64,000 nucleotides of DNA from Thermocoleostomius sinensis A174 (GTDB taxonomy: Bacteria > Cyanobacteriota > Cyanobacteriia > Elainellales > Elainellaceae): assembly GCF_026802175.1 (NCBI RefSeq), contig NZ_CP113797.1:5185026-5249025 (forward strand), read 5' to 3'. A program made the translations under genes and the position numbers. Position 1 is the stretch's first letter. The number at the start of each line of letters is the position of its first letter. Below the pieces are notes generated by a model that made no database searches, was not told where the DNA came from, and was given only the letters and a program-made list of their open reading frames with translations. Below, piece after piece: positions 1 to 64,000 of this stretch.

Positions 1-1928
1 ATCGTCAAGCCTTCCAGCTTGGGCACAATCCGAAAACCTGCGGAAAGGGTGGGAATCTGGATATTCAGGGCATTCACATCTTTGTGGCTCTCGTCGGGGA
101 AGATGGAAATGGTCGTGGCGGGAACGCGATCGAGTTCCACAATTTCCAGCGGCAACCCTTCCTGAGCCAGTTCTTGCTGATAGAGGCTGGCAAAGGCGGG
201 ATGTTCCACTACTGTCACCAGTTCATTGGCTTGACCGGGGGGAGTCATACGGCGTAAGCCCCGTCCCAGGGTTTGTTCCGGCAAAATATTAGCCTTGGAA
301 CTGTAGGGACGCAGGGGCACGATCGTTGTCACATTTCGCACGTCCCAGCCTTCCCGCAGCATCAGCACCGAGACAATGCAGAAATAGGGACTGGCATTGC
401 TATCCAGTTCCCGGCTGAGTTTTCGCAGTGCCTTCAGGTCATCGTCGCTGATGGCTTTTTCATCTTCGACAAATTCATAGCGGGCATCCTTGCCCCGTCC
501 GACTTTTTTGAGTTTGCCCTTCAGGTTGGTGTGCAGGTTGATGGTTTTGCCGTTGAGTTGCTCAAATAGCGGATCGGTGTTGAAGCGTTGGGTAATTTGA
601 TCCGCCGCTTCGGTGTCATCGCACATAATGAACAGTAAAGGCTTTTTGCCGCTGGCTTGCCATTCAGCTTGGCTGGCTTTCCAGCGTTCGTAACCCAAAA
701 GCAAATGCTGTTCCCAGCGGTAGGCAGCGTTGTCGTCGGCTTGTTCGACTAACTTGCGACTGGCTTGCCCGATAATGGGAGTTTTGACAATTCCGGCATC
801 CACCGCTTCACCCAGGGGCGTATCGCAGACAATGTGTTTGAACAGTTGCCCTTTGTTGTCTTTGGGCGTGGCGGAAAAATCCAGTTGCGCCACCAGTTTG
901 CCACCGCTGCGAGACAGGATGGTTTCGTGCAGGGTACGGATGGCTTCGTTCCAGGCGGAACCAGAATCCCAGACATGGTGGGCTTCGTCGTTCAGCACCA
1001 TAACGCGACGATGGGCGGTGATGCGATCGCGCAGGGCGGCTCCGGTATCGAGGGCTTTAGTTTTAGAGACCACTGGCCCCATCCAGGCGTAGGAGTCTTC
1101 CTCGGCTTTCTTTTTGCGTTTAGCCGTGTCGTAGAGGCGATGGATATTGGTGAGGTAGAGCGTTCCGCCCGTTGCCGCACCGCTGGCTTCGTCTTGCAGC
1201 ACGACGGATAAATTCCAATCGCCGCGCCATTCCGGGGGAATTAGCGGGTCTTCGTCAAACACGCGCCCGTTGCCAAAGTCGTCTTTGAGACGTTCGTAGA
1301 CGGTGAGGTTGGGGGCAATGACGACAAAATGCCGCGCCATCTCCGAGTCAGATTCCCGCAGGGCATGAAAGTAGCTCCAGACCATGCACAGGCTCATGAC
1401 TTTGGTCTTGCCTGCCCCGGTGGCCAGTTTGAAGGCGTAGCGGCTCCAGGCATCTTCGTCTTCGGTGATGCCCAGGGCTTGCAATTCCGCATTTGCACCG
1501 CCAAATTCGGCAATGATTTGGGACAGGCATTCGATACGACGGACTTCCTTGAGGTAAATCAGAGTCTCGACCGCTTCTCGCTGGCAGAAGTAGTAACGAA
1601 ACTCAAATTCTTCACTACCCACCCCTACCCCCTCCGAGGAGGGGAAACGACGACGGTGGGCGCGGTTAAACCAGTGATTCAGCAGTTGAATCGTGGTGTC
1701 GCTGGCACCGATATAGAAGGCTTCTCGCCACTCTCGCACGGCTGAGCGCAGGTTATTGACCACCTCAATCGGGGAGGCTCTACGTCCCTGCACAATATTG
1801 CTTGTAACCCCTTTGTTCGTAGTAACCGCTTCAGCGGTCTTCTCCACCCGGACGCGATGGGCGTTGGGTTCTTGCCAGGGGGCAAATAGGGGTTCGAGAA
1901 CGGTGGGATTGAGCGTTGAGGAGGTCAT
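1..1928 (-). CDS. type III restriction enzyme, Res (helicase/nuclease) subunit, 3' part outside window
   Basis: The minus frame is open from an ATG at 1928 to the window edge (about 642 codons), so the C-terminal nuclease domain is not visible. Res subunits are superfamily 2 helicases that translocate and cleave DNA together with the Mod methyltransferase. Visible motifs are Walker A ATGAGKT at about residues 169-175, NDEAHH (DEAD-box Walker B) near 313-318, DFSATP (motif III) near 350, and LREGWDV with TLGRGLRR (motifs V and VI) further on. The start is preceded by a GAGG-like ribosome site that overlaps the end of the upstream Uma2 gene region. Residues about 26-47 are encoded by a palindromic repeat module, and a second palindrome (CCCTCCGAGGAGGG, near 1630-1645) lies in frame. 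The partner mod gene is 1.8 kb upstream, separated by three unrelated genes. Function is clear; activity is unproven. Confidence 0.93.
   Translation of the reverse strand, partial: MTSSTLNPTVLEPLFAPWQEPNAHRVRVEKTAEAVTTNKGVTSNIVQGRRASPIEVVNNLRSAVREWREAFYIGASDTTIQLLNHWFNRAHRRRFPSSEGVGVGSEEFEFRYYFCQREAVETLIYLKEVRRIECLSQIIAEFGGANAELQALGITEDEDAWSRYAFKLATGAGKTKVMSLCMVWSYFHALRESDSEMARHFVVIAPNLTVYERLKDDFGNGRVFDEDPLIPPEWRGDWNLSVVLQDEASGAATGGTLYLTNIHRLYDTAKRKKKAEEDSYAWMGPVVSKTKALDTGAALRDRITAHRRVMVLNDEAHHVWDSGSAWNEAIRTLHETILSRSGGKLVAQLDFSATPKDNKGQLFKHIVCDTPLGEAVDAGIVKTPIIGQASRKLVEQADDNAAYRWEQHLLLGYERWKASQAEWQASGKKPLLFIMCDDTEAADQITQRFNTDPLFEQLNGKTINLHTNLKGKLKKVGRGKDARYEFVEDEKAISDDDLKALRKLSRELDSNASPYFCIVSVLMLREGWDVRNVTTIVPLRPYSSKANILPEQTLGRGLRRMTPPGQANELVTVVEHPAFASLYQQELAQEGLPLEIVELDRVPATTISIFPDESHKDVNALNIQIPTLSAGFRIVPKLEGLT
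1785..1850. repeat. palindromic REP-like module inside res
   Basis: The stretch holds GTAGTAACCGCTTCAGCGGT, whose core ACCGCTtcAGCGGT is an inverted repeat. It has the same layout as the GTAGTAACGACTTCAGTCGTTA modules beside the RAYT gene at 3.6 kb. It is read in frame as part of Res (a Thr/Val/Asn-rich linker near the N-terminus), so the insertion did not break the gene. Confidence 0.7.
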
Positions 1929-1933
1929 GAAAA

Positions 1934-2515
1934 TCAGAATGAAAGCTTTTGAAATAGATCAGCTACGGGGAACGTAAATCCGGGAATCACCTCTTCTCCA
2001 TCCAGAGAATCAACCGATTTCAGCAGGCGATCGGGTTCTTGGGCACAGCGGTAGACAAGGACATAGTGTTCGCTAGGGTGAATAATCCAGGCTAGACGAG
2101 TACCATTCTCGAAGTACTCCACCAGTTTGTCGTGAATTTCCTCTACGGTATTACCAGGAGACAGCACTTCCACTGCGAGATCAGGCGCACCCTCTAAAAA
2201 TCCTGTGGGCAGTTCGGTCAATCCTTGCAAGCGTTCTTTAGCAAAGAAGGAAATGTCAGGGGAACGGCGATCGCCATTTTTCATCTTGAAGGCAGTGCTG
2301 GAGTCTAAAATAACCCCAAGCTTTTTAGGCAAGACATAGCTGGCTAAGGCTGCTACAAGCAGGCTACAGACATAGCCATGCAGTGCCCCTGAATTTCCCA
2401 TGTCAACCAATTCTCCGTTCACGATCTCATAGCGATGCCCATCTTTGGGCAGTGCCATAAATTCTTCATCTGTCCAAACCTTTTTATCAGTTTTTAATTC
2501 AATTGCAGTAGACAC
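1934..2515 (-). CDS. Uma2 family (DUF820) PD-(D/E)xK endonuclease-like protein
   Basis: A 193-residue protein of the Uma2 family, which is greatly expanded in cyanobacteria and has a restriction-endonuclease-like fold. The N-terminal part reads DGHRYEIVNGEL. The core has RSPDISFF followed by PDLAVEVLSP, matching the acidic D...ExV nuclease positions. The C-terminal half carries the usual hydrophobic strand with WIIHP and GFTFPVADLF. The start is GTG at 2515 with an excellent AGGAGGT site five bases upstream. It lies between xisI and res on the same strand, separated from res by only a few bases, so the genes probably form one transcript. Its biological role is unknown; many family members sit near mobile elements. 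Confidence 0.88.
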   Translation of the reverse strand: MSTAIELKTDKKVWTDEEFMALPKDGHRYEIVNGELVDMGNSGALHGYVCSLLVAALASYVLPKKLGVILDSSTAFKMKNGDRRSPDISFFAKERLQGLTELPTGFLEGAPDLAVEVLSPGNTVEEIHDKLVEYFENGTRLAWIIHPSEHYVLVYRCAQEPDRLLKSVDSLDGEEVIPGFTFPVADLFQKLSF

Positions 2516-2544
2516 AAATTACCTCCTTGCAATTACTGTGAACA

Positions 2545-2886
2545 TTAAGCAATAGCAAATTCTGTAAGGGGACGCTTGCTGGGATGCTGAAAACCCAGCA
2601 CGATATCTTTGGCAGAGACTCCAGCTTCTAGGAGATCATTGGCGATGCCCTGTTTCGTCCAGTCTTCTTCAATCCAAATTTTGCCTTGTTCAATCTTGAG
2701 GTAAACTGTCACCCCAAACTCTCGCCGCTTGCCATCCCAGCCCACACGAAACCAGAAATAGTGATCGTGCTCCTCATCAAAGGCAACACACTGTTGGACT
2801 CCGGGCTGATTGGCACCCATCGCCCATTGTTGATAGGCAGTCAGATTTTTTTGAATAATCTGACGGTAATTCTCTAGTTTGTCCAT
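2545..2886 (-). CDS. XisI family protein
   Basis: A 113-residue protein that fits the fdxN-element excision controlling factor XisI family along its whole length: it opens MDKLENYRQIIQ, has GKIWIEEDWTK in the middle and ends DIVLGFQHPSKRPLTEFAIA. In heterocystous cyanobacteria XisH and XisI support XisF-dependent excision of the fdxN element, but most copies in cyanobacterial genomes stand alone or pair with XisH elsewhere. No xisH or xisF lies next to it here, so excision control cannot be inferred. The ATG is preceded by GGAG. It is co-directional with the RAYT gene upstream and the Uma2 gene downstream, all inserted between mod and res. Confidence 0.88.
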   Translation of the reverse strand: MDKLENYRQIIQKNLTAYQQWAMGANQPGVQQCVAFDEEHDHYFWFRVGWDGKRREFGVTVYLKIEQGKIWIEEDWTKQGIANDLLEAGVSAKDIVLGFQHPSKRPLTEFAIA

Positions 2887-2904
2887 TGCACAATCTCCTG
2901 TTGA

Positions 2905-3609
2905 TCAAGCTTTTTCCGTTTGTAGTTTCCACTTTAGCGAGCCTTGATCACCCTCACCAAAGTCATCCCATTCTTTCCCATAGTCTTTCACCGGATACCT
3001 GACCCAGCTATCCCGCAACCATTCCCGCCCCTCTGTCTCCAAATACCAATGCACACTGCTACAGAACCAGTCATAGGGCGAGTCTGCCCAGCTATGTTTG
3101 ACAGGGTTGTAGTGAATGTAATTCAGAGTTGTGTAGTAATGTCGTTCAGAGCGAATGGCGCGATCGCTATAGGCATACCAAACTTTCCGCCCAACTGCCT
3201 GATCTTCCAGATTCCACTGTCGCGATGTGGAGCCGTGTATTCGTTGTAAAACTTTCCCTATTTGTTGATAAGGGCTAAAGCCCTTACTCCGAACCTGTTC
3301 GTAGTGAAGACTTAAGTCCTCATTGAAATCACCAAGATAAACTAACACATGATAATGATTGGGCAAAATCACCCACCCGCGTAGCTCAACCCCACAATTT
3401 GTAAACTGTTCAAACAGCAAGTCCAAAAGTTGTTTGCGTCGTTCTTCAGTCTTGATATGGCATTTATGCTCGTAGCAAGCCGCCGTCAGTAGGTAAAACG
3501 GTTGATCCTGAATTGGGTGAGGTGGGCTGTGGGGTGGATAGCCCTTAGCTAAACGTTGTTGTACAAGTTCAGCCCGCTGCACTGGTGTTAGCTGACGATA
3601 CTCATACAT
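2905..3609 (-). CDS. REP-associated tyrosine transposase (RAYT, Y1_Tnp/HUH family)
   Basis: RAYTs are single-copy relatives of IS200 TnpA that process and probably spread REP-type palindromes. The HUH motif is visible as NHYHVLV (His85 and His87 counted from MYEYRQ). The catalytic tyrosine is probably Tyr167 in YIHYNPVKH, in the family's usual NPVK context. I chose the ATG at 3609, not the one at 3630, because conserved sequence begins at MYEYRQLTP. Three palindromic modules lie directly upstream (3631-3737), and another module is inside the gene in frame (about residues 99-116, nt 3259-3312). Similar modules occur in the neighbouring mod and res genes. The protein looks complete at 234 residues. 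Confidence 0.9.
   Translation of the reverse strand: MYEYRQLTPVQRAELVQQRLAKGYPPHSPPHPIQDQPFYLLTAACYEHKCHIKTEERRKQLLDLLFEQFTNCGVELRGWVILPNHYHVLVYLGDFNEDLSLHYEQVRSKGFSPYQQIGKVLQRIHGSTSRQWNLEDQAVGRKVWYAYSDRAIRSERHYYTTLNYIHYNPVKHSWADSPYDWFCSSVHWYLETEGREWLRDSWVRYPVKDYGKEWDDFGEGDQGSLKWKLQTEKA
3259..3312. repeat. palindromic module inside the RAYT gene
   Basis: AAGGGCTAAAGCCCTTACT is followed by GTTCGTAGTGAAGACTTAAGTCCTC. These are the two module types seen upstream (AGGGCTAAAGCCCTCACTACGA and GTAGTAACGACTTCAGTCGT) with small changes. The reading frame is kept, which adds about 18 residues between the HUH motif and the tyrosine helix. Confidence 0.65.
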
Positions 3610-3630
3610 AGCAAGCACCCCCAACCTCAA

Positions 3631-3737
3631 CGTTTGTAGTAACGACTTCAGTCGTTATTTCCTGGTGATGAGGGCTAAAGCCCTCACTACGAGCCTTTGA
3701 GTTTGTGGTAACGACTTTAGTCGTTATTTTACGAACT
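3631..3737. repeat. three palindromic REP-like modules between mod and the RAYT gene
   Basis: Module 1 is GTAGTAACGACTTCAGTCGT at 3636-3655. Module 2 is AGGGCTAAAGCCCTCACTACG at about 3671-3691. Module 3 is GTGGTAACGACTTTAGTCGT at about 3705-3724. Each has a perfect or near-perfect inverted core (ACGACTtcAGTCGT, AGGGCTaaAGCCCT). The head-to-tail alternation of two module types is typical of REP clusters beside a RAYT. Confidence 0.85.
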
Positions 3738-3741
3738 GGGT

Positions 3742-5829
3742 TCATACTTCTACCTCTACGGTAATCGAGGTATCGCAGCCGAAGGTATCCACGACTTTGA
3801 CGCAGGCAGTGTATTTACCCGGAGCCGGGTAGGTGTAGCCCGCATCACTGATGGTTTTGAGGGAGCGATCTTTGCGGGTGCGATAGTCTTGCCAGTCGTG
3901 GGTGAAGGGTTTGCCCGGTTGCCAGTTGAAGTCCACGGCCCAGAAGTCAATAAAATCAAAGCCACTTTTGATCGCCCGTTCTTTGATGGCTTCCAGTTCT
4001 TTGGTGGGCACTTCCGCCAAGGAGGGGAGGAACTGGGTGAGTTTGATGTCTACGGTGCGGGTTTGAGAACTAAAGTCCTCACTACGAACCTGGTTTGTAG
4101 TAACGACTTCAGTCGTTGCTTTACGGTAGACAGGTTCCGCCGCCAACACGGCAACTTCCAAAAACGGCGGCGGCGACTTGCGGTTTTTCTCCATGATCTC
4201 GCGGGGAATCTGCACCAGCTTCAGCTTTACGCCCAACTCTTGCACGAGGGCATTCACCAGCAAATGCAAATCCATCTCAAACTCCCAGGCAAGGCAATAG
4301 CACTCCCGCCCGCCCGCTGCGGCCACGGCCTGCGCCACCTGTTTGGCTTCGTCGCGGGTAAACATGGAGTCGATGCCATCCACATGGCAAAACGCCCCGG
4401 CTTTGCGTCCATGCAGTAGGGGCGAGGGCGGATTGGTCAGCACCTCCGCTTTGAAGAACTCCAGAATCACCCGCCGATGCTCTTCATCCGCCCTCTGCAA
4501 GCGATCCTTTTGCCACCACTGCCGCTCGTAGCGTCCCAGGTTATAGACATCAAAGGCGCGATAGGGTTTGCCTTCACTGTGCAATTTGCGCTGAAGCTCA
4601 ATCATCCGTTTGCGCGAGGTATGGATGGCAAACCGCCCCAAATCACACATCAACCACCTGCGCCCCAACCGCTCCGCAACTGCCCCGGTGGTGCCACTGC
4701 CGCAAAAGAAATCGGCAACGAGATCGCCTTCATTGGAAGAGGCTTGGATGATGCGATCTAGAAGGGCTTCGGGTTTTTGGGTAACGTAGCTAATCCTTTC
4801 TTGTGCTTGCGAGTTGATTGCATATATATCACTCCAAATACTTGGAACAGATAATCCTGGCATTTCATCTAAATATCGCTTTATTCTTGGCATACCTTCT
4901 CGCGTGTAGTAAAGCTTATTTTGTTTTTCAAGCTCTTCCATTTTTTCTTTGGTATAAGACCACATTCTTCCACGCGGAGGAAATTTCCCTTTCCACTCAT
5001 ATCTTCCAGAATCACTACCGTGAGATGGAGCGGTTACGTTATCATCCATAAATCGTCTACCGTCAGGATCTCTATGCTTGTAGCGAGTTTCAGCATATTC
5101 ATCACTGTAGGCGGTATATTGTGGGTTGAAAATGTATTCTGAAGACTTAGAGAAGTAAAATATTGATTCGTGAATATTACCAAAAGACTTTGAGTCACTG
5201 TGAGAAGTAGTACGTTTCCAAATGATTTCACTTTGAAGATTTTCACCTCCAAAAACATCATCAAGTAAAGCTCTAACCAAATAGCTAACCTGCCATCCTA
5301 CATGTACATAGATGCTACCGTTCTCTGTGAGAAGCTCCTTCATCAAGGTAAGTCTTTCATAAAGCATAGAAAGATACGAATCTCGTCCCTTACCCCAAAT
5401 ATCTCGATAAGCAACCATTTCAAGTAAGGACTGATCTTTAAGTGCAGAATCTTCTTCCCCGATCGCCACACTCATTGAAAAATCTGCCCCCACATCAAAC
5501 GGCGGGTCAATATAAATCAGATCTACCTTGCCCTTAAACTCCTGCAACAGCGAAGCCATCACCAGCTTGTTATCGCCCCAGATCAGCCGATTTCTAAAAT
5601 CATCCACACGGGGATTCTGCTGTTCAAATAGCTCCAACTGCCCCGTCGCCGCCGCCGCCCGTCGCGGCTCATCAATACTCTCAATCTTCTGCATCGGCAT
5701 CGCACACCCGGCAATATCCACCTCTCGCCGCTGGCCATACTCGTCATACTTGCCCTCCCACACCAATTCCGTGCGCATTTGGGAGAGGGGGTGGGGGTTG
5801 TGGGGGCCGTAGGTGGGCGATTGGGTCAT
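3742..5829 (-). CDS. type III restriction-modification system methyltransferase (Mod)
   Basis: A 695-residue beta-class DNA methyltransferase, probably adenine-N6, that provides both sequence recognition and protection in a type III system. The catalytic motif IV is DPPF at residues 108-111, and the SAM-binding FFCGSGTTG (motif I) is at 374-382, the order expected for the beta class. The region between them is the target-recognition segment. It is clearly richer in A+T (about 4760-5460) than both flanks, which suggests exchange of the recognition domain. Residues about 568-590 (nt 4061-4124) are encoded by palindromic repeat modules. The C-terminal domain past the motifs is typical of Mod proteins. 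Its partner res is 1.8 kb downstream, beyond the RAYT, xisI and uma2 genes. Confidence 0.93.
4061..4124. repeat. palindromic REP-like modules inside mod
   Basis: AACTAAAGTCCTCACTACGAACC (module type 2) is followed by GTAGTAACGACTTCAGTCGT (module type 1), the same pair that lies next to the RAYT. They are translated in frame near residues 568-590 of Mod as a Thr/Val/Ser/Asp-rich insert. Confidence 0.8.
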
Positions 5830-6024
5830 AGAAAGGCAGCATGAAGGCGTAAAGGTCTGCCCTCAATTATAGTCGCTGCCTGAAATGCCGCCAAATCAAG
5901 CGTTTTGCAGGATGGGCTAGGCGTGATAAGTGGGGTGGGCGATCGTCCTAGTGGATATGCCAAGGGCGAACGTGAGGGTTTTCAACTTTGGATGAGCGCC
6001 TCAAAGTACAGCCCCACCCCAAGG

Positions 6025-6651
6025 CTAAAGCGAGATAACAAACTGATAATCAGAGTATTTGCGATCGAAGAGAGTACGTCCTAGCTGTTCCGCAGCAAGA
6101 CTGGGGGAACTCGGATCGTGCATCACCTCACCACGCCTGTTGCCAACGCCACGAACTACGCCAACGAAGTCAGAATGGGTATAACGTGAAAACTCCTGAA
6201 TCTGATGAATAATACCCAGTGCAGCACCGGGATACGTTTCTTCAGAAGCGAGCACCAGGCCAATCCGCTTATGAGACATTCTGTTGAGTACACGATCGCA
6301 GTCTGGATAGGAAGCCGCGTAGTAACAGAAGGTGCGATCGAAAAATGCCTTGGTTTGGGCAGATAAGCCATACCAATAAATCGGTGAGCAGAAAATCACT
6401 CCATCTGCTGGCAGGAAGTCGTCAAAAAAGAGTGTGCGAAACGGATCGGCGATCGCGCAGTCTCCGTTAGGAAGACGACAAGTGCGGCAGTCTCGCAGAA
6501 AACTCGCAATAAAATCGTCTATGAAGCGCAGTGAAACCTTTGTGCCTGCTGCTTCTGCACCCCGTTGAACGGCTTCAGCGAGTGTGGCTGAATTACCTGT
6601 GCGTCGCGGACTGCCGACCAGAATCAGGAGCTTTGATGGTTTATTCATCAT
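6025..6651 (-). CDS. flavodoxin-fold NAD(P)H-dependent FMN oxidoreductase
   Basis: A 208-residue protein of the NADPH-dependent FMN reductase/iron-sulfur flavoprotein type. The FMN phosphate-binding loop is GSPRRTGNSATL near the N-terminus, and SPIYWYGLSAQTKAFFDR in the middle matches the second flavin-binding segment. A Cys pair in DCRTCRLPNGDC recalls the cysteine cluster of iron-sulfur flavoproteins. I chose the ATG at 6651 because AGGGAG lies just before it; an upstream ATG would overlap the preceding gene. It lies eight bases after azoR on the same strand, so the two are probably one redox/quinone-detoxification operon under the divergent AraC regulator. Confidence 0.85.
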   Translation of the reverse strand: MMNKPSKLLILVGSPRRTGNSATLAEAVQRGAEAAGTKVSLRFIDDFIASFLRDCRTCRLPNGDCAIADPFRTLFFDDFLPADGVIFCSPIYWYGLSAQTKAFFDRTFCYYAASYPDCDRVLNRMSHKRIGLVLASEETYPGAALGIIHQIQEFSRYTHSDFVGVVRGVGNRRGEVMHDPSSPSLAAEQLGRTLFDRKYSDYQFVISL

Positions 6652-6658
6652 TTTCTCC

Positions 6659-7291
6659 CTAGGCAGCAACTAGCTGACTCATTTTGGCGCGGGCATTGGC
6701 GATTGACTCTGCCAGTTTTGTGCCGCCATATTCATCATTTTCGACATGAATAAAGGTGATATCCGTGATGCCCATGAATCCAAAAACAGTTATGAGATAG
6801 GGATCGTGATGATTCATTTGTTCGTAGCGTCCTCCGGGATGGAAACCAGAATCACCACGAGATTCAATGATGAACATTTTTTTACCCAAAACCAACGGTT
6901 TAAAAACGTTGGCAGAATCATTCGGTTCAAAGGTAACAGTACGTCCAACTCGCACAATCTGATCAATGTATGCTTTGAATCCACTGGGAACGCTGAAGTT
7001 ATACATGGGAACACCCATCACATAGACATCAGCCGCCAGGAATTCATCCACCAGTTCATCACTCAAACGAATCGCTTCACGCAGTTCGGGTGTGTGTTGC
7101 TCTGGTGATGAAAATGCAGCCGCAATCCAGGATTCATCGACATGGGGGATCGGATTGCGGCCAATATCACGATAGGTGACCGTATCGTTGGGATGAACTT
7201 GTTGCCATTGTTCAACAAATTCTCTAGTCATACGGCGAGAGTGCGATCGCTCTCCACGCGGACTGGCATCAATGTGCAGTAGGTGTGTCAT
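6659..7291 (-). CDS. azoR: FMN-dependent NADH azoreductase
   Basis: About 210 residues of the AzoR family, flavodoxin-like quinone/azo reductases that detoxify quinones and electrophiles by two-electron reduction. The N-terminal strand and loop is HIDASPRGERSHSRRM, the central loop is GVPMYNFSVPSGFKAYIDQ, and the C-terminal half has SRGDSGFHPGG and GFMGI, all at the usual family spacing. I chose the ATG at 7291 because homology begins at MTHLLHIDASP; the longer frame adds 32 unconserved residues. It is divergent from the AraC regulator, with a 16-bp direct repeat between them, and is followed closely by a second flavin reductase. Confidence 0.9.
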   Translation of the reverse strand: MTHLLHIDASPRGERSHSRRMTREFVEQWQQVHPNDTVTYRDIGRNPIPHVDESWIAAAFSSPEQHTPELREAIRLSDELVDEFLAADVYVMGVPMYNFSVPSGFKAYIDQIVRVGRTVTFEPNDSANVFKPLVLGKKMFIIESRGDSGFHPGGRYEQMNHHDPYLITVFGFMGITDITFIHVENDEYGGTKLAESIANARAKMSQLVAA

Positions 7292-7439
7292 TGTGATGAA
7301 TCTCCTATTAAGCTGAATGGTGCGAAGTATTTTATGAATGTAAAGGTGTGAGGTTTTGTGCAAGGACACCATCGACTGGTAATTCAATTGGCTTTTTCCA
7401 ACAATTCACCATTTCAGCTTAGAAAAACCTTCCCTGCCT

Positions 7440-7474
7440 AACTATCAAAATCCTGTGGAACTATCAAAATCCTG
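7440..7474. promoter_or_regulatory. direct-repeat operator candidate between azoR and araC-type gene
   Basis: AACTATCAAAATCCTG occurs twice without mismatch at 7440-7455 and 7459-7474, a 19-bp period. AraC/XylS regulators usually bind direct repeats on one DNA face at about two helical turns. The position between the divergent regulator and its likely target operon fits an operator. Binding is an inference. Confidence 0.6.
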
Positions 7475-7564
7475 CAATCAGTTTTCAGGCGACCCAACAG
7501 CAATGCTCTGAAAGTGATTAGAATCAGAACTAGTAGTCTGCGGCGTAAATCTAGCTACCACTCT

Positions 7565-7611
7565 GTAGTGCAGGCATCTTGCCTGCTTGCAGTCGAGACG
7601 ACTGCGCTACG
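7565..7611. repeat. dispersed intergenic palindrome pair
   Basis: GCAGGCatcTTGCCTGC and GCAGTCGagaCGACTGC form two adjacent hairpins. The first resembles the GTGGGCATCTTGCCCGCCC element at about 34998-35020. They belong to the small repeats scattered in this genome. The element is translatable in the araC frame, which is why I placed the araC start after it. Confidence 0.6.
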
Positions 7612-7654
7612 GTTGCCGAACTTCCGCCTTGCTGTACTAGACACATGGGTTTGC

Positions 7655-8530
7655 ATGATGAAGACATTCTTCACCCATCTAGCTGAAGCAACTGACTCCC
7701 CCATCCTGTCGAGTCAGTCCCAGGGTTGGAACCATATTTTGGTTGAGCAATTTCAGCACCCTCCCGGAGAGGAAAGGAGCCATTTTGACGAGGAACACGC
7801 CATTTGTCTGTCTCTGGCTCCCCGTCCAGTACGCCTGCTGCAAATCAAGGGTGGCAGAACTTATGTGGGGTTGCAGTCCAGAGGAGATGTTTCGCTTACG
7901 CCTGCAAAGATTCCGTCTTATTTTCGCTGGGAGAGTGATGATAGTTGCCTGCACATTCGCATTGCATCACAGTTCATTCAGAATGTTGCCAGGGAGACGA
8001 TCGCCACTGATCCCGATCGCTTAGAACTGCGGCTAGAATTTCAGACTCGCGATCCACAGCTTGAGGCGATCGGCATGATGATGCTGGCTGAACTTAAGCA
8101 GGAACATATTGGAGGAAGGCTTTACATTGAATCGCTGTCAAATTTACTGGCAGTGCATTTGCTTAGACAATATGCCGCTTCTACATCTCGGTTTATCGTT
8201 TACGAAAGTGGCTTAACTGAACGTCAAATTCGACAAATTATCGAATACATTGATGCCCATCTGAATCAAGACATCAAACTGGCTGATCTGGCTACATTAC
8301 TCGGTATCAGTGAATCCCATCTCAGTCACCGTTTCAAGCAGGCGATCGGTATCACCCCTTATCAATATCTGCTTCAGCAACGCATTGAACGGGCAAAGCA
8401 GTTGTTGAAAGAGGGCGATCGCTCCATCATGGACATTGCCCTTCTGTGTGGGTTCAACAGTCACAGCCATTTAAGCAAACAGTTTCGTCAACTCACAGGC
8501 ATGACACCTAAAAACTATCGAACAAGTTAA
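7655..8530 (+). CDS. AraC family transcriptional regulator
   Basis: About 291 residues. The C-terminal 100 residues form the double helix-turn-helix of AraC/XylS proteins: LADLATLLGISESHLSHRFK, then the linker GITPYQYLLQQRIERAKQLL, then DIALLCGFNSHSHLSKQFRQ and the family signature end TGMTPKNYR. The N-terminal half is an unassigned sensor domain. I chose the ATG at 7655; a longer frame back to 7514 would include a dispersed repeat. The gene is divergent from azoR and its flavin-reductase partner and probably controls them through the direct repeat at 7440-7474. Confidence 0.88.
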   Translation: MMKTFFTHLAEATDSPILSSQSQGWNHILVEQFQHPPGEERSHFDEEHAICLSLAPRPVRLLQIKGGRTYVGLQSRGDVSLTPAKIPSYFRWESDDSCLHIRIASQFIQNVARETIATDPDRLELRLEFQTRDPQLEAIGMMMLAELKQEHIGGRLYIESLSNLLAVHLLRQYAASTSRFIVYESGLTERQIRQIIEYIDAHLNQDIKLADLATLLGISESHLSHRFKQAIGITPYQYLLQQRIERAKQLLKEGDRSIMDIALLCGFNSHSHLSKQFRQLTGMTPKNYRTS

Positions 8531-8701
8531 TCTGCATTAATGCCAGGAATTGTAAGTCTTCTGCTCCTTGCCGCAGCTAACCTTCTATCAGCCCTGGCAA
8601 GGAGCCTGGACTCAGTATGATCCCTCCTGAAGTTCTTCAGCAGCGTATTGATGCCCACCTGGAAAGTATTGCCACGTATAAATAGCTGTGTTGCTGGTTA
8701 T

Positions 8702-9682
8702 TCACACTGGATAGGGCCCTTCCATAAATTTGTGCATATGATATCCCTTCGATCCCACAATACGCGCCAGTGGGCTGCGTGGATCAATCCCCGCTGTTAA
8801 ACCGTCGAGTAAGTATCGAAAGTCATATTTGGGTTTCCAGCCAAGGTCGTTTCTTGCCTTTTCATTGACATATACCCTCTCAATACTAGGAAACATCTTC
8901 CAGCCTTGCCGGTTGTATGCTTCCTTGTAGTGCGGAAATTTTCGCTGCACAACTAAAGGTGCATCAATTTGCAAGTCAAACAGGTCGTCCGGTGTAAAGG
9001 GAGTCGTCGCACTGATAATGTAGCGATCGAAGCCAATTGTGGGTGCCTTTTGAATTGCGAGTAAATGAGCACTCATAACATCTTCAATGTCTACACGGCG
9101 GTAGAGCAATTCATTTGCCTTAATGTTGCCATCTTCGTAAGCCTCGCGTGTCTCTTTGTGGTCATCCGCTTCTGGAAAAAAGCGCGAGGTTCGCAAGATC
9201 AGGCACGGCAAACCCTGATTCCGGTAGAAGAGTTCGCATAGGTTTTCCGCCGCTACCTTGGTCACCCCATAGATGTTTTTTGGAATGGGAACGACTTCCT
9301 CCGTAATCCATGCGGCAGGAGCATCAGCAGGTGGGATGAGGGCATCGCCGAAGGTACTGGTGGTGCTGGTAAAGACAAACGATCGCACACCAGCCAATAC
9401 CGCTTCTTCGAGCAGATTGAGTGTACCTGTGATGTTGGTGTCAACAAAGCGTTGCCGACTGTGAGTGGTGATATGGGGTTTATGCAGAGTTGGGGTGTGA
9501 AGGACTGCATCGATTCCTGTCATGCACCGTTTGACCCACTCTCGGTCAACGATCGAGCCAACGTGATGCGTGAAGTTGGAAGGCACAAGGTCAACCCCAA
9601 CCACTTCATGACTCGTCGGTTGCAGTGTCCGCACTAATGCTTCGCCTAAATGACCACTACTCCCTGTCACTAAAATCTTCAT
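8702..9682 (-). CDS. NAD-dependent epimerase/dehydratase (extended SDR)
   Basis: A 326-residue extended short-chain dehydrogenase. The N-terminal Rossmann loop is TGSSGHLG, the active-site Ser/Thr region is VFTSTTSTFG and the catalytic YGVTK gives the Tyr-x3-Lys pair. The C-terminal half binds a substrate that cannot be named from sequence, though nucleotide sugars are typical. The length fits the family. It stands alone, convergent with the araC-type gene and divergent from the ArsR operon across about 145 bp. A 171-bp gap on its downstream side (8531-8701) holds only a 22-codon open frame (8617-8685) that resembles nothing known. Confidence 0.85.
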   Translation of the reverse strand: MKILVTGSSGHLGEALVRTLQPTSHEVVGVDLVPSNFTHHVGSIVDREWVKRCMTGIDAVLHTPTLHKPHITTHSRQRFVDTNITGTLNLLEEAVLAGVRSFVFTSTTSTFGDALIPPADAPAAWITEEVVPIPKNIYGVTKVAAENLCELFYRNQGLPCLILRTSRFFPEADDHKETREAYEDGNIKANELLYRRVDIEDVMSAHLLAIQKAPTIGFDRYIISATTPFTPDDLFDLQIDAPLVVQRKFPHYKEAYNRQGWKMFPSIERVYVNEKARNDLGWKPKYDFRYLLDGLTAGIDPRSPLARIVGSKGYHMHKFMEGPYPV

Positions 9683-9799
9683 AACATTTAACTAGCCTAA
9701 ACTCCACCACTTTTGTCAGCCAGACAAATCCAGTTATGTGATCGTAGCCAAAACTTGCTCAAATTGCAGATTCACCTCGACTGGAATGTTGACTTGACA

Positions 9800-9817
9800 T
9801 GCAACCATTTAGTTGCA
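9800..9817. promoter_or_regulatory. ArsR-type operator
   Basis: TGCAAC-CATTTA-GTTGCA is a perfect 6+6 inverted repeat ending 10 bp before the ATG of the ArsR-type gene. Position and form are those of autoregulatory operators of ArsR repressors coupled to SRPBCC proteins. Confidence 0.65.
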
Positions 9818-9827
9818 TAATAGGGGT

Positions 9828-10157
9828 ATGGATGTCGTGTTTAAAGCCCTCTCCGATCCCAGTCGAAGACAATTGCTCGATCTGTTGTACACCCACAATG
9901 GACAAACCTTAGGAGAACTCTGTGAACACCTTGCCATGACGCGGCAGGCGGTTAGTAAACATCTTGCGGTGTTAGAGGCTGCCAATCTTGTTGTCACTTT
10001 GTGGCAGGGACGAGAAAAACTGCACTATCTCAATCCCGCTCCGATTCAAGAGATCTATGATCGCTGGCTCAGCAAGTACAATCGTCAACAACTTGATGCC
10101 TTGAGCCAACTCAAGCGCAACCTCGAACGAAATCCCCAGGAGACCGACCATGAGTAA
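9828..10157 (+). CDS. ArsR family winged-helix repressor
   Basis: About 109 residues. The winged helix begins MDVVFKALSDPSRRQLLDLL, the signature of ArsR repressors paired with SRPBCC/AHSA1 proteins. The recognition helix is MTRQAVSKHLAVLE. No metal-binding ELCVC motif is present: the equivalent segment is LGELCEHL, so this is a non-metal ArsR member. I chose the ATG at 9828; a TTG 15 bases upstream lies inside the operator palindrome. It overlaps the next gene by 8 bp, which implies translational coupling, and is probably autoregulated through the inverted repeat at 9800-9817. Confidence 0.9.
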   Translation: MDVVFKALSDPSRRQLLDLLYTHNGQTLGELCEHLAMTRQAVSKHLAVLEAANLVVTLWQGREKLHYLNPAPIQEIYDRWLSKYNRQQLDALSQLKRNLERNPQETDHE

Positions 10158-10566
10158 ACCGACCTTCCTCTATGTCACCTACATTGCCACCACGATTGAA
10201 CAACTCTGGGATGCAATCACCAGTGACTCCTTCACTCAGCAGTATTTGGGCGAGGAGCAACTTCAGTCGGATTGGCAAGCGGGGTCGCCTATTGAGCAAG
10301 TCAACTCAGAGGGTGAATTAGAACCTAAAGGGGAAGTGTTGCGATCGCGCCCCCCGCACGAACTTTGCTACACCTTCCAGTTTTTCGATCACACTCAGCC
10401 ATCCTGTGTTCGCTTCTTGCTAGAACCGTCTGGAACTCAAGTCAAACTCACCGTCGTTCATGATCGACTGGAGGTGCAAAGCTATCTCAACGTCAGCCGC
10501 AGGGGAACGATGTGCTTGTCTACTCTCAAGTACTTACTGGAACTCGAACTTGCGATTGCAGCTTAA
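10150..10566 (+). CDS. SRPBCC (AHSA1/START-like) domain protein
   Basis: A 138-residue protein of the AHSA1 (activator of Hsp90 ATPase homologue) branch of the SRPBCC superfamily, which builds a hydrophobic ligand cavity. Typical segments are YVTYIATTIEQLWDAIT at the start, GSPIEQVNSEGELEPKGEVL in the middle and LKYLLELE at the end. The usual GWP tract before the last helix is replaced by SRRGTMCLS, a small deviation. It overlaps the ArsR gene by 8 bp; such pairs are common and the SRPBCC protein may be the repressor's target. The ligand is unknown. Confidence 0.85.
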   Translation: MSKPTFLYVTYIATTIEQLWDAITSDSFTQQYLGEEQLQSDWQAGSPIEQVNSEGELEPKGEVLRSRPPHELCYTFQFFDHTQPSCVRFLLEPSGTQVKLTVVHDRLEVQSYLNVSRRGTMCLSTLKYLLELELAIAA

Positions 10567-10605
10567 ACAACGTTACTAATCCAACTCATTCAAGGAACTC
10601 CCATC

Positions 10606-11217
10606 ATGATTCCGACTGTGATTGAACAATCGGGTCGAGGCGATCGCGCCTTTGACATTTACTCTCGGTTACTGCGAGAGCGGATTATTTTTCTTGCAGA
10701 ACCCGTGATGCCCGAAATGGCAAACCGCATCGTGGCGCAACTGTTGTTTCTCGAAGCCGAAGACCCCGACAAAGATATCTACCTCTACATCAATTCTCCG
10801 GGTGGTTCTGTGAACGATGGGCTGGGGATCTATGACACGATGAACCACATCCGCCCTGATGTTTGCACAATTTGCTATGGCTTTGCCGCGAGTATGGGCA
10901 CGTTTTTGTTGGGGGCAGGTGCGAAAGGCAAACGCAGCAGTTTACCCAGTTCGCGGATTATGATTCACCAGCCTTCTGGAGGTGCACAGGGGCAAGCCGC
11001 CGATATCGAGATTCAAGCGAAGGAAATTCTCTATCTCAAAAACCAGATCAATCAGCGGATGGCAGACTATACCGGACAGTCGCTGGAGCAGATTGAGCGA
11101 GATACCGATCGTGATTTTTACATGTCGGCTCAAGAGGCAGTTGCCTACGGCTTGATTGACAAGGTAATCGAGCGCCCGATGCGCCCGATGCCCACTGAAC
11201 TGGTGGCAGCGAGGTAA
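10606..11217 (+). CDS. clpP: ATP-dependent Clp protease proteolytic subunit (ClpP paralogue)
   Basis: A 203-residue serine peptidase of family S14 that forms a tetradecameric chamber fed by Clp ATPases. The catalytic triad is present: Ser96 in GFAASMG, His121 in MIHQP and Asp170 in [10 protein letters not shown]. The YINSPGGSV oxyanion-loop segment is intact. Cyanobacteria carry several ClpP/ClpR paralogues; this one keeps all catalytic residues, so it is a ClpP and not a ClpR. It lies 39 bp after the SRPBCC gene on the same strand, so it is probably co-transcribed with the ArsR repressor, an unusual setting for a Clp subunit. The usual partner clpR is absent. Confidence 0.93.
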
Positions 11218-11227
11218 ATTGCGATTT

Positions 11228-11623
11228 TCACAGAGATCGATGCTGTGTGTTCTCACCTGGCGTAATGAATAAGAGGGAACTGGATGAGTGAACTTTGGCA
11301 GTATGCCAGATTCCGCGAGGTACTAATATGTAATCGCCTGGGGTATTCAGAGAAACCAAGTTTTCAATTCCATTTTGCTGCAAAACGAAATCAACCTGAC
11401 CAGAAAGAAGGCAAACAAACTCATCTCCGCTGGGGTGCATTTCCCAGCTATTCCAGTCCTGCTCGAAGGTATAGTGTGATATCAGCCGCTTGCCTTTGAA
11501 GTCACCAAACTGGGGTTCAAGATCTGCATAGAAGCGATCGCTCACTACAACAGGAATCGCGTCACCATTCTCTGCAAGTACAACAAAGGTAGAGTTGATT
11601 TGAGAAACCATTTCAGGATGCAT
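11228..11623 (-). CDS. cupin domain protein
   Basis: A 131-residue single-domain cupin. The first metal-binding motif appears as WEMHPSGDEFVCLLSG and the second as PGDYILVPRGIWHTA, placing His, Glu and a second His at usual cupin positions. This resembles the ChrR/anti-sigma type or small stress cupins, but there is no zinc-binding N-terminal domain. It is convergent with clpP, with only 10 bp between them. The start at 11623 is preceded by GGAGG-like bases. Substrate and role cannot be read from sequence. Confidence 0.8.
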   Translation of the reverse strand: MHPEMVSQINSTFVVLAENGDAIPVVVSDRFYADLEPQFGDFKGKRLISHYTFEQDWNSWEMHPSGDEFVCLLSGQVDFVLQQNGIENLVSLNTPGDYILVPRGIWHTAKVHSSSSLLFITPGENTQHRSL

Positions 11624-11934
11624 CTGCTTTTACCTCCGGGATAGTTCACGGTCATAAACTGATGCCACTGCCCATCATCATGATAATTGCGGCACTTCCA
11701 CAAACAATACAAAGTCCATCCAGCGATCGTATACATTCTATTCCTGTTACTTTCTCAATAGAGTGCTCCAATTCCATCACACTGTTCCGTTTTCTGACAA
11801 TGCGTTAGAAACTCGCTCTGCCTTGCGATATTGTTGAATTAGAGATTCACGTAGCAGTCCTGTGGTTTTTCAAACACATCCGGTGGAGCATCGGCACCCA
11901 TTAAAACGATGCCGCCTACAGTGAGGCAGATTGG
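11624..11934. other. 311-bp gap without a recognisable gene
   Basis: No frame here resembles a known family. Short minus-strand frames run upstream of the cupin, but they lack conserved motifs and a good ribosome site. The promoter of the cupin gene should be in the left part. Confidence 0.5.
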
Positions 11935-12375
11935 TCAAGTCGGCAACGACATTAGCATGTGATCGCACGTGTGATGATAAATGCGGTTCAGCCCAAACAG
12001 TATGTTGAGTAGCCGTTGCACAATGGCGCATTTGTTCTCGTATAGCATCGGAATCTCAAGGCGTTCGGTCAAGATGCGTTGACCATCAAACGGGCGAAAT
12101 TTCAGGTGCTTTTGAACCATTGCAACCGCAAGTTCTTCAGGATAGGTCGAAAGCTGAGTTTGCCACTGTCTAATCAGGTCTTCACCATAAAGAACCACTG
12201 CGTGTTGAAGATGAAATGCGATCGCTTGCTTCTCAAACACAAGCCCGTATTGCGAGACATCGTAACGCTCAACCACATCAATCACACTGTTGTCTATCAT
12301 CTCGCGTGTCCAATGCCCCGCTTCGACTTTCATGCCGTATAGGTTAAATGTACTACTTTGATCTGTCAAGGGCAA
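11935..12375 (-). pseudogene. nucleotidyltransferase-like (DUF4037-type) protein, 5' end lost
   Basis: The frame matches the C-terminal half of cyanobacterial nucleotidyltransferase-like proteins of the DUF4037 type. It has VEAGHWTREMIDNSVIDVVERY, then VVLYGEDLIRQWQ, then LNILFGLNRIYHHTCDHM, but the final KW of the family signature is changed. The N-terminal catalytic nucleotidyltransferase portion is missing, there is no ATG before the conserved part (only TTG at 12375), and a stop lies two codons upstream. The break faces IS copy 1, which starts 48 bp away and whose flanks lack matching target duplications, so an IS-adjacent deletion is likely. The family assignment is from memory of its pattern and is moderate. 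Confidence 0.5.
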
Positions 12376-12422
12376 TCTTCACTGTTCTGGTGAACTTTTG
12401 TAAGGTTTTGTTGATTGTCTAA

Positions 12423-13335
12423 GAGGGTGTTTGAAAAGATTTGAGGTGTCAAATTTATGCCAACCGCCTCACCATAATCCGAATCATGGCAAGGTAGATC
12501 AAGGTTTCTGATGTCTCTGGTAATAATTCATAGTCTCTGACCAACCGTCTGCATCCCATTAGCCAACCAAAAGTTCGTTCTACCACCCACCTCTTTTTGA
12601 GCAAGCTAAAGCCTTTGGTTTGCTCAGGTCGCAGTACAACTTGCACAATCCAACGACAAACATCCATCACCCACATCAGAAAAGGGGCGCCATCGAACCC
12701 GCCGTCTACCCAAATGGTGATTAAGCGTGAAACCTTTTTCTTCATCCGTTTGACTCGTTTGAGGACACGTTTGCCCCCTTCGCGTTCCCCCAGGTTTGCC
12801 GCACTCACAAACACCCGCAAAACCAGTCCTAACGTATCCACCGTTAAAAATCGTTTGCGTCCTGTAATCAGCTTGCCTCCATCAAAGCCAACTTGTTGAT
12901 GAACTCCTGCTGCACTCTTGATGCTTTGGCTATCGATGATCGCTTCTGATGGACTAGGATAGCGTTGCGCATCGATGCGAACCCACTGGTGCAACTGGTC
13001 ATGAATGGAAATCCAGGTGCCGTCCAATCGCCAGTTGCGGAAGTACGTGTACACCGTCTGCCAGGCTGGGAAATCACCAGGTAAAGAACGCCAACGACAG
13101 CCTTCAACCAGAACATAGAGCATGGCATTGAGCACCTCCCACAGGTCAACGCTGCGAGGACGACCACCTGGCTTTGCTGCTGGAATTAATTCACTCAAAA
13201 CCTCATATTGGGCGCGGGTTAGGTTACTGGGATATGCTTTACTCATCTGACTCACTCAGGGCTGTAGATATTTGCTATTCGCAGCCTACACTGAGTGAGC
13301 TTTTTTACGACCTTCCTGGCTTCTCAAACACCCTC
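12423..13335 (-). mobile_element. IS5-family insertion sequence, copy 1 (913 bp)
   Basis: A complete element with terminal inverted repeats GAGGGTGTTTGARAAG and one DDE transposase gene on the minus strand. It has the same length and ends as the copies at 21783, 25924 and 29025. The flanking triplets are TAA (12420-12422) and TTA (13336-13338), so unlike the other copies there is no matching TNA duplication. Genes on both sides are cut at their IS-facing 5' ends. Both points suggest rearrangement or deletion through this copy. Confidence 0.93.
12455..13255 (-). CDS. IS5 family transposase (copy 1)
   Basis: A 266-residue DDE transposase. The N-terminal part carries the DUF4096-type domain (LIPAAKPGGRPR, GCRWRSLPGDFPAWQTVY). 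The catalytic residues are Asp108 in IIDSQSIKSA, Asp184 in WVDGGFDG and Glu226 in WVVERTFGWL. The YREK-like final segment is RRLVRDYE. The gene is a single frame, so no programmed frameshift is needed. Its protein is identical to those of the other three copies in the window, which points to recent transposition and probable activity. Subgroup IS427/IS1031 is likely from the TNA target duplications seen at the other copies. Confidence 0.95.
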   Translation of the reverse strand: MSQMSKAYPSNLTRAQYEVLSELIPAAKPGGRPRSVDLWEVLNAMLYVLVEGCRWRSLPGDFPAWQTVYTYFRNWRLDGTWISIHDQLHQWVRIDAQRYPSPSEAIIDSQSIKSAAGVHQQVGFDGGKLITGRKRFLTVDTLGLVLRVFVSAANLGEREGGKRVLKRVKRMKKKVSRLITIWVDGGFDGAPFLMWVMDVCRWIVQVVLRPEQTKGFSLLKKRWVVERTFGWLMGCRRLVRDYELLPETSETLIYLAMIRIMVRRLA

Positions 13336-13343
13336 TTACACCT

Positions 13344-13709
13344 CACGGTCTAGACTATTCAGACAAACTTGTTGATTTAGCTCGACAACGCCTTCAATCG
13401 TCCAGCAATATTTATTGGGGGAACGCTTGGGACTGGACTCCCCCTCAGTACTTTGATTATGTGCGAACTGAACTCGATTATGTGCCGCGCAATTATCGAA
13501 AACCTTTTGTCGAAAGGCTATTGGCTGAGTTTGTCGCTCAAGAGGGGCGATTACTCATTTCTCAATATCGCAGTCGTCGTGATGATTTAACTCAAGGCTG
13601 GGTCAACCAAGAATTAGAAAGGCATGGGTTTCGAGTCGTTGAAACACATTCGGGGTATAACGGAGACGGCTTAGAATTATGTCGTGTGGCGGTTTTGCAA
13701 TCGAAATAG
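13344..13709 (+). pseudogene. class I SAM-dependent methyltransferase, 5' part deleted (integron cassette remnant)
   Basis: Reading from HGLDYSDKLVDLARQRL the frame follows the second half of a class I methyltransferase: the acidic LDYS loop that contacts SAM ribose, then NIYWGNAWDW and FDYVRTELDYVP (motif IV region), then LELCRVAVL at the end. The glycine-rich motif I and the start codon are absent, because the frame runs straight out of IS copy 1 eight bases upstream. A GTG at 13461 could start only a fragment. The stop at 13707-13709 lies at the first box of the first attC-type site, as in the other cassettes. The missing half is not on the other side of the IS. Confidence 0.75.
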
Positions 13710-13796
13710 CGATCACCCAGCTATGCACACCGACCGTTGAGAAGTTATCGGTTGGAGTTCAAGATTATCTGCGGCGGGTGATTGGGGCCGTTATGC
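13708..13796 (+). other. attC-type recombination site (attC0)
   Basis: The site ends with the R' box GTTATGC at 13790-13796. Its arms CACACCGACCG and GCGGCGGGTG closely match the site at 23192-23281 read on the other strand. The R'' box at the left is degenerate (AGCGATC). The R' box is the exact complement of the R'' box of the next site (GCATAAC at 15002). Confidence 0.8.
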
Positions 13797-13955
13797 CGCA
13801 AGTCCCCGACTGGGGTGTAATCTGAATCATATCTGTGATAGTTCAGAGTCAAGGTAGCGTGAAGTTGCTGATCTAAATTCACCTTGAGACTATTAATGGT
13901 GTAACTATAAATTGAAGAGTACAGACATGGTTAATAAAACTAGACTAAGTATTGT

Positions 13956-15029
13956 ATGCCTAGCTCATCAGGTAGAGATAAAGAAGTTAAGCTAATTCGT
14001 CAGGCTAACCGTGCTTCTGCAACTGCTCGTTTAATGCTAGGGAAATTTGATGATTGGCATGAGTTTTTGAAGGCTGACACTATCGATTTAGAAAACCTTC
14101 CACGTCGGAATTTAAAGTCAGGTAGTAAAGATGTAAAGCGTAGACTTTCGCGTGAAATCGAGGGGTTCTGTTCTAGAAACTTTCAAAACATGACTGAGCG
14201 AAAACTCGCTCAGTTGTACGAAGAGATAAAGGCGCATCGAGGTTTTGAGATACCTCTATTAGAATTTGAGAGTCAGTTTTCACCCTTGAATCCAAAGGTT
14301 CTAAAAGGCAGACCAAAGCATTTAACTGTTTGTATATCTTTGTGGGGATTACAATTCAAATTTCCAGAAGAAGAAATGGCAAAGGACTTAATTGAGGCAC
14401 TGAATATAGTTGTAGAGGCGGAAGCATCCCTCAAAGACTACAAGAGCAAGCATCATTCAGAGAATAAAGAAAATCGTATTCAAATTAGTAAATTAATTCG
14501 GCAAAAAAGTTTTGCTTCTCGGTCAGTTGTCATCAATTGTTTCAATCTGATTGAAGCTTACTTGAATGGATTAGCTTGGGACTACGTTCAAACTAACGGA
14601 ATAGAGCATCTATCCAATCGCAAGAAATCTCTTTTGGAAGACACGACACAAGTATCTACACGCGATAAACTCACGAAATATCCGATGACTATAACTGGCA
14701 ATCAACTTTGGGAAGAGCCGGATGATGATCTAGAGGCGTTCATCAGTACACTTAAGCCATTCCGTGATTCTCTGATGCATCCTTCCCCTTTTTCTGCTCC
14801 TGAAAGGCATGGTGGATACGATAAATTAAGCCTGTTCTACAGAGTTGATTATGATACGGGATTACTTACAGCTAAGCTTTTGGTAGATTTAGTCAAGCGT
14901 ATACAGAAGCATATTTATGGAGAGCGGTCAGTTTTGCCAGTCTGGATTGATGAATTAGATCAGGAAATTCAAAAATGCTGGGAATCACTTGAAAGCGAAC
15001 GGCATAACAACCCGGTTGGAGCGGACTGA
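13956..15029 (+). CDS. HEPN-like hypothetical protein, integron cassette cargo
   Basis: A 357-residue soluble protein with no clear family. The C-terminal third is helical and includes SVVINCFNLIEAYLNGLAWD followed by FRDSLMHPSP, giving an R-x4-H motif (Arg270, His275) like that of HEPN ribonucleases of toxin and defence systems. The N-terminal two thirds show a charged helical segment and a strand-rich part (LTVCISLWGLQFKFP). The last residues (NNPVGAD) are encoded by the start of its attC site, as often happens in cassettes. Codon use and A+T content differ from the surrounding chromosome. The HEPN assignment is an inference from one motif and the helix pattern. Confidence 0.7.
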   Translation: MPSSSGRDKEVKLIRQANRASATARLMLGKFDDWHEFLKADTIDLENLPRRNLKSGSKDVKRRLSREIEGFCSRNFQNMTERKLAQLYEEIKAHRGFEIPLLEFESQFSPLNPKVLKGRPKHLTVCISLWGLQFKFPEEEMAKDLIEALNIVVEAEASLKDYKSKHHSENKENRIQISKLIRQKSFASRSVVINCFNLIEAYLNGLAWDYVQTNGIEHLSNRKKSLLEDTTQVSTRDKLTKYPMTITGNQLWEEPDDDLEAFISTLKPFRDSLMHPSPFSAPERHGGYDKLSLFYRVDYDTGLLTAKLLVDLVKRIQKHIYGERSVLPVWIDELDQEIQKCWESLESERHNNPVGAD

Positions 15030-15087
15030 GGGAAGATCCCGGCAAGGATGCAAAAATCCAGGCAGCCGCTCAGCCGGAACGTTAGGC
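15002..15087 (+). other. attC-type recombination site (attC1)
   Basis: R'' is GCATAAC at 15002-15008 and R' is GTTAGGC at 15081-15087, 86 bp in all. The inner arms GGTTGGAGCGGACTG and CAGCCGCTCAGCC pair with one unpaired G on the left arm, the asymmetry that sets attC orientation. R'' complements the previous R', and R' complements the next R''. Confidence 0.93.
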
Positions 15088-15204
15088 TGCTTGAGTGGCT
15101 GGTGAGGGCAGTAGTTTGAGGCTACCTATAAAGGTTCAAGATTAAGTTGGTACGATCGGCAGGGGACGCTAAGATAAAACTTTGCAATCTGAAGGAGTGG
15201 TGAA

Positions 15205-15906
15205 ATGAAGATTCATTACCTACAGCACGTCCCTTTTGAAGGACTTGCCAGTATTGAATCGTGGGCAATCAGTCAAAATCACTCGTTGTCAGCCACCAGG
15301 TTCCATAGCAACGAGCCTTTGCCTTCAGTTAAGGATATTGATTGGCTGATCGTAATGGGTGGACCGATGAACATTTATGAGGATGACAAATACCCTTGGC
15401 TGACCGAAGAGAAACGGTTTATCGAACAAGCAATTAAGCAGAATAAAACGGTCATTGGTATTTGTCTTGGGTCGCAGTTAATTGCCAATGTTTTAGGTGC
15501 AAAGATTTATCAAGCTCAGCACAAAGAGATTGGCTGGTTTCCCATACAGATGACCGATATGGCTAAGGATTCTGCTGTCTTTAACTCGTTACCGCAGAGG
15601 TTGACCGTTTTTCATTGGCATGGTGATACGTTTGACCTGCCAGAAAGTGCGACTCGTCTAGCATACAGCGAGGGTTGCCAAAACCAGGCATTTGTCTACA
15701 ACCAAAAGGTATTAGGCTTACAGTTTCACCTTGAATCAACCAAGGACAGTGTGCAGCAAATCATTGAAAACTGTGCAGATGAGTTAGTTGAAGGCAGATA
15801 CATTCAGAAGCCAGAGGAGATGTTGTTAGGAGACGGTGATTTTGACACACTCAACAATGCAATGAGCAGAATCTTAAACAATCTATCGAGTGGAAGCGCA
15901 GCCTAA
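15205..15906 (+). CDS. class I glutamine amidotransferase-like protein, cassette cargo
   Basis: A 233-residue stand-alone GATase1 domain like those annotated as GMP synthase-type or gamma-glutamyl-hydrolysing amidotransferases. The nucleophile elbow is GICLGSQL with Cys87, and the His-Glu pair is LQFHLEST with His175 and Glu177, so the triad is complete. VMGGPMNIYEDDKYPWL near residues 50-66 is typical of this subfamily. The start has a GGAGTG site. The stop TAA is inside the R'' box of attC2 (GCCTAAC), a standard cassette arrangement. A 118-bp leader separates it from attC1 and probably carries its promoter. The acceptor substrate is unknown. Confidence 0.9.
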   Translation: MKIHYLQHVPFEGLASIESWAISQNHSLSATRFHSNEPLPSVKDIDWLIVMGGPMNIYEDDKYPWLTEEKRFIEQAIKQNKTVIGICLGSQLIANVLGAKIYQAQHKEIGWFPIQMTDMAKDSAVFNSLPQRLTVFHWHGDTFDLPESATRLAYSEGCQNQAFVYNQKVLGLQFHLESTKDSVQQIIENCADELVEGRYIQKPEEMLLGDGDFDTLNNAMSRILNNLSSGSAA

Positions 15907-15987
15907 CAATTCTGTTGGAGCGGACTGATAAAGTTGGTCGGTGTTGTTGCAAAGGTTATCGGCAGCCGCTCAACAGACCCGTTAGGT
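15901..15987 (+). other. attC-type recombination site (attC2)
   Basis: R'' is GCCTAAC at 15901-15907 and R' is GTTAGGT at 15981-15987. The arms CTGTTGGAGCGGACTG and CAGCCGCTCAACAG pair with one extra G on the left arm. R'' is the exact complement of R' of attC1, and R' of R'' of attC3. Confidence 0.95.
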
Positions 15988-16040
15988 GTACTGGGGAGCG
16001 GTTCTGTGGTATTCATTCATAACTGCTACTAAATGACCGC

Positions 16041-18503
16041 ATGGCAACGTTCCTTACTGATTCTGCTGATATTGCTAGAGTCTACTACTCCTCAAAATTG
16101 AACTTGAAACAGCGTAGTGAGTTGGGTCAGTTCTTGACCCCCGCAACTGTCGCACGTTTCATGGCAGGACAATTCAACAACCTGTCTGGTCACATTCACC
16201 TTCTAGATCCTGGGGCTGGAATTGGAACTTTAACTGCTGCTGTAGTAGAGCGGTTACTGGCAAACCCTGCTCAGGTTGGTAGTTGCAGCATTACAGCATA
16301 TGAAGTCGAACCAGTCTTCTTCCCCTCGCTAAATCAAACCCTCACAGAATGCTGTGCTGCTTTGAGCAGCAAAGGAATTCAAGCAGATTATTACTTGCGA
16401 AAGGAGAATTTCATAAAAGCTAGTAGTGAAATGAACTTGCCACTCTTCCAGAAGGTAGTTCCAAGCTTTACTCATGCAATTCTTAATCCACCTTATAAGA
16501 AGATTCATAGTCAATCAGCAGAAAAGAAAGTTCTTTCAAGTATTGGGATTGATACTGTAAATTTCTACAGCGCATTTGTTTGGCTTGCCATCCTACAACT
16601 TATAGATGATGGCGAAATGGTTGCGATTACGCCTAGAAGTTTTTGCAATGGAACGTATTTTCGCCCTTTCCGAAAAGCTTTTCTAGAATATATGAAACTA
16701 GATAAAATTCATATATTTGAGAGTAGAACAGCAACCTTCTCAGAAGGTGAGGTATTGCAGGAAAATATTATTTTTCACGCACTAAGATCTAAACAAAAAC
16801 CTAGCAATGTAAAAATAACTAGCAATTCTGAGATTGCATTAGATGAGATTTCAGAATCAAGATATGCTTCCTATGACGAAGTAATTGAGCCGAATGATTC
16901 CGAACAGTTTATTCATATTGTTACAAATCCTCTCAAAAATTCCTTGAGAGTTCAAATGAATAAAATGCCCTGTACGTTGGATGAAATAGGCTTAGAAGTT
17001 TCGACGGGTCCAGTTGTTGATTTTCGCCTAAAAACATCTTTAAGAAACTATTTGAGTGATGGAACTGTTCCACTACTTTATCCAGAATCTGTAAAACTAA
17101 GTAAATTAGTGTTTCCTCCTGACAATCCCCGCAAGCCCATTGCGATCGAAAAAAATCAAGATACAGAAAAATGGCTAATTGAGCCTGGTTGGTATGTTTT
17201 GACAAAACGTTTTTCATCTAAAGAAGAAAAGCGTCGTGTTGTTGCTGCTGTATGTTCTCCTATTGGTTCAAAATCTCTTGGTGTCGAAAATCATCTCAAT
17301 TACTATCATGCTAAAGGAAAAGGAATGCCCCCTGATGTAGCTAAAGGTTTAGCAACATTTCTTAATTCAACTTTATTTGATAGCTACTTTCGTCAATTTA
17401 GTGGACATACACAAGTTAATGCTACCGACCTTCGTAGGGTTAAATATCCATGTAAAAATGACTTGATCCAAATAGGAGTTCGAGTTGGGAGCAATGACTT
17501 AAACCAAGAAGAAATCGATAAAGTTGTACATGAAGTTCTATCAATTATGGATGAAGCGACAGCCGCAGTTCAAGCAAACAAGCGAATCGAAGAAGCACTT
17601 GTAATTCTCAAGGCTATCTCTGCTCCTAGAGAGCAACAAAATGAAAGATCTGCACTCTGTTTACTTGCGTTAGCAGATATTCAACCTGATAAACCCTGGA
17701 GCCAAGCTACTGCACCAAAACGCGGAATCACAGAAATGATGGATTGGTTCCGTGATCATTACGGAAAACAATATGCACCAAACACACGCGAAACTGTTCG
17801 ACGACAGACAATGCATCAATTTGTGCAGATGGGATTGGTGGTTGAAAATCCAGACAAACCAGACCGACCAATTAACAGCCCTAAGTGGTGCTACCAACTT
17901 CATCAGCAAGCGTTATCACTGCTTCAAGTTTATGGCTCTGAGAGGTGGGAAGAAGCTCGTAGAAATTACGCGGTTTCAGTTACTAATTTGTTGCAAGCCA
18001 GGAATCGAAATTTGTCCATGATTCCTATAACCTTGCCCGATGGTCAGGCGATTCAGCTTTCGTCAGGTGGGCAAAATATTTTAATTAAAGACATCTTAGA
18101 AAGCTTTTGTCCAAGATTTACGCCAGGGGGCGTAGTTCTATATATTGGCGATGCTGGTGATAAATTTATAATCAATGAAACACAAAAATTCCGAGAAATG
18201 GGGATTGAATTAGATCCTCACGGAAAAATGCCTGATGTTGTGGTGTATCACAGACAGCAAGATTGGCTTGTCCTTATAGAAGCTGTGACTAGTCATGGTC
18301 CAGTTAACTTAAAACGCCACAATGAGCTAAAACAGCTCTTTCAGTCAAGTCGTAAGGGTCTAGTCTTTGTTACTGCTTTCCCCAGTCGTAGGGAAATGAC
18401 TCGGTATCTTGCCGAAATTTCCTGGGAAACGGAAGTTTGGGTCGCTGATCAGCCCGATCACATGATTCACTTTAATGGAGAGAGATTCCTCGGTCCATAT
18501 TAG
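16041..18503 (+). CDS. fused type II restriction-modification protein: Eco57I-like methylase plus BsuBI/PstI-type endonuclease, cassette cargo
   Basis: An 820-residue single-chain R-M protein. The N-terminal half is an adenine-N6 methylase: QFLTPATVARFM, the SAM loop DPGAGIG at residues 56-62 and the catalytic NPPY at 149-152 (gamma-class order). The C-terminal half (about 540-820) matches BsuBI/PstI restriction endonucleases. Its core is MPDVVVY at 730-736 followed by LVLIEAVTSHGPV near 744-756, giving the PD...(E)xV metal site. In BsuBI and PstI these are two proteins; here they are one polypeptide. R-M genes are addictive and could stabilise a cassette array. It is the sole gene between attC2 and attC3. 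The recognition site may be PstI-like but cannot be read from sequence. Confidence 0.9.
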   Translation: MATFLTDSADIARVYYSSKLNLKQRSELGQFLTPATVARFMAGQFNNLSGHIHLLDPGAGIGTLTAAVVERLLANPAQVGSCSITAYEVEPVFFPSLNQTLTECCAALSSKGIQADYYLRKENFIKASSEMNLPLFQKVVPSFTHAILNPPYKKIHSQSAEKKVLSSIGIDTVNFYSAFVWLAILQLIDDGEMVAITPRSFCNGTYFRPFRKAFLEYMKLDKIHIFESRTATFSEGEVLQENIIFHALRSKQKPSNVKITSNSEIALDEISESRYASYDEVIEPNDSEQFIHIVTNPLKNSLRVQMNKMPCTLDEIGLEVSTGPVVDFRLKTSLRNYLSDGTVPLLYPESVKLSKLVFPPDNPRKPIAIEKNQDTEKWLIEPGWYVLTKRFSSKEEKRRVVAAVCSPIGSKSLGVENHLNYYHAKGKGMPPDVAKGLATFLNSTLFDSYFRQFSGHTQVNATDLRRVKYPCKNDLIQIGVRVGSNDLNQEEIDKVVHEVLSIMDEATAAVQANKRIEEALVILKAISAPREQQNERSALCLLALADIQPDKPWSQATAPKRGITEMMDWFRDHYGKQYAPNTRETVRRQTMHQFVQMGLVVENPDKPDRPINSPKWCYQLHQQALSLLQVYGSERWEEARRNYAVSVTNLLQARNRNLSMIPITLPDGQAIQLSSGGQNILIKDILESFCPRFTPGGVVLYIGDAGDKFIINETQKFREMGIELDPHGKMPDVVVYHRQQDWLVLIEAVTSHGPVNLKRHNELKQLFQSSRKGLVFVTAFPSRREMTRYLAEISWETEVWVADQPDHMIHFNGERFLGPY

Positions 18504-18545
18504 TGCCCGGAAAAGCGTTCTTAAAGATCTCATTTGTGAGAGTAC

Positions 18546-18631
18546 ACCTAACACTGCGTTGGTGCGGACGGTACGGAGGTTATCGGTGAGTGTTCGAGGT
18601 TATCTGCCGCCGCACAACTTCACCGTTAGCT
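18546..18631 (+). other. attC-type recombination site (attC3)
   Basis: R'' is ACCTAAC at 18546-18552 and R' is GTTAGCT at 18625-18631. The arms GTTGGTGCGGACGG and CCGCCGCACAAC pair with one extra G. It is almost identical to attC4 at 21520. R'' complements R' of attC2. Confidence 0.95.
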
Positions 18632-18779
18632 AGCTTAGTTTTTCTACGAACGTGACGTGCACCAAGTCTTCACAATCATGAAAAGAGAAAGTAAATTTTA
18701 CTCCTCACTAGTGATTTTTAGAGATAAGGAAGAGAAATAAGTGTGATTATGAGGTAAATGCGATATAAGGCAAGTAATA

Positions 18780-19340
18780 ATGCAAAGAGCTGTTTTGTGT
18801 AAGGCGACTGATTTTGCTGCTAAGAGGATACTAAGCAGCAGTCTGGTTCTTAAATCAGGAGCTCTTATTTTGGGTAGCTTAGCTAGTATTTTTCTACTAC
18901 CCAGTCATCCGGCAGTGAGCCAAAGTCGTATTTTCCATGGCGTTCAAGTCTCCCAAGATTTCGACACAAGTTCCGATTTAGCAGACTTGATCAGAGAAAC
19001 GATTACAGGACAAGGATTTTCTGAAATTCGATTAGGCCAATGGGTAGTGGTTCCTGGAAGTAGAGATAACTACTACACATATGAGGTGCAGGAACTTACG
19101 GTGCAGTCAACATTCCAAACTTATGTGATCTTTCTGCTTACTGATTCCACATCCAATAATCCTAAACATGTTTCGTTTGGGGTTGATTGCACTGATAACA
19201 AGCTTAGACCAGTAAGATATCGTGTGTTTTCCAATAGAGGCAACACCTTAACTAATCAGTCAGTTAATGAGCCTTGGACTGCTCCATACAATGATTTTTG
19301 GCAAGACTTAGTTGATAGGGTTTGCAGCCTAGGAAGCTAG
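18780..19340 (+). CDS. hypothetical exported protein, cassette cargo
   Basis: A 186-residue protein that I do not recognise. The N-terminus has a basic stretch and then a hydrophobic segment (SGALILGSLASIFLLPSHPAV, residues about 26-46), consistent with a signal peptide or anchor. The remainder looks like a small mixed alpha/beta domain with one Cys pair candidate (VDCTD and RVCSL). It lies 148 bp after attC3 and shares its strand. A+T-rich composition separates it from chromosomal neighbours. It may be secreted; nothing else can be said. Confidence 0.6.
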   Translation: MQRAVLCKATDFAAKRILSSSLVLKSGALILGSLASIFLLPSHPAVSQSRIFHGVQVSQDFDTSSDLADLIRETITGQGFSEIRLGQWVVVPGSRDNYYTYEVQELTVQSTFQTYVIFLLTDSTSNNPKHVSFGVDCTDNKLRPVRYRVFSNRGNTLTNQSVNEPWTAPYNDFWQDLVDRVCSLGS

Positions 19341-19705
19341 CCAGGTACTTAATGCACTCTAAATTTTTTGTCGCATCCAATAGGTATCATTTCATCTAAC
19401 AGACAATTATCGCTTCGATGCAAAATATTTATGGCTGTTCGTCTTCTTCCCAACATCTTTAACAGGTCAATGAAGCAGCGGTTTGAAGATTCTTGCTTGG
19501 CTTTAGTTCACTCATCGCTGCTTATCTTGTTCGTTAGCTGGCTGAAGTAAATGGAAAATCTTGGGAGTTTATGTCTGCATCTCAATGACATAAAATTTTA
19601 TAGGTATGCTCAATGTATACAATCTCATAGAAATTTCACGAGACATTGCCAAAGAGTTTGATTATTCTAGTATCGTAAAGCTATATTATTAACAAGAGAA
19701 TTTTA
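19341..19705. other. 365-bp gap in the attC3-attC4 interval
   Basis: No recognisable gene. A 60-codon frame at 19368-19550 has no ribosome site or conserved features. The A+T-rich end (19600-19700) probably holds the promoter of the next gene. Confidence 0.45.
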
Positions 19706-20401
19706 TTGGGGCTGCGTGGCTATTTTCACTTTGAAGCACATCTCCGTTTTGCTTGTTTACCTCAATTCTTGTTATTTTTGACACTGTCATTGCTATTTAT
19801 TAGTTTCCTTGTCTTTCTTGCCATCATTGCATACATACCTTGGTATTTAGGCAAATTAGGAGACACAATTTTAGATTGGCTAATGACGATATCCGAATCA
19901 AATAGGAGCGGATATAATTTTCTAAGCTTTATTTTTTTGCCTCCTGTTATTTTTTATGGCTATTTATTGGCGATATTTCTAGTAAGTGTACCTGGTCTTT
20001 TAGGATTTGCTGATTTTTTTGATTGTCCTGGCTTTCAAAAAGCAGTATCATCGAATCTTAATACAGCATTTGCACTACGCTCTTACATTCGTTTTAAGTT
20101 GCCCTTTAAAGTAATCGCCTTTGCACCTCTTATGATGCATTTGTATGGTACTTTTCTGATTTTACTTACCGCTTCTTTGGGAGTTGTAATAACTTTTATT
20201 CCACACCAGATTGGCAAACTGGGGCATATACTCTTGAATTTAGCCCTTCGCCTGTCTGATTTTGACGACTCTAAACTCGATTTTTTGACTTTAACATTTT
20301 TGCCTCTTGCAATTTATGGAATTTGTATTCTTGCCATAATTATTTTAATAATTCCTGTCATATTGTTTGCTATGTTGGATATTTTAGTTGATTCTATTTA
20401 A
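19706..20401 (+). CDS. hypothetical integral membrane protein with internal duplication, cassette cargo
   Basis: About 231 residues and mostly hydrophobic, with roughly six membrane segments. The two halves resemble one another: IPWYLGKLGDTILDWLM followed by LSFIFLPPVIFYG matches IPHQIGKLGHILLNLAL followed by LTLTFLPLAIYG. This implies a duplicated unit of about 110 residues. The start is uncertain; TTG at 19706 has a weak GAGAA upstream and no ATG is available before the first membrane segment. No family was recognised. It shares the long attC3-attC4 interval with four other open frames. Confidence 0.5.
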   Translation: MGLRGYFHFEAHLRFACLPQFLLFLTLSLLFISFLVFLAIIAYIPWYLGKLGDTILDWLMTISESNRSGYNFLSFIFLPPVIFYGYLLAIFLVSVPGLLGFADFFDCPGFQKAVSSNLNTAFALRSYIRFKLPFKVIAFAPLMMHLYGTFLILLTASLGVVITFIPHQIGKLGHILLNLALRLSDFDDSKLDFLTLTFLPLAIYGICILAIIILIIPVILFAMLDILVDSI

Positions 20402-20826
20402 ATGTTTTTTGCTATTTATCAAAGTCACTTCTTTGTTTTCTAATGCTTCTAGTGAAATAGGACTAGGATGCGCTAGCGTAAATGTAACAAATCATGGTCT
20501 AAAAGATGTGTTAAGCGAAGCCTTAACACATCCTGCCAACTACAAGCTCAACACCATCACCAAGATTTGCACAGTGGCAGGGGTTACATCCCAATCGGCT
20601 TTGCAAACCTCAATTCTGGCAATAGTAATGGTTTCGCTCATGATCTACACATTAACCGATTCAGAGTACTCAAATCCCGATTTCTTCGTTAACCCCTGAA
20701 ACAGGTGCAATTACCAAGTACAATCCATCGGTGGTTAACGATGCATTCAGTCAGGTTAGCGATTCGGGTGTCTTTTATGGGAGGCTATAATAGCTTTATG
20801 TTGCTTAAGTTGCTTGGAATACGTAT
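20402..20826. other. decayed coding remnant with a strong hairpin
   Basis: A perfect 11-bp stem, GATGTGTTAAG (20505-20515) and CTTAACACATC (20522-20532), encloses a 6-nt loop and is not followed by a T run. Further on, two frames give peptide pieces that join into one sentence only with a frameshift: TDSEYSNPDFFVNP, then ETGAITKYNPSVVNDAFSQ. This looks like a fragment of an exported protein. I see no intact gene. Confidence 0.4.
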
Positions 20827-21105
20827 ATGAGCCAGCAGTTGACTCTAGAAATCAGTGATGAGGTCTACGCTGACTTGCAGCGTAAGGCCAGTGCAGTAGG
20901 CATCTCTATAACGGAGTGGATAGTGACCATTCTCAGCAGGCAGAGTACCGTAGCTAGCAGGGTGGCACTGTCCCCAGAGCAACAAGAGCAGGCACGGCAG
21001 AAGTTTAAGAGTCATGCAGGGGTAATCAGTTTAGGGTACGCAACGGGTATAGACAACGAAGCAATTGATGCAGACCTTGCCAAAGCTTATACCGATGAGT
21101 ATTAG
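20827..21105 (+). CDS. antitoxin-like protein (VapB role), cassette cargo
   Basis: A 92-residue protein. The N-terminal third (LTLEISDEVYADLQRKASAV, then SITEWIVTIL) has the strand-helix-helix pattern of ribbon-helix-helix antitoxins. The C-terminal part is charged and probably disordered, as expected for a toxin-neutralising tail. It is 15 bp upstream of a PIN-domain gene on the same strand, the classic antitoxin-then-toxin order. The role is inferred from context; the N-terminal fold is moderately clear. Confidence 0.75.
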   Translation: MSQQLTLEISDEVYADLQRKASAVGISITEWIVTILSRQSTVASRVALSPEQQEQARQKFKSHAGVISLGYATGIDNEAIDADLAKAYTDEY

Positions 21106-21120
21106 CGGCGGGGTTATTTT

Positions 21121-21525
21121 GTGCTTTTAGATACATCTGGCTTGCTGTGCTACTTGCATCGTGATGAGCCGCAGCATGAGAAAGCTGTACAACTTGTCGA
21201 TGATTCAACCAGTGGGCTTCTGACTCACAGCCATGTCCTGGCTGAGTTGGTGGCCCTTGCCCTCATTCGTCGCTTTCCTCGGGCTAAGGTTTTAGCGTTT
21301 GTAGTTGACTTGGTTGATAACCCGGACATTGAAACGGTTTGGGTTGATGAGCAACTGCACCGAGAGGCTATGCAGCTTTTGCTTGCTCGGCAGGACAAGG
21401 GGTATTCCTTATGCGATGCGGTCAGCTTTATTCTGATGCGCCAGCGGGGAATAACCGATGCATTGACGACAGATCGCCATTTTGAGCAGGAGAGATTTAT
21501 TAGACTCCTGCCGCCAGCTAGCTAA
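21121..21525 (+). CDS. PIN-domain toxin (VapC-like), cassette cargo
   Basis: A 134-residue PIN ribonuclease. The four acidic metal ligands are visible: Asp4 in LLDTSGLL, Glu42 in LAELVAL, Asp99 in SLCDAVSF and Asp118 in LTTDRHF. VapC toxins cleave tRNA or rRNA and are held by the cognate antitoxin, here the 92-residue protein directly upstream. The start is GTG at 21121. The stop TAA lies inside the R'' box of attC4, so the pair is the last cargo of the attC3-attC4 cassette. Toxin-antitoxin cassettes are commonly proposed to stabilise large integrons. Confidence 0.9.
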   Translation: MLLDTSGLLCYLHRDEPQHEKAVQLVDDSTSGLLTHSHVLAELVALALIRRFPRAKVLAFVVDLVDNPDIETVWVDEQLHREAMQLLLARQDKGYSLCDAVSFILMRQRGITDALTTDRHFEQERFIRLLPPAS

Positions 21526-21605
21526 CACTGCGTTGGTGCGGACGGTAAAGAGGTTGTCGGTGGGTGTTCAAGGTGATCTACCGCCGCACAACTTCACCGT
21601 TAGCC
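21520..21605 (+). other. attC-type recombination site (attC4)
   Basis: R'' is AGCTAAC at 21520-21526 and R' is GTTAGCC at 21599-21605. It differs from attC3 at only a few central positions. R'' exactly complements R' of attC3, including the unusual C in GTTAGCT. It is the last plus-strand site; cassettes beyond it are on the minus strand. Confidence 0.95.
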
Positions 21606-21689
21606 TGCTTTAACTCCAGTTAGGGCAGTACACCCCAAAACGTTTTATGAGGTGCTTTATGGCAAATGGTTAGGTCTCTATTTTTCGTA

Positions 21690-21707
21690 AGTACCCTTGA
21701 GGGTACT
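21690..21707. terminator. hairpin at the junction of the two cassette blocks
   Basis: AGTACCC-TTGA-GGGTACT is a perfect 7-bp stem with a 4-nt loop, 9 bp past the original stop codon (21716) of the interrupted zinc-ribbon gene. In the minus direction it is followed by TACGAAAAAT, a poor U-tract, so it would be a weak terminator. Confidence 0.4.
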
Positions 21708-21782
21708 ATTGCATTCTAATTATGTTGTCTAAAATTGATTTGCTTGCCCTGATATCTAGCAAAATTGGTTGATTCCACCTTA

Positions 21783-22695
21783 GAGGGTGTTTGAGAAGCC
21801 AGGAAGGTCGTAAAAAAGCTCACTCAGTGTAGGCTGCGAATAGCAAATATCTACAGCCCTGAGTGAGTCAGATGAGTAAAGCATATCCCAGTAACCTAAC
21901 CCGCGCCCAATATGAGGTTTTGAGTGAATTAATTCCAGCAGCAAAGCCAGGTGGTCGTCCTCGCAGCGTTGACCTGTGGGAGGTGCTCAATGCCATGCTC
22001 TATGTTCTGGTTGAAGGCTGTCGTTGGCGTTCTTTACCTGGTGATTTCCCAGCCTGGCAGACGGTGTACACGTACTTCCGCAACTGGCGATTGGACGGCA
22101 CCTGGATTTCCATTCATGACCAGTTGCACCAGTGGGTTCGCATCGATGCGCAACGCTATCCTAGTCCATCAGAAGCGATCATCGATAGCCAAAGCATCAA
22201 GAGTGCAGCAGGAGTTCATCAACAAGTTGGCTTTGATGGAGGCAAGCTGATTACAGGACGCAAACGATTTTTAACGGTGGATACGTTAGGACTGGTTTTG
22301 CGGGTGTTTGTGAGTGCGGCAAACCTGGGGGAACGCGAAGGGGGCAAACGTGTCCTCAAACGAGTCAAACGGATGAAGAAAAAGGTTTCACGCTTAATCA
22401 CCATTTGGGTAGACGGCGGGTTCGATGGCGCCCCTTTTCTGATGTGGGTGATGGATGTTTGTCGTTGGATTGTGCAAGTTGTACTGCGACCTGAGCAAAC
22501 CAAAGGCTTTAGCTTGCTCAAAAAGAGGTGGGTGGTAGAACGAACTTTTGGTTGGCTAATGGGATGCAGACGGTTGGTCAGAGACTATGAATTATTACCA
22601 GAGACATCAGAAACCTTGATCTACCTTGCCATGATTCGGATTATGGTGAGGCGGTTGGCATAAATTTGACACCTCAAATCTTTTCAAACACCCTC
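21783..22695 (+). mobile_element. IS5-family insertion sequence, copy 2 (913 bp)
   Basis: Complete, in plus orientation, with matching TTA target duplications at 21780-21782 and 22696-22698. It is inserted into the 3' end of a zinc-ribbon gene; removing the IS and one TTA restores an open frame. The matching duplications and restored frame show a simple insertion with no rearrangement at this copy. Confidence 0.95.
21863..22663 (+). CDS. IS5 family transposase (copy 2)
   Basis: A 266-residue DDE transposase, identical in protein sequence to copies 1, 3 and 4 (Asp108, Asp184, Glu226). This is the only copy on the plus strand. Confidence 0.95.
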   Translation: MSQMSKAYPSNLTRAQYEVLSELIPAAKPGGRPRSVDLWEVLNAMLYVLVEGCRWRSLPGDFPAWQTVYTYFRNWRLDGTWISIHDQLHQWVRIDAQRYPSPSEAIIDSQSIKSAAGVHQQVGFDGGKLITGRKRFLTVDTLGLVLRVFVSAANLGEREGGKRVLKRVKRMKKKVSRLITIWVDGGFDGAPFLMWVMDVCRWIVQVVLRPEQTKGFSLLKKRWVVERTFGWLMGCRRLVRDYELLPETSETLIYLAMIRIMVRRLA

Positions 22696-23170
22696 TTAGA
22701 TGGATTAAAAGGAACATAGCCACCTAAAACAGATGCAACTTTATCGATCGCAGTATCTGTAAACGATAGATTTAGCTTTCTTGAGTAGTTACTTTCTGTT
22801 TGTTCTTCCTCCAATGAAAAATTATTCATAGGAGTAGCAGTAGTTTGAGACACACTTAAAGAAGTACCGCACTTAAGACACTTGCTTTTATTTCTAATTA
22901 CGTAGCTGCTGCACGCTAGACACTTGACTTGCTGCTCACAACTAACGCAGAAGTTATACGCCTCATCAATTAGAACATCACAGTGCGGGCAATTCGGCAC
23001 AGTCAGGTCTTCCCAAATTCTCTCGGCAATTCATCGCTAGTATACCCGTGCTTCTTATACAACGCCCACCTATTTGGGGACATTTGCCCCTAAATCAACT
23101 TCAAAACACTAACCCACTCAAAACATAGGGGGAACGGAATCTGAGTTCTAACCAACGAAACATCTGTTAC

Positions 23171-23185
23171 GCCCTAACCAAGGGC
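23171..23185. promoter_or_regulatory. conserved hairpin in cassette leader (copy 1)
   Basis: GCCCT-AACCA-AGGGC lies just after the R' box of the minus-strand attC at 23192. The same structure with a compensated base pair, GTCCT-AACCA-AGGAC, occurs at 27958-27972 in the same position relative to another attC. The flanking sequence GGCATAACG...TAAGC is also shared. Confidence 0.55.
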
Positions 23186-23191
23186 TAAGCG

Positions 23192-23281
23192 GCATAACGT
23201 TGCCCATCACCCGCCGCAGACAACCTCTGAATCATAACCGATCAACCTTCCGGCGGTCGGTGTGCATGGGTGTTGTTAGCC
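23192..23281 (-). other. attC-type recombination site (attC-A)
   Basis: Minus orientation. R'' reads GGCTAAC (plus-strand GTTAGCC at 23275-23281) and R' reads GTTATGC (plus-strand GCATAAC at 23192-23198). The outer arms ACACCGACCG and GCGGCGGGTG match attC0. R'' complements R' of attC-B. Confidence 0.9.
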
Positions 23282-23304
23282 AATATGCATTCCCATCCTG
23301 ACAT

Positions 23305-23362
23305 TGAAATGTCAAAAAGACATATCTCAGCTATGAAATGTCAAAAAGACATATCTCAGCTA
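23305..23362. repeat. perfect 29-bp tandem duplication
   Basis: A 29-bp unit beginning TGAAATGTCAAAAAGACATA occurs at 23305-23333 and again at 23334-23362 with no mismatch. Each unit contains the palindrome ATGTCaaaaaGACAT. The right unit includes the stop codon (23356-23358) of the glycosyltransferase-like gene, so the duplication lies between the gene end and its attC site. Confidence 0.9.
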
Positions 23363-24162
23363 TTTTCCCTTGCATGAGTGCTAATGGAGCTGGGTCGCTG
23401 TCCCCATGATTTGAGCCAAACGTATTCTTCTTGCCTTGTAGCCAACCAAATACACCAAGTTAGAAGAGTAATTTGCCTAAGAATTGGCAAACTCGCAAAA
23501 CTTACAATCCTTGCCTTTCGCTTTTTAGATGGCGTGTTTGAACTAAGGCTACCAGAGCGGACACGATATTTTAAGAGTACTTTAGGGCACCTAGATTTGC
23601 GAACGGCATCCTTCGTTCGTATCCACCACTCACCATCCTCCACTGACGGTAGTGAGTCTTGAAATGGGTATTGCTTCATTATTTCAGTACGTACCAACCA
23701 TGAAGAAGGCATGGGGATATTGCGTGCTAGGGTAAATGCGCATAGCTTACCATCTTCATTGATGAGGGCGTGATCAGCACCTACGAAATCACTTTTTGTA
23801 GCGTCTGCCCAACGCCTCTGGATGAAAGTCTTACCTGTACACCACACATCATCACCATCACAGTAAGCGACCCAATGCATCCTGACAAAATTTAGAGCGT
23901 GATTCCGAACTGCTCCTAGAAAAGCCATTGGCATATGTACTATTTCCAATCTTGGATCTTCCTTGAGACTACCGAGAATCCTATCTAACCAAGCATTCTT
24001 CTCCTCAATACAAAGGATAATTTGACCGATGCTTGGGTCTGTAAGCGTTGCTTCTAATGTTTCCAATAAAAACGGCTCTTCACCATCTGTCATGGCTGTG
24101 ATTATTGCTGCTACATCTTGATGATTGTTTTGATGCTCGTCAGGCATACCTACCATCTCCAT
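23356..24162 (-). CDS. family 2 glycosyltransferase-like protein, cassette cargo
   Basis: About 268 residues of GT-A type. The N-terminal strands include AAIITAMTDGEEPFLLETL and IILCIEEKN; the donor-binding acidic motif is VAYCDGDDVW, preceded by FLGAVRNHALN. The C-terminal EDGEWWIR segment fits the usual ED acid position of GT2 enzymes. The start is not certain: I used the ATG at 24162, while GTG at 24225 extends the frame by 21 unconserved residues and an ATG at 24147 has GGAG nearby. The stop is inside a 29-bp tandem duplication. It sits between attC-B and attC-A as a single-gene cassette. The sugar acceptor is unknown. Confidence 0.8.
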   Translation of the reverse strand: MEMVGMPDEHQNNHQDVAAIITAMTDGEEPFLLETLEATLTDPSIGQIILCIEEKNAWLDRILGSLKEDPRLEIVHMPMAFLGAVRNHALNFVRMHWVAYCDGDDVWCTGKTFIQRRWADATKSDFVGADHALINEDGKLCAFTLARNIPMPSSWLVRTEIMKQYPFQDSLPSVEDGEWWIRTKDAVRKSRCPKVLLKYRVRSGSLSSNTPSKKRKARIVSFASLPILRQITLLTWCIWLATRQEEYVWLKSWGQRPSSISTHARENS

Positions 24163-24293
24163 ATCAACACAGATTATCCTAGCGAAAGAAAAATTACGAA
24201 AGTATAAATAGTTACGAAAAATCACACTTTCTTTAAAGTTGGAGTGACGTGTAACATCTCATCTATAAGGAACAGCCCAACAGAGAGCTTGCT

Positions 24294-24379
24294 GGCTAAC
24301 GGCACAGTTGAGCCGCCGCAGATATCCTTGAACACTCACCAGCAGTCTTGATGCGGTCGGCTCCAACGAAGGGTTGGAC
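24294..24379 (-). other. attC-type recombination site (attC-B)
   Basis: Minus orientation. R'' reads GTCCAAC (plus-strand GTTGGAC at 24373-24379) and R' reads GTTAGCC (plus-strand GGCTAAC at 24294-24300), 86 bp in all. R'' exactly complements R' of attC-C, and R' complements R'' of attC-A. Confidence 0.93.
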
Positions 24380-24384
24380 TGCGC

Positions 24385-24954
24385 TCACTTACTTTGAGTA
24401 AGCTTACCAAGCAATGTTGCATGTTTAGCTTTCAAAAATTCAAAAGTCTCTATCACTTCCCTTTCAAAATCAACAGGCCAATTAATTTTTGAATGCCATG
24501 AATACTCAACACCTTCTTCTTTCCATCGCTTATGTTGAATTGACCATGAGTTTTGATGATCCAGGAAAGCGACATAGCTATCTGGAAAACGAGTTCCTTC
24601 AATTAAATGCGTTTTAGACGTTAGTAGTTCTTTAATCTGCTCATTTCTAGGTAAAAAAGCTTTTTCAGCCCAAAACAGCCAAGTTTTTAGCTCTTGTTCA
24701 GGAAGCGGCTTACCTTTTATAAAAACATAATCCCTTTTTAGGGTATCAAGGAGATCTTGGTACGTCCGACGAGCTTCATAAATAAGAAAAGCCATTGGAC
24801 CATACAATTCTTCAAGCTGTCTCTCCACGTGCTTTAAAGAAGCTTCAGTTCTTTGCCTTACACGATCGCGCCGATCAGTAAGCACATGATTGACCATCCA
24901 TCCAACAGCACTAACAGCACCAGCTATCAAAGCAACAACTACTGAGGTATCCAT
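24385..24954 (-). CDS. hypothetical membrane-anchored coiled-coil protein, cassette cargo
   Basis: A 189-residue protein with one N-terminal membrane segment (VVVALIAGAVSAVGWMV, residues about 5-21) followed by a basic stop-transfer patch (TDRRDRVRQR) and a helical, probably coiled-coil region (SLKHVERQLEELYGPMAFLI). The rest is helical and charged. The ELYGPM segment recalls a group of short anchored proteins seen near defence genes, but I cannot name a family. Its stop lies five bases before attC-B, and it is the only gene in its cassette. Confidence 0.7.
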   Translation of the reverse strand: MDTSVVVALIAGAVSAVGWMVNHVLTDRRDRVRQRTEASLKHVERQLEELYGPMAFLIYEARRTYQDLLDTLKRDYVFIKGKPLPEQELKTWLFWAEKAFLPRNEQIKELLTSKTHLIEGTRFPDSYVAFLDHQNSWSIQHKRWKEEGVEYSWHSKINWPVDFEREVIETFEFLKAKHATLLGKLTQSK

Positions 24955-25061
24955 ACACGTTATCGATTATCCTTGCTGCCCAGTTCCACATCATTGAAAT
25001 GATTTAACATAGCTTTCCCACTAGCAAATTTGAAATACTGTCTCGACCCGAAAGTAAAGCA

Positions 25062-25149
25062 GTCCAACGTTCGTGCTCACCGGACGCAGACAACCTTTGC
25101 GACTCAGCCAATCAGCTTGGAGCGTTCCGGTGCAGCGCGGTTGTTAGGT
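25062..25149 (-). other. attC-type recombination site (attC-C)
   Basis: Minus orientation. R'' reads ACCTAAC (plus-strand GTTAGGT at 25143-25149) and R' reads GTTGGAC (plus-strand GTCCAAC at 25062-25068). R' complements R'' of attC-B. R'' complements the reconstructed R' of attC-D, which is split by IS copy 3. Confidence 0.92.
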
Positions 25150-25168
25150 TGCGGCTACACCCGTAGGT

Positions 25169-25828
25169 TTAAACAAAACCTTCATCAACTAATTTTCCCT
25201 CCTTGCTAGTAATCTCATGACGCTGCCCTGATCCACCAACAACACGACACCAACTCTCAGAAATCAACTTTGCATTTTTCCCCTCACCATCAATCCAATA
25301 ACTAAACCCACCATACATGCCAGGAACTGGAAACCACATTCGAGGTTGTTCTAGTTCTAGCAACGGTTCTAACTCTGGGAGCCTCAGCCTAGATTTTTGA
25401 ACCAAATCACCTGCTCTACTGAGAATAATTTCGTGGAAGTTAGTTTGAATTTTTTGAAGTATTGTATGAGAAATATGTGTTTTGTAGACTGGCTCTAGTA
25501 AATGAACCAAGCTCTGATATCCCTTTCTCTTTGCAATATCCACTGCTCTTTCATCATCAGCATTCCGTAACGTCCGCCATGCTCCCATGCCTAACATTTT
25601 CTGTACTACTTCTCCTGGCGCATTTCCATGTGCAGCTTGATGGAGAGGAGTGTATAGCGATCGCCCATCAGGACGAGTCACATTGATCAAATCTGGACGC
25701 CCATTAAGAATTTCAAGGGTTTTCTTCCAGTGATATTGTTTTGCGGCATCTGCAAGTGCATGGCGAATCACAACCTCATCGTCCTGAAGCGCCTCTGATT
25801 TAGTGATACCGTCCCATTCAGCAGTCAT
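25169..25828 (-). CDS. ankyrin-repeat domain protein, cassette cargo
   Basis: A 219-residue protein. Ankyrin-like repeats cover about residues 25-110: DAAKQYHWKKTLEILNGRPDLIN, then YTPLHQAAHGNAPGEVVQKML with the TPLHxAA hallmark, then DERAVDIAKRKGYQSLVHLL. The C-terminal half is not ankyrin and carries a strand-rich segment (MWFPVPGMYGGFSYWID) that looks like a separate small domain. The start ATG at 25828 follows AGGGC. Upstream, on the minus strand, lie the cassette's left end and IS copy 3. Ankyrin repeats bind proteins; the partner is unknown. Confidence 0.85.
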   Translation of the reverse strand: MTAEWDGITKSEALQDDEVVIRHALADAAKQYHWKKTLEILNGRPDLINVTRPDGRSLYTPLHQAAHGNAPGEVVQKMLGMGAWRTLRNADDERAVDIAKRKGYQSLVHLLEPVYKTHISHTILQKIQTNFHEIILSRAGDLVQKSRLRLPELEPLLELEQPRMWFPVPGMYGGFSYWIDGEGKNAKLISESWCRVVGGSGQRHEITSKEGKLVDEGFV

Positions 25829-25923
25829 TGCCCTAAGCCCTTAACTAAATCAACTATAAAACTTCCATTTTTCACAGGAAGCTTTCAAACCGTTGTTCCC
25901 CCAGATAACGCAAAGCAACCTAA

Positions 25924-26836
25924 GAGGGTGTTTGAAAAGATTTGAGGTGTCAAATTTATGCCAACCGCCTCACCATAATCCGAATCATGGCAAGGTAGAT
26001 CAAGGTTTCTGATGTCTCTGGTAATAATTCATAGTCTCTGACCAACCGTCTGCATCCCATTAGCCAACCAAAAGTTCGTTCTACCACCCACCTCTTTTTG
26101 AGCAAGCTAAAGCCTTTGGTTTGCTCAGGTCGCAGTACAACTTGCACAATCCAACGACAAACATCCATCACCCACATCAGAAAAGGGGCGCCATCGAACC
26201 CGCCGTCTACCCAAATGGTGATTAAGCGTGAAACCTTTTTCTTCATCCGTTTGACTCGTTTGAGGACACGTTTGCCCCCTTCGCGTTCCCCCAGGTTTGC
26301 CGCACTCACAAACACCCGCAAAACCAGTCCTAACGTATCCACCGTTAAAAATCGTTTGCGTCCTGTAATCAGCTTGCCTCCATCAAAGCCAACTTGTTGA
26401 TGAACTCCTGCTGCACTCTTGATGCTTTGGCTATCGATGATCGCTTCTGATGGACTAGGATAGCGTTGCGCATCGATGCGAACCCACTGGTGCAACTGGT
26501 CATGAATGGAAATCCAGGTGCCGTCCAATCGCCAGTTGCGGAAGTACGTGTACACCGTCTGCCAGGCTGGGAAATCACCAGGTAAAGAACGCCAACGACA
26601 GCCTTCAACCAGAACATAGAGCATGGCATTGAGCACCTCCCACAGGTCAACGCTGCGAGGACGACCACCTGGCTTTGCTGCTGGAATTAATTCACTCAAA
26701 ACCTCATATTGGGCGCGGGTTAGGTTACTGGGATATGCTTTACTCATCTGACTCACTCAGGGCTGTAGATATTTGCTATTCGCAGCCTACACTGAGTGAG
26801 CTTTTTTACGACCTTCCTGGCTTCTCAAACACCCTC
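25924..26836 (-). mobile_element. IS5-family insertion sequence, copy 3 (913 bp), inside an attC box
   Basis: Complete, with TAA duplications at 25921-25923 and 26837-26839. The restored target reads ACC-TAA-C, which is the R' core box of attC-D. Insertion therefore split an integron recombination site between its R' box and the next cassette. Confidence 0.95.
25956..26756 (-). CDS. IS5 family transposase (copy 3)
   Basis: A 266-residue DDE transposase, identical to the other three copies. It faces away from the toxin-antitoxin cassette and toward the ankyrin gene. Confidence 0.95.
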   Translation of the reverse strand: MSQMSKAYPSNLTRAQYEVLSELIPAAKPGGRPRSVDLWEVLNAMLYVLVEGCRWRSLPGDFPAWQTVYTYFRNWRLDGTWISIHDQLHQWVRIDAQRYPSPSEAIIDSQSIKSAAGVHQQVGFDGGKLITGRKRFLTVDTLGLVLRVFVSAANLGEREGGKRVLKRVKRMKKKVSRLITIWVDGGFDGAPFLMWVMDVCRWIVQVVLRPEQTKGFSLLKKRWVVERTFGWLMGCRRLVRDYELLPETSETLIYLAMIRIMVRRLA

Positions 26837-26920
26837 TAACGTTCCCAATCACCCGCCGCAGACAACCTCGAACACTTACAGACAGACTTTCGGCGGTCGG
26901 GTGCATTGGGGTTGTTATGC
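26837..26920 (-). other. attC-type recombination site (attC-D), R' box split by IS copy 3
   Basis: Minus orientation. R'' reads GCATAAC (plus-strand GTTATGC at 26914-26920). R' would read GTTAGGT once ACC (25918-25920) and TAAC (26837-26840) are rejoined. The arms CACCCGCCGCAGAC and CGGCGGTCGGGTG pair. R'' complements R' of attC-E. Confidence 0.88.
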
Positions 26921-26927
26921 CGTGCTG

Positions 26928-27197
26928 CTACAACTGCTCCAACAATCTGTCGTATTCTGCGTGAGAACCTACCCAAAACCAAATCACTGTATCTCCATCT
27001 AATTGCCCAACCGCTCGATAACTTTTGCTAATACGGGCAGAGTAGATCGGCAACACCGGATGAACCTTCTTGAAGCGTAGACTTGGATAGCTTGAGTCTT
27101 CCTTAAACTGACGATACGCTGCACGGGCTTGCTCTTGAACCTGTCTAGGTAAATTAGCGAATAGTTTACGAAACTCGGTAGTAGTGCGCGATTTCAC
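26928..27197 (-). CDS. RelE/ParE-superfamily toxin, cassette cargo
   Basis: An 89-residue protein with the RelE/ParE fold pattern: an N-terminal basic helix pair (TEFRKLFANLPRQVQEQARAAYRQF), then SLRFKKVHPVLPIYSARIS, then the strand YRAVGQLDGDTVIWFWVGSH and a short final helix. These toxins cut mRNA at the ribosome or target gyrase; this one looks closer to the mRNase type because of HAEYDRLL at the end. Its ATG overlaps the TGA of the antitoxin (ATGA), so the two are translationally coupled. The stop is eight bases before the R'' box of attC-D. Confidence 0.85.
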   Translation of the reverse strand: MKSRTTTEFRKLFANLPRQVQEQARAAYRQFKEDSSYPSLRFKKVHPVLPIYSARISKSYRAVGQLDGDTVIWFWVGSHAEYDRLLEQL

Positions 27198-27412
27198 AGT
27201 GTCTCTGGGTCAAGTTCTTGGGTTTGACCTGCATGATATTCAGCTATTGCAGAAGCAGCCAGTTTTGCAAGAATATTCGGTGAGCGAGAGAATGATTCAT
27301 CCCAACGCCGATCGTCCTCTATCTCTTCCAAAATCATTGCAGCGATCGCATCCTGTTCGCTTTCAGGTAAGGCTTGTAACCTGGCGATTGCTCGTTCAAG
27401 CAACTCAGTCAT
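27194..27412 (-). CDS. antitoxin partner of the RelE-like protein, cassette cargo
   Basis: About 72 residues: TELLERAIARLQALPESEQDAIAAMILEEIEDD, then a flexible tail ending QTQELDPETL. This is the pattern of cyanobacterial antitoxins paired with RelE/HigB-like toxins, with an N-terminal helical part and a C-terminal toxin-binding tail. I chose the ATG at 27412, with GGAG seven bases upstream; a GTG at 27430 lies further up. It overlaps the toxin gene by 4 bp. It probably autoregulates the pair. Confidence 0.8.
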   Translation of the reverse strand: MTELLERAIARLQALPESEQDAIAAMILEEIEDDRRWDESFSRSPNILAKLAASAIAEYHAGQTQELDPETL

Positions 27413-27442
27413 CGCTACTCCACTCAGCACTTCATACTTACC

Positions 27443-27913
27443 CTATCTATTATCGCTGCTCTCAGGTAGAGTGAGCATAGCCCGAACACGCTCTTGAAAT
27501 GCGGGCAAACCGCCCTGATTTTGCCAGTGTTGCTGAAAAGTGGGCATTGTTTCCAGAAACATCACGTCGCCACCCTGAAGCCTAACTGGGTAACCAAATA
27601 CTTCATCCGCTTTTGCAGAATTAGGGAGATTATTCCAATCAATTACCCAAAGCACTTCAACGATTCGATAGATATTGAAATCACCTTGCCACTTTTCACG
27701 TTCTGGCTTGTAATCAAGTACTTCTACAAGGTGCGTAACATAGCCACCTTGCCGAAGTAATATTAGATCTCCTCGCTGTGGTTTGCTGGCATTACCTTCG
27801 TCATCTTTCCAAGCCAACTTAAAGAGGCTTCCAGGCTTAAAAACTTGGTAAGCCCAAGACTCCTGACCCATTGGTTTGATATTCTTCGTCCACTTCAGGT
27901 TTTGTAAGTTCAT
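27443..27913 (-). CDS. hypothetical protein, possible PUA/EVE-like fold, cassette cargo
   Basis: A 156-residue soluble protein. The central strand-rich part, KPQRGDLILLRQGGYVTHLVEVLD then FNIYRIVEVLWVIDW, resembles the beta-barrel of PUA/EVE-type nucleotide- or modified-base-binding domains, but I cannot confirm this by eye. It is the first gene of a three-gene cassette (with the antitoxin-toxin pair) between attC-E and attC-D. The leader before its ATG carries the conserved hairpin at 27958-27972. The 30-bp gap to the antitoxin suggests co-transcription. Confidence 0.6.
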   Translation of the reverse strand: MNLQNLKWTKNIKPMGQESWAYQVFKPGSLFKLAWKDDEGNASKPQRGDLILLRQGGYVTHLVEVLDYKPEREKWQGDFNIYRIVEVLWVIDWNNLPNSAKADEVFGYPVRLQGGDVMFLETMPTFQQHWQNQGGLPAFQERVRAMLTLPESSDNR

Positions 27914-27957
27914 GTATTGACTTCAACTTGAACACTAACAAGTTAACTTTCGGTTAC

Positions 27958-27972
27958 GTCCTAACCAAGGAC
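27958..27972. promoter_or_regulatory. conserved hairpin in cassette leader (copy 2)
   Basis: GTCCT-AACCA-AGGAC, placed just inside the cassette after the R' box GTTATGC of attC-E. Compared with 23171-23185, one C:G pair is replaced by T:A with pairing kept, which is covariation. Loop and flanks are identical. Confidence 0.55.
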
Positions 27973-27978
27973 TAAGCG

Positions 27979-28064
27979 GCATAACGGCAAAGCTCACTGG
28001 CTGCCGATACCCTTTGCACCCTTGCCAGCACAAACCAGCAGTCCAGTGCAGCGCAGTGTTAGCC
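27979..28064 (-). other. attC-type recombination site (attC-E)
   Basis: Minus orientation. R'' reads GGCTAAC (plus-strand GTTAGCC at 28058-28064) and R' reads GTTATGC (plus-strand GCATAAC at 27979-27985), 86 bp in all. R' complements R'' of attC-D. No site was found beyond the genes at 28.1-29.0 kb. Confidence 0.92.
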
Positions 28065-28075
28065 TGCGGAACTAA

Positions 28076-28423
28076 CTAGGGTTCAGCTTCAATCCAACCC
28101 CTTACGATCTCTATCGGTACGCTAACAAATGGGTTGTTAGTCAGCACCTTGACGAGTTCATATCCACCTGCTTTTGCAGAACTTAGAAAACGGGCTTTCA
28201 GAGTTGGGTTCTCCCTCATCTTTTGTTGAAGCTCCATTTGGAAAACAGTTTGTTTCTGAATTTCTGATGCTTTGGGATATTTTTGCTGCAATTGATCCAA
28301 GATCTCTGCCACAACCTCAGCAACATTCTGATCTGCTGAATCAATATGATTGTGAATAACAGAGTTGTCTCTGTTTGCCGTTCCCTTAAATGAACCACCA
28401 ACGTTAATAGATCTATTTTGCAT
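28076..28423 (-). CDS. hypothetical protein with N-terminal GG-x3-GN motif, cassette cargo
   Basis: A 115-residue protein that opens INVGGSFKGTANRDNSVI, the same glycine/asparagine-rich motif found at the C-terminus of the protein encoded just upstream (IRVGGDMSGNAVTGDNNRIN). The rest is helical (VAEVVAEILDQLQQKYPKAS and onward) and ends with a short hydrophobic segment. Motifs of this kind occur as connectors in bacterial conflict and signalling proteins, so the two products may interact. The gap to the upstream gene is 32 bp. The stop is 11 bases before attC-E. Confidence 0.65.
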   Translation of the reverse strand: MQNRSINVGGSFKGTANRDNSVIHNHIDSADQNVAEVVAEILDQLQQKYPKASEIQKQTVFQMELQQKMRENPTLKARFLSSAKAGGYELVKVLTNNPFVSVPIEIVRGWIEAEP

Positions 28424-28455
28424 CTCTATTCAACTCCCTGTTACTTTCGAGTTCC

Positions 28456-28983
28456 CTAATTAATTCGATTGTTGTCACCTGTTACGGCATTACCACTCAT
28501 GTCTCCTCCAACTCTAATAGAGTTGTCTTGCCGCAGATCGAAAGTGTAAGAGGATAAACTTATAAGATCATCCATATAGTCATGTATCTTTTGAGAAATT
28601 TCTCTCAGAAAAGCTTCGTTTCGACTGATCAGTAATGCCTTGCTTGAGGAAGCGGTTTCTAATATAAGAGCATATTCTTTTGGTTTCATCTCTCGTTCTA
28701 GGACGATCAGAACCACCAAGACAATCAATATGAGTAAAGCATATTGCCAATAGGCTGCAATAAATCCAATTACAAGAAGTCCAATGAATGCTGCACCACC
28801 AGAATCTGCATTACTCGATTTGTTATTGTTTTGAGAAGAACCTTCAGGTAATCGAAAGAAATACTTAGGTTTGATCTTGTGTACTCCGACCCTCGTAATG
28901 TTGCGTAGCTGGTAGGTTTGGTCACCTAGCCTTATTACGTTTCTTGTGATTTTCAGTTCATCTGGCTTGTCTTCTCGCAGCAT
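28456..28983 (-). CDS. DUF6232-like membrane protein, cassette cargo
   Basis: A 175-residue protein. The N-terminal beta domain (IRLGDQTYQLRNITRVGVHKI) matches the DUF6232 pattern, a PH-like domain followed by membrane helices (AAFIGLLVIGFIAAYWQ and ALLILIVLVVLIVLE, residues about 65-98) and a second soluble part (YALILETASSSKALLISR). It ends with SIRVGGDMSGNAVTGDNN, a motif shared with the next gene. The ATG at 28983 is 42 bp from IS copy 4, which inserted into its promoter region with TAA duplications. It is the outermost gene of the cassette array on this side. Confidence 0.7.
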   Translation of the reverse strand: MLREDKPDELKITRNVIRLGDQTYQLRNITRVGVHKIKPKYFFRLPEGSSQNNNKSSNADSGGAAFIGLLVIGFIAAYWQYALLILIVLVVLIVLEREMKPKEYALILETASSSKALLISRNEAFLREISQKIHDYMDDLISLSSYTFDLRQDNSIRVGGDMSGNAVTGDNNRIN

Positions 28984-29024
28984 ATTAGTTGTGATAAGTG
29001 ATTGCTATATTTACTCGAATCTAA

Positions 29025-29937
29025 GAGGGTGTTTGAAAAGATTTGAGGTGTCAAATTTATGCCAACCGCCTCACCATAATCCGAATCATGGCAAGGTAGA
29101 TCAAGGTTTCTGATGTCTCTGGTAATAATTCATAGTCTCTGACCAACCGTCTGCATCCCATTAGCCAACCAAAAGTTCGTTCTACCACCCACCTCTTTTT
29201 GAGCAAGCTAAAGCCTTTGGTTTGCTCAGGTCGCAGTACAACTTGCACAATCCAACGACAAACATCCATCACCCACATCAGAAAAGGGGCGCCATCGAAC
29301 CCGCCGTCTACCCAAATGGTGATTAAGCGTGAAACCTTTTTCTTCATCCGTTTGACTCGTTTGAGGACACGTTTGCCCCCTTCGCGTTCCCCCAGGTTTG
29401 CCGCACTCACAAACACCCGCAAAACCAGTCCTAACGTATCCACCGTTAAAAATCGTTTGCGTCCTGTAATCAGCTTGCCTCCATCAAAGCCAACTTGTTG
29501 ATGAACTCCTGCTGCACTCTTGATGCTTTGGCTATCGATGATCGCTTCTGATGGACTAGGATAGCGTTGCGCATCGATGCGAACCCACTGGTGCAACTGG
29601 TCATGAATGGAAATCCAGGTGCCGTCCAATCGCCAGTTGCGGAAGTACGTGTACACCGTCTGCCAGGCTGGGAAATCACCAGGTAAAGAACGCCAACGAC
29701 AGCCTTCAACCAGAACATAGAGCATGGCATTGAGCACCTCCCACAGGTCAACGCTGCGAGGACGACCACCTGGCTTTGCTGCTGGAATTAATTCACTCAA
29801 AACCTCATATTGGGCGCGGGTTAGGTTACTGGGATATGCTTTACTCATCTGACTCACTCAGGGCTGTAGATATTTGCTATTCGCAGCCTACACTGAGTGA
29901 GCTTTTTTACGACCTTCCTGGCTTCTCAAACACCCTC
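29025..29937 (-). mobile_element. IS5-family insertion sequence, copy 4 (913 bp)
   Basis: Complete, with TAA duplications at 29022-29024 and 29938-29940. It lies between the last cassette gene and a stretch of gene fragments, so it marks the edge of the array. Minus orientation. Confidence 0.95.
29057..29857 (-). CDS. IS5 family transposase (copy 4)
   Basis: A 266-residue DDE transposase, identical to copies 1-3. Its direction is the same as the DUF6232 gene, so read-through from the IS could drive that gene. Confidence 0.95.
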   Translation of the reverse strand: MSQMSKAYPSNLTRAQYEVLSELIPAAKPGGRPRSVDLWEVLNAMLYVLVEGCRWRSLPGDFPAWQTVYTYFRNWRLDGTWISIHDQLHQWVRIDAQRYPSPSEAIIDSQSIKSAAGVHQQVGFDGGKLITGRKRFLTVDTLGLVLRVFVSAANLGEREGGKRVLKRVKRMKKKVSRLITIWVDGGFDGAPFLMWVMDVCRWIVQVVLRPEQTKGFSLLKKRWVVERTFGWLMGCRRLVRDYELLPETSETLIYLAMIRIMVRRLA

Positions 29938-30053
29938 TAAGCTCTCATCTACGCTATTGATGCATTGAGATTGCAATTCATCATTCCAACTGCAAAATGC
30001 AGCGGATGTCGTTAAAAAACGATTGAAAGTGCCGAAGCTGCCGTTGGAGAAGC

Positions 30054-30125
30054 GACTGCTACACGAGTTGGCAGACCGGGGGCGATCGCCGTCACCAGGT
30101 TGACCACCCCGACTAAACCCGTCAA
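30054..30125 (-). pseudogene. fragment of an MprF-like (DUF2156) gene
   Basis: The minus frame reads LTGLVGVVNLVTAIAPGLPT, closely similar to LTGIVGLVNLVSAVTPRVAA at the start of the MprF-like gene at 63063. Only this N-terminal membrane segment is left; both ends run into unrelated sequence. It abuts a glycosyltransferase fragment on the other strand. Confidence 0.55.
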
Positions 30126-30128
30126 CAT

Positions 30129-30260
30129 TACGATGCCTACGGGATGGCCGGACGACACTGGGTCAGGACACGGTTTAACTATGCCACGATCGCGGCTCAG
30201 ACACAAAAACTCTATCGATCGCTGCTTTCAGAACCGCTTGGGGAGATGTTATGCGATTAA
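30129..30260 (+). pseudogene. 3' fragment of a family 4 glycosyltransferase
   Basis: 44 codons ending in TAA: YGMAGRHWVRTRFNYATIAA, then QTQKLYRSLLSE. This is the usual C-terminal helix of group 1 (GT4) glycosyltransferases (AGRxWVxxRFxxxxIAxQTxxLYRSLL). No upstream part remains; the sequence before it is a fragment of another gene on the opposite strand. Confidence 0.65.
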
Positions 30261-30343
30261 GATCGTGAATCTGATTAAGATTTCTTAGAAAACTTAAAAT
30301 TGCTCAAATTTCAGAAAAACGTGAATGACAAGGAGCGTACGCG

Positions 30344-30645
30344 ATGAAAGCCATCACGAATCTGGTTACAATGGTTATGCTACTGGGAATGCTGAATCTC
30401 GGCGCAGTTATACCTGCCGCTGCTGACTCATTACTTGCTGAAGAATCGGTAATTGAAGCGAGTGATTTTAATTCAAGTTCGGCTTTTTCTGCGGTGATAT
30501 TGCTCAACTGCAAAGGGTTGCTAACCAGCTTCAGCAGACCTGGGGTCCGCTTCGCCCTGCGATTCAAGCCTACGGTAACGTAGATCTGCTGCAAAAGGGA
30601 GACACCTTAGTTTCGCTGGTGGCCATGTCACGCTATTGCCATTGA
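30344..30645 (+). pseudogene. decayed paralogue of the secreted protein at 61998
   Basis: A good start (GGAG nearby) opens a signal peptide, MKAITNLVTMVMLLGMLNLG then VIPAAADS. After about 50 codons the informative reading moves to another frame, which gives IAQLQRVANQLQQTWGPLRP and ends at TGA 30643-30645. That segment matches MAQLQSTASQIEQTWSALRP in the 259-residue protein at 61998-62777. The middle of the protein is missing, so this is a deletion-plus-frameshift relic. Confidence 0.6.
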
Positions 30646-30823
30646 GCTAACGCAACTTTGCCATAGTTTCTCAGTACCTTTAGTCCTATTCAAACAAAAT
30701 ATCCTATTGCCAACCTGGCTAATACTGCATTTTGACTACGAAACAAACTGACTACCGAACCAAAACATTGTTTTGTCATGATTCAGCGTGTTTCAGCTTA
30801 TTTTTCACCACTGGAGAATTCCT

Positions 30824-31963
30824 ATGGTTACACGTACAATGTCCAAACGTTCTACTCGGTTTCTAGTCTTTGCATCTGCAACCGCTCTAATGGTTAGTTT
30901 AGTATCCTGTTCAACTCCGAATCAAGCGAGCAATCCGACCACAGCGACAAAAGTATCTCCGCAAGCATCCCCCAGCACACTCGCTTTAACTCAAGAAGTG
31001 ATGCTGAATGGTTCTGGTGCCTCGTTTCCCGCTCCGCTTTATCAACGTTGGTTTCATGATCTCAATCAGCGCAATCCCAATCTGAAGGTCAATTATCTCA
31101 GTGTCGGCAGTGGTGCTGGGGTTGAGCAATTTACAAAGAAAACCGTTGATTTTGGAGCCAGCGATGTTGCCATGACCGATGAGGAGATTGCGGCGGTGAA
31201 TGGTGATGTGCTGATGTTGCCCATGACCGCAGGCAGCGTGGTGTTGGCTTATAACATTTCAGGCGTTCAGGGTGAATTGAAGCTTCCCCGTGAAGTCTAT
31301 ACAGATATTTTCTTGGGCAAGATTACAAACTGGAACGACCCAGCGATCGCCAAAGCCAATCCAACCCTCACACTACCCAATCTGCCCATTACTGTTGTTC
31401 ACCGCTCAGATGGTAGCGGTACTACAGGTGTGTTTACTCAGCATTTGAGTGCGATTAGTCCTGTCTGGAAACAACAGGTTGGCTCTGGTAAAAATGTGAA
31501 CTGGCCCACAGGCATTGGCGCGCAAGGAAACGAAGGAGTAACCGCCCAAATTCAGCAAAACGAAGGGGCGATCGGTTATGTCGAATACGGCTATGCGAAG
31601 GAGAACGGTCTGCAAATGGCGGCATTACAGAACAAAGCTGGGAATTTTGTTAAACCGTCTGAACAATCAGCAGAAAAAGCCCTGGAAGCAGTGCATCTGC
31701 CCAATAACCTGCGAGCTTTTATTCCTGACCCAGAAGGTGCCAATTCCTACCCCATTGTGACCTATAGCTGGATGCTGGTACGAAAGCACTACAATAACCC
31801 CGACCAAGCAAAGGCGATTGAAGCCATGATTGAGTACGGTTTGACCAAAGGGCAAGATGAGAGCACTCAGCTTGGTTATGTACCGCTTCCGCATCGGGTT
31901 AAAGAGCAAGTTGCCGCTGTTGCTCAGGAGATCAGCCCCGACTATCACTTGGCACTGAAATAA
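30824..31963 (+). CDS. pstS: phosphate ABC transporter substrate-binding lipoprotein (PstS)
   Basis: About 379 residues. The N-terminus is a lipoprotein signal with lipobox LVSC (Cys29 from the ATG at 30824). The PstS family signature follows: LNGSGASFPAPLYQRWF, then VNYLSVGSGAGVEQF with the phosphate-contacting SGAG turn, ASDVAMTDEEI, and later RSDGSGTTGVF. It binds phosphate in the periplasm for the PstCAB permease, which is not adjacent here; cyanobacteria often carry extra solo pstS copies. The start at 30824 has GGAGA eight bases upstream; an earlier frame start at 30788 lacks this. No clear Pho box was found in the 180 bp upstream. Confidence 0.93.
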   Translation: MVTRTMSKRSTRFLVFASATALMVSLVSCSTPNQASNPTTATKVSPQASPSTLALTQEVMLNGSGASFPAPLYQRWFHDLNQRNPNLKVNYLSVGSGAGVEQFTKKTVDFGASDVAMTDEEIAAVNGDVLMLPMTAGSVVLAYNISGVQGELKLPREVYTDIFLGKITNWNDPAIAKANPTLTLPNLPITVVHRSDGSGTTGVFTQHLSAISPVWKQQVGSGKNVNWPTGIGAQGNEGVTAQIQQNEGAIGYVEYGYAKENGLQMAALQNKAGNFVKPSEQSAEKALEAVHLPNNLRAFIPDPEGANSYPIVTYSWMLVRKHYNNPDQAKAIEAMIEYGLTKGQDESTQLGYVPLPHRVKEQVAAVAQEISPDYHLALK

Positions 31964-32240
31964 ATTTCGTTGTGAGCGATGGATAAGAGGCTTAGGGGCT
32001 GATCTTTGGATTAGCTCCTTTCTTGTCCCAGCGGCATGAACCCACAATGCACCAGGCAGTTGATTGCTCCAGTATCGCCCCAACCAGGAGAGGAATTCAG
32101 CAGCAAACAATCCAGACAGAGCCACAGCGAGAGCGTTTCTCCTACACTTTCAGATTATGCAGAACTGCAATATCACTGATACATCACTGCCACAGGAAAG
32201 AACTAGGATGCTGGAATTAAACTGAAAAGGACAAAATCTG
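31964..32240. other. 277-bp gap without a recognisable gene
   Basis: Nothing recognisable on either strand. The right end must carry the promoter of the DUF2949 gene; an AAAAGGA ribosome site precedes that ATG. Confidence 0.4.
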
Positions 32241-32429
32241 ATGAACGCTTCTCTTCATTCACAATTGATCTGCTTTTTAGAAAATGACCTTGGTATTCCA
32301 GCCAATGAAATTGCTATGGCTCTAAGACACCAGGACTGCGGAACTCAACTTCCTCTCATTCTCTGGCAGTATGGGTTTGTGACGCTCGAACAACTGGATC
32401 AAATTTTTAGTTGGCTGACGAGGGCTTGA
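32241..32429 (+). CDS. DUF2949 family protein
   Basis: A 62-residue protein that fits cyanobacterial DUF2949 over its whole length: LICFLENDLGIPANEIAMAL, then CGTQLPLILWQYGFVTLEQL with the hallmark LPxxLWQYGLxxLxQL, and a final WL. The family is small, soluble and of unknown function, almost confined to cyanobacteria, so it also supports the taxonomic call. The start has AAAAGGAC upstream. Confidence 0.9.
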   Translation: MNASLHSQLICFLENDLGIPANEIAMALRHQDCGTQLPLILWQYGFVTLEQLDQIFSWLTRA

Positions 32430-32440
32430 ACTGAGGATTC

Positions 32441-32608
32441 ATGAAGAAAAAAAGAAAGCTGTCTGTGTCAGAAAGGCTAATCATCACACTGGGAATGTTA
32501 CTTGGGATCGCCCGAATGGCAATATTTTCGATTCAAGCCTGGGGCGTGACTCATCCGCAGCACGACTCCACTATCGTTACTCCAAACACACCACGCGATC
32601 GGATTTAG
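32441..32608 (+). CDS. small hypothetical protein with one membrane segment
   Basis: 55 residues: a basic N-terminus (MKKKRKLSVSERL), one hydrophobic segment (LIITLGMLLGIARMAIFSI) and a polar tail. The start follows the DUF2949 stop by 11 bp with GAGGA upstream, so co-translation is plausible. No family is recognised. The frame could also be fortuitous. Confidence 0.45.
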   Translation: MKKKRKLSVSERLIITLGMLLGIARMAIFSIQAWGVTHPQHDSTIVTPNTPRDRI

Positions 32609-32885
32609 TACAGTCTTAGGAGCGTGGATTAATAACCTACCTATCGTCCTGCCTCTTCGACTGGGCAGACAGGATGCCCACCCCACAAGAACTTCAGGTT
32701 ATTAAATTTGTATTTCTTAGAATTCAATTCATCAAACTTGATTGAACTGACAACGACCTAAAACTAATACATTAAACAATGACGTTCTAACTTGTATCTC
32801 CATCTAATTGAAACAACTTTAACATCACTTCATCACAACTCGCTGACAGAATTGCATCCATTCTCGAATTAATGAGGAATTCGTA
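32609..32885. other. 277-bp gap with a dispersed repeat
   Basis: CTGGGCAGACAGGATGCCCA (about 32660-32680) resembles the dispersed palindromic element also seen near 35000. No gene is recognised. Confidence 0.4.
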
Positions 32886-33104
32886 ATGAACAATCAAGCT
32901 ATTGGACTGCGAATTGTTTCGGTACTGGTTCTGACTGGATTTAGTCTGGTGGGTGCTCCTGTTGTGGAGGATGCCGCGATCGCAGATGAAACAACTTCCA
33001 AGCTCAGTTTGCTCCAGCTTTTATCTCCCCATTCTATTCATTTGGAGGAACTCAGCCCTGAAGAAATTGCCTATATTGAGGCGATGCAGGAACATTCTAA
33101 TTAA
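32886..33104 (+). CDS. small exported hypothetical protein
   Basis: 72 residues. The N-terminus (GLRIVSVLVLTGFSLVGAP) is a signal peptide or anchor, and the mature part is acidic and helical (HLEELSPEEIAYIEAMQEH). The start ATG at 32886 follows GAGGAATTC. The next gene begins 15 bp downstream on the same strand, so the pair is probably an operon. No family is recognised. Confidence 0.6.
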   Translation: MNNQAIGLRIVSVLVLTGFSLVGAPVVEDAAIADETTSKLSLLQLLSPHSIHLEELSPEEIAYIEAMQEHSN

Positions 33105-33119
33105 ACAGGAGAAAAAGCA

Positions 33120-33392
33120 ATGGCATTTAATCTATCTGATTTTGGTTCGCTCAGTGCCAGCCTTCAAGAATTCGCCGATCAAGACGGTTGGATTCCATCT
33201 GTTACTGTTTCCTGGCAGGAGTTTAGATGGTCTCATCAGCTTCAGAGATCGTTTGCCAACAAAGCCGACGGTGAAAGGAACTGGAATGATTTTTTGAAGC
33301 GAGCAAATATTGCGATCGAAGATTCTCAAAGGAGACTGGAAGATCTGGAAAATTCTGATGAATGGTACATGGGAAAACCGCATCGAGTCTGA
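33120..33392 (+). CDS. small hypothetical protein
   Basis: 90 residues and soluble, with aromatic-rich strands first (DGWIPSVTVSWQEFRWSH) and a charged helix at the end (ANIAIEDSQRRLEDLENSDEW). The start has AGGAG at a good distance. It follows the exported protein at 32886 by 15 bp. No family is recognised; conservation across cyanobacteria would have to be tested. Confidence 0.6.
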   Translation: MAFNLSDFGSLSASLQEFADQDGWIPSVTVSWQEFRWSHQLQRSFANKADGERNWNDFLKRANIAIEDSQRRLEDLENSDEWYMGKPHRV

Positions 33393-33461
33393 AACTTAGT
33401 TTTTGCAATGTAGCGATGTGTGTTTAATATACGTATTTCCACACATCGCTCATGCCCAAAC

Positions 33462-34382
33462 TTAGTTTTGACTTGCTGTCTCAAACTGTGTTCCAACGTA
33501 GCTTAGAGAGTCGATTAGGTGTTTTCGAAAATAGTTCCAACCAATGTCAGTTCCTGCGAGTCCATGTCCTCCTGGAAAGGTATAAAACACGTTCGCAATA
33601 CCTAACTGATCGAGGGTTTGGTGAAACTGCTTTGTTGAAGCGACAAATTCTGTGTCAATTTCTCCAGCATCTAAGTAGAAATGAAGATGCTGCTTTTCCT
33701 GCGGAGATAAGGGCTGTACCACCTGTTTGACAAATGCTTCAGGGCTATTGGCTGCACCACTCTCATCGGTAAAGTAGCCGCTGTGACTGAACAAAATGTT
33801 GAAGGTGTCTAGGTGACGCAGTCCAATATTAAAAGCTCCCCATCCGCCTGAGGAAATGCCTCCCATTGCCCAAAAGCGCGGATCATTGATGGTGCGATAG
33901 CGGGACTTGATGACCTGCACCAGTTCAGTGCCAATCAGAGTATCCAATTTGCCGTGAGTTCCGTTGTAATACGCTGGATCAAAGAGCGGGTTAGACCTCC
34001 GATCGTCGTTACCATTGGGCATGATTACGATCGAGGGAGGCAGCTTACCAGTGCTGTAAAGTTGCTGAAGAATAGAGGCGATCGCATACTTATCTCGATA
34101 GGACAGGGCATCATCATGTCCACCATGCAGCAGCACAATCACTGGATATCGCCGTTGGGGCTGTTGCTCGTATCCGGGGGGTAAAATCACGCCATACTGC
34201 CGGTTCTCTCCCATTGCCTGACTGGGAAAGCTTTCTAGCTGAAAGGGCAAACTAGAATCGGCGGCAACAACCGGAGCATCAAGCTGGGGTGCCCCTGCAA
34301 CAAACGTATACCAGGCAGCAAAGGATGCCGTCAGCATGATCGCCATTCCGGCGATCGCCAACCAAGGGCGTTGCAATTTCAT
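33462..34382 (-). CDS. alpha/beta-hydrolase, putative esterase, membrane-anchored or exported
   Basis: About 306 residues. The N-terminal hydrophobic segment (WLAIAGMAIMLTASFAAWYT) is a signal anchor. The domain is of the esterase D/feruloyl-esterase type (PF00756): LPPGYEQQPQRRYPVIVLLH (oxyanion strand), GGISSGGWGAFN with the nucleophile Ser in GxSxG, and FPGGHGLAGT with the catalytic His near the end. I chose the ATG at 34382 because AGGAGAGGA lies just before it, rather than the frame start at 34406. The substrate is unknown. It is convergent with the small genes at 33 kb. Confidence 0.85.
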   Translation of the reverse strand: MKLQRPWLAIAGMAIMLTASFAAWYTFVAGAPQLDAPVVAADSSLPFQLESFPSQAMGENRQYGVILPPGYEQQPQRRYPVIVLLHGGHDDALSYRDKYAIASILQQLYSTGKLPPSIVIMPNGNDDRRSNPLFDPAYYNGTHGKLDTLIGTELVQVIKSRYRTINDPRFWAMGGISSGGWGAFNIGLRHLDTFNILFSHSGYFTDESGAANSPEAFVKQVVQPLSPQEKQHLHFYLDAGEIDTEFVASTKQFHQTLDQLGIANVFYTFPGGHGLAGTDIGWNYFRKHLIDSLSYVGTQFETASQN

Positions 34383-34434
34383 TCCTCTCCTATTGAGCAA
34401 GCTCATGAATATTAGCTTTCATTCCTCAGGTTTT

Positions 34435-34578
34435 TTAATGCTTAAAGGCATTCGATTTGTTCTGTTGTGCTCTCTTGGTTGAACGAGGGAACAGATAATT
34501 GACAATTTTGATCACAACAATAAATAAAAACAGGATAATTAAAAGACTTATTAAGAATAGGGATGTTGAAGATATCAT
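34435..34578 (-). CDS. possible small membrane protein
   Basis: 47 residues from an ATG at 34578: a long hydrophobic stretch (LFLISLLIILFLFIVVIKIV) and a basic tail (RSTKRAQQNKSNAFKH). The topology would be N-out with a positive-inside tail. There is no strong ribosome site and no family, so this may be fortuitous. Confidence 0.35.
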   Translation of the reverse strand: MISSTSLFLISLLIILFLFIVVIKIVNYLFPRSTKRAQQNKSNAFKH

Positions 34579-35187
34579 GATGATTTTATGAAAGATACTA
34601 TGCTGTAGATCGTAGAAAACACCGCGATGAAAGCGCATAGAAAGTAAACAGGACAATGAATTCAATCCCTTGAGCAATAGGTTGCCTTGAGGATTGCGCC
34701 GCCAGGTGGCCCACCTTACGCGAATTGGAGAGATTTGATTGTCAGAGTGGTAGAAATTCGGAGTCAGGAAGGGTTCTATTTCGGAGTGTGTTCAGTTTAA
34801 AAGTTGCCTATGGCAGGAGTATGGCATCGTTGTGGCAATGCATCTATTCTCAGATCTTGCACTGGGTTATCCCACCTGCCCTGTAACGAATTGCGGGCTA
34901 ATGGATCAAACCCATCGAAATGGGTTGAAAGCCTTCTGGATAAAGGGTTTTAGTCCATTTATGAACTTAAGAAAGTAGTAGAGTAATGGTCTTGTGGGGT
35001 GGGCATCTTGCCCGCCCAGTCAGAGGATATTCACAATGACCGGATTAAATTTTTAACTTTCATCAACAGACTTCAGCAATTAGCCCCGAATTGATCCGAG
35101 GGCGGAGGATCGGAAAAGCTGCAAGATGTATGTATTCCAATGCAGGTATTCCAACAAATGGAGGAGAATAGAGCCATCAATCGGTCA
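34579..35187. other. 609-bp gap with one dispersed repeat
   Basis: No gene is recognised. GTGGGCATCTTGCCCGCCC (about 34998-35020) is a member of the dispersed palindrome family also seen at 7565 and 32660. The right end follows the stop codon of the sensor kinase. Confidence 0.5.
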
Positions 35188-36279
35188 TCAGGCGATCGGT
35201 AATGAAAAGCGAAAGGTGCTGCCCTGCCCCAGTTGGCTCTCCACTTCAATTTGTCCGCCCTGAAGTTCAACCAGTCGTTTGGTAATCGCCAACCCAATGC
35301 CCGTCCCTTTCGCATCCTGCCGATTCTGCCGCGATCGCCAGAATCGTTCAAACACATGGGGAAGTTCATCGGGGGCAATACCTGTTCCTGTATCCTGCAC
35401 TGCAACCCAAACCTGGTGAGCATCTTCCCATGCCTGGAGCGTAATGGAACCCCGTCGGGTATGGCGGAGGGCATTCCCAATCAGGTTCACTAAAATTTGT
35501 TCTAGCCGATCGTAGTCTGCTAAAACAGGTGGAAGATTAGGAGGACAATCCATTTGTAAAACCAGTTCATCTTCCAAGACTTGGGTCGAGAATTGTTGCA
35601 TCAGGTTCCCCAAAAGGGTCGGTAATGCGATCGGCTGTAAATTCAGCGTTAAATGTCCAGCTTCCGCTTTTGACAGTTCTTGGAGATGATTCACTAACCG
35701 TTCTAATCGTTTGGTTTCCCGCACCATCAGCGTGTAGATCTTCGGCGTGGGTGCTATCTGCTGATTGGCAAATGCCTCCAAATATCCCCGCACGATTGTT
35801 AGGGGTGTTCGCAACTCATGGGTGACTTCGCCAATCAATTCTCGTCGGCGCATTTCCACATCTTCCAGGCTGACTGCCAAACGATTAAAGCTATTGCCCA
35901 AGCGATCTAATTCTGGAATGCTGCTGGGAGGCACCTGCTCATCAAATTGTCCCGCCGCAAATTGGCGAGCAATCCGCTCCATTTGGTTCAAGGGTTGGGT
36001 GATACGCTGGGCAATCCAATAGCTTAAACCAGTCGCAGCCAGGGTTCCCACACACATGGCGATCAGGCTGCTGCCATGCCATGCTGCTTGAAAACCTGCG
36101 AACAAAACCAGACGAGTGGAGCGAATAATTAGCCCGGCATCCTCCAGATCTGCCAGATGTCCAGAGAACAGATGCTGCGATGCCGCATTGCTGATAATCA
36201 AAAAACTAATGAGTCCCGTTAGCATCACCAGCAAATGGGAGATCAGTAGACGGGTTTGCAGTCCCAGTCGCATCGGCAT
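35188..36279 (-). CDS. sensor histidine kinase
   Basis: A 363-residue membrane kinase of the EnvZ/BaeS type. Two membrane segments lie near residues 11-31 and 68-90 with a short extracytoplasmic loop, followed by HAMP (ITQPLNQMERIARQFAAGQF). The HisKA box is EVTHELRTPLT with His154. The ATPase has the N box NLIGNALRH, G1 DTGTGI and G2 GTGIGLAI. It autophosphorylates and passes phosphate to the response regulator encoded directly upstream. The genes overlap by one base. The small sensing loop suggests an envelope signal; the identity cannot be read. Confidence 0.93.
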   Translation of the reverse strand: MPMRLGLQTRLLISHLLVMLTGLISFLIISNAASQHLFSGHLADLEDAGLIIRSTRLVLFAGFQAAWHGSSLIAMCVGTLAATGLSYWIAQRITQPLNQMERIARQFAAGQFDEQVPPSSIPELDRLGNSFNRLAVSLEDVEMRRRELIGEVTHELRTPLTIVRGYLEAFANQQIAPTPKIYTLMVRETKRLERLVNHLQELSKAEAGHLTLNLQPIALPTLLGNLMQQFSTQVLEDELVLQMDCPPNLPPVLADYDRLEQILVNLIGNALRHTRRGSITLQAWEDAHQVWVAVQDTGTGIAPDELPHVFERFWRSRQNRQDAKGTGIGLAITKRLVELQGGQIEVESQLGQGSTFRFSLPIA

Positions 36280-36989
36280 CAGGTTTCCTCATCTTCAAAC
36301 TTATAGCCAATTCCAGTCACCGTCTTGATAAAGCAGGGGTGAGCTAAATTTGGCTCAATTTTTTTTCGCAGGCGGGCAACGTGGGTATCAACGACGCGCT
36401 CATCGCCAAAGAAGTCCTCGCCCCAAATTTTCTCCACCAGATGCGTCCGGCTCCAGACCCGCCCTGGAGTGCTGACAAAGGTGGCTAACAGGTCAAACTC
36501 CAGGGTTGTCAAATCTAATTCTTCGATCGCTCCCTGGTCAGTCTTTTGAGCAATATGGCGATCGACATCCACCGTGAAGTGGGGAGTTTGATACACCTGG
36601 GATGGTACTTCCTGCCGCAGCGATCGTCGTAGCAATGCCCGCACCCGCGCTACCAGTTCGATGGGGCTAAAGGGCTTGACCAGATAATCGTCTGCTCCGG
36701 TGGATAGCCCAATCACGCGATCGATTTCCTCTCCCCGTGCCGTCAGCATCAGAATGTAGGGATCTTTCGCATTAGCTTGCTTGCGAATACGAGTACAAAA
36801 CTCCAATCCGTCCATTCCGGGTAGCCCCAAATCCAGAATGACCAGATCGGGCTGATGTTCTGGGAAGAAGCGCAGAGCCTGCGTTCCGTCTCGGTAATGA
36901 ATGCAGGTAAAGCCTTCTTTTTCGAGAAGCTGTTGCACAAACCGGGCAATTTCCACTTCATCTTCGACTATCAGAATGGTTTTGCTCAT
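36279..36989 (-). CDS. OmpR/PhoB family response regulator
   Basis: 236 residues. The receiver domain has ILIVEDE at the start, the phosphoacceptor Asp53 in LVILDLGLPGMDG and the conserved Lys in YLVKPFSPIEL. The C-terminal winged helix ends with DERVVDTHVARLRKKIEPN and VTGIGYKFE, typical of OmpR/PhoB. It is the first gene of the two-gene operon with the kinase at 35188. Its targets are unknown. Confidence 0.93.
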   Translation of the reverse strand: MSKTILIVEDEVEIARFVQQLLEKEGFTCIHYRDGTQALRFFPEHQPDLVILDLGLPGMDGLEFCTRIRKQANAKDPYILMLTARGEEIDRVIGLSTGADDYLVKPFSPIELVARVRALLRRSLRQEVPSQVYQTPHFTVDVDRHIAQKTDQGAIEELDLTTLEFDLLATFVSTPGRVWSRTHLVEKIWGEDFFGDERVVDTHVARLRKKIEPNLAHPCFIKTVTGIGYKFEDEET

Positions 36990-37061
36990 AGACAGGATGG
37001 GCGATCGATGAGATGCCTTTATCCTACCGCTTCCAAACAGTTAGCAGACTGTAGGCAGCAG

Positions 37062-37169
37062 GATGTGAAGGATAGAATCGTGCGGCAGCCGAATGGGGTG
37101 TTTAATCCCTATACGGGCATTAAGACGAACCTGCTGTTTACCAAGGGTGAGCCGACGGAGCGGAGTTAA
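37062..37169 (+). pseudogene. fragment of a type I R-M methylase gene (hsdM)
   Basis: One frame gives IVRQPNGVFNPYTGIKTNLL, then FTKGEPT and a stop at 37169. This is the segment after the NPPF motif in HsdM proteins (LPxGVFxPYTGIKTNLLFFxKG). Nothing of the rest of the gene is present, so this is a relic of a lost type I system. Confidence 0.65.
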
Positions 37170-37428
37170 GCGAGGTGCAGAGCAAGCTAAGATATGAGCT
37201 TCAGGTGTCGCTGGAGGGGCAGGAGGAGTCGTAAGCGTGGTGGAGCGCGAGGAGATGCACGATCGATCGCCGTTTTTAAGCATTCTGAGCTTTCCAGGTC
37301 TCAATATTTGGCTATGAGTGGCAAGAGTTCTGCTCTAACCATGAGCGATCGTGAGGAGCAACCATCATTCTGGCAGGTGAGGAGAATATCATTGAAATGT
37401 ATCCAAATGGAAGGTGGAGGTATGTCCA
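37170..37428. other. 259-bp gap between relics
   Basis: The first part (37172-37235) may continue the hsdM relic in frame as a charged helix (EVQSKLRYELQVSLEGQEE). The remainder precedes the nucleotidyltransferase gene and has a GGTGGAGG site near its start. No intact gene. Confidence 0.4.
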
Positions 37429-37759
37429 ATGAGCAAACCAAACTTCCAGACAATGAGTCAACTTGAACAGCTACTTTGGGACAACCGCGATCGAATCCTG
37501 GCAACTGCTGCTGAACATGGGGCGCGGAATGTGCGAATTTTTGGTTCAGTTGCCAGAGGAGAGGCAACCCCTGACAGCGATATCGATTTCCTACATCCAT
37601 TTTCTAATTGATCTGGGTGAAAATTTGACTCCGTGGTTCCCGGTCGGATTAATTCACGATCTAGAAACCTTATTGGGTCACAAAGTTGATGTTGTGACAG
37701 AAAAATCTCTTCACTATTTCATCCGCGATCGGGTTCTGGCAGAAGCGAAACCATTATGA
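37429..37759 (+). pseudogene. MNT-type nucleotidyltransferase antitoxin gene, frameshifted
   Basis: The first frame gives [20 protein letters not shown] then IDF, with the GSxxRGxxxxDSDID catalytic motif of minimal nucleotidyltransferases. It then breaks. A 13-bp insertion (CTACATCCATTTT, about 37591-37603) shifts the frame; without it the reading continues as [20 protein letters not shown] and ends VLAEAKPL at 37759. Intact MNT proteins AMPylate and neutralise HEPN toxins. The HEPN partner starts at 37756, overlapping the stop, and is also broken. Confidence 0.8.
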
Positions 37760-37845
37760 GAGATAGTCGGATCTACCTTGTGCATAATAGAGATTGTATT
37801 GCCAGAATTGAATCTTATACAGGTGATGGCAAGGCATTCTTCTTT
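37756..37845 (+). pseudogene. HEPN toxin gene (HepT/DUF86 type), 3' part lost
   Basis: The reading begins MRDSRIYLVHNRDCIARIES then YTGDGKAFF, the standard start of HepT/DUF86 proteins (MRDxxxYLxHIxECIxRIExYT). After about 30 codons it runs into a fragment of an ABC transporter gene on the other strand. The R-x4-6-H active site is missing, so no toxin can be made. Confidence 0.75.
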
Positions 37846-38196
37846 GAAGATATCAACCGCCTCCGGCAAATACAACCGTTCCTCCCCCGCATCGTATTCA
37901 AATAATTCTGCATAGTGTCCCAAATCGATCGCAGTGGCAAACAATCGTTCGGCTTCTGTGTGGGGAAAATGTTCATCCAGTAAATCCAGAAAGAACTCCG
38001 ATCGCATGGAGCCATTCTGCTTTTCCCGCAGGGTTTGCACCATGCTGGTAATCATCGGTACTCGCTCCAGAACTTGCTGCCGGAACAGATCCTTACTGCG
38101 TAGAATCGTCGTTGTGGCAAAGTCGCGCCCCACGCGGGTCAGGGTGACATCCCCCTGGGACACATTAGCAAAGCCCAATAGCACTGCGGCATCCAA
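37842..38196 (-). pseudogene. fragment of an ABC transporter ATPase, AAA-associated C-terminal domain
   Basis: From about 38196 the minus frame reads DAAVLLGFANVSQGDVTLTR, then DLFRQQVLERVPMITSMVQ and DLGHYAELFEYD. This is the AAA-associated domain (PF09821 type) found at the C-terminus of nitrate/sulfonate-type ABC ATPases. The ATPase core (Walker A and B) is missing. The 3' end stops at the junction with the HEPN relic. Just upstream, two 21-bp tandem units read MTNPEVE-MTNPEVE, probably what is left of the gene start. Confidence 0.7.
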
Positions 38197-38210
38197 AATT
38201 GGCAGTCACT

Positions 38211-38252
38211 TCCACTTCAGGATTCGTCATCTCCACTTCAGGATTCGTCATC
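38211..38252. repeat. 21-bp tandem duplication
   Basis: A 21-bp unit beginning TCCACTTCAGGATTCGTCAT occurs at 38211-38231 and 38232-38252. On the minus strand it encodes (MTNPEVE)x2 in front of the ABC-ATPase relic. Confidence 0.85.
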
Positions 38253-38596
38253 ACAACGACTCAAATTCGATGGCGATGATTGGCGATGATCTATTCGAGC
38301 AGTCTGATTGATCCAGAATGGGAGATTTCTGAACCTCCGTTGCTCCAGATGTTATCCCCGAAAAAGCAAACTCGGCTGTTTTTTGCTCGCAGAGTTAGAG
38401 AAGGTATATTCCCATCTCATGGCGAAAATCCGGTTTCAACTGTCTGCAAAACTCTCGAAGCAATGTTATCGCTGAAACGATAAACTGGCACGGCACAACT
38501 ATACAATGGCGGCAGTTTAGATTATCCTACCTCTCAACGAATATAGTGCCTTGGTGCTATCTCAACCACGGGCTGATTATAGTGGAGACTGCTCTC
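38253..38596. other. 344-bp gap without a recognisable gene
   Basis: Short frames only. It includes the promoter region of the membrane protein at 38597. I see no conserved element. Confidence 0.4.
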
Positions 38597-39283
38597 ATGC
38601 CTGAGTCAATGACAACCGGGCTAGTTCAGTTTTGGTCGCTGGTGCAGGAAGCCAACGCCCTTAATCCTGATGCTTTTCGAGCGATTGAGGTTCATCCTGC
38701 GGGCATCCTGCTAGCGATCACAGTAATTTTGCTAGTCGGACTCTCCCAGAGCATAGGACAGGGGATTGTACTGTTTTTGAACCAGGTAAAACCGATTCGG
38801 TTTGTGTTGAGTCTGGGCATTGCGGCAATTTTGTTTGTCTTTAGCGTCGCCTTTTGGGTGTTGAGTGTGTGGGTGGTGAGTCATCTGCTATATGGGGTTG
38901 ATGTTTCATTTCTGAAGGTGTTTCGGGTATTGGGGCTGTCCTACGCCCCTCTACTGTGGAGCTTTTTAGTGGCCATTCCCTACCTGGGGGTACCAATTAA
39001 CGTGGTTCTGTCAGTCTGGAGTCTGTTGGCCTTTGTACGCGGATTCAGCGTAGTGACTGAGCTTGATCGCTGGCAAGTGCTAGGCAGTGCCATCTGCGGC
39101 TGGGTGGTGTTTCAGATCATGCAACGGACAATTGGCCGCCCGGCGATCACCCTGGGGCATTGGGTTTCTAGCTCGGTGGCTGGGGTTCCGCTGGTTACTA
39201 ATCTGCGTCAACTGGAGCAAACGGTACAAAGCAGCTTTACCAAAGCAGTTGATAATTCAAACAGAAACCAAGGTGGTGATTAA
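38597..39283 (+). CDS. hypothetical integral membrane protein, possibly Yip1-like
   Basis: About 228 residues with five or six membrane segments: PAGILLAITVILLVGLSQSI, LSLGIAAILFVFSVAFWVL, APLLWSFLVAIPYLGVP and VVLSVWSLLAFVRGF among them. The arrangement (soluble N-terminus, then a helix bundle with VLGLSYAPLLWSFL) recalls Yip1-type membrane proteins. The start at 38597 has GGAGA at a good distance, so the GTG at 38546 is less likely. The gene lies upstream of a large hydrolase-like membrane protein on the same strand, 90 bp away. Confidence 0.6.
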   Translation: MPESMTTGLVQFWSLVQEANALNPDAFRAIEVHPAGILLAITVILLVGLSQSIGQGIVLFLNQVKPIRFVLSLGIAAILFVFSVAFWVLSVWVVSHLLYGVDVSFLKVFRVLGLSYAPLLWSFLVAIPYLGVPINVVLSVWSLLAFVRGFSVVTELDRWQVLGSAICGWVVFQIMQRTIGRPAITLGHWVSSSVAGVPLVTNLRQLEQTVQSSFTKAVDNSNRNQGGD

Positions 39284-39385
39284 GTGATCGTTGACTCAGT
39301 TACTCCTCCATCAGTTGTCACTTCAGTCGGTCATTTCTCTTGGGGGCATTAGTACCGCCAGGCGAAAAATGTTATGAGGATTAGC

Positions 39386-42250
39386 ATGGGGAATCAGATG
39401 ATGCACACTTTTCGTCAAGTCAGGTACATCGCCCCTGGGGGGTTAGTGTTGTTACCCTTAGTGTTGCTACCCCAAATGCTGCCCCCACTAGCCTTGCTCA
39501 GGGGTAATGTGGGGCATGAGACCGAACGGATCTTCTTAGATCTGCTGCTGATGGGACTGGGCGCACTCATTGTTGCAGCCCTACTCAGTCCCTTGGAGAC
39601 ACTGGGTTGGTGGGCTGGATGGTATGGCGATCAAGTAGACCCGCACAGAACACCCTGCACCGCCGAAGAGCCATTGCCTTCAACTCAGGCGAGGCGCTAC
39701 ATCGTCTATCTCGACGGTATCGGCCAGTTTAAGTCTACCTATGCCCCAGAAGCAGAGCAGTTTCTTAGTGCTCTGGGTCAGTCCCTGCCAGACATGGTAG
39801 TGGTGCGGGGTATTACGCCCTACTCGGTATTGAACAAACCCCTGATAGAAGATCGACCGATGTCGGCATTTTGGCGACTGGTGACTTGGCTGCGATCGAA
39901 GCGCTTCTTCAAAGTTCTGGGAATGTTAATTAACATTCGCAATTTGCTAGTGGTGCTGGTGTCGGCTGATACGCGCTACGGTCCTGTCTACAACCGTGGC
40001 ATGGCCCAGGTGATCTACAACGGACTGATCAATGAGGGCTATCGTCCAGGCAGTCGGGTGCCGATCACGCTGCTAGGCTTTAGCGGCGGCGGCGAAATCG
40101 CCATGGGGGCAGCTCCGCTGTTGCAACAATCGCTGGATGCTCCCCTCGATATTATCTCCCTGGCGGGAGTCTTCTGCGGGCACAACAAAATTCTCAACCT
40201 CAACCACATCTACCACCTCGTAGGCGACAAAGACCCAGTGGAGCGCACTGGCCCGGTGCTGTTTCCCAAGCGCTGGAAAGTCATGTTCCTCTCATACTGG
40301 AATCGAGCTAAAAAGCGCGGGCTGGTGACGTTTATTTCCCTGGGCCCAGTGGGGCATCAGACACCAGGGGGGGTGTTTGACCCTAACCTGCGCTTACCCG
40401 ACGGTCGCACCCACCTTCAGCAAACGGTGGACTGGGTGACTGACATTTTGCAGGAAAAGCTGCCGTTGGAGCAACCCAGCACTGCTCCTCGCCCCAGCAG
40501 CTATAGTCTGGCTCAACAGGGAGACTTTAACCAACCAGAAGCCTATCCCCTGGGGGCAGTGGTCGATGCTGCCTACTACCGTCCCATTGCCCCCTGGATG
40601 GGTCGGCTGATATTGCCCACCTTAGATCAGCGGCAACCCCAAGATGGGGTCTGGTTTGAAGTACACCATGCTACTGCTGACTACAGCCACTTGGTCAGTC
40701 AACGGGTCTGGCTGAGCTGGCAAGACACTCCCTGGGTACGCCAGTATTTGAGCACAGTGACGCGGGATCTGCACTTCAGTGCCGATGCTAACTATAGCCG
40801 TCACCAAGGCAAGGTGGTGCCCGAACGGCTCAACGGTTGGCGGCAGGTGGGCCCCCTGGAGTCACTGGCTGGAGCCAGGCCCACAGACAACATGGTAGTG
40901 ATGCTGAATGGCCCAGTGCAGATAGATTCCTTGCCAAATGGGGTAGTGCAGGTTTTGATCGATCAAGACCCGGCTCAGATCAGCGGTCGGTTCTATGCAA
41001 TCGCCCAGTTTATTGCCCCTAGTCAGACCACTGCCGACGGTATGCTCTATCGCATTCGTCATTTCAACCGAAGTACCCGCCAGTTCGATGGACTTGAAGA
41101 GGTGGTGTGGTTGCCCCAGGTGGTGCCCAACATCAATGGTTTGCGTCCCTCTAGTAACCAAAACTTGGAGCGATCGCCCTGCAACCCGGATGGCTGGTAT
41201 CTCTACGGTGCGCCCGACCGCAGGGGGCGGTTTGTGGTACAGGCTCTGGCCCCGCGCGCATTGTTTACCCTTATCCCTGATCAAGAGATCGTTGGCAAAA
41301 CCGCCACCCATCGCTACCTCAAACAGGTCTCCTGGACAGTAAAGGGAGTCAAGGGTACGATCAGCTCCGTACTGCTGCGGGCAAGCGAAAAGGCTTCTTC
41401 CTCCTTTCATCTAGGTGATCGGCTGCTCCTCAACCACGTCTACGGCGGCGTGGGCGGAAAAATGACCGAACCAGCGGCACGAGGCCCAATCTATTTTGGT
41501 CACTTTGCCTATGGATTGGCAGAGGTGGTTCAAGAGCCTCTAACTGATGACTTGCGGCTAGAGATGCAGTACTTTCAGGTTTATACCCAAAATGGTGATG
41601 GGTTGATTGCTTGCCGTCACCATTGGTCAAACTACATGGGCGATCGCCAGTTTGGGTGGCTTAACCTGCGCCCGGTGCGCGATGCGGTGATCAAACTCGA
41701 TGCTTTCACCAACCGCTACGACATTGACGGCGATGTTGTCTGTCCCTTAGAACTGCTGCTGCACCAACTCCAAATCATGATGGCCCGCTACCGAACTGGT
41801 GATGGCAGCGGCATCACCTATGTCGGACCCGCCAACAACTGTGCTCAAGACTCTAATCAGGCACTTTATGCTGCCCTCCAGCAGATCAACCGGGCTACGA
41901 CAACCCTGTCCGACTCAGTGTCCTGGCTTCAGACGCATCCTGACCAGGCTGGGCAGGTCAAGCAGCTTCAGCAAATTGGACTTTCGCTCAAGCGTGATTT
42001 GCTGCCCTGGGGCACCGCCCGAGCCGACTGGCAGAACCACGAAGCTGTTTTGGGTAGCAGTCTCGAAGATGACCCCGTCAAGCAGTTGGCCACTGCCCTA
42101 GTGAGCTGGCGCACCGTACTGCCCCGAATCGCCAGTGATGCGGTGATCATATCCTTTCTACAACGAGGAGCCACCGTGCTGGTGTTGCGTACCACCCAGG
42201 TGGGCGGCACGATACCCGAGATTGAGCCGATCGCTCCGGTGGGATTGTAG
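39386..42250 (+). CDS. large membrane protein with alpha/beta-hydrolase-like domain
   Basis: About 954 residues. Two membrane segments lie near the N-terminus (PGGLVLLPLVLLPQMLPPLA and LLLMGLGALIVAALLSPLE). A hydrolase-like domain follows: YIVYLDGIGQFKSTY, then VPITLLGFSGGGEIAMGA with GxSxG, and HIYHLVGDKDPVERTGP, where an Asp of the triad may lie. The remaining 500 residues are not recognised; a C-terminal part repeats acidic and Gln-rich helices. I chose the ATG at 39386 because AGGA sits in front of it; the ATG at 39374 is also possible. Function is unknown. Confidence 0.7.
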   Translation: MGNQMMHTFRQVRYIAPGGLVLLPLVLLPQMLPPLALLRGNVGHETERIFLDLLLMGLGALIVAALLSPLETLGWWAGWYGDQVDPHRTPCTAEEPLPSTQARRYIVYLDGIGQFKSTYAPEAEQFLSALGQSLPDMVVVRGITPYSVLNKPLIEDRPMSAFWRLVTWLRSKRFFKVLGMLINIRNLLVVLVSADTRYGPVYNRGMAQVIYNGLINEGYRPGSRVPITLLGFSGGGEIAMGAAPLLQQSLDAPLDIISLAGVFCGHNKILNLNHIYHLVGDKDPVERTGPVLFPKRWKVMFLSYWNRAKKRGLVTFISLGPVGHQTPGGVFDPNLRLPDGRTHLQQTVDWVTDILQEKLPLEQPSTAPRPSSYSLAQQGDFNQPEAYPLGAVVDAAYYRPIAPWMGRLILPTLDQRQPQDGVWFEVHHATADYSHLVSQRVWLSWQDTPWVRQYLSTVTRDLHFSADANYSRHQGKVVPERLNGWRQVGPLESLAGARPTDNMVVMLNGPVQIDSLPNGVVQVLIDQDPAQISGRFYAIAQFIAPSQTTADGMLYRIRHFNRSTRQFDGLEEVVWLPQVVPNINGLRPSSNQNLERSPCNPDGWYLYGAPDRRGRFVVQALAPRALFTLIPDQEIVGKTATHRYLKQVSWTVKGVKGTISSVLLRASEKASSSFHLGDRLLLNHVYGGVGGKMTEPAARGPIYFGHFAYGLAEVVQEPLTDDLRLEMQYFQVYTQNGDGLIACRHHWSNYMGDRQFGWLNLRPVRDAVIKLDAFTNRYDIDGDVVCPLELLLHQLQIMMARYRTGDGSGITYVGPANNCAQDSNQALYAALQQINRATTTLSDSVSWLQTHPDQAGQVKQLQQIGLSLKRDLLPWGTARADWQNHEAVLGSSLEDDPVKQLATALVSWRTVLPRIASDAVIISFLQRGATVLVLRTTQVGGTIPEIEPIAPVGL

Positions 42251-42500
42251 CCATGAACCCATTCGTTCTCCCCCGTTGACTCTGGGTGGAGCATCCCCTA
42301 TGGTTGCTCTGGTGTTTGCCCCTATCCCTCCTGCTGAAGCGGGGGGACTGCTGCCTGAAAATCAAAAGAATCTTAAAATGCGCTATCCCGATGAACTTGC
42401 CACCTGTTGGAGGCAACCTGGTTTAGTCGGGTGGGTGTCTCAAGCTATTTTAGAAAACAGACCGCTCCATGTGCTGTTAGTGAAAGCCAATGCAAACGCA

Positions 42501-42515
42501 TTGACAGTTCGTCAA
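42501..42515. promoter_or_regulatory. inverted repeat upstream of crcB
   Basis: TTGAC-AGTTC-GTCAA lies 21 bp before the first crcB ATG and overlaps a possible -35 hexamer (TTGACA). It may be a repressor site. No fluoride riboswitch is recognisable in the 285 bp before this gene. Confidence 0.35.
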
Positions 42516-42535
42516 CCTAATTTGGAGAGTTTACC

Positions 42536-43000
42536 ATGCTGAAACAGCCATTTTTGCGACAGCCCGTTGTGCGAACCGTTGCTGCCATTTCCCTGGGGGC
42601 GATCGCTGGTGCATTGGGGCGATATTATTTTGGACTGGCCATGAATCACCTTCTGGGAATCGATGTCCCCTACAGCACCTTGGTCATTAATGTGACCGGA
42701 TGTTTGGCAATGGGCTTCCTGGCAACGCTATCTTTAGGACAGGTAATTAGTCTACATCCTGATATTCGTCTGCTGCTCCTGACGGGTTTTTTGGGGTCGT
42801 ATACCACCTTTTCCGGTTATGAACTCGATAGTGCCCATTTGTTGCAGCAGGATCGCTTACAGGCAGACCTGTTTTATTGGGCGGGAAGTGTGATGTTAGG
42901 ATTCATGAGCTTGCAGTTCGGCATCGCATTTGCAGAATGGCTCCTTGGCAAGCTTGACCCTTCCAGGGAAACGCCCCACAACCGCGATCGGTCAAACTGA
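42536..43000 (+). CDS. crcB: fluoride exporter CrcB/FluC, first subunit
   Basis: 154 residues with four membrane helices. The family motifs are present: GAIAGALGRYYFG in helix 1, VINVTGCLAMGFLATL with the pore Asn in helix 2, and GFLGSYTTFSGYELD with the STF-type loop that lines the fluoride path. FluC works as a dual-topology dimer that exports F- passively; in many species two adjacent genes encode the two orientations, as here with the gene at 43056. GGAG precedes the ATG. It heads a cluster of fluoride genes that ends with a CLC-type channel. Confidence 0.95.
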   Translation: MLKQPFLRQPVVRTVAAISLGAIAGALGRYYFGLAMNHLLGIDVPYSTLVINVTGCLAMGFLATLSLGQVISLHPDIRLLLLTGFLGSYTTFSGYELDSAHLLQQDRLQADLFYWAGSVMLGFMSLQFGIAFAEWLLGKLDPSRETPHNRDRSN

Positions 43001-43055
43001 CCCCTTTGGGTTAGCGATATCTCCTGATCTCTCCCCGTTCATCAATACACCCAAC

Positions 43056-43439
43056 ATGGAAACCCCTCTTTTGCTAACCCTTTGGATTGCGCTAGGAGCT
43101 ATCCCAGGTGCCCTTAGCCGCTATTATTTAACGCTGGTTTGTGTGGAAAAACTCGGCGGAGAGTTCCCCTTTGGCACGTTTATCATTAATCTCTCTGGGA
43201 CGTTTTTGATTGGGTTCTTTGCAACACTGTTTCAATCCATCCAAGCTGATCCACTGCTCAATAGTTTTGTCATTATTGGTTTTTTAGGGTCTTACACCAC
43301 GTTTTCCACCTACGCCTTAGATACGTCAAATCTGCTCAAGCTGGCAAGTTATAAACGGGCAGTGCTATATGGGTTAGGCAGTCCATTGATGGGGTTTTTA
43401 GGAGTCGAACTGGGTATTGCTCTGGCACAACGGCTATAG
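43056..43439 (+). CDS. crcB: fluoride exporter CrcB/FluC, second subunit
   Basis: About 127 residues, beginning METPLLLTLWIALGAIPGAL. Motifs are GAIPGALSRYY, FIINLSGTFLIGFFATLF and GFLGSYTTFSTYALD. It is shorter than the first subunit and has a different charge distribution, as expected for an oppositely oriented partner. I chose the ATG at 43056, since the 42 codons before it overlap the first gene and are not conserved. The spacing (55 bp) and strand support one operon. Confidence 0.95.
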   Translation: METPLLLTLWIALGAIPGALSRYYLTLVCVEKLGGEFPFGTFIINLSGTFLIGFFATLFQSIQADPLLNSFVIIGFLGSYTTFSTYALDTSNLLKLASYKRAVLYGLGSPLMGFLGVELGIALAQRL

Positions 43440-43457
43440 CATTTGCAGGAGAAGCGA

Positions 43458-44177
43458 ATGAAAAATGCAGAACAATTAACGATCTATGTGGCAGAGGGGG
43501 ACTCCGTTCAGGGTAAATTACTCTACCGGGCGTTGATAGATGCGGCGCGTCAATCCGGCATTGCAGGAATAACGGTGATGCGGACGGCTGTGAGCTATGG
43601 ACAACGCGATCGCCATATCAGTGTGGACTGGATGCCAGAACTGGCGATGCAAATGATGATGGTACTGACAGCAATTGATCAACCGGAGGCGATCGATCGC
43701 TACCTCCCGCAGGTTCAAGCCCTGGTTAAATATGGTTTGGCAATTAAGGAACCCATTACCGTCGTGCATCATGCCCCAGTATTGCCCGATCAACTAGCCC
43801 AACCCACACCGCAATTGACACCATTACAAAATCAGGAGAATGCAATGACCGACTTTGAGCGATTAACGATTTACGTTGGTGAATCGGATCAGTGGCAAGG
43901 TAAGCCCGTTCATCTGGCATTGGTGGAAGAAGCGCGTCGTCACGGATTAGTGGGAGCAACCGTTGTGCGGGGTGTGACTGGGTATGGAAAAACTAACCAT
44001 GAGCGAATTAAGTTTCTGGGGATTATTGAGCTTTCCTCGGATTTACCAATGGTCGTCACGATGATCGATCGGACGGATAAGATTGAACAATTCTTACCAC
44101 TCGTGCAAGACATGGTAGGAGGAGGAATTGTGGTACGCGATGCGATTAATGTTGTTCACCATGCACCCATTCAATAG
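43458..44177 (+). CDS. tandem DUF190 protein
   Basis: About 239 residues made of two DUF190 domains, a PII-like fold often next to crcB. Domain 1 begins QLTIYVAEGDSVQGKLLYRA and domain 2 LTIYVGESDQWQGKPVHLAL; both end VVHHAP. The linker contains AATCAGGAGAATGCAATGACC: a good ribosome site and an in-frame ATG at 43845, so a single-domain product could also be made. Domain 2 keeps the GATVVRGVTGYG signature more closely than domain 1 (ITVMRTAVSYG). It lies 19 bp after crcB. DUF190 proteins may regulate transport; the ligand is unknown. Confidence 0.9.
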   Translation: MKNAEQLTIYVAEGDSVQGKLLYRALIDAARQSGIAGITVMRTAVSYGQRDRHISVDWMPELAMQMMMVLTAIDQPEAIDRYLPQVQALVKYGLAIKEPITVVHHAPVLPDQLAQPTPQLTPLQNQENAMTDFERLTIYVGESDQWQGKPVHLALVEEARRHGLVGATVVRGVTGYGKTNHERIKFLGIIELSSDLPMVVTMIDRTDKIEQFLPLVQDMVGGGIVVRDAINVVHHAPIQ

Positions 44178-44188
44178 GAATCAATAAA

Positions 44189-44833
44189 ATGCCAACTCTA
44201 CCCGACTACAATCCAAACTTATCTCCAGGTACACTCAGCCTCGCCGCTGTTAACTTGCTTCATCCGGCTCAAGTGGCGTTGGGCTATCGAGAAGTAGACT
44301 ACCGAATTCAACAGTTTCAGGCAATGACTGCGGATGAATTAGATGCTTACCTGTTGGAGCATTTTTTACCCATTGTGATTGCGCCCGATCGCCTGCCCTA
44401 TGTGGTGGATCACCATCATCGTGCCCGTGCGATCCAGATGACGGGTTTACGAGAAACCGTTTATGTCAAAGTGTGGGAAAACTGTCAGGATTGGTCAAGG
44501 GCTGAGTTTTGGCAATTGATGCAGGAGAAAGCCTGGGTGTATCCCTACGACAAAGATGGGCAACGGGTTGATGTTGAATCCATTCCAGCTAGTTTAGACC
44601 AGTTGCAGGATGACCCCTACCGCAGTTTAGCTTGGGGCGTGTTGCAAGCAGGGGGCTATGCCAGATCCGATGTCCCTTTTCAGGAGTTCCTGTGGGGTAA
44701 TTATTTTCGTCAGCACCTTTCGTTTGAGAACACCGAGGCAGGCTTTCAACAGGCAGTTAACGCGGCGTTGCAGTTGTGTCGATCGCCAGCAGTCAGTCAT
44801 TTGCCTGGGTACATCTCCGATGCTACTGGGTGA
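44189..44833 (+). CDS. ParB/sulfiredoxin-like protein (ParBc_2 type)
   Basis: A 214-residue protein of the putative ParB-like nuclease family PF08857. The N-terminal part is LSLAAVNLLHPAQVALGYRE, and the core has LPYVVDHHHRARAIQMTGLR, where the HHHR motif lies in the ParB/Srx nucleotide-binding position. It lies 12 bp after the DUF190 gene, so it belongs to the fluoride operon. Other members of this family occur in similar places, but their task is not known. The gene ends inside the 3' end of a uppP relic on the other strand. Confidence 0.8.
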   Translation: MPTLPDYNPNLSPGTLSLAAVNLLHPAQVALGYREVDYRIQQFQAMTADELDAYLLEHFLPIVIAPDRLPYVVDHHHRARAIQMTGLRETVYVKVWENCQDWSRAEFWQLMQEKAWVYPYDKDGQRVDVESIPASLDQLQDDPYRSLAWGVLQAGGYARSDVPFQEFLWGNYFRQHLSFENTEAGFQQAVNAALQLCRSPAVSHLPGYISDATG

Positions 44834-45062
44834 GTTGCGTACCTCTAAAGGAGTCATTTACCAAGCTCAACAAGAGCAGAACAGCAATGACACTGCCAAA
44901 TTGAATGGCATCAACAAACCATTTTTGCTCTACCAAATCAGTCCAGCCGAAGGCTTTAGTGACAACAAGTAGATGAGCCGTGCTACTAATTGGCAAAAAT
45001 TCGGTAATTCCTTGTACCAGTCCCAGGACGATCGCCTGAAATATTTCTTGAATGAGATCCAT
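44823..45062 (-). pseudogene. undecaprenyl-diphosphatase (uppP/bacA) gene, truncated
   Basis: 79 codons: AIVLGLVQGITEFLPISSTA, then HLLVVTKAFGW and FVDAIQFGSVIAVLLLL. The first motif is the (E/Q)GxTEFLPISSxxH signature of UppP, which recycles the cell-wall lipid carrier. The family normally has about 260-300 residues with a second motif (PGxSRS); here translation ends at 44823 in the last codons of the ParB-like gene. So only the first two helices are left and the enzyme cannot work. Confidence 0.85.
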
Positions 45063-45341
45063 AATCTTTCCTGACCGTTGTCTAAACAGAAGGCGTAATT
45101 CAGGTCTACAGGCTAGTGAATGCCTTGACTCAAGTTTGAGCAGGCACAGCCTTTGATGTAATTTGTTCCTTTGGGTGTAAGGTTACTTTTGCCCGAACCA
45201 TCCTAGCTAAGGGTGATTCCTTCTAGCAAGGTGATTGCTCCTGAGCGCAATCTACACACGTTTATTTGCATAGCAGGATTTCAGAGATTTGCTAGCAGAC
45301 GTTGCTTGTAAAATTTAAGTTGACTTGCTATATTGCAGTAT

Positions 45342-45404
45342 GTGGTGATGAAACTCACCTTCTAGCGCGGCTAGAGAACCGCCCTCAAGGCTAATAGTTT
45401 CTAC
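45342..45404 (+). ncRNA. fluoride riboswitch (crcB RNA motif)
   Basis: The sequence GGTGATGAAACTCACC is followed by an insert, then AACCGCC-CTCAA-GGCTAATAG and TTTCTAC. This matches the crcB motif: GGTGA pairs with TCACC (P2), GCC with GGC (P3), and GAAAC with GTTTC at the 3' end (P1). The conserved bases GATG, AACCGCC and TTTCTAC are present. The middle CTAGcgcggCTAG is an extra hairpin. A possible -10 hexamer TATATT lies at 45329-45334. It should turn on the CLC-type gene 292 bp downstream when fluoride rises. Confidence 0.85.
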
Positions 45405-45418
45405 TTCATGTTCCGTCG

Positions 45419-45437
45419 ATGCTTTGGCAAAAAGCAT
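45419..45437 (+). terminator. hairpin after the fluoride riboswitch, possible expression platform
   Basis: ATGCTTT-GGCAA-AAAGCAT is a 7-bp stem followed by TTTG. It lies 14 bp after the aptamer. The U-tract is weak, so its role as intrinsic terminator is not certain. Confidence 0.45.
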
Positions 45438-45695
45438 TTGTGAAGTATTAGCGTTTAGTTTTTGAGAGGCTGTTTTTTGTGCATTTTCAAGCATTTAAGA
45501 TTCATTTGACTTTCAGGTTTCATCAACTAGGCATTTGCCGGGTTGTGCGGCGGCTTGTATGGCGGCGTTTCAATCGCTGCGGCTGGAACACTTCCTAACG
45601 CCGGGGTCTGCGTATCATTCAAGCAATCCGCCTGAGCGTCATCACAAATTAACCCGGTTATCGATTCATTTTCTCTATCATTTTTCGATGCATTT
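45438..45695. other. leader between the fluoride riboswitch and the CLC gene
   Basis: 258 bp without a recognisable gene. T-runs (45461-45477) and an inverted piece near 45560-45610 are seen, none convincing as a terminator or start. A long leader may allow more than one control step. Confidence 0.4.
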
Positions 45696-47501
45696 ATGAA
45701 AGGGCTACAGGATATCGAACAGTTTTTTGCCCTACCTCAAATTGCCAAATGGTTAGCAATCGCCACGATCGCAGGTGTTCTGTCGGGAACCGCCTCAGCC
45801 ATATTGTTAGCTTCGTTGGAATGGGCAACGGATTGGCGTGAAGCACATTGGTGGATTATTGCCCTGTTGCCGCTGGGTGGGCTACTGAGTGGGTTGATTT
45901 ATCACCACTTTGGTCAATCTGTTGAAGCAGGCAACAATCTCTTGTTGGAAGAGATTCACAATCCCAAACAGACGATTCCATTGCGGATGGCTCCGCTCGT
46001 GCTATTGGGAACCGTGATGACCCATTTGTTTGGCGGTTCCGCAGGGCGAGAAGGCACAGCCTTACAGATGGGTGCTTCCCTTGCTGATCAACTCACCGAA
46101 GTTTTGCACCTGAAAGGATCGGATCGCCGTATTCTTCTAATGACGGGGATTAGCGGTGGCTTTGCTTCTGTCTTCGGCACTCCTCTGGCGGGTGCTGTTT
46201 TCGGCTTGGAGGTGTTGGCGATCGGCAAAATTCGCTACGACGGGTTGTTTCCCTGTATCGTTGCGGCGATCGTCGGCGATTACGTGACGTTGAAATGGGG
46301 CATTCACCACACCAACTATCGACTGGCAAACGTTCCTGTGCTGAGTTTGGAAAACTTCTCCGCTGGTTCCGCCGATCTGTTGTCAGCAGTCTTTGCCGGT
46401 GCGGTCTTTGGCTTAGTGGCACTCCTATTTGCAGAAGTTACGCATAAAATTGGGCATGTCTTTAAGTCCAAAATTGCTTATCCGCCGCTGCGTCCTATGG
46501 TGGGTGGCGCGATGGTTGCGATCGCAGTTTGGGCAGTGGGAACCACCAAATATATTGGACTGGGAATTCCTACGATTGTAGAGGCGTTTCAGACACAATT
46601 GCCTCCCTGGGATTTTGCCGCAAAATTAGCATTTACGGCACTTACTTTGGGAGCCGGATTTAAAGGAGGTGAAGTCACCCCCTTGTTTTACATTGGTGCC
46701 ACGTTGGGCAATGCTTTATCTTTGATTTTGCCCTTATCCTCCGATCTGCTTGCGGGCATGGGCTTTGTGGCTGTGTTTGGTGCTGCTGCCAATACCCCGC
46801 TGGCTTCAACCATCATGGCGATCGAGCTATTTGGACTGCCCGCCGGAGCCTTTGCAGGAATTGCCTGTGTCGTGAGCTATCTTTTTTCCGGTCATGCAGG
46901 CATCTACCGTGCTCAACGCATTGGATTAAGTAAATATCCCAAAGTCTTTGTGGAGGAGGGCGTTAGCTTAGCAACTTTTCCTAGCCTCAAACAGCCATTG
47001 GAGTTCGATTTGTTTAGTGATATCAATCCCTTAGGTTTTCTAGAAATGGAGAATGGCAAACCCATGAGACATCTGACAGCACTCCGGCTCTACTTTCATC
47101 ATGGTGCCAGGTTATATGGCAAGACCCGCTGGCGCAGGCTAACCTCTCCCCATCTACATTGGCATCTTCCCCGTCTTGCGAAAGAATTTGGGATTCAGCA
47201 GGTGGTGCTACATCGGGTGCATATGGGCTATCTCAAAGGTGATGAACTGCATCACAATCATCATGAAGTCACGCCCCATCGTTTACCGCAATGTCTGGAA
47301 TTGATTGATCAGGAAGCCAAGTTGCGGGAGTTTGTTGAAGTCCATCATGCCGATCTTAAGCACGTCAGGATTGTTTTGATTCGGGGTGAAGACTTACGTT
47401 CCCATGAAGACTTACATTTACAGGAAGATCTGCATTCGTCAGATTACCGGAATACATCTATGAATTATCCCTCTCCAATGACTGACCAATTGGCGGAATA
47501 A
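45696..47501 (+). CDS. CLC-type channel/antiporter, fluoride-associated, with C-terminal DUF190-like domain
   Basis: 601 residues. The first 420 form a CLC membrane core: GGSAGREGTALQMGASLADQ replaces the chloride-type GREGP, as in fluoride/proton CLC-F proteins, and GAGFKGGEVTPLFYIGATLG is the second anion-site segment. The last 160 residues are soluble and begin LTALRLYFHHGARLYGKTRW. The order of strands resembles a degenerate DUF190 domain (compare LTIYVGESDQWQGK in the gene at 43458). A His-rich tail follows (HHNHHEVTPHRL). It lies downstream of a fluoride riboswitch and 0.9 kb from the crcB operon. Confidence 0.9.
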   Translation: MKGLQDIEQFFALPQIAKWLAIATIAGVLSGTASAILLASLEWATDWREAHWWIIALLPLGGLLSGLIYHHFGQSVEAGNNLLLEEIHNPKQTIPLRMAPLVLLGTVMTHLFGGSAGREGTALQMGASLADQLTEVLHLKGSDRRILLMTGISGGFASVFGTPLAGAVFGLEVLAIGKIRYDGLFPCIVAAIVGDYVTLKWGIHHTNYRLANVPVLSLENFSAGSADLLSAVFAGAVFGLVALLFAEVTHKIGHVFKSKIAYPPLRPMVGGAMVAIAVWAVGTTKYIGLGIPTIVEAFQTQLPPWDFAAKLAFTALTLGAGFKGGEVTPLFYIGATLGNALSLILPLSSDLLAGMGFVAVFGAAANTPLASTIMAIELFGLPAGAFAGIACVVSYLFSGHAGIYRAQRIGLSKYPKVFVEEGVSLATFPSLKQPLEFDLFSDINPLGFLEMENGKPMRHLTALRLYFHHGARLYGKTRWRRLTSPHLHWHLPRLAKEFGIQQVVLHRVHMGYLKGDELHHNHHEVTPHRLPQCLELIDQEAKLREFVEVHHADLKHVRIVLIRGEDLRSHEDLHLQEDLHSSDYRNTSMNYPSPMTDQLAE

Positions 47502-47567
47502 TAAATGGCAGGCATTTGGAATAAATATGAGAGGATTTCATTCAACTTGCAAACCTGGAAATAAGCG

Positions 47568-48932
47568 ATGTTAGCTGATGTGAATAAGTTGAATTTCAAT
47601 CGTTGGTTAAACCAAAGGCAACTCCATGCGCTCAAAGAAGCGTATCATGCTGCAAAAGAGATTAGGGCATTGGAGGAACACTACTTTGCTGGAGAAAAGA
47701 TTGCTTACACTCCCCAACAAAGTAAAACCGTAGTGGACTACGTAAAGAGCTTACGCGATCGCCAACTAACCAGAGTTCGCATTAACCTGGTAAAGTTCAG
47801 GGTCGGTGCTTTTCTGTTTAATCACAAGCTGTTGAGCAAAACTTCAGACTCTAGTTTTTCCAATGGCAATGAACCTTTAGTGCAAACTTGGGAACATCCA
47901 TCTCTAGTTGAAATGGATATTTTAGAGAAGCTCCAATTCATTGAGTCAGTGGTGGGAAAATACCGCGATCGCAGTCCAGCTAACCCAGATTTGACATCAG
48001 AGGATCTCAATTCAGAATTATCGATTACCCATGCCTTACAACATCTCAACTCGGACGCAGGCAATCAAAAAAATGGTTCAAACCCTGACATAACGACCGA
48101 TCCAGTTGTGCTGGATGCAAATCGGAGTCGCTCCAGTGCTAATCGATCGAATACTGCCAGTGCCTTAGTAAAGGGGTTCACCCAGGTTGGGAAAGAACTC
48201 ACCCCAGAGTATGAACAGCAAGTGATTCATGAGTTGCGGCTGAGGCGCAAACAAAACAAGCTAGCAGTTCGATGGCTACTGATTCTAATCCTGGTTCCCA
48301 TTGCAGTTCAGGTTGTTGCCAAAAATCTGATCTTTGAACCTTTTCTAGATAACTATGGCAATCATCATCCTCAGCAAATTGAACTCAATCAAGAAATTCA
48401 GAAAGAATTTCATGCTGAGTTTATGGATTTTAAGGAGACTTTAGAAATCGAGCAACTACTTGGCAATCTACCCCAATTGACTACTGAGGAAACTAAAAAA
48501 CGGTTAGAAGAAAAAGCTACTGAACTTTGGCATGAGTCACGAGAACATGCCCTGAACGGACTGAAAAATGTAGCTGCGGATGTTGTTGCTCTAATAGTTT
48601 TTATTGGACTTATCTTCTTTAACCGAGATAAATTAATCACGATTCGCAATTTTTCAAACTGGTCATTTCTCAACTTAAGCGATCCAGCAAAGGTATTTCT
48701 GCTGATCTTGGTAACCGATATGTTTGTCGGCTTCCATTCGGTTGAGGGGTGGGATGTCATTTTAGTGAGTGTGTTCAATCACTTTGGATTACCGGAAAAT
48801 GACACCTTTATCAAGAGTTTCATTGCTACCGTGCCCGTCTTTATGGATTCCTGCATCAAGTTTTGGATTTTCAACTATCTCACCCGTTTCTCACCCTCTG
48901 CCTCCGCCGTCTATGAGCGGATGAATACATAA
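47568..48932 (+). CDS. pxcA: proton extrusion protein PxcA (CemA family)
   Basis: A 454-residue protein. The N-terminal half is soluble and variable, and the C-terminal half is the CemA/PxcA membrane domain: WLLILILVPIAVQVVAKNLI, then ADVVALIVFIGLIFFNRDKL and FLLILVTDMFVGFHSVEGWD, and finally FMDSCIKFWIFNYLTRFSPS. PxcA takes part in light-induced proton extrusion at the plasma membrane in cyanobacteria. The C-terminal motif (SPSASAVYERMN) is complete. It follows the CLC gene by 66 bp on the same strand and overlaps no other gene. Confidence 0.93.
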   Translation: MLADVNKLNFNRWLNQRQLHALKEAYHAAKEIRALEEHYFAGEKIAYTPQQSKTVVDYVKSLRDRQLTRVRINLVKFRVGAFLFNHKLLSKTSDSSFSNGNEPLVQTWEHPSLVEMDILEKLQFIESVVGKYRDRSPANPDLTSEDLNSELSITHALQHLNSDAGNQKNGSNPDITTDPVVLDANRSRSSANRSNTASALVKGFTQVGKELTPEYEQQVIHELRLRRKQNKLAVRWLLILILVPIAVQVVAKNLIFEPFLDNYGNHHPQQIELNQEIQKEFHAEFMDFKETLEIEQLLGNLPQLTTEETKKRLEEKATELWHESREHALNGLKNVAADVVALIVFIGLIFFNRDKLITIRNFSNWSFLNLSDPAKVFLLILVTDMFVGFHSVEGWDVILVSVFNHFGLPENDTFIKSFIATVPVFMDSCIKFWIFNYLTRFSPSASAVYERMNT

Positions 48933-48933
48933 C

Positions 48934-50094
48934 ATGAAGAAATCTGCATTATGGTTTGTCATTTTTCTAGGCGTTGTCAGCCTCTGTGCTGATGCCACCT
49001 ACGAAGGGGCACGCAGCATTACCGGAGCTTATCTGGGCAGCCTGGGGGCAAGTGGTACGATCGTTGGCATTGTTGCAGGCTTGGGTGAACTGATTGGCTA
49101 CGGATTTCGGTTAGTGATTGGCTATCTCAGCGATCGCACTCGCAAATATTGGGGCATTACAACCCTGGGCTATTTCATCAACACTGCTGTTGTACCGTTG
49201 TTAGCTCTGACGGGAACCTGGCAGGCGGCTGCCGGACTCATGATTGCAGAACGTACCGGAAAAGCCGTTCGGACTCCTCCCCGCGATGTGTTGCTATCCC
49301 ATGCAGCGATGCAGGTGGGGCGAGGGTTTGGCTTTGGTTTGCATGAAGCGATGGATCAAATTGGGGCAGTTGCAGGACCGTTGATGGTTGCAGCCATGCT
49401 GTCCTGGCAGTTTGGCTATCGCGGTGGCTTTGCGATTTTGGTGATTCCGGCTGTCCTTGGCTTACTTGTGTTGCTGATTACCCAACGGATCTACCCCGAT
49501 CCGCGTGACTTTGAGCCACCCTCCCCAGCCGACTTGCATACCGAGGGTTTACCACGTCGCTTTTGGATCTATTTGGGAGCGATCGCCCTAATTGCCGCAG
49601 GCTATGCCGACTTCCCCTTAATTGCCTTTCACTTACAACAGGCGGGAACCGATACAGAAAGCCAGATCCCCTTACTCTATGCCCTGGCAATGGGCGTGGA
49701 TGCGATCGCGGCTTTAGCCTTTGGTCGCTGGTTTGATCAAATTGGGCTAAGGAGTTTAATGGCGGCAGTTGGGCTATCCCTGTTCTTCGCACCGCTGGTG
49801 TTTCTGGGAAATGCTCAATTGACAATTCTGGGCATGGTGCTGTGGGGGATTGGAATGGGTGCTCAGGAATCGATTATGAAAGCCGCTGTCGCTGGAATTG
49901 TGCCACCAGAGCGTCGCGGGTCTGCCTATGGCATCTTCAACACGGGCTATGGACTTGCCTGGTTTGCAGGAAGTGCCTTGATGGGCGTTTTATATGATTT
50001 TTCGCTACCTGCCCTGGTTATTTTTTCAGTGTTGATCCAATTTGCCGCTATTCCTGCGTTGTTTTGGGTGAGTGGACGAGCACGGAGGAGCTGA
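48934..50094 (+). CDS. major facilitator superfamily transporter
   Basis: A 386-residue MFS protein with about 11-12 membrane helices. Motif A-like sequence is GYLSDRTRKYWG after helix 2, and AERTGKAVRTPPRDVLLSHA is typical of a subfamily of uncharacterised MFS exporters. GMGAQESIMKAAVAGIVPPE is in the second half. The start is 2 bp after the pxcA stop, so the genes are probably translated together. The substrate is unknown. A drug or ion efflux role near fluoride genes is an inference from context. Confidence 0.85.
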   Translation: MKKSALWFVIFLGVVSLCADATYEGARSITGAYLGSLGASGTIVGIVAGLGELIGYGFRLVIGYLSDRTRKYWGITTLGYFINTAVVPLLALTGTWQAAAGLMIAERTGKAVRTPPRDVLLSHAAMQVGRGFGFGLHEAMDQIGAVAGPLMVAAMLSWQFGYRGGFAILVIPAVLGLLVLLITQRIYPDPRDFEPPSPADLHTEGLPRRFWIYLGAIALIAAGYADFPLIAFHLQQAGTDTESQIPLLYALAMGVDAIAALAFGRWFDQIGLRSLMAAVGLSLFFAPLVFLGNAQLTILGMVLWGIGMGAQESIMKAAVAGIVPPERRGSAYGIFNTGYGLAWFAGSALMGVLYDFSLPALVIFSVLIQFAAIPALFWVSGRARRS

Positions 50095-50202
50095 GGTAAC
50101 GGGGCAATGTGGTACAGGCATGTAGTCGCTGAACTTGTAGACGAGTGATTCCCCAATTTGCATCGGCAGTAACTACACGCGAGAAAGCTTAATCCCCCTC
50201 GC

Positions 50203-50487
50203 TCAGACTTTAGGCTTCACTATGGATGGCATTGGCACGAATGAAAAACAGGGTGGCAAATTGCTGGGGTCAAAGCTAACTTCTGGAATCTGATCCGGCG
50301 GCACGAAGGCAACTAGGGTGCCAGCCCCCACCTGGGCGATCAGTCCCAGCAGCACCAGCGTACCCAGAATCACAACCACATCCGCTAAGCCAAAGGGAAA
50401 CCGCTTGAGGTTTTCTGGGTAAGGAAAGGTTTGCTTGAACAGGGATTTCAAAAGGGGACTCAATGAGGATAATCTGATATTTACCAC
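50203..50487 (-). pseudogene. N-terminal fragment of a NitT/TauT-type ABC transporter permease
   Basis: The frame reads RFPFGLADVVVILGTLVLLG, then LVAFVPPDQIPEVSFDPSNLP. In the complete permeases this is followed by membrane helices after (I/V)SLDPxxLPYY; here the frame ends after about 20 unrelated residues. The ATG at 50487 is still present. An ATPase relic of the matching transporter class lies at 37842-38196, on the same strand and downstream, 12 kb away. Confidence 0.6.
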
Positions 50488-50544
50488 ACCCGCAGGAAAC
50501 CCTCATGCGCCACACCCCACCCCTGGAACCTTACACTCGCCCCA

Positions 50545-52470
50545 ATGGTTAGTCCCATCATTCCACCCCGGCAGCACCGCCACTACCTGACCCACTGGCT
50601 GCTCAACCAAGACCGCAACAAAGCCAACGAACGCTCATTCAAGCATCCCTGGTGGCAGGTGATGTGTCTCACTGGGGTCGATTACTTCTCGACCCTAGGC
50701 TACCAACCGGGCATTGCCGCCCTAGCAGCGGGCGCACTATCCCCCCTGGCAACACTGATTTTGGTGCTGGTGACGCTGTTTGGCGCACTGCCGATTTACC
50801 GTCAGGTAGCGAAGTTTAGCCCCCACGGCGAAGGCTCAATCGCCATGCTAGAGCGACTTTTGCCCCGCTGGCAGGGCAAACTGTTTGTGCTGGTGCTGCT
50901 GGGGTTTGCCTGCACTGACTTTATTATCACCATCACCCTCTCAGCGGCAGATGCCACCGCCCACTTGGTCGAGAATCCACTGCTCTCAGCATTTTTACAG
51001 GGGCAGCAGGTGCCCCTCACTCTGGTTTTAATTACTCTGCTGGCGGTGATTTTTTTGAAGGGGTTTCAGGAGGCGATCGGGGTCGCCTTGGTGTTGGTAG
51101 CAACCTATCTAACTCTCAATCTGGTAGTAATTGGGGTGGCGGGCTATCAGATGCTGCAACAGCCGACCCTGTTGGGCAATTGGCACACAGCCCTGACTGT
51201 AACTAGCCCCTGGCGCATGATTGGGGTCTCAATGCTGCTATTTCCGAAGCTGGCTCTGGGGCTGTCGGGGTTTGAAACTGGGGTGGCGTTGATGCCCCTG
51301 GTGAAAGGCAACCCCAGCGACACCGACACCCAGCCTGCGGGACGCATTCGCCAGACTCACCAGCTACTGACCGCAGCAGCAGTGATCATGAGCTTTTTTC
51401 TACTCACCAGTAGCGTTGTCACCACAGTGCTGATTCCGGCAGCAGCATTTCAAACCGGGGGACAAGCTAACGGGCGGGCACTAGCTTACCTAGCTCACCA
51501 GTATTTGGGCAACGGCTTTGGCACACTGTACGACCTCAGCACCATTACCATTCTCTGGTTCGCTGGAGCATCGGCGATGGCAGGTTTGCTCAACTTGGTA
51601 CCCCGCTATCTGCCCCGCTACGGCATGGCGCCTGAGTGGGCGGGGGCAGTGCGCCCCTTGGTACTGGTGTTTACGGCGATCGCCTTTACCGTCACCCTGG
51701 TTTTTGATGCCAGCGTTGAGGCCCAGGGCGGAGCTTATGCGACAGGCGTACTGGTATTGATGAGTTCGGCGGCAGTGGCGGTGACTCTCGCGTTCCATCG
51801 GCGCGGGGCAAAACGGGGCGCGATCGCCTTTGGGTTGATTGCTCTGGTGTTTTTCTATACCACCATTGCCAACATCTTTGAGCGTCCCGACGGCATTCGC
51901 ATTGCGGTGTTTTTTATCACTGCCATTATTTCAACCTCAATGGTATCGCGGGTGTTTCGCTCAACAGAACTGCGGGTGACTGGCGTAGAACTCGACGAGA
52001 CTGCCCAGGCGTTTGTTGCTCAGTTTCAAGCCCAGCCCGTGCGGCTGATCGCTCATCGTCGAGCAAAAGGGGAATCTGCCCTGGAATATCAACAGAAGGA
52101 ACAAAATGTGCGGGAGGACAGCCATCTGTCCACCTCTCAGCCGATCCTCTTTCTAGAAGTGCAGGTGTTTGATGCCTCCGTGTTTATTGATGTAATTCAG
52201 GTCAAAGGGGTTGAGGTAGGCGGCTACCGCATTTTGCGGGTGCAAAGTTCGGCAGTGCCCAACGCGATCGCAGCTCTGCTGCTCTACCTACGCGACCAGA
52301 CCGGCACCCTGCCCCACGTTTACTTTGAGTGGGGGGAAGGAAACCCCCTGAAATATCTGCTGCGCTTTATTTTCTTGGGCGAGGGCGATGTGCCCTTGGT
52401 CACCCGCGAGGTTCTCCGCAAGGCTGAACCCGACCCACTGAGGCGACCCCACATTCATGTCAGCGGGTAG
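50545..52470 (+). CDS. APC superfamily amino-acid permease-like protein
   Basis: 641 residues. The first 450 form an APC-type membrane core with about 12 helices: [20 protein letters not shown] (unwound helix 1 region), [20 protein letters not shown], and [20 protein letters not shown] (helix 6 region, with GFE). The last 180 residues are soluble and charged ([20 protein letters not shown], then VHI-like strands) and probably form a cytoplasmic regulatory domain of unknown type. The start ATG at 50545 is not preceded by a strong ribosome site. The substrate is unknown. Confidence 0.82.
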
Positions 52471-52605
52471 TAGGCTGTCATTTTTGTTTTGCGGGGTGCA
52501 GGGGTAAGACCCCTGCGTGGAGGCAACGGCCCCATACCCCCATTACCCATCAGATCTTGCTTGACAAAGCACTAGAGAGTGCTACCGCTAAGACCAGTTC
52601 TTTCT

Positions 52606-53163
52606 CTATACATCATCCTGACCGTTAGGAACTTGAATACTGCTGCGATAGACTGCATCACCCTGTCCAGGTTGCTCAACCCCAGCTTGCTCGGTTTGAA
52701 GAATCCTGCCATTGCTTGCATCTACGGTGACTTCCGTTTGTCCAACGATCACTTTGTAAACAAGATTGCCGTCTTCATTGTCTATCGTCACCTGACTTGC
52801 ATTACCCCTCTGAGCAGCTTCAGCGGCCTGTCTTGCTTGATCAGCGTTAATTCTAGTCAGAGATTGTAATTGAGTCGATTCTTGCTGTTCCTCCTGTTGG
52901 GCTGCAACCTCACCGTCCCCATCCCCCAGAGTTTGAGTAGCTTGAGTTGGATGGCGCATCTCACCTTGTACATGTTCCGGAGGTTCAGTTGCGGGGTTCA
53001 TTTCACCATCCCCATCACTAGTTTGGCTCATCATCATACTGTGATGAGGAACGGTTGCTGCTGTGGTTCTAGTTTGATTTGCAAAGGCACTGCGGGCAGC
53101 AATACCAAATCCTAATGTACCCAACAAAGACAAGGCAATTAAGAGTTTAGTCGGTGCTTTCAT
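52606..53163 (-). CDS. exported PepSY domain protein
   Basis: 185 residues. A signal peptide, LLIALSLLGTLGFGIAARSA, is cut near AFA. A low-complexity acidic/Gln region (residues about 45-100) leads into one PepSY domain: RINADQARQAAEAAQRGNAS, then QVTIDNEDGNLVYKVIV and EVTVDASNGRILQ. PepSY domains bind and modulate proteins in the envelope. The 5' region carries a bipartite motif (53196-53224) shared with two other secreted-protein genes of this window. The ATG has no strong ribosome site (GGAGTTTCA at -11). Confidence 0.88.
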   Translation of the reverse strand: MKAPTKLLIALSLLGTLGFGIAARSAFANQTRTTAATVPHHSMMMSQTSDGDGEMNPATEPPEHVQGEMRHPTQATQTLGDGDGEVAAQQEEQQESTQLQSLTRINADQARQAAEAAQRGNASQVTIDNEDGNLVYKVIVGQTEVTVDASNGRILQTEQAGVEQPGQGDAVYRSSIQVPNGQDDV

Positions 53164-53195
53164 AATGTGAAACTCCTATTCACTGGGTTTGCTAT

Positions 53196-53224
53196 TTCAC
53201 TGTAGGAAGCGGGGGTCAAGAACT
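53196..53224 (-). promoter_or_regulatory. bipartite promoter motif, copy 1
   Basis: On the minus strand AGTTCTTGAC (53224-53215) and CTACAGTGAA (53205-53196) with 9 bp between them. The ATG of the PepSY gene is 33 bp downstream. The same two blocks with the same 9-bp spacing precede the genes at 61586 (minus) and 61998 (plus). Confidence 0.75.
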
Positions 53225-53356
53225 TGGAAAGATCTTGCTCTAGATTGAAGAAAATACTCTACCGTAATGCTGCTAGCGTAATCCTGAGCTTCACTGTGCT
53301 ACGGTGAATTTGTCTCTGTGAGCAACACGAATGAATGAGCAACGCCATCCGTGTGA

Positions 53357-53551
53357 GGGCGCAATCAAAACTACACTAACCAAACTCCGCAGGGTAAACA
53401 AGATGAGATCAGGGCGAAGGCAGATTACAAAACCAATGTCAAAGCTGAAGAGGAGATTGAAATAATTCTCCAACATTTAGAGAACCAGAACAGAGAGATG
53501 GAGGAAATTAAACAACTTCTAGAGAAGTTACAGCACTCTGATAGTGCTTGA
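53357..53551 (+). pseudogene. 3' fragment of a DUF1003 gene
   Basis: 64 codons: GKQDEIRAKADYKTNVKAEE, then EIEIILQHLENQNREMEEIK and a TGA at 53551. This is the coiled-coil end of DUF1003 membrane proteins (RDRxxAxxDYxxNLKAExEI). The two membrane helices that should come first are missing; a stop (TGA 53354-53356) precedes the open stretch. Confidence 0.65.
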
Positions 53552-53583
53552 ATCACTTTTTCTCACTTCTTAAAATAAACTCT

Positions 53584-54654
53584 ATGAACTGGATGAACCG
53601 ATTTCCCTGGTGGATAAATTTGAGCTTAGCAATCATTTTGTTGGCTCTAGATGTCTGGATTATTTTCCAACTTTTTCAATTTTTTCACTCTGTCATCGCA
53701 ATTGTAGTTATCGCAACCTTGCTGTCGTTTATTTTGGAATATCCGGTCTATTGGCTACATCGGTTTAGAGTGCCTCGGTTACAAGCTATTTTATTAACTT
53801 TGACAGTAGCACTGCTGCTTTTGATTGTTTTAGGCATAACACTTATCCCTGCTTTAATCGAGCAGATCGATCAGCTTGCCAAACAACTTCCAACCTGGAT
53901 TCAATCAGGGACTCAACAGCTAACACTCTTACAAAGTTGGGCACAATCCCGTAACTTACCAGTTGACCTGGGAAAGCTAATTACTCGATTGGAAGATCGA
54001 TTATCTAATCAACTGCAAGTTTTGAGCGGTGGTGTATTGACTGTATTGTTAGATCTCGTCGGTCGCCTGTTAGATTTACTTATTACGATTGTTCTAACCT
54101 TTTACCTACTGCTACATGGCGATCGTCTTTGGGATGGGATTTTCCAATGGTTTCCTGCAACTTTACAGATACAAACACGGCAAGCCCTCAAACAAAATTT
54201 TCATAACTACTTTGTGGGTCAATCAACACTTGCCCTATTGATGGGAAGTGCAATGACAATTAGCTTTTTAGTATTACAAGTTCCTTTTGGATTGCTATTT
54301 GGGTTAGGCATTGGTGTAATGGCACTGTTTCCCTTTGGAGCTAGCTTGAGCATCGTCACAGTCAGTCTTTTGTTAGCACTACAAAACATTTGGTTAGGCA
54401 TTAAAGTTTTGATTGTTGCCTTTTTAGTTGATTTGGTAATTGAAAATGCGATCGCTCCACAACTAATTGGTAAGTTTACAGGACTAAATCCTGCTTGGAT
54501 TTTAGTATCCCTGCTGATTGGGGCAAAAATAGGAGGCATATTGGGCGTAATTTTGGCAGTACCAATCGCTAGCTTCATCAAAAGTATGTTGGAGTATTTT
54601 TATAGGGGCAACGCTCTACCGCAGACAAAGATAAATCCTGATGTCATTGATTGA
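53584..54654 (+). CDS. AI-2E family transporter (first of a convergent pair)
   Basis: About 356 residues with seven or eight membrane helices. The family pattern is clear: LSLAIILLALDVWIIFQLFQ at the start, VVIATLLSFILEYPVYWL, a long amphipathic middle (LIEQIDQLAKQLPTWIQSG), and GLNPAWILVSLLIGAKIGGI then LAVPIASFIKSML near the end. The GLNPxxIxxSLLIGxxxxGxxG box is the strongest signature. The family includes quorum-signal and cation/proton antiport proteins; the substrate is unknown. I chose the ATG at 53584; TTG at 53548 is possible. It is convergent with a paralogue at 54740. Confidence 0.9.
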   Translation: MNWMNRFPWWINLSLAIILLALDVWIIFQLFQFFHSVIAIVVIATLLSFILEYPVYWLHRFRVPRLQAILLTLTVALLLLIVLGITLIPALIEQIDQLAKQLPTWIQSGTQQLTLLQSWAQSRNLPVDLGKLITRLEDRLSNQLQVLSGGVLTVLLDLVGRLLDLLITIVLTFYLLLHGDRLWDGIFQWFPATLQIQTRQALKQNFHNYFVGQSTLALLMGSAMTISFLVLQVPFGLLFGLGIGVMALFPFGASLSIVTVSLLLALQNIWLGIKVLIVAFLVDLVIENAIAPQLIGKFTGLNPAWILVSLLIGAKIGGILGVILAVPIASFIKSMLEYFYRGNALPQTKINPDVID

Positions 54655-54739
54655 CAATGCTTAACTCAGCGAGTGAGGTTGGTAATAAAGGTACTTTTGC
54701 AAAGGATGCTGATAATTCATTGATATTAATTATTGATAT

Positions 54740-55816
54740 CTATAATTCGTCACCTTGCTGCTCCAGTGGTAATGTCGCCTGCGTTTGCATTAGCTCTTCA
54801 AATATCCGTTTGAGCGATCCCGCGAGTGGCACCGCTAATATTAGCCCCAATACCCCAGCTAACTGTGAACCAATGAGCAGTGAAAGCAAAATCCAAATTG
54901 GATTTAAACCAATCAGGTTTCCTAAAATCTTTGGTGTAACAGCATTGTCAACGACTTGATCGATTATTAGTGCAACGATCGCCAACTCGCCCCCCAAAAT
55001 GACGCTCTTAAAGCTGATAATGACTGCGGATGTGAAAATACCAATTGTGTCTCCAAACGGAATTAAAGCGAGTAGACCGATGCTAGTACCAAACACGAGC
55101 CAATAGGGAATTTTGAGTATAAAGAAAGCTATTGTCAACGCTGTAGCCATCAGCAGAGCGATCGTGAATTGCCCAATAAAATAACTTCTAAACTGCTCTT
55201 GAAACGCAATCCGAACTTGGTTGCCGACCTCGCCTGGCAGCCAACGTAACAAGCCATTCCAAAACTTCTCTCCATGCAATAGCAAGTAGAGTGTAAACAC
55301 GATTGTAATGAGGACTTCTACAAGGCGATCGGCAATGCCCAAAATGATTTCAGCAGCCTGATTCGGTAAATCAGCAACTTCATTTGGAAGCATTTGTGTC
55401 AGTTTGGTTGCTATCGCTGTGACGTTGAGAGGGACATGCCGTGCTGCAAGCCAGGTATCTAGTGCCTGAAATTGCTGGCTGCCTGAGTCTAACCAAACAG
55501 GCAGACGATCGGACAATTCTCGCAGTTGTTGCAGGAGTATCGGCAGCAGGTTAAAACCAAGAACTCCCAATAAACTCAATGTGATGAGCAGAATTAGAAC
55601 AATACTGAAACCAGATTGAATCCCGAACTTTTCGATCTGACGAATTGGATAGCCCAATAGAAATGACAACAAGGTTGCCACAATTAGAATGGTAAACGGC
55701 GTTTGAAATGTTTGAAAGATTTTGTAGAACAGCCAAAGGTTCAGACATGTTAGGGGTACAGCAATCTCATACACCAGCCAGCGGGGGAGTTTGTCAAATC
55801 CTAGCATTGTAAACAT
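54740..55816 (-). CDS. AI-2E family transporter (second of a convergent pair)
   Basis: 358 residues, paralogous to the protein at 53584 over the full length. Shared features are WLFYKIFQTFQTPFTILIVA near the start, ELSDRLPVWLDSGSQQFQ in the middle and GLNPIWILLSLLIGSQLAGV then LAVPLAGSLKRIFEEL at the end. The two genes face each other with an 85-bp gap, so they arose by duplication and inversion or by independent gain. The start ATG at 55816 is 40 bp from a relic gene. The substrate is unknown. Confidence 0.9.
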   Translation of the reverse strand: MFTMLGFDKLPRWLVYEIAVPLTCLNLWLFYKIFQTFQTPFTILIVATLLSFLLGYPIRQIEKFGIQSGFSIVLILLITLSLLGVLGFNLLPILLQQLRELSDRLPVWLDSGSQQFQALDTWLAARHVPLNVTAIATKLTQMLPNEVADLPNQAAEIILGIADRLVEVLITIVFTLYLLLHGEKFWNGLLRWLPGEVGNQVRIAFQEQFRSYFIGQFTIALLMATALTIAFFILKIPYWLVFGTSIGLLALIPFGDTIGIFTSAVIISFKSVILGGELAIVALIIDQVVDNAVTPKILGNLIGLNPIWILLSLLIGSQLAGVLGLILAVPLAGSLKRIFEELMQTQATLPLEQQGDEL

Positions 55817-55854
55817 GGTAGTAACTGAACGTTTCCTGTCACGATAGATCTAGA

Positions 55855-56193
55855 TTAGGTACTCAGCGACACGCCTAATAAACGCCCGATGCCAAAGGTA
55901 ATTCCCGATGCTGCTAACCCAAACAAAACCTGACGGCTTCCTGAAAATAAAACGCTCCGACCAGTCAGGAGGGTAATACCTGCACCAATCAGGAACAAAG
56001 CCAAACCGCTCAGGAGTAAGCTGATCCAAAGCGCGATCGCACCCTGCAAAAATAGAAACGGCAACACTGGGATAATCGCTCCTGCTGCAAACAGAAAAAA
56101 CGAAGTCAGTCCTGCCATCCAGGCCGAGCCACCCAATTCCTCTGGATCGATATGATGCGTTCCAGAAGGGTGGAAAATCGATGAATTCGTCAT
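55855..56193 (-). pseudogene. VIT1/CCC1-type transporter, C-terminal half only
   Basis: 112 codons that match the last third of VIT1/CCC1 family iron/manganese transporters: HHIDPEELGGSAWMAGLTSF, then LFAAGAIIPVLPFLF and SRQVLFGLAASGITFGIGRL. The family is usually at least 220 residues with five helices; here the first two helices and the metal-binding stretch are absent. The frame does have an ATG (MTNSSIFHPSGT), so a short product is possible, but function is doubtful. Confidence 0.65.
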
Positions 56194-56266
56194 AATCGTT
56201 GTTTAGTGTGATAAGACAGTCATTGAATTGAGTGGTTAAAACAACAGTTGAAATCACAGCTAATCT

Positions 56267-58933
56267 TCATAGCTGGGAATAAAAATTGGGGTCGTTTAAC
56301 TGCTGGATTAGAATTGCTACCAGGGCAGTCCATCCAGTCTGCTGACTGGCACCCAACCCAAACCCGGTATCCCCATGAAAGTATTCATGGAAAAACAACA
56401 AATCTTGCCAATGGGGATCGTGCTGAAAGGGTTGTATCTCGCCATACATGGGCCGTTGACCATTGGGTTGTTTGCGAAATAAGTTGACCAACCGCTGGGA
56501 TAACTCCTGCGCCACCTCCTTGAGAGTCATGTACTTGCCTGATCCGGTTGGGCACTCCACCTGAAAGGAATCACCAAAGTAGCGATAGTACCGCTGTAGA
56601 GATTCAATCAACAGATAATTCATCGGAAACCAGATGGGGCCGCGCCAGTTGGAATTTCCGCCAAAGTCTCCCGTAGTTGATTCGGCAGGTTCATAGTTGA
56701 CGGAATAAGAATGGCCCTGGTAGTTCAACACATAAGGATGCTCCAGATGATAGCGAGACAAAGAACGAATGCCATAGGGGGAGAGAAATTCGTCTTCATT
56801 TAAGAGATGGCTAAGAATGCGTTTGAGTTGATCTGGCTTGGCGATCGCAAATAAAATTCGTTCCGTTTCTCCAGGGACTGACAGAAACGCACAGTTATCA
56901 AATAAGTCAGGTCGCTTTTGCTCTAGCCAATCTAGATCTTCCTTTAGCTCTGGCTCTAGGGTAAACGGTTCAGGTTCAAAAATAGCTACGGCAAATAGGG
57001 GGGCTAATCCCTCCAGGCTATAGACCTGAATCCGAATTTCCTGCCCATCGGGAAGCACTAGGGCACTGAAGTAAAAGCCGTCCGCCTCATCCCAGAGAGA
57101 CAACTGGTTGTCTTGACCGATCTGATTCATTGCCTGAGCAATGCTGAGGGCGTGGCGCAGGAAAATGCAAGCCATCTGCCGATAGACCCGATCGTAGCAA
57201 CCTAACTCGATGGCGATCCGCAAGAGATTCAACGAAAACATCCCCATCCAGGCTGTCCCGTCGGCTTGCTCCAGATAGCCTCCTGTGGGCAGGGGCGCAC
57301 TCCGGTTGAAGATGGTAATGTTATCGAGTCCCAGGAATCCCCCCTGAAACAAATCGTTTTCCCCTTTATCCTCCAGATTCGTCCACCAATAATAGTTACC
57401 CAAAACCCTGTGAAAGATCTGCTCTAGAAAGACGCGATCGCCAATTCCCGTCGTTTCCTTTTCGTATTGATAGACCTTCCAGGCAGCCCAGGCTTGTATC
57501 GGCGGATTGACATCGCCAAAAGCCCATTCATAGGCAGGAATCTGCCCATTCAGATTGGTGTATCGCTTTCCACAGAGCAACAGCAATTGCTGTTTGGCAA
57601 AGTGCACATCCACCAGGGACAACACCACACAGTGAAACGACCAATCCCAGGCAGCAAACCAGGGATACTCCCAGGCATCGGGCATGGAGATGACATCCTT
57701 GGCATAGAGCATTTGCCAGTGGGCGTTACGCCCCGTCAGCCGGAATGCCGACGGCTTCGGTTCCGCAGGATCGCCCTGCAACCAGGTGTAGACATCGTAG
57801 TAATAAAACTGTTTACTCCACAGCAACGCTGCGATCGCCTGCCGTTGCACCAATCGATCATCCGGGCTGGCGTGGGGCAGCAAGGTTGCATAAAACTCAT
57901 CTGCTTCTTGTTGTCTCTGATGAAATACCTTATCAAAATCATCATTAAAGGCTGCATCAACAGGCTGGTTAGTAAAGCGTAACTGCACTGTAACCGTCTG
58001 CTGGGCAGGTACCGTTAGATGATAGTGAGCCGCTGCCTTAGTCCCGATCAACTGGGGATTCACCGCTGCCCGATCGCCGTCAATCAGATAAGTATGAAAG
58101 GCATCCTTGACGTAGGGGGTGGGATTGGCAGAATTAAAGATTCGTTTGCAATTGGTTTCGTTATTGGTAAACAGCAGGGTTGGAGTCTGCCCCTGGAAGG
58201 CATCACAGTACAGCCAGCGAGTGCCAAGAGCAGGATGCTTGAGTTGAATAATCCCAGCATCTGCCCGAAAAAGATGTCCGGGAGGCTGCTCGCCTTTCCA
58301 ACTCCAGGTGTTGCGTAACCAGAGGGTTGGTAGCACATCCAGTGGGGCGGGATTACTACCACGATTGGCGATGTGGAGTCGAATACAAATCTCTTCTGGG
58401 GATGCTTTGGCATATTCGGCTTCGATGTCAAAGTAGCGATCGCCCTCAAAGATCCCAGTATCGATTAATTCATATTCCGGTTGTTGGCGAGATCGTTCTC
58501 CATTTACCCTTACGAGTTCGTCATAGGGGTAAGCTTGCTGGGGATACTTATATCGCCAGCGCATATAGGCATGGCTGGGAGTGTTATCCACATAAAAGTA
58601 GTATTCTTTGACATCTTCACCGTGATTTCCTTCGCTATTGGTGAGACCAAACAATCGCTCTTTCAGGATCGGATCTTGCCCATTCCAAAAAGCCAGCGCG
58701 AAACAAACTTCCCCGTTCTCATCACAAAAGCCGCCTAATCCGTCTTCGCCCCAACGGTAAGCCCGCGATCGAGCCTGATCGTGAGGAAAATAATTCCAGG
58801 CATCACCGTAGTCCGAGTAGTCCTCTCGTACCGTGCCCCATTGCCGTTCACTCAGATACGATCCCCACCGATACCAGTTTGCCTTGCCTTGAGCATTGTC
58901 GTGAATTCGCTGTTGCTCTGCATTCGTCACCAT
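56267..58933 (-). CDS. GH63-like (MGH1-type) glucosidase
   Basis: 888 residues, the length of bacterial proteins annotated as glucosidases with a mannosyl-oligosaccharide glucosidase-like (alpha/alpha)6 barrel. Typical parts are RWGSYLSERQWGTVREDYSD at the N-terminus, EYPWFAAWDWSFHCVVLSLV in the barrel (WDWSFH), GQIPAYEWAFGDVNPPIQAW (PAYEWxF-DVNPP), and GNSNWRGPIWFPMNYLLIES near the end. The acid/base residues of GH63 are expected in WDW and EW segments; I cannot fix them exactly. It may act on glucosylglycerate/trehalose-like or maltose-type substrates. The gene is alone in its orientation block. Confidence 0.87.
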   Translation of the reverse strand: MVTNAEQQRIHDNAQGKANWYRWGSYLSERQWGTVREDYSDYGDAWNYFPHDQARSRAYRWGEDGLGGFCDENGEVCFALAFWNGQDPILKERLFGLTNSEGNHGEDVKEYYFYVDNTPSHAYMRWRYKYPQQAYPYDELVRVNGERSRQQPEYELIDTGIFEGDRYFDIEAEYAKASPEEICIRLHIANRGSNPAPLDVLPTLWLRNTWSWKGEQPPGHLFRADAGIIQLKHPALGTRWLYCDAFQGQTPTLLFTNNETNCKRIFNSANPTPYVKDAFHTYLIDGDRAAVNPQLIGTKAAAHYHLTVPAQQTVTVQLRFTNQPVDAAFNDDFDKVFHQRQQEADEFYATLLPHASPDDRLVQRQAIAALLWSKQFYYYDVYTWLQGDPAEPKPSAFRLTGRNAHWQMLYAKDVISMPDAWEYPWFAAWDWSFHCVVLSLVDVHFAKQQLLLLCGKRYTNLNGQIPAYEWAFGDVNPPIQAWAAWKVYQYEKETTGIGDRVFLEQIFHRVLGNYYWWTNLEDKGENDLFQGGFLGLDNITIFNRSAPLPTGGYLEQADGTAWMGMFSLNLLRIAIELGCYDRVYRQMACIFLRHALSIAQAMNQIGQDNQLSLWDEADGFYFSALVLPDGQEIRIQVYSLEGLAPLFAVAIFEPEPFTLEPELKEDLDWLEQKRPDLFDNCAFLSVPGETERILFAIAKPDQLKRILSHLLNEDEFLSPYGIRSLSRYHLEHPYVLNYQGHSYSVNYEPAESTTGDFGGNSNWRGPIWFPMNYLLIESLQRYYRYFGDSFQVECPTGSGKYMTLKEVAQELSQRLVNLFRKQPNGQRPMYGEIQPFQHDPHWQDLLFFHEYFHGDTGFGLGASQQTGWTALVAILIQQLNDPNFYSQL

Positions 58934-58960
58934 ATCTGCACAGGTTCCAAACCATCCTGG

Positions 58961-59347
58961 TTAGGCTAACCCAATTAGGCTGACGCACAAAATTCCCAGG
59001 ACAACCAGCGTAATTGCCACATAAAGATGATCCCGCTGCTTCCAAAAAGCAACTGCTGAAAAGGCAACCCGTGCAATGGGAGTCGCAATTAATAGCAATA
59101 AACCGAATTGAATCAGTCCTCGCCGTTGCAGCAGCAAAGCCTCTGAGACAATGCCTGCGGGCGATCGCAAGCTCGACGGTTCACCTCGAAAAATGTGATA
59201 GTCCGGAGTCGTGTTGCCGTAATGAAATAAATACAGAACGCCACCCAATGCAACAACTCCGGCTGCCAATAGCACTCCAAATCGGAGTAGATTCCCCACT
59301 GTTTGCTCAATCTGTTCATCACTCCATGTTCGAGTCCGTCTACCCAT
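58961..59347 (-). CDS. DUF1634 membrane protein
   Basis: 128 residues with three membrane helices: NLLRFGVLLAAGVVALGGVL, then GLIQFGLLLLIATPIARVAF and YVAITLVVLGILCVSLIGL. DUF1634 proteins are found next to TSUP permeases, and this one starts one base after the TSUP gene stop, so the two are translationally coupled. It is thought to be a partner subunit of the permease. Confidence 0.88.
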   Translation of the reverse strand: MGRRTRTWSDEQIEQTVGNLLRFGVLLAAGVVALGGVLYLFHYGNTTPDYHIFRGEPSSLRSPAGIVSEALLLQRRGLIQFGLLLLIATPIARVAFSAVAFWKQRDHLYVAITLVVLGILCVSLIGLA

Positions 59348-59348
59348 T

Positions 59349-60194
59349 TCACAACCTGCCAGTTAAGCCATTAAAAATCATCTGAATTGCCAAAATGAAA
59401 ATCACTACGCTAAAGACTTTACGGAGCAGTTGTGGTCTAGCATAAACCAGCATTCGCGCTCCCCAGAGTGACCCTGCCAACACCCCCAACATCACCGGCA
59501 TCGACAACCCAGGATCAATATAACCTCGACTTAAGTACACACCTGCACCGGCGGCGGCGGTTACCCCAATCATAAAGTTGCTGGTGGTCGTTGATACCTT
59601 AAATGGAAGTTGCATGACTTGATCCATCGCCAGAACCTTGACCGCCCCTGAACCAATGCCCAGCAAGCCAGATAAGGTTCCTGCGGTGAACATTAAGCCA
59701 AATCCCAACGGAACGTTCTGTACATGGTAGGATTGTGAGCCTTCCGACGTAGGGTAGCTTCCATCGAGCCGTAGGCGAGTTGCAACTGGGTCAGGTTGGG
59801 CATCCAGTGGATGATCTTGATGGCGTTGGTTAGAAAGATAGGCAGAGTACAACAAGACAGCACCAAAGATGATTGCGATGACTGATGTGGATAGTTTGGC
59901 TGCCAAAAATGCCCCCACTAAGGCACCAATGGTTGTGGCCACTTCCAAAAACATTCCAATCCGGATATTGGTGTAGCCTTCCTTAACATAAGCAGCGGCG
60001 GCTCCTGAAGAGGTCGCAATCACCGAAATTAAAGAAGCCCCGATCGCATAACGCATATCGACTCCAAAACCGAGAGTCAGCAGCGGCACCAGGACAACAC
60101 CACCCCCCAGTCCAGTTAGAGCACCGATAAAACCTGCCCCAATCGAACTGAAAGCAAGCAATACTGTAAGTTCAAACACAGTTAGCTGAGACAT
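59349..60194 (-). CDS. TSUP (TauE/SafE) family permease
   Basis: 281 residues with eight membrane helices. The two TSUP repeats are seen: AFSSIGAGFIGALTGLGGGV (with GxGGG) in the first half, and LMFTAGTLSGLLGIGSGAVK (GIGSG) in the second. The family exports or imports sulfite, sulfonates or other organic anions; the substrate is not known. The gene is followed by DUF1634. The start ATG at 60194 is preceded by a weak GGGGC. Confidence 0.92.
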   Translation of the reverse strand: MSQLTVFELTVLLAFSSIGAGFIGALTGLGGGVVLVPLLTLGFGVDMRYAIGASLISVIATSSGAAAAYVKEGYTNIRIGMFLEVATTIGALVGAFLAAKLSTSVIAIIFGAVLLYSAYLSNQRHQDHPLDAQPDPVATRLRLDGSYPTSEGSQSYHVQNVPLGFGLMFTAGTLSGLLGIGSGAVKVLAMDQVMQLPFKVSTTTSNFMIGVTAAAGAGVYLSRGYIDPGLSMPVMLGVLAGSLWGARMLVYARPQLLRKVFSVVIFILAIQMIFNGLTGRL

Positions 60195-60398
60195 CGCCCC
60201 AGATCATTCCTTGGATTTTTGAATTTGCCGATATGTTCCCATGACTGGACTGAGATGTCTATCCAGAGTCGAAGCGAAGACACTATAACGCAATTGGCTT
60301 AAAGCGCAGATGTGAAAGCAAACTTCACACCTGCACTCGCTACGCAGTGGTGTCTGAATCAATGGCAAGATTAGAGGATATTACCACCAGATGAGACA

Positions 60399-61046
60399 AT
60401 GCATAGCACCTTTTCCTTTATGCTGGGAACCCTTGCTGCGCTGTTTCCAATTGCCAATCCAATTGGAGCGATTCCTATTTTTTACAGTCTCACAGCCAAC
60501 GATACGCCTAAATACCGCCTGCGACAGGCTCAGAAAACAACCTTTAATGTGTTTATTGTCCTGGTTTCATTTTTTCTAATCGGTAAGCTTATTCTTGGCT
60601 TCTTTGGCATTTCGTTAGGAGTACTACGCATTGCAGGCGGCCTAATCGTTGCCCATACTGCTTGGGAAATGGTCACTGCACGGCAACGGCTCACAACAAA
60701 AGAACATGAAGAAGCCGTTGACAAAGAAGATATTTCCTTTACTCCAATGGCAGTTCCCATGATTAGTGGGCCGGGTGCGATCGGGGTGATCATTGGCTTC
60801 TCAACCCGATCCCATCTGTGGAGTGAATATCTGGGCAGTTTCCTAGGGATTCTGATGTTTAGCGTTGTGCTGTATCTATGTTTAGTTCTAGGAGAACCCC
60901 TGATAGAGAAATTTGGGACAACTGGCATGGGTGCACTCAATCGAATTTTAGGATTTTTGATTTTGGCGATCGCGGTACAACTCATCGCTGAAGGAACAAT
61001 TGAGATCTTGAAAACTACAATACCTGGTATAGGGCAGAACGGATAA
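60399..61046 (+). CDS. MarC family membrane protein
   Basis: 215 residues with six membrane helices. The family motifs are LFPIANPIGAIPIFYSLT at the N-terminus, GGLIVAHTAWEMV in helix 3, and FTPMAVPMISGPGAIGVIIG in helix 4 (the PLxxGPGxI box). MarC proteins are small integral membrane proteins whose transport role is not clear. It is divergent from the TSUP gene. The start follows a weak GACAATG context. Confidence 0.9.
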   Translation: MHSTFSFMLGTLAALFPIANPIGAIPIFYSLTANDTPKYRLRQAQKTTFNVFIVLVSFFLIGKLILGFFGISLGVLRIAGGLIVAHTAWEMVTARQRLTTKEHEEAVDKEDISFTPMAVPMISGPGAIGVIIGFSTRSHLWSEYLGSFLGILMFSVVLYLCLVLGEPLIEKFGTTGMGALNRILGFLILAIAVQLIAEGTIEILKTTIPGIGQNG

Positions 61047-61104
61047 CTTTGTGAATGTGCAAGAGTTTATCGGGATCTCCCTTTACCGGGAATAATAAGC
61101 GGAG

Positions 61105-61139
61105 AAAAAACCTCGCCTTGATTTGTTCAAAGCGAGGTT
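61105..61139 (-). terminator. intrinsic terminator
   Basis: On the minus strand AACCTCGC...GCGAGGTT forms an 8-bp stem with a 15-nt loop and is followed by TTTTTT. It lies 40 bp after the stop of the secreted RD-rich protein gene (61179). Confidence 0.8.
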
Positions 61140-61178
61140 GCGATTCAAAGGCGTTAGAGAAGACGTAGCTGTTGGAAT

Positions 61179-61586
61179 TTATCGCCTCGAATTTCCTCGA
61201 TCGCTGCGACCTCCATCATTATGACCGCTGCGTCCCATACCGCCGCGATCCCGCCCTCTGTCATCATGATCTTCTCTAGAACGCCCTCTATCATTACGAC
61301 CCCGATCGCCCCGCCCTCTATCATCACGATTTCTCTTGGCTGGCTGACCGCCGCGATCAGGCGATGTTGAATCCTGAATATTATCTCGATCTCGCCGCCC
61401 CGGATCGGATGATACAGTGTCTTGAAGATTGTCTCGATCGCGTGTTTTGTGGGATGCAGCACTAACCGTGTGGGTTTGAGCATTCAGCGAGTTAGATGGA
61501 GCCGCGAACGCAGAGCGAGCAAAACCGGTCAGTCCAATGGTGCTGATGAAGGCAACAGCAATTAAACCTCTCATGATCTTTTTCAT
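61179..61586 (-). CDS. exported Arg/Asp/Gly-rich low-complexity protein
   Basis: 135 residues. A signal peptide (MRGLIAVAFISTIGLTGFAR, cut near AFA) precedes a low-complexity mature part built of DRDN, DRG and GRG repeats (for example DRGRGDRGRNDRGRSREDHD). Polymers of this kind may bind nucleic acid, metal or phosphate at the surface, but no family is known. Expression is probably controlled by the bipartite motif at 61693-61721. The gene ends with a good terminator. The signal peptide resembles that of the PepSY protein at 52606 and the protein at 61998. Confidence 0.8.
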   Translation of the reverse strand: MKKIMRGLIAVAFISTIGLTGFARSAFAAPSNSLNAQTHTVSAASHKTRDRDNLQDTVSSDPGRRDRDNIQDSTSPDRGGQPAKRNRDDRGRGDRGRNDRGRSREDHDDRGRDRGGMGRSGHNDGGRSDRGNSRR

Positions 61587-61692
61587 GTTCTAAATTCTCC
61601 TTATTTTGAATCCCGAACGTTTTTTGTGAACAAACCTTAAACTCTTGAAGAAATGCAGCGACGAGTGTTTTTTCAAGGTTTAAGTTTGTATT

Positions 61693-61721
61693 TTCACTGT
61701 AGGGTGATAGAGGCAAGAACT
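61693..61721 (-). promoter_or_regulatory. bipartite promoter motif, copy 2
   Basis: On the minus strand AGTTCTTGCC (61721-61712) and CTACAGTGAA (61702-61693) with 9 bp between them. It lies about 107 bp before the ATG of the RD-rich protein. Blocks and spacing match the copies at 53196 and 61940. Confidence 0.75.
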
Positions 61722-61939
61722 TGGAAAGACTGAGAAAAGATTGTTGTGGGGTATTGGTATGTGTTCATCGCAGGTGCATCCCCGGCATGGGCGTAGCAGG
61801 TGGTCTACTTCTGTATAACCAAAGAACCGGAACTGCGATCGAACTTCCGCATCGAGAGTGGCTAGTTCGTATTTGTATTGGTTTTCAAAGTCAAAGTGCA
61901 GCGCGATTAAAAATCTCAAATGACCTTCGAGCCTTGCGG

Positions 61940-61968
61940 AGTTCTTGACTTTTTGTTTCTAGAGTGAA
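61940..61968 (+). promoter_or_regulatory. bipartite promoter motif, copy 3
   Basis: AGTTCTTGAC (61940-61949) and CTAGAGTGAA (61959-61968) with 9 bp between them, 29 bp before the ATG at 61998. A GCTATT -10 candidate follows the TTGACT of block 1 by 18 bp, so block 1 may include the -35. Confidence 0.75.
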
Positions 61969-61997
61969 GCTATTCCAAAGGAAAGGAGATTTCCATC

Positions 61998-62777
61998 ATG
62001 AAAAAGAGATTTCTAGTTGCAATTGCACTGCTTGGCACTCTTGGTGTTGCTGGAATAGCCCGTAGTTTCGCTGGGAGTCAACCACAAAGAACTGTTGCTG
62101 TTGTAGCTCAGCCTCAAGTAATAGCAACGGCAGCATCTAGCCAACGCAAGGAACTGAGTACTACAGCCAATGATCCTCTCAACGATACCGATACCGAAGT
62201 TCAAGATAATCAAGTGCCGCAAGCCCTTAGCAACGTAGGTGAGTATGGTGAGCAGGTATATGATATGGCAAAGATTGGTGACTGGGCTAAAGCTCAAGCT
62301 GATTTAACAACCCTCCAACAGTCAGTTCAACAACTCAGCCAGCAGTCACCCAGCAACCATTCGCACCTTCTCTCCCTCAGAAATAGGGTGGCTCGGCTCA
62401 GTCAGGCGGTAGAAGCAAAAGATCAACAGGCGACGCAACACTATGCCAATCAGGTGACTCTAATCGCAGCCCAAATGACTCAGCCATACCCAACAAAAGT
62501 ACCTATCGAAGTCACTCTATTAGACTATTATGGTCGTCAGCTTGAAGTTGACGCAGCTAGTAGTAACATGGCTCAACTCCAGTCCACAGCTAGTCAAATT
62601 GAGCAAACCTGGAGTGCGCTACGTCCAGTCATTGTGAGTCACGGTGGCAGTGCTGAGGCGCAACAGTTTGATGGTCTTGTTGCCAAGGCAAAGCAGGCTA
62701 AATCAGTTACTGACTATAGTCAGTTAGCTACCCCAATTCTTGACCAGGTAGATCAATTAGAAGCCGTTTTCAAATAG
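61998..62777 (+). CDS. exported hypothetical protein
   Basis: 259 residues. A signal peptide (RFLVAIALLGTLGVAGIARS) is followed by a helical mature part with many Gln (LTTLQQSVQQLSQQSPSNHS, then MAQLQSTASQIEQTWSALRP). A decayed relative lies at 30344. The pattern of two four-helix blocks recalls periplasmic metal-binding or stress proteins but no name can be given. GGAAAGGAG lies before the ATG. It has the bipartite motif of copy 3. Confidence 0.78.
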   Translation: MKKRFLVAIALLGTLGVAGIARSFAGSQPQRTVAVVAQPQVIATAASSQRKELSTTANDPLNDTDTEVQDNQVPQALSNVGEYGEQVYDMAKIGDWAKAQADLTTLQQSVQQLSQQSPSNHSHLLSLRNRVARLSQAVEAKDQQATQHYANQVTLIAAQMTQPYPTKVPIEVTLLDYYGRQLEVDAASSNMAQLQSTASQIEQTWSALRPVIVSHGGSAEAQQFDGLVAKAKQAKSVTDYSQLATPILDQVDQLEAVFK

Positions 62778-62791
62778 ATACTGCTCTATCG

Positions 62792-62811
62792 TTAGAGGGT
62801 GTTTGCAAAGG
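62792..62811. mobile_element. orphan IS-end-like sequence
   Basis: TTAGAGGGTGTTTGCAAAGG matches the IS5-family terminus of this window (GAGGGTGTTTGARAAG, with a TTA in front) at 13 of the first 16 positions after the triplet. No second end or transposase follows. It may be a trace of an excised or related element. Confidence 0.4.
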
Positions 62812-63062
62812 ATCAAACATCCTGCGTCTGTCTGCCAACGCTTCAATTACTGGGGGACTTTCGACCCAATTGCTCGGTCAGAGTCCCCCAAAGTCCAGCC
62901 CTAGTAGACATTCAAGCAAGGGGAATTTAGGGGATAGATTCGGTTTAATCCTCTTGTGATAATGTTCAGCCGTAAGCTTCCCTGATGGCTACGATCGAGT
63001 TACTCTGATGGTTGAAACGGGCGGATAGATCATTGATAGATCAAAGAATCAGTGGGGGAAAT

Positions 63063-64000
63063 GTGCTGACGTGGCGATCGCGACTTGGCATTTGGACAGC
63101 CGCCTTGCTAACGGGCATCGTTGGACTTGTCAATCTAGTGTCTGCTGTTACGCCCAGGGTTGCGGCACGAGTAGAATTACTCCGCGAGATTTTTCCGTTC
63201 CAGGTTCGGGCAGGTGCCCACTTATTTGCCGTGCTGGCGGGCTTTATTCTTTTGACCCTTGCCTCCAGTCTGTTGCGTCGTAAGCGGGTGGCATGGCTGC
63301 TCACGCTGGTGTTGCTAGCCGTCTCGATGATTAGCAATCTAGTCAAAGGGCTGGACTACGAAGAGAGTATCCTGGCGGGCGTACTCTTCGTGCAATTGCT
63401 TTTAATGCGAAAGTGGTTTACGGCACGATCCGATCGTCCGTCTCTGACTCGCGGGGTGCAGGTGCTATTGGCAGCCCTTTTGTTCACACTAGCCTATGGC
63501 ACGCTGGGGTTTTATCTCCTAGATAGAGAATTCAACCAGCAGTTCGATCTATGGGAAGCACTGAATCAAACCCTGGCGATGTTTTTCACGGCTGATAATG
63601 GGGGACTAGAACCGACGAATCGCTTTGGTCGGTTTTTCGCCAATTCCGTAGAATGGGTTGGGCTACTGACCGTACTCTATGCCCTATGGATGTTGTTGCG
63701 TCCTGTGCTGTTGCGATCGGGAGCAACACCGGAAGAACGGCAAAAAGCTCGGTTGATTGTAGAGCAGTATGGGCGATCGTCCCTTGCCCGATTCGCCTTG
63801 TTGGATGACAAAGTGTACTACTTTAGTCCGTCAGATCGTAGCGTTATTGCCTATGCTCAGAAAGGACGAGGGGCGATCGCACTCGGCGATCCCATTGGTC
63901 CATCAGATGATCGGCGTGAGGCAATCATCGGCTTTCAGCAGTTTTGTGCCCGAAATGATTGGCTGCCCGCCTTTTACCAAACCCTACCGGATGATGTGGC
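63063..64000 (+). CDS. MprF-like membrane protein with DUF2156, 3' part outside window
   Basis: The frame is open from GTG 63063 (GGGGGA before it) to the end of the window, at least 312 codons. The first 210 residues hold about six membrane helices (LLTGIVGLVNLVSAVTP, AHLFAVLAGFILLTLASSLL and others). A conserved block, MFFTADNGGLEPTNRFGRFF, precedes the start of the DUF2156 domain (GRSSLARFALLDDKVYYFSP, then RGAIALGDPIGP). MprF-type proteins add lysine or other residues to phosphatidylglycerol, or act without transfer as DUF2156 hydrolase-like proteins. A fragment of a paralogue lies at 30054. Confidence 0.88.
   Translation, partial: MLTWRSRLGIWTAALLTGIVGLVNLVSAVTPRVAARVELLREIFPFQVRAGAHLFAVLAGFILLTLASSLLRRKRVAWLLTLVLLAVSMISNLVKGLDYEESILAGVLFVQLLLMRKWFTARSDRPSLTRGVQVLLAALLFTLAYGTLGFYLLDREFNQQFDLWEALNQTLAMFFTADNGGLEPTNRFGRFFANSVEWVGLLTVLYALWMLLRPVLLRSGATPEERQKARLIVEQYGRSSLARFALLDDKVYYFSPSDRSVIAYAQKGRGAIALGDPIGPSDDRREAIIGFQQFCARNDWLPAFYQTLPDDV

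Follow-up and report, generated by a model that had tools for sequence, protein, structure and literature searches.

The window analyzed here, a stretch of 64,000 bases from the genome of Thermocoleostomius sinensis A174, contains genes for three secreted proteins, namely a PepSY-domain protein, an Arg/Asp-rich (RD-rich) protein and a 259-aa protein, followed by the start of a lysyl-phosphatidylglycerol (lysyl-PG) synthase gene (Table 1). An earlier note had claimed that these three genes share an upstream motif oriented toward each of them and that their signal peptides are alike. Both observations held: a comparison confirmed the likeness of the signal peptides, and a scan of the window located AGTTCTTGMC-N9-CTASAGTGAA with zero mismatches at 53196-53224(-), 61693-61721(-) and 61940-61968(+), which are 32, 106 and 29 bases from the start codons of the PepSY, RD-rich and 259-aa genes, respectively. 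These three exact copies compare with 0.03 expected, a count of three was reached by none of 100 shuffles, and no further match was present in the 64 kb even with up to three mismatches. An additional TCTTnnC occurs 11 bp upstream of TTCTTGAC in all three copies (as CCTTGCG at 61932). The bipartite motif is therefore present as described, but the element is longer and the motif covers just its right part. The upstream repeat of the copy at 61932 is weak, which counts against the explanation we favor below.

Table 1. Features of the three promoters, their genes and the neighboring two-component pair. Positions are those of the window unless a contig is named.
Feature	Position	Strand	Basis
Upstream direct repeat ATCTTTCC, PepSY promoter	53226..53233	-	Sequence; repeat also in cross-genome sites
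Downstream direct repeat TTCTTGAC, PepSY promoter, 11 bp from the first	53215..53222	-	Sequence, motif scan
Predicted -10 element TACAGT, PepSY promoter, 10 bp from the repeat	53199..53204	-	Sequence, cross-genome profile
Secreted PepSY-domain protein, 185 aa	52606..53163	-	Pfam PF03413, E 1.3e-7
Upstream direct repeat GTCTTTCC, RD-rich gene promoter	61723..61730	-	Sequence
Downstream direct repeat TTCTTGCC, RD-rich gene promoter	61712..61719	-	Sequence, motif scan
Predicted -10 element TACAGT, RD-rich gene promoter	61696..61701	-	Sequence
Secreted Arg/Asp-rich protein, 135 aa, without family match	61179..61586	-	Signal peptide, Pfam search
Upstream direct repeat GCCTTGCG, weaker, 259-aa gene promoter	61931..61938	+	Sequence
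Downstream direct repeat TTCTTGAC, 259-aa gene promoter	61942..61949	+	Sequence, motif scan
Predicted -10 element TAGAGT, 259-aa gene promoter	61960..61965	+	Sequence, motif scan
Secreted 259-aa protein, without confident family	61998..62777	+	Signal peptide, Pfam search
Lysyl-PG synthase gene start, continues beyond the window end	63012..64000	+	Pfam PF09924, E 1.1e-87
Membrane kinase of the RppA/PmrA-like pair	G000:C1:5252181-5253407
RppA/PmrA-like response regulator	G000:C1:5253426-5254118		Response_reg and Trans_reg_C domains

The sites recur in front of related genes. A site is present at the relative of the RD-rich protein in genome G013 (69% identical), and one is kept before the relatives of the 259-aa gene in G013 (95%) and G040 (56%). 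The lysyl-PG synthase gene begins 234 bp after the 259-aa gene and possibly shares one transcript with it, and in genome G124 a site lies 71 bp ahead of a lysyl-PG synthase homolog.

Across genomes, sites chosen by TTCTTGAC alone near orthologous kinases numbered 88 in 769 kb. In the profile of these sites, TCTT..C stands 11 bp upstream, and strong conservation in the right-hand block is confined to TA...T at +18 to +23 from the TTCTTGAC start (T, A and T at +18, +19 and +23). The 45 TTCTTGAC sites around related regulators (1407 kb) showed neither the upstream TCTT..C nor TA...T. The 88-site profile, the target-family counts and some neighborhood counts are partly ascertained, because loci L040-L049 and L246-L265 were included for holding sites or the 259-aa gene. 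The full element, 34 bp in length, is made up of two direct repeats of 8 bp, TTCTTnnC and TTCTTGAC, joined by a 3-bp linker (nag) for an 11-bp period, and then 10 bp and TAnnnT. The latter was in its expected place in 108 of the 113 sites of at least 22 bits, although the profile itself was trained on such sites, and in none of the 113 was TTGACA matched at better than 3/6 positions 16-18 bp upstream of TAnnnT. The suggestion that TTGAC doubles as the -35 element thus fails, because only 9 bp separate TTGAC from the -10 (TASAGT or TAnnnT). Tandem repeats with an 11-bp period are the binding mode of OmpR/PhoB-family regulators, and three sequence features of an OmpR/PhoB-type promoter were found, i.e., tandem repeats of ∼11 bp, ∼10 bp to TAN3T and a poor -35 hexamer.

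The earlier note had named a sigma factor as one option; on that reading, the two blocks would be the -35 and -10 elements recognized by an alternative (e.g., ECF) sigma factor dedicated to these genes. Two conserved blocks at a fixed spacing ahead of genes for exported proteins agree with this reading. However, two-element sigma promoters need no upstream repeat, and here a third block, TCTTnnC, repeats the sequence of the second at a distance of one helical turn upstream. Furthermore, the downstream block shrinks to TAnnnT, which is of the housekeeping -10 type, the TTGAC-TAnnnT spacing is only 9 bp, and the protein linked to the element is a response regulator. We consider this reading very unlikely, and a new sigma factor is unnecessary. 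A MerR-type operator, with a dyad inside a 19-20-bp spacer and TTGAC as the -35, would accommodate the site ahead of a 67-aa gene, a near palindrome (TTGACCTTCGC..GCTAAAGTCAA), as well as the A/T-rich hexamers found 19-20 bp past TTGAC in some sites. That site alone is palindromic, however; the right-hand GTCAA arm is not conserved in the 88-site profile, where the symmetry is direct, at 11 bp, and such an operator is extremely improbable.

In the genome of the window, a whole-genome profile search returned six sites at E ≤ 2.1e-5 (27.3-33.7 bits), separated by a clean score gap from the next-best site (E = 0.016, 18.1 bits). Five of the six fall inside 13 kb, and three lie outside the window, at 5251003-5251041(-), 5251158-5251195(+) and 5161485-5161519(+). 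When the genome was searched with the bare pattern at up to three mismatches, six matches were obtained, of which only the best four are convincing, because the reversed pattern gives three.

An RppA/PmrA-like two-component pair is encoded 3-5 kb past the window end (G000:C1:5252181-5254118, where G000 is the genome of the window). The top named models were RppA for the regulator (235.4 bits) and RppB for the kinase (261.5 bits), both below the NCBIfam equivalog cut-offs for RppA/RppB (NrsR/NrsS; 250 and 400 bits). The PmrA (BasR) model was second best among the named models for the regulator (200.1 bits; NCBIfam cut-off 330). No site precedes the regulator gene itself in G000; sites precede it in L163, L167 and L172. 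A look for a metal-binding signature in 36 sequences of the kinase sensor (residues 1-190) showed no Cys or His at positions conserved at ≥ 80%; W79, G91 and R134 are conserved. The two-component pair at 35-37 kb, which the earlier note had put forward as a possible controller, was rejected: it has no nearby site, and its regulator is only ∼34% identical to the one whose orthologs adjoin the motif in other genomes.

The proposal of one shared regulator gained support from the neighborhoods of this pair in other genomes. When the sites of each locus were left out of the profile in turn (sites of near relatives were kept in), a site of at least 22 bits was found in 31 of 39 kinase-chosen loci, with the other eight below this threshold, versus 1 of 78 related-regulator loci; the sole positive among the latter, L050, holds a 66% ortholog. 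The 39 loci (L160-L198) were taken in order of kinase similarity, minus the loci already included, and leave out two second copies (G296:C2:198167 and G231:C107) and a 3.2-kb piece, L157. Of 77 aligned sites, 54 went into profile R1; the remaining 23 were left out by eye and were for the most part weaker. When the profile was instead made from 25 sites that lie outside these 39 loci, the counts were 26/39 versus 0/78. In six of six held-out annotated plasmids there were at least two sites of ≥ 25 bits (reversed maximum, 14.1), and the genes directly behind these sites include some annotated as PepSY and DUF347. An ortholog of the kinase is plasmid-borne in culturable strains such as Anabaena cylindrica PCC 7122, Tolypothrix sp. 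PCC 7712/7601 and Chroococcidiopsis thermalis PCC 7203. Among the 103 sites listed (E ≤ 4.3e-4, against 63 kinase places), 54 are ≤ 15 kb from a listed kinase, and the remaining 49 lie at other places or on different contigs. The bare pattern co-occurs with the kinase in 14 of 22 genomes (p 0.001), which is weak evidence because the reversed pattern behaves similarly (6/10, p 0.05), so we relied on the neighborhood tests. Only 6 of 17 genomes reached via cyanobacterial regulator loci had a match at E ≤ 0.01. None of 17 non-cyanobacterial genomes had one at E ≤ 0.1, a weak result without a positive control.

It is conceivable, but unlikely, that another OmpR/PhoB-family regulator, i.e., a PhoB/SphR-like or RppA/NrsR-like paralog, binds the element and that the linked pair is a mere neighbor. 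The kinase was undetected at E ≤ 1e-60 in 24 of 82 site-bearing genomes (e.g., G142, with eight sites), and on plasmid pCHRO.01 a separate annotated rppA/rppB pair and other pairs lie near the element. The geometry also leaves room for this: as described in PMC1906773, PhoB boxes and the cyanobacterial SphR (Pho) box have the same two 8-bp direct repeats with a 3-bp linker, and in PhoB promoters a -10 of TAN3T/A follows the box after 10 bp, as in the present element. In contrast, the element follows identity to the linked regulator steeply, being carried by 36 of 43 loci at ≥ 60% identity and by 1 of 78 at 38-55%, with none in any bin of the reversed-sequence control. A Pho box was rejected, since the repeat is TTCTTGAC rather than the CTTAACCT of the SphR box or the PhoB sequence (PMC1906773), the recognized target families contain no pst/pho genes, unlike the Pho regulon with its phosphate targets, and the PhoB model scores the regulator at 190.8 bits, below its cut-off of 296.2. 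The RppA/RppB system is of the same class and shares metal-resistance neighborhoods on plasmids, the comparison being by protein models and neighborhood; it differs in that both proteins here score below its cut-offs and that pCHRO.01 has an annotated rppA/rppB pair of its own. The enterobacterial PmrA box has half-sites CTTAAT and CCTAAG 5 bp apart (PMC3973317); the corresponding CTTTCC-N5-CTTGAC has equal spacing and CTT in common, whereas the second halves differ (nC/GAC here, AAG/AAT in PmrA).

Targets across genomes include genes for PepSY, DUF347, PAP2 and lysyl-PG synthase proteins, and HtrA genes with weaker sites; judged from these families, the set is an envelope regulon, in agreement with the envelope response suggested earlier. 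The target-family counts are indicative only, because the reference set was drawn from target genes, some slices are approximate, and near-duplicate sites (G000/G013) and overlapping loci (L179/L260) are included. A DUF347 search found no match in the genome of the window, and likewise none in the control genomes. The element often adjoins metal-efflux genes, and perhaps metal-protection genes also belong to the switched set. In Frankia, according to PMC4531530, operons of DUF347 and UppP (undecaprenyl-phosphatase-type) genes are up under lead. Here, in a different phylum, DUF347 and PAP2 rather than UppP-family genes carry the element, and the likeness concerns the genes only.

Based on these sequence comparisons, we infer that the motif most likely serves one sensor-regulator pair as docking site and promoter for switching on cell-envelope genes in many cyanobacteria. 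With good confidence, we regard it as a response-regulator-dependent promoter at which the linked RppA/PmrA-like pair would turn on the envelope genes. The kinase would phosphorylate the regulator, probably under envelope or metal stress, and the two DNA-binding domains of the phosphorylated regulator would then bind the direct repeats head-to-tail, one helical turn apart, in the -35 region. This would place RNA polymerase on the TAnnnT -10, exactly 10 bp downstream, and so switch on small secreted PepSY-type proteins, the lysyl-PG synthase region and further envelope genes.

Systems of this kind are already known, and to our knowledge envelope-stress signaling in cyanobacteria is thinly described. 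We tentatively suggest, at somewhat less than even confidence, an undescribed cyanobacterial envelope/metal stress regulon, functionally a counterpart of PmrAB/Cpx-type systems, in which one kinase-regulator pair and the 34-bp element may control synthesis of the surface-charge lipid lysyl-PG, lipid-phosphate phosphatases, DUF347 transport-like proteins, PepSY proteins and, in some lineages, HtrA proteases, and which may travel on conjugative plasmids with heavy-metal efflux genes. What began as a motif seen by eye becomes an operator open to testing, for which a candidate regulator can be named; many secreted and membrane genes now called "hypothetical" (PepSY, DUF347, DUF2127 neighbors and the 259-aa family) may be grouped in one cyanobacterial regulon, and the element could be a source of reporters in the culturable strains listed above, A. 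cylindrica PCC 7122 among them. Searches of open-access PMC full text turned up no account of this operator or its regulon; TTCTTGAC itself occurs within PCR primers in PMC3126725 and PMC5258700.

The earlier note described the motif AGTTCTTGMC-N9-CTASAGTGAA upstream of the PepSY, RD-rich, and 259-aa genes of the window, and all three copies were confirmed as exact in sequence, position, and direction (0.03 expected in the window by shuffling). Genome-wide, with ≤ 3 mismatches allowed, there were six matches in the 5.81-Mb chromosome and three for the reversed control, the six comprising the exact copies, a fourth with two mismatches located 2 kb beyond the window end, and two with three mismatches that look like chance. 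When the pattern was extended upstream, each window copy had TCTTnnC, or CCTTGCG at 61932, 11 bp before TTCTTGAC.

To guard against choosing the expected outcome, we took all exact TTCTTGAC occurrences from the 769 kb that surround orthologous kinases and already known sites, 88 different ones in total, and read their flanks. These shared TCTT..C at 11 bp upstream and, on the downstream side, T at +18, A at +19, and T at +23. An identical extraction at 45 TTCTTGAC sites in 1,407 kb around more distant regulators gave no conserved pattern. The element is thus TTCTTnnC-nag-TTCTTGAC-N10-TAnnnT. A sequence-only profile of the element (42 positions, built from 54 sites) found six sites in the window's genome with E values of 2.0e-7 to 2.1e-5, and the next match followed after a gap at 0.016. 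Five of the six lie within 13 kb (5238220-5251195). The element also accompanies a relative of the sixth-site protein in genome G090, with 42% identity over 125 aa between the two proteins.

Element sites, candidate regulator genes, and other ORFs in and near the window (G000, the window's own genome)
Feature	Position	Strand	Context
Cluster site	window 53196-53224 (motif)	-	before PepSY gene
Cluster site	window 61693-61721 (motif)	-	before RD-rich gene
Cluster site	window 61940-61968 (motif)	+	before 259-aa gene
Cluster site			before 67-aa gene
Cluster site			divergent, before lipoprotein gene, then PepSY_TM-like gene
Sixth site	contig 5161485		77 kb from cluster, before gene of 191-aa protein
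Kinase	G000:C1:5252181-5253407		end of site cluster, just past window
Response regulator	G000:C1:5253426-5254118		end of site cluster, just past window
ORF, 266 aa, GTG start	window 12455-13255	-	
ORF, 266 aa, GTG start	window 21863-22663	+	
ORF, 266 aa, GTG start	window 25956-26756	-	
ORF, 266 aa, GTG start	window 29057-29857	-	
Permease ORF	window 53548-54654	+	AI-2E transporter family match
Permease ORF, similar-looking	window 54740-55816	-	faces permease ORF 53548-54654

The suggestion that TTGAC doubles as the -35 element was not upheld. At 113/113 sites scoring ≥ 22 bits on the profile, no hexamer 16–18 bp from the -10 matched TTGACA at more than three positions; therefore, judged from sequence, TTGAC is part of an activator box. 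The numbers reported for E. coli PhoB in an excerpt of PMC1906773 (two 8-bp repeats, a 3-bp linker, and 10 bp to the -10 TAN3T/A) are those of the present element. Similarly, CTTTCC and CTTGAC are 5 bp apart here, as are the half-sites CTTAAT and CCTAAG of the PmrA box in an excerpt of PMC3973317.

The kinase and regulator genes at the end of the cluster are the candidate regulators. Orthologs (67–98% for the regulator) adjoin site-bearing PepSY genes in three other genomes (G013, G019, and G124). Among 388 genomes of the class, 120 had the kinase (E ≤ 1e-60), 82 had the element (E ≤ 0.01), and 58 had both (p 2.7e-17), with a profile partly trained near kinases. In a cleaner test, in which each locus's own sites were excluded from the profile, a site of ≥ 22 bits was found in 31 of the 39 loci that had been chosen for their kinase similarity vs. 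1 of 78 around related regulators, the single positive being Pseudanabaena sp. ULC068bin1 (L050, a 66% ortholog). A profile built on 25 sites that lie elsewhere than in the 39 loci gave 26/39 vs. 0/78. By regulator identity, the element occurred in 36/43 loci at ≥ 60%, 1/3 at 55–60%, and 1/78 at 38–55%, and reversed sequences gave no locus with a site in any bin. Sites directly before the regulator gene (L163, L167, and L172) or before the kinase gene (L044 and L169) suggest autoregulation at these loci; the window's genome has no site before either gene.

OmpR/PhoB-family two-component regulons are a well-known kind. RppA/RppB is nearest to the present pair, but both curated cut-offs were missed, and a true rppA/rppB pair is located separately on pCHRO.01. 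No description of the present operator or regulon was found in the open-access literature searched, which does not prove that none exists.

Across all loci scanned (1,148 kb), 123 sites exceeded 17 bits vs. one in reversed sequence. PepSY was downstream at 26/123 sites (vs. 7/600 positions drawn at random from these loci), DUF347 at 16 (vs. 14/600), HtrA-like at 7, the 259-aa family at 6, and PAP2, LCM-type methyltransferase, and RTX-repeat proteins at 4 each, with other families fewer and none of the listed families at 36; these counts are indicative only, as the reference set was itself drawn from target genes. Sites at HtrA genes were weaker (21.8–30.6 bits). Pfam matches of representative targets were DUF347 (E 3.9e-63), PAP2 (5e-23), LPG_synthase_C (4.7e-85), Trypsin_2/PDZ (1.6e-35), LptF_LptG (8.2e-91), and PG_binding_1 (1.1e-18). 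Downstream of the 259-aa gene, the window's genome has a lysyl-PG synthase gene and a separate LPG_synthase_TM gene; because a site lies 71 bp upstream of the synthase homolog in G124, we infer that the synthase is a member of the regulon in the window's genome as well. Element-associated PepSY proteins (52606-53163(-) and relatives) have an invariant terminal SSIQV outside the PepSY domain (8/8 aligned). A 42-aa stretch at 30490-30615(+), 43% identical to residues 188–229 of the 259-aa protein, is possibly a broken second copy. A relative of the 259-aa protein in another genome (G040:C1:1772306-1772932) has two TAG stops in the matched frame with the promoter element kept, and is perhaps a decaying gene. 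G142, a genome with no kinase match at E ≤ 1e-60, has eight sites in one region (C2:60830-72321), with LptF/LptG and peptidoglycan-binding genes as neighbors.

Among 72,556 plasmid records, 13 contain the kinase, and 8 of these are predicted to be conjugative; six of the 13 were taken as a held-out set: Chroococcidiopsis thermalis PCC 7203, Tolypothrix sp. PCC 7712, Anabaena cylindrica PCC 7122, Brasilonema octagenarum UFV-E1, Nostoc linckia NIES-25, and Nostoc sp. C052. Each of the six carried two or more sites scoring ≥ 25 bits (maximum in reversed sequence, 14.1). Sites were directly upstream of annotated PepSY genes in L273, L274, and L275, and of "peptidase" genes, counted with these, in L276 and L277; others precede DUF347 in A. 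cylindrica and, on pCHRO.01, aquaporin, bestrophin, and GGDEF genes. CzcA/CusA-type efflux pumps, heavy-metal P-type ATPases, and DUF305 proteins are encoded nearby.

In the best-supported scheme, which is a prediction, the kinase would pick up an envelope or metal signal and phosphorylate the response regulator, two regulator domains would occupy the tandem repeats, and the bound regulator would recruit housekeeping RNA polymerase to TAnnnT. A metal signal is suggested by the metal-resistance genes neighboring the kinase and element on plasmids and by a cation-efflux gene upstream of the regulator in the window's genome; Frankia DUF347/UppP operons are up under lead, according to an excerpt of PMC4531530. 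Against it, no Cys or His is conserved in the kinase sensor (36 sequences, residues 1–190, conservation ≥ 80%), and the targets lysyl-PG, PAP2, and HtrA are consistent with general envelope stress as well.

Elsewhere in the window, the four 266-aa ORFs are probably copies of one insertion sequence, because they are equal in length and both of those checked scored identically as DDE transposases of the IS4/5 type.
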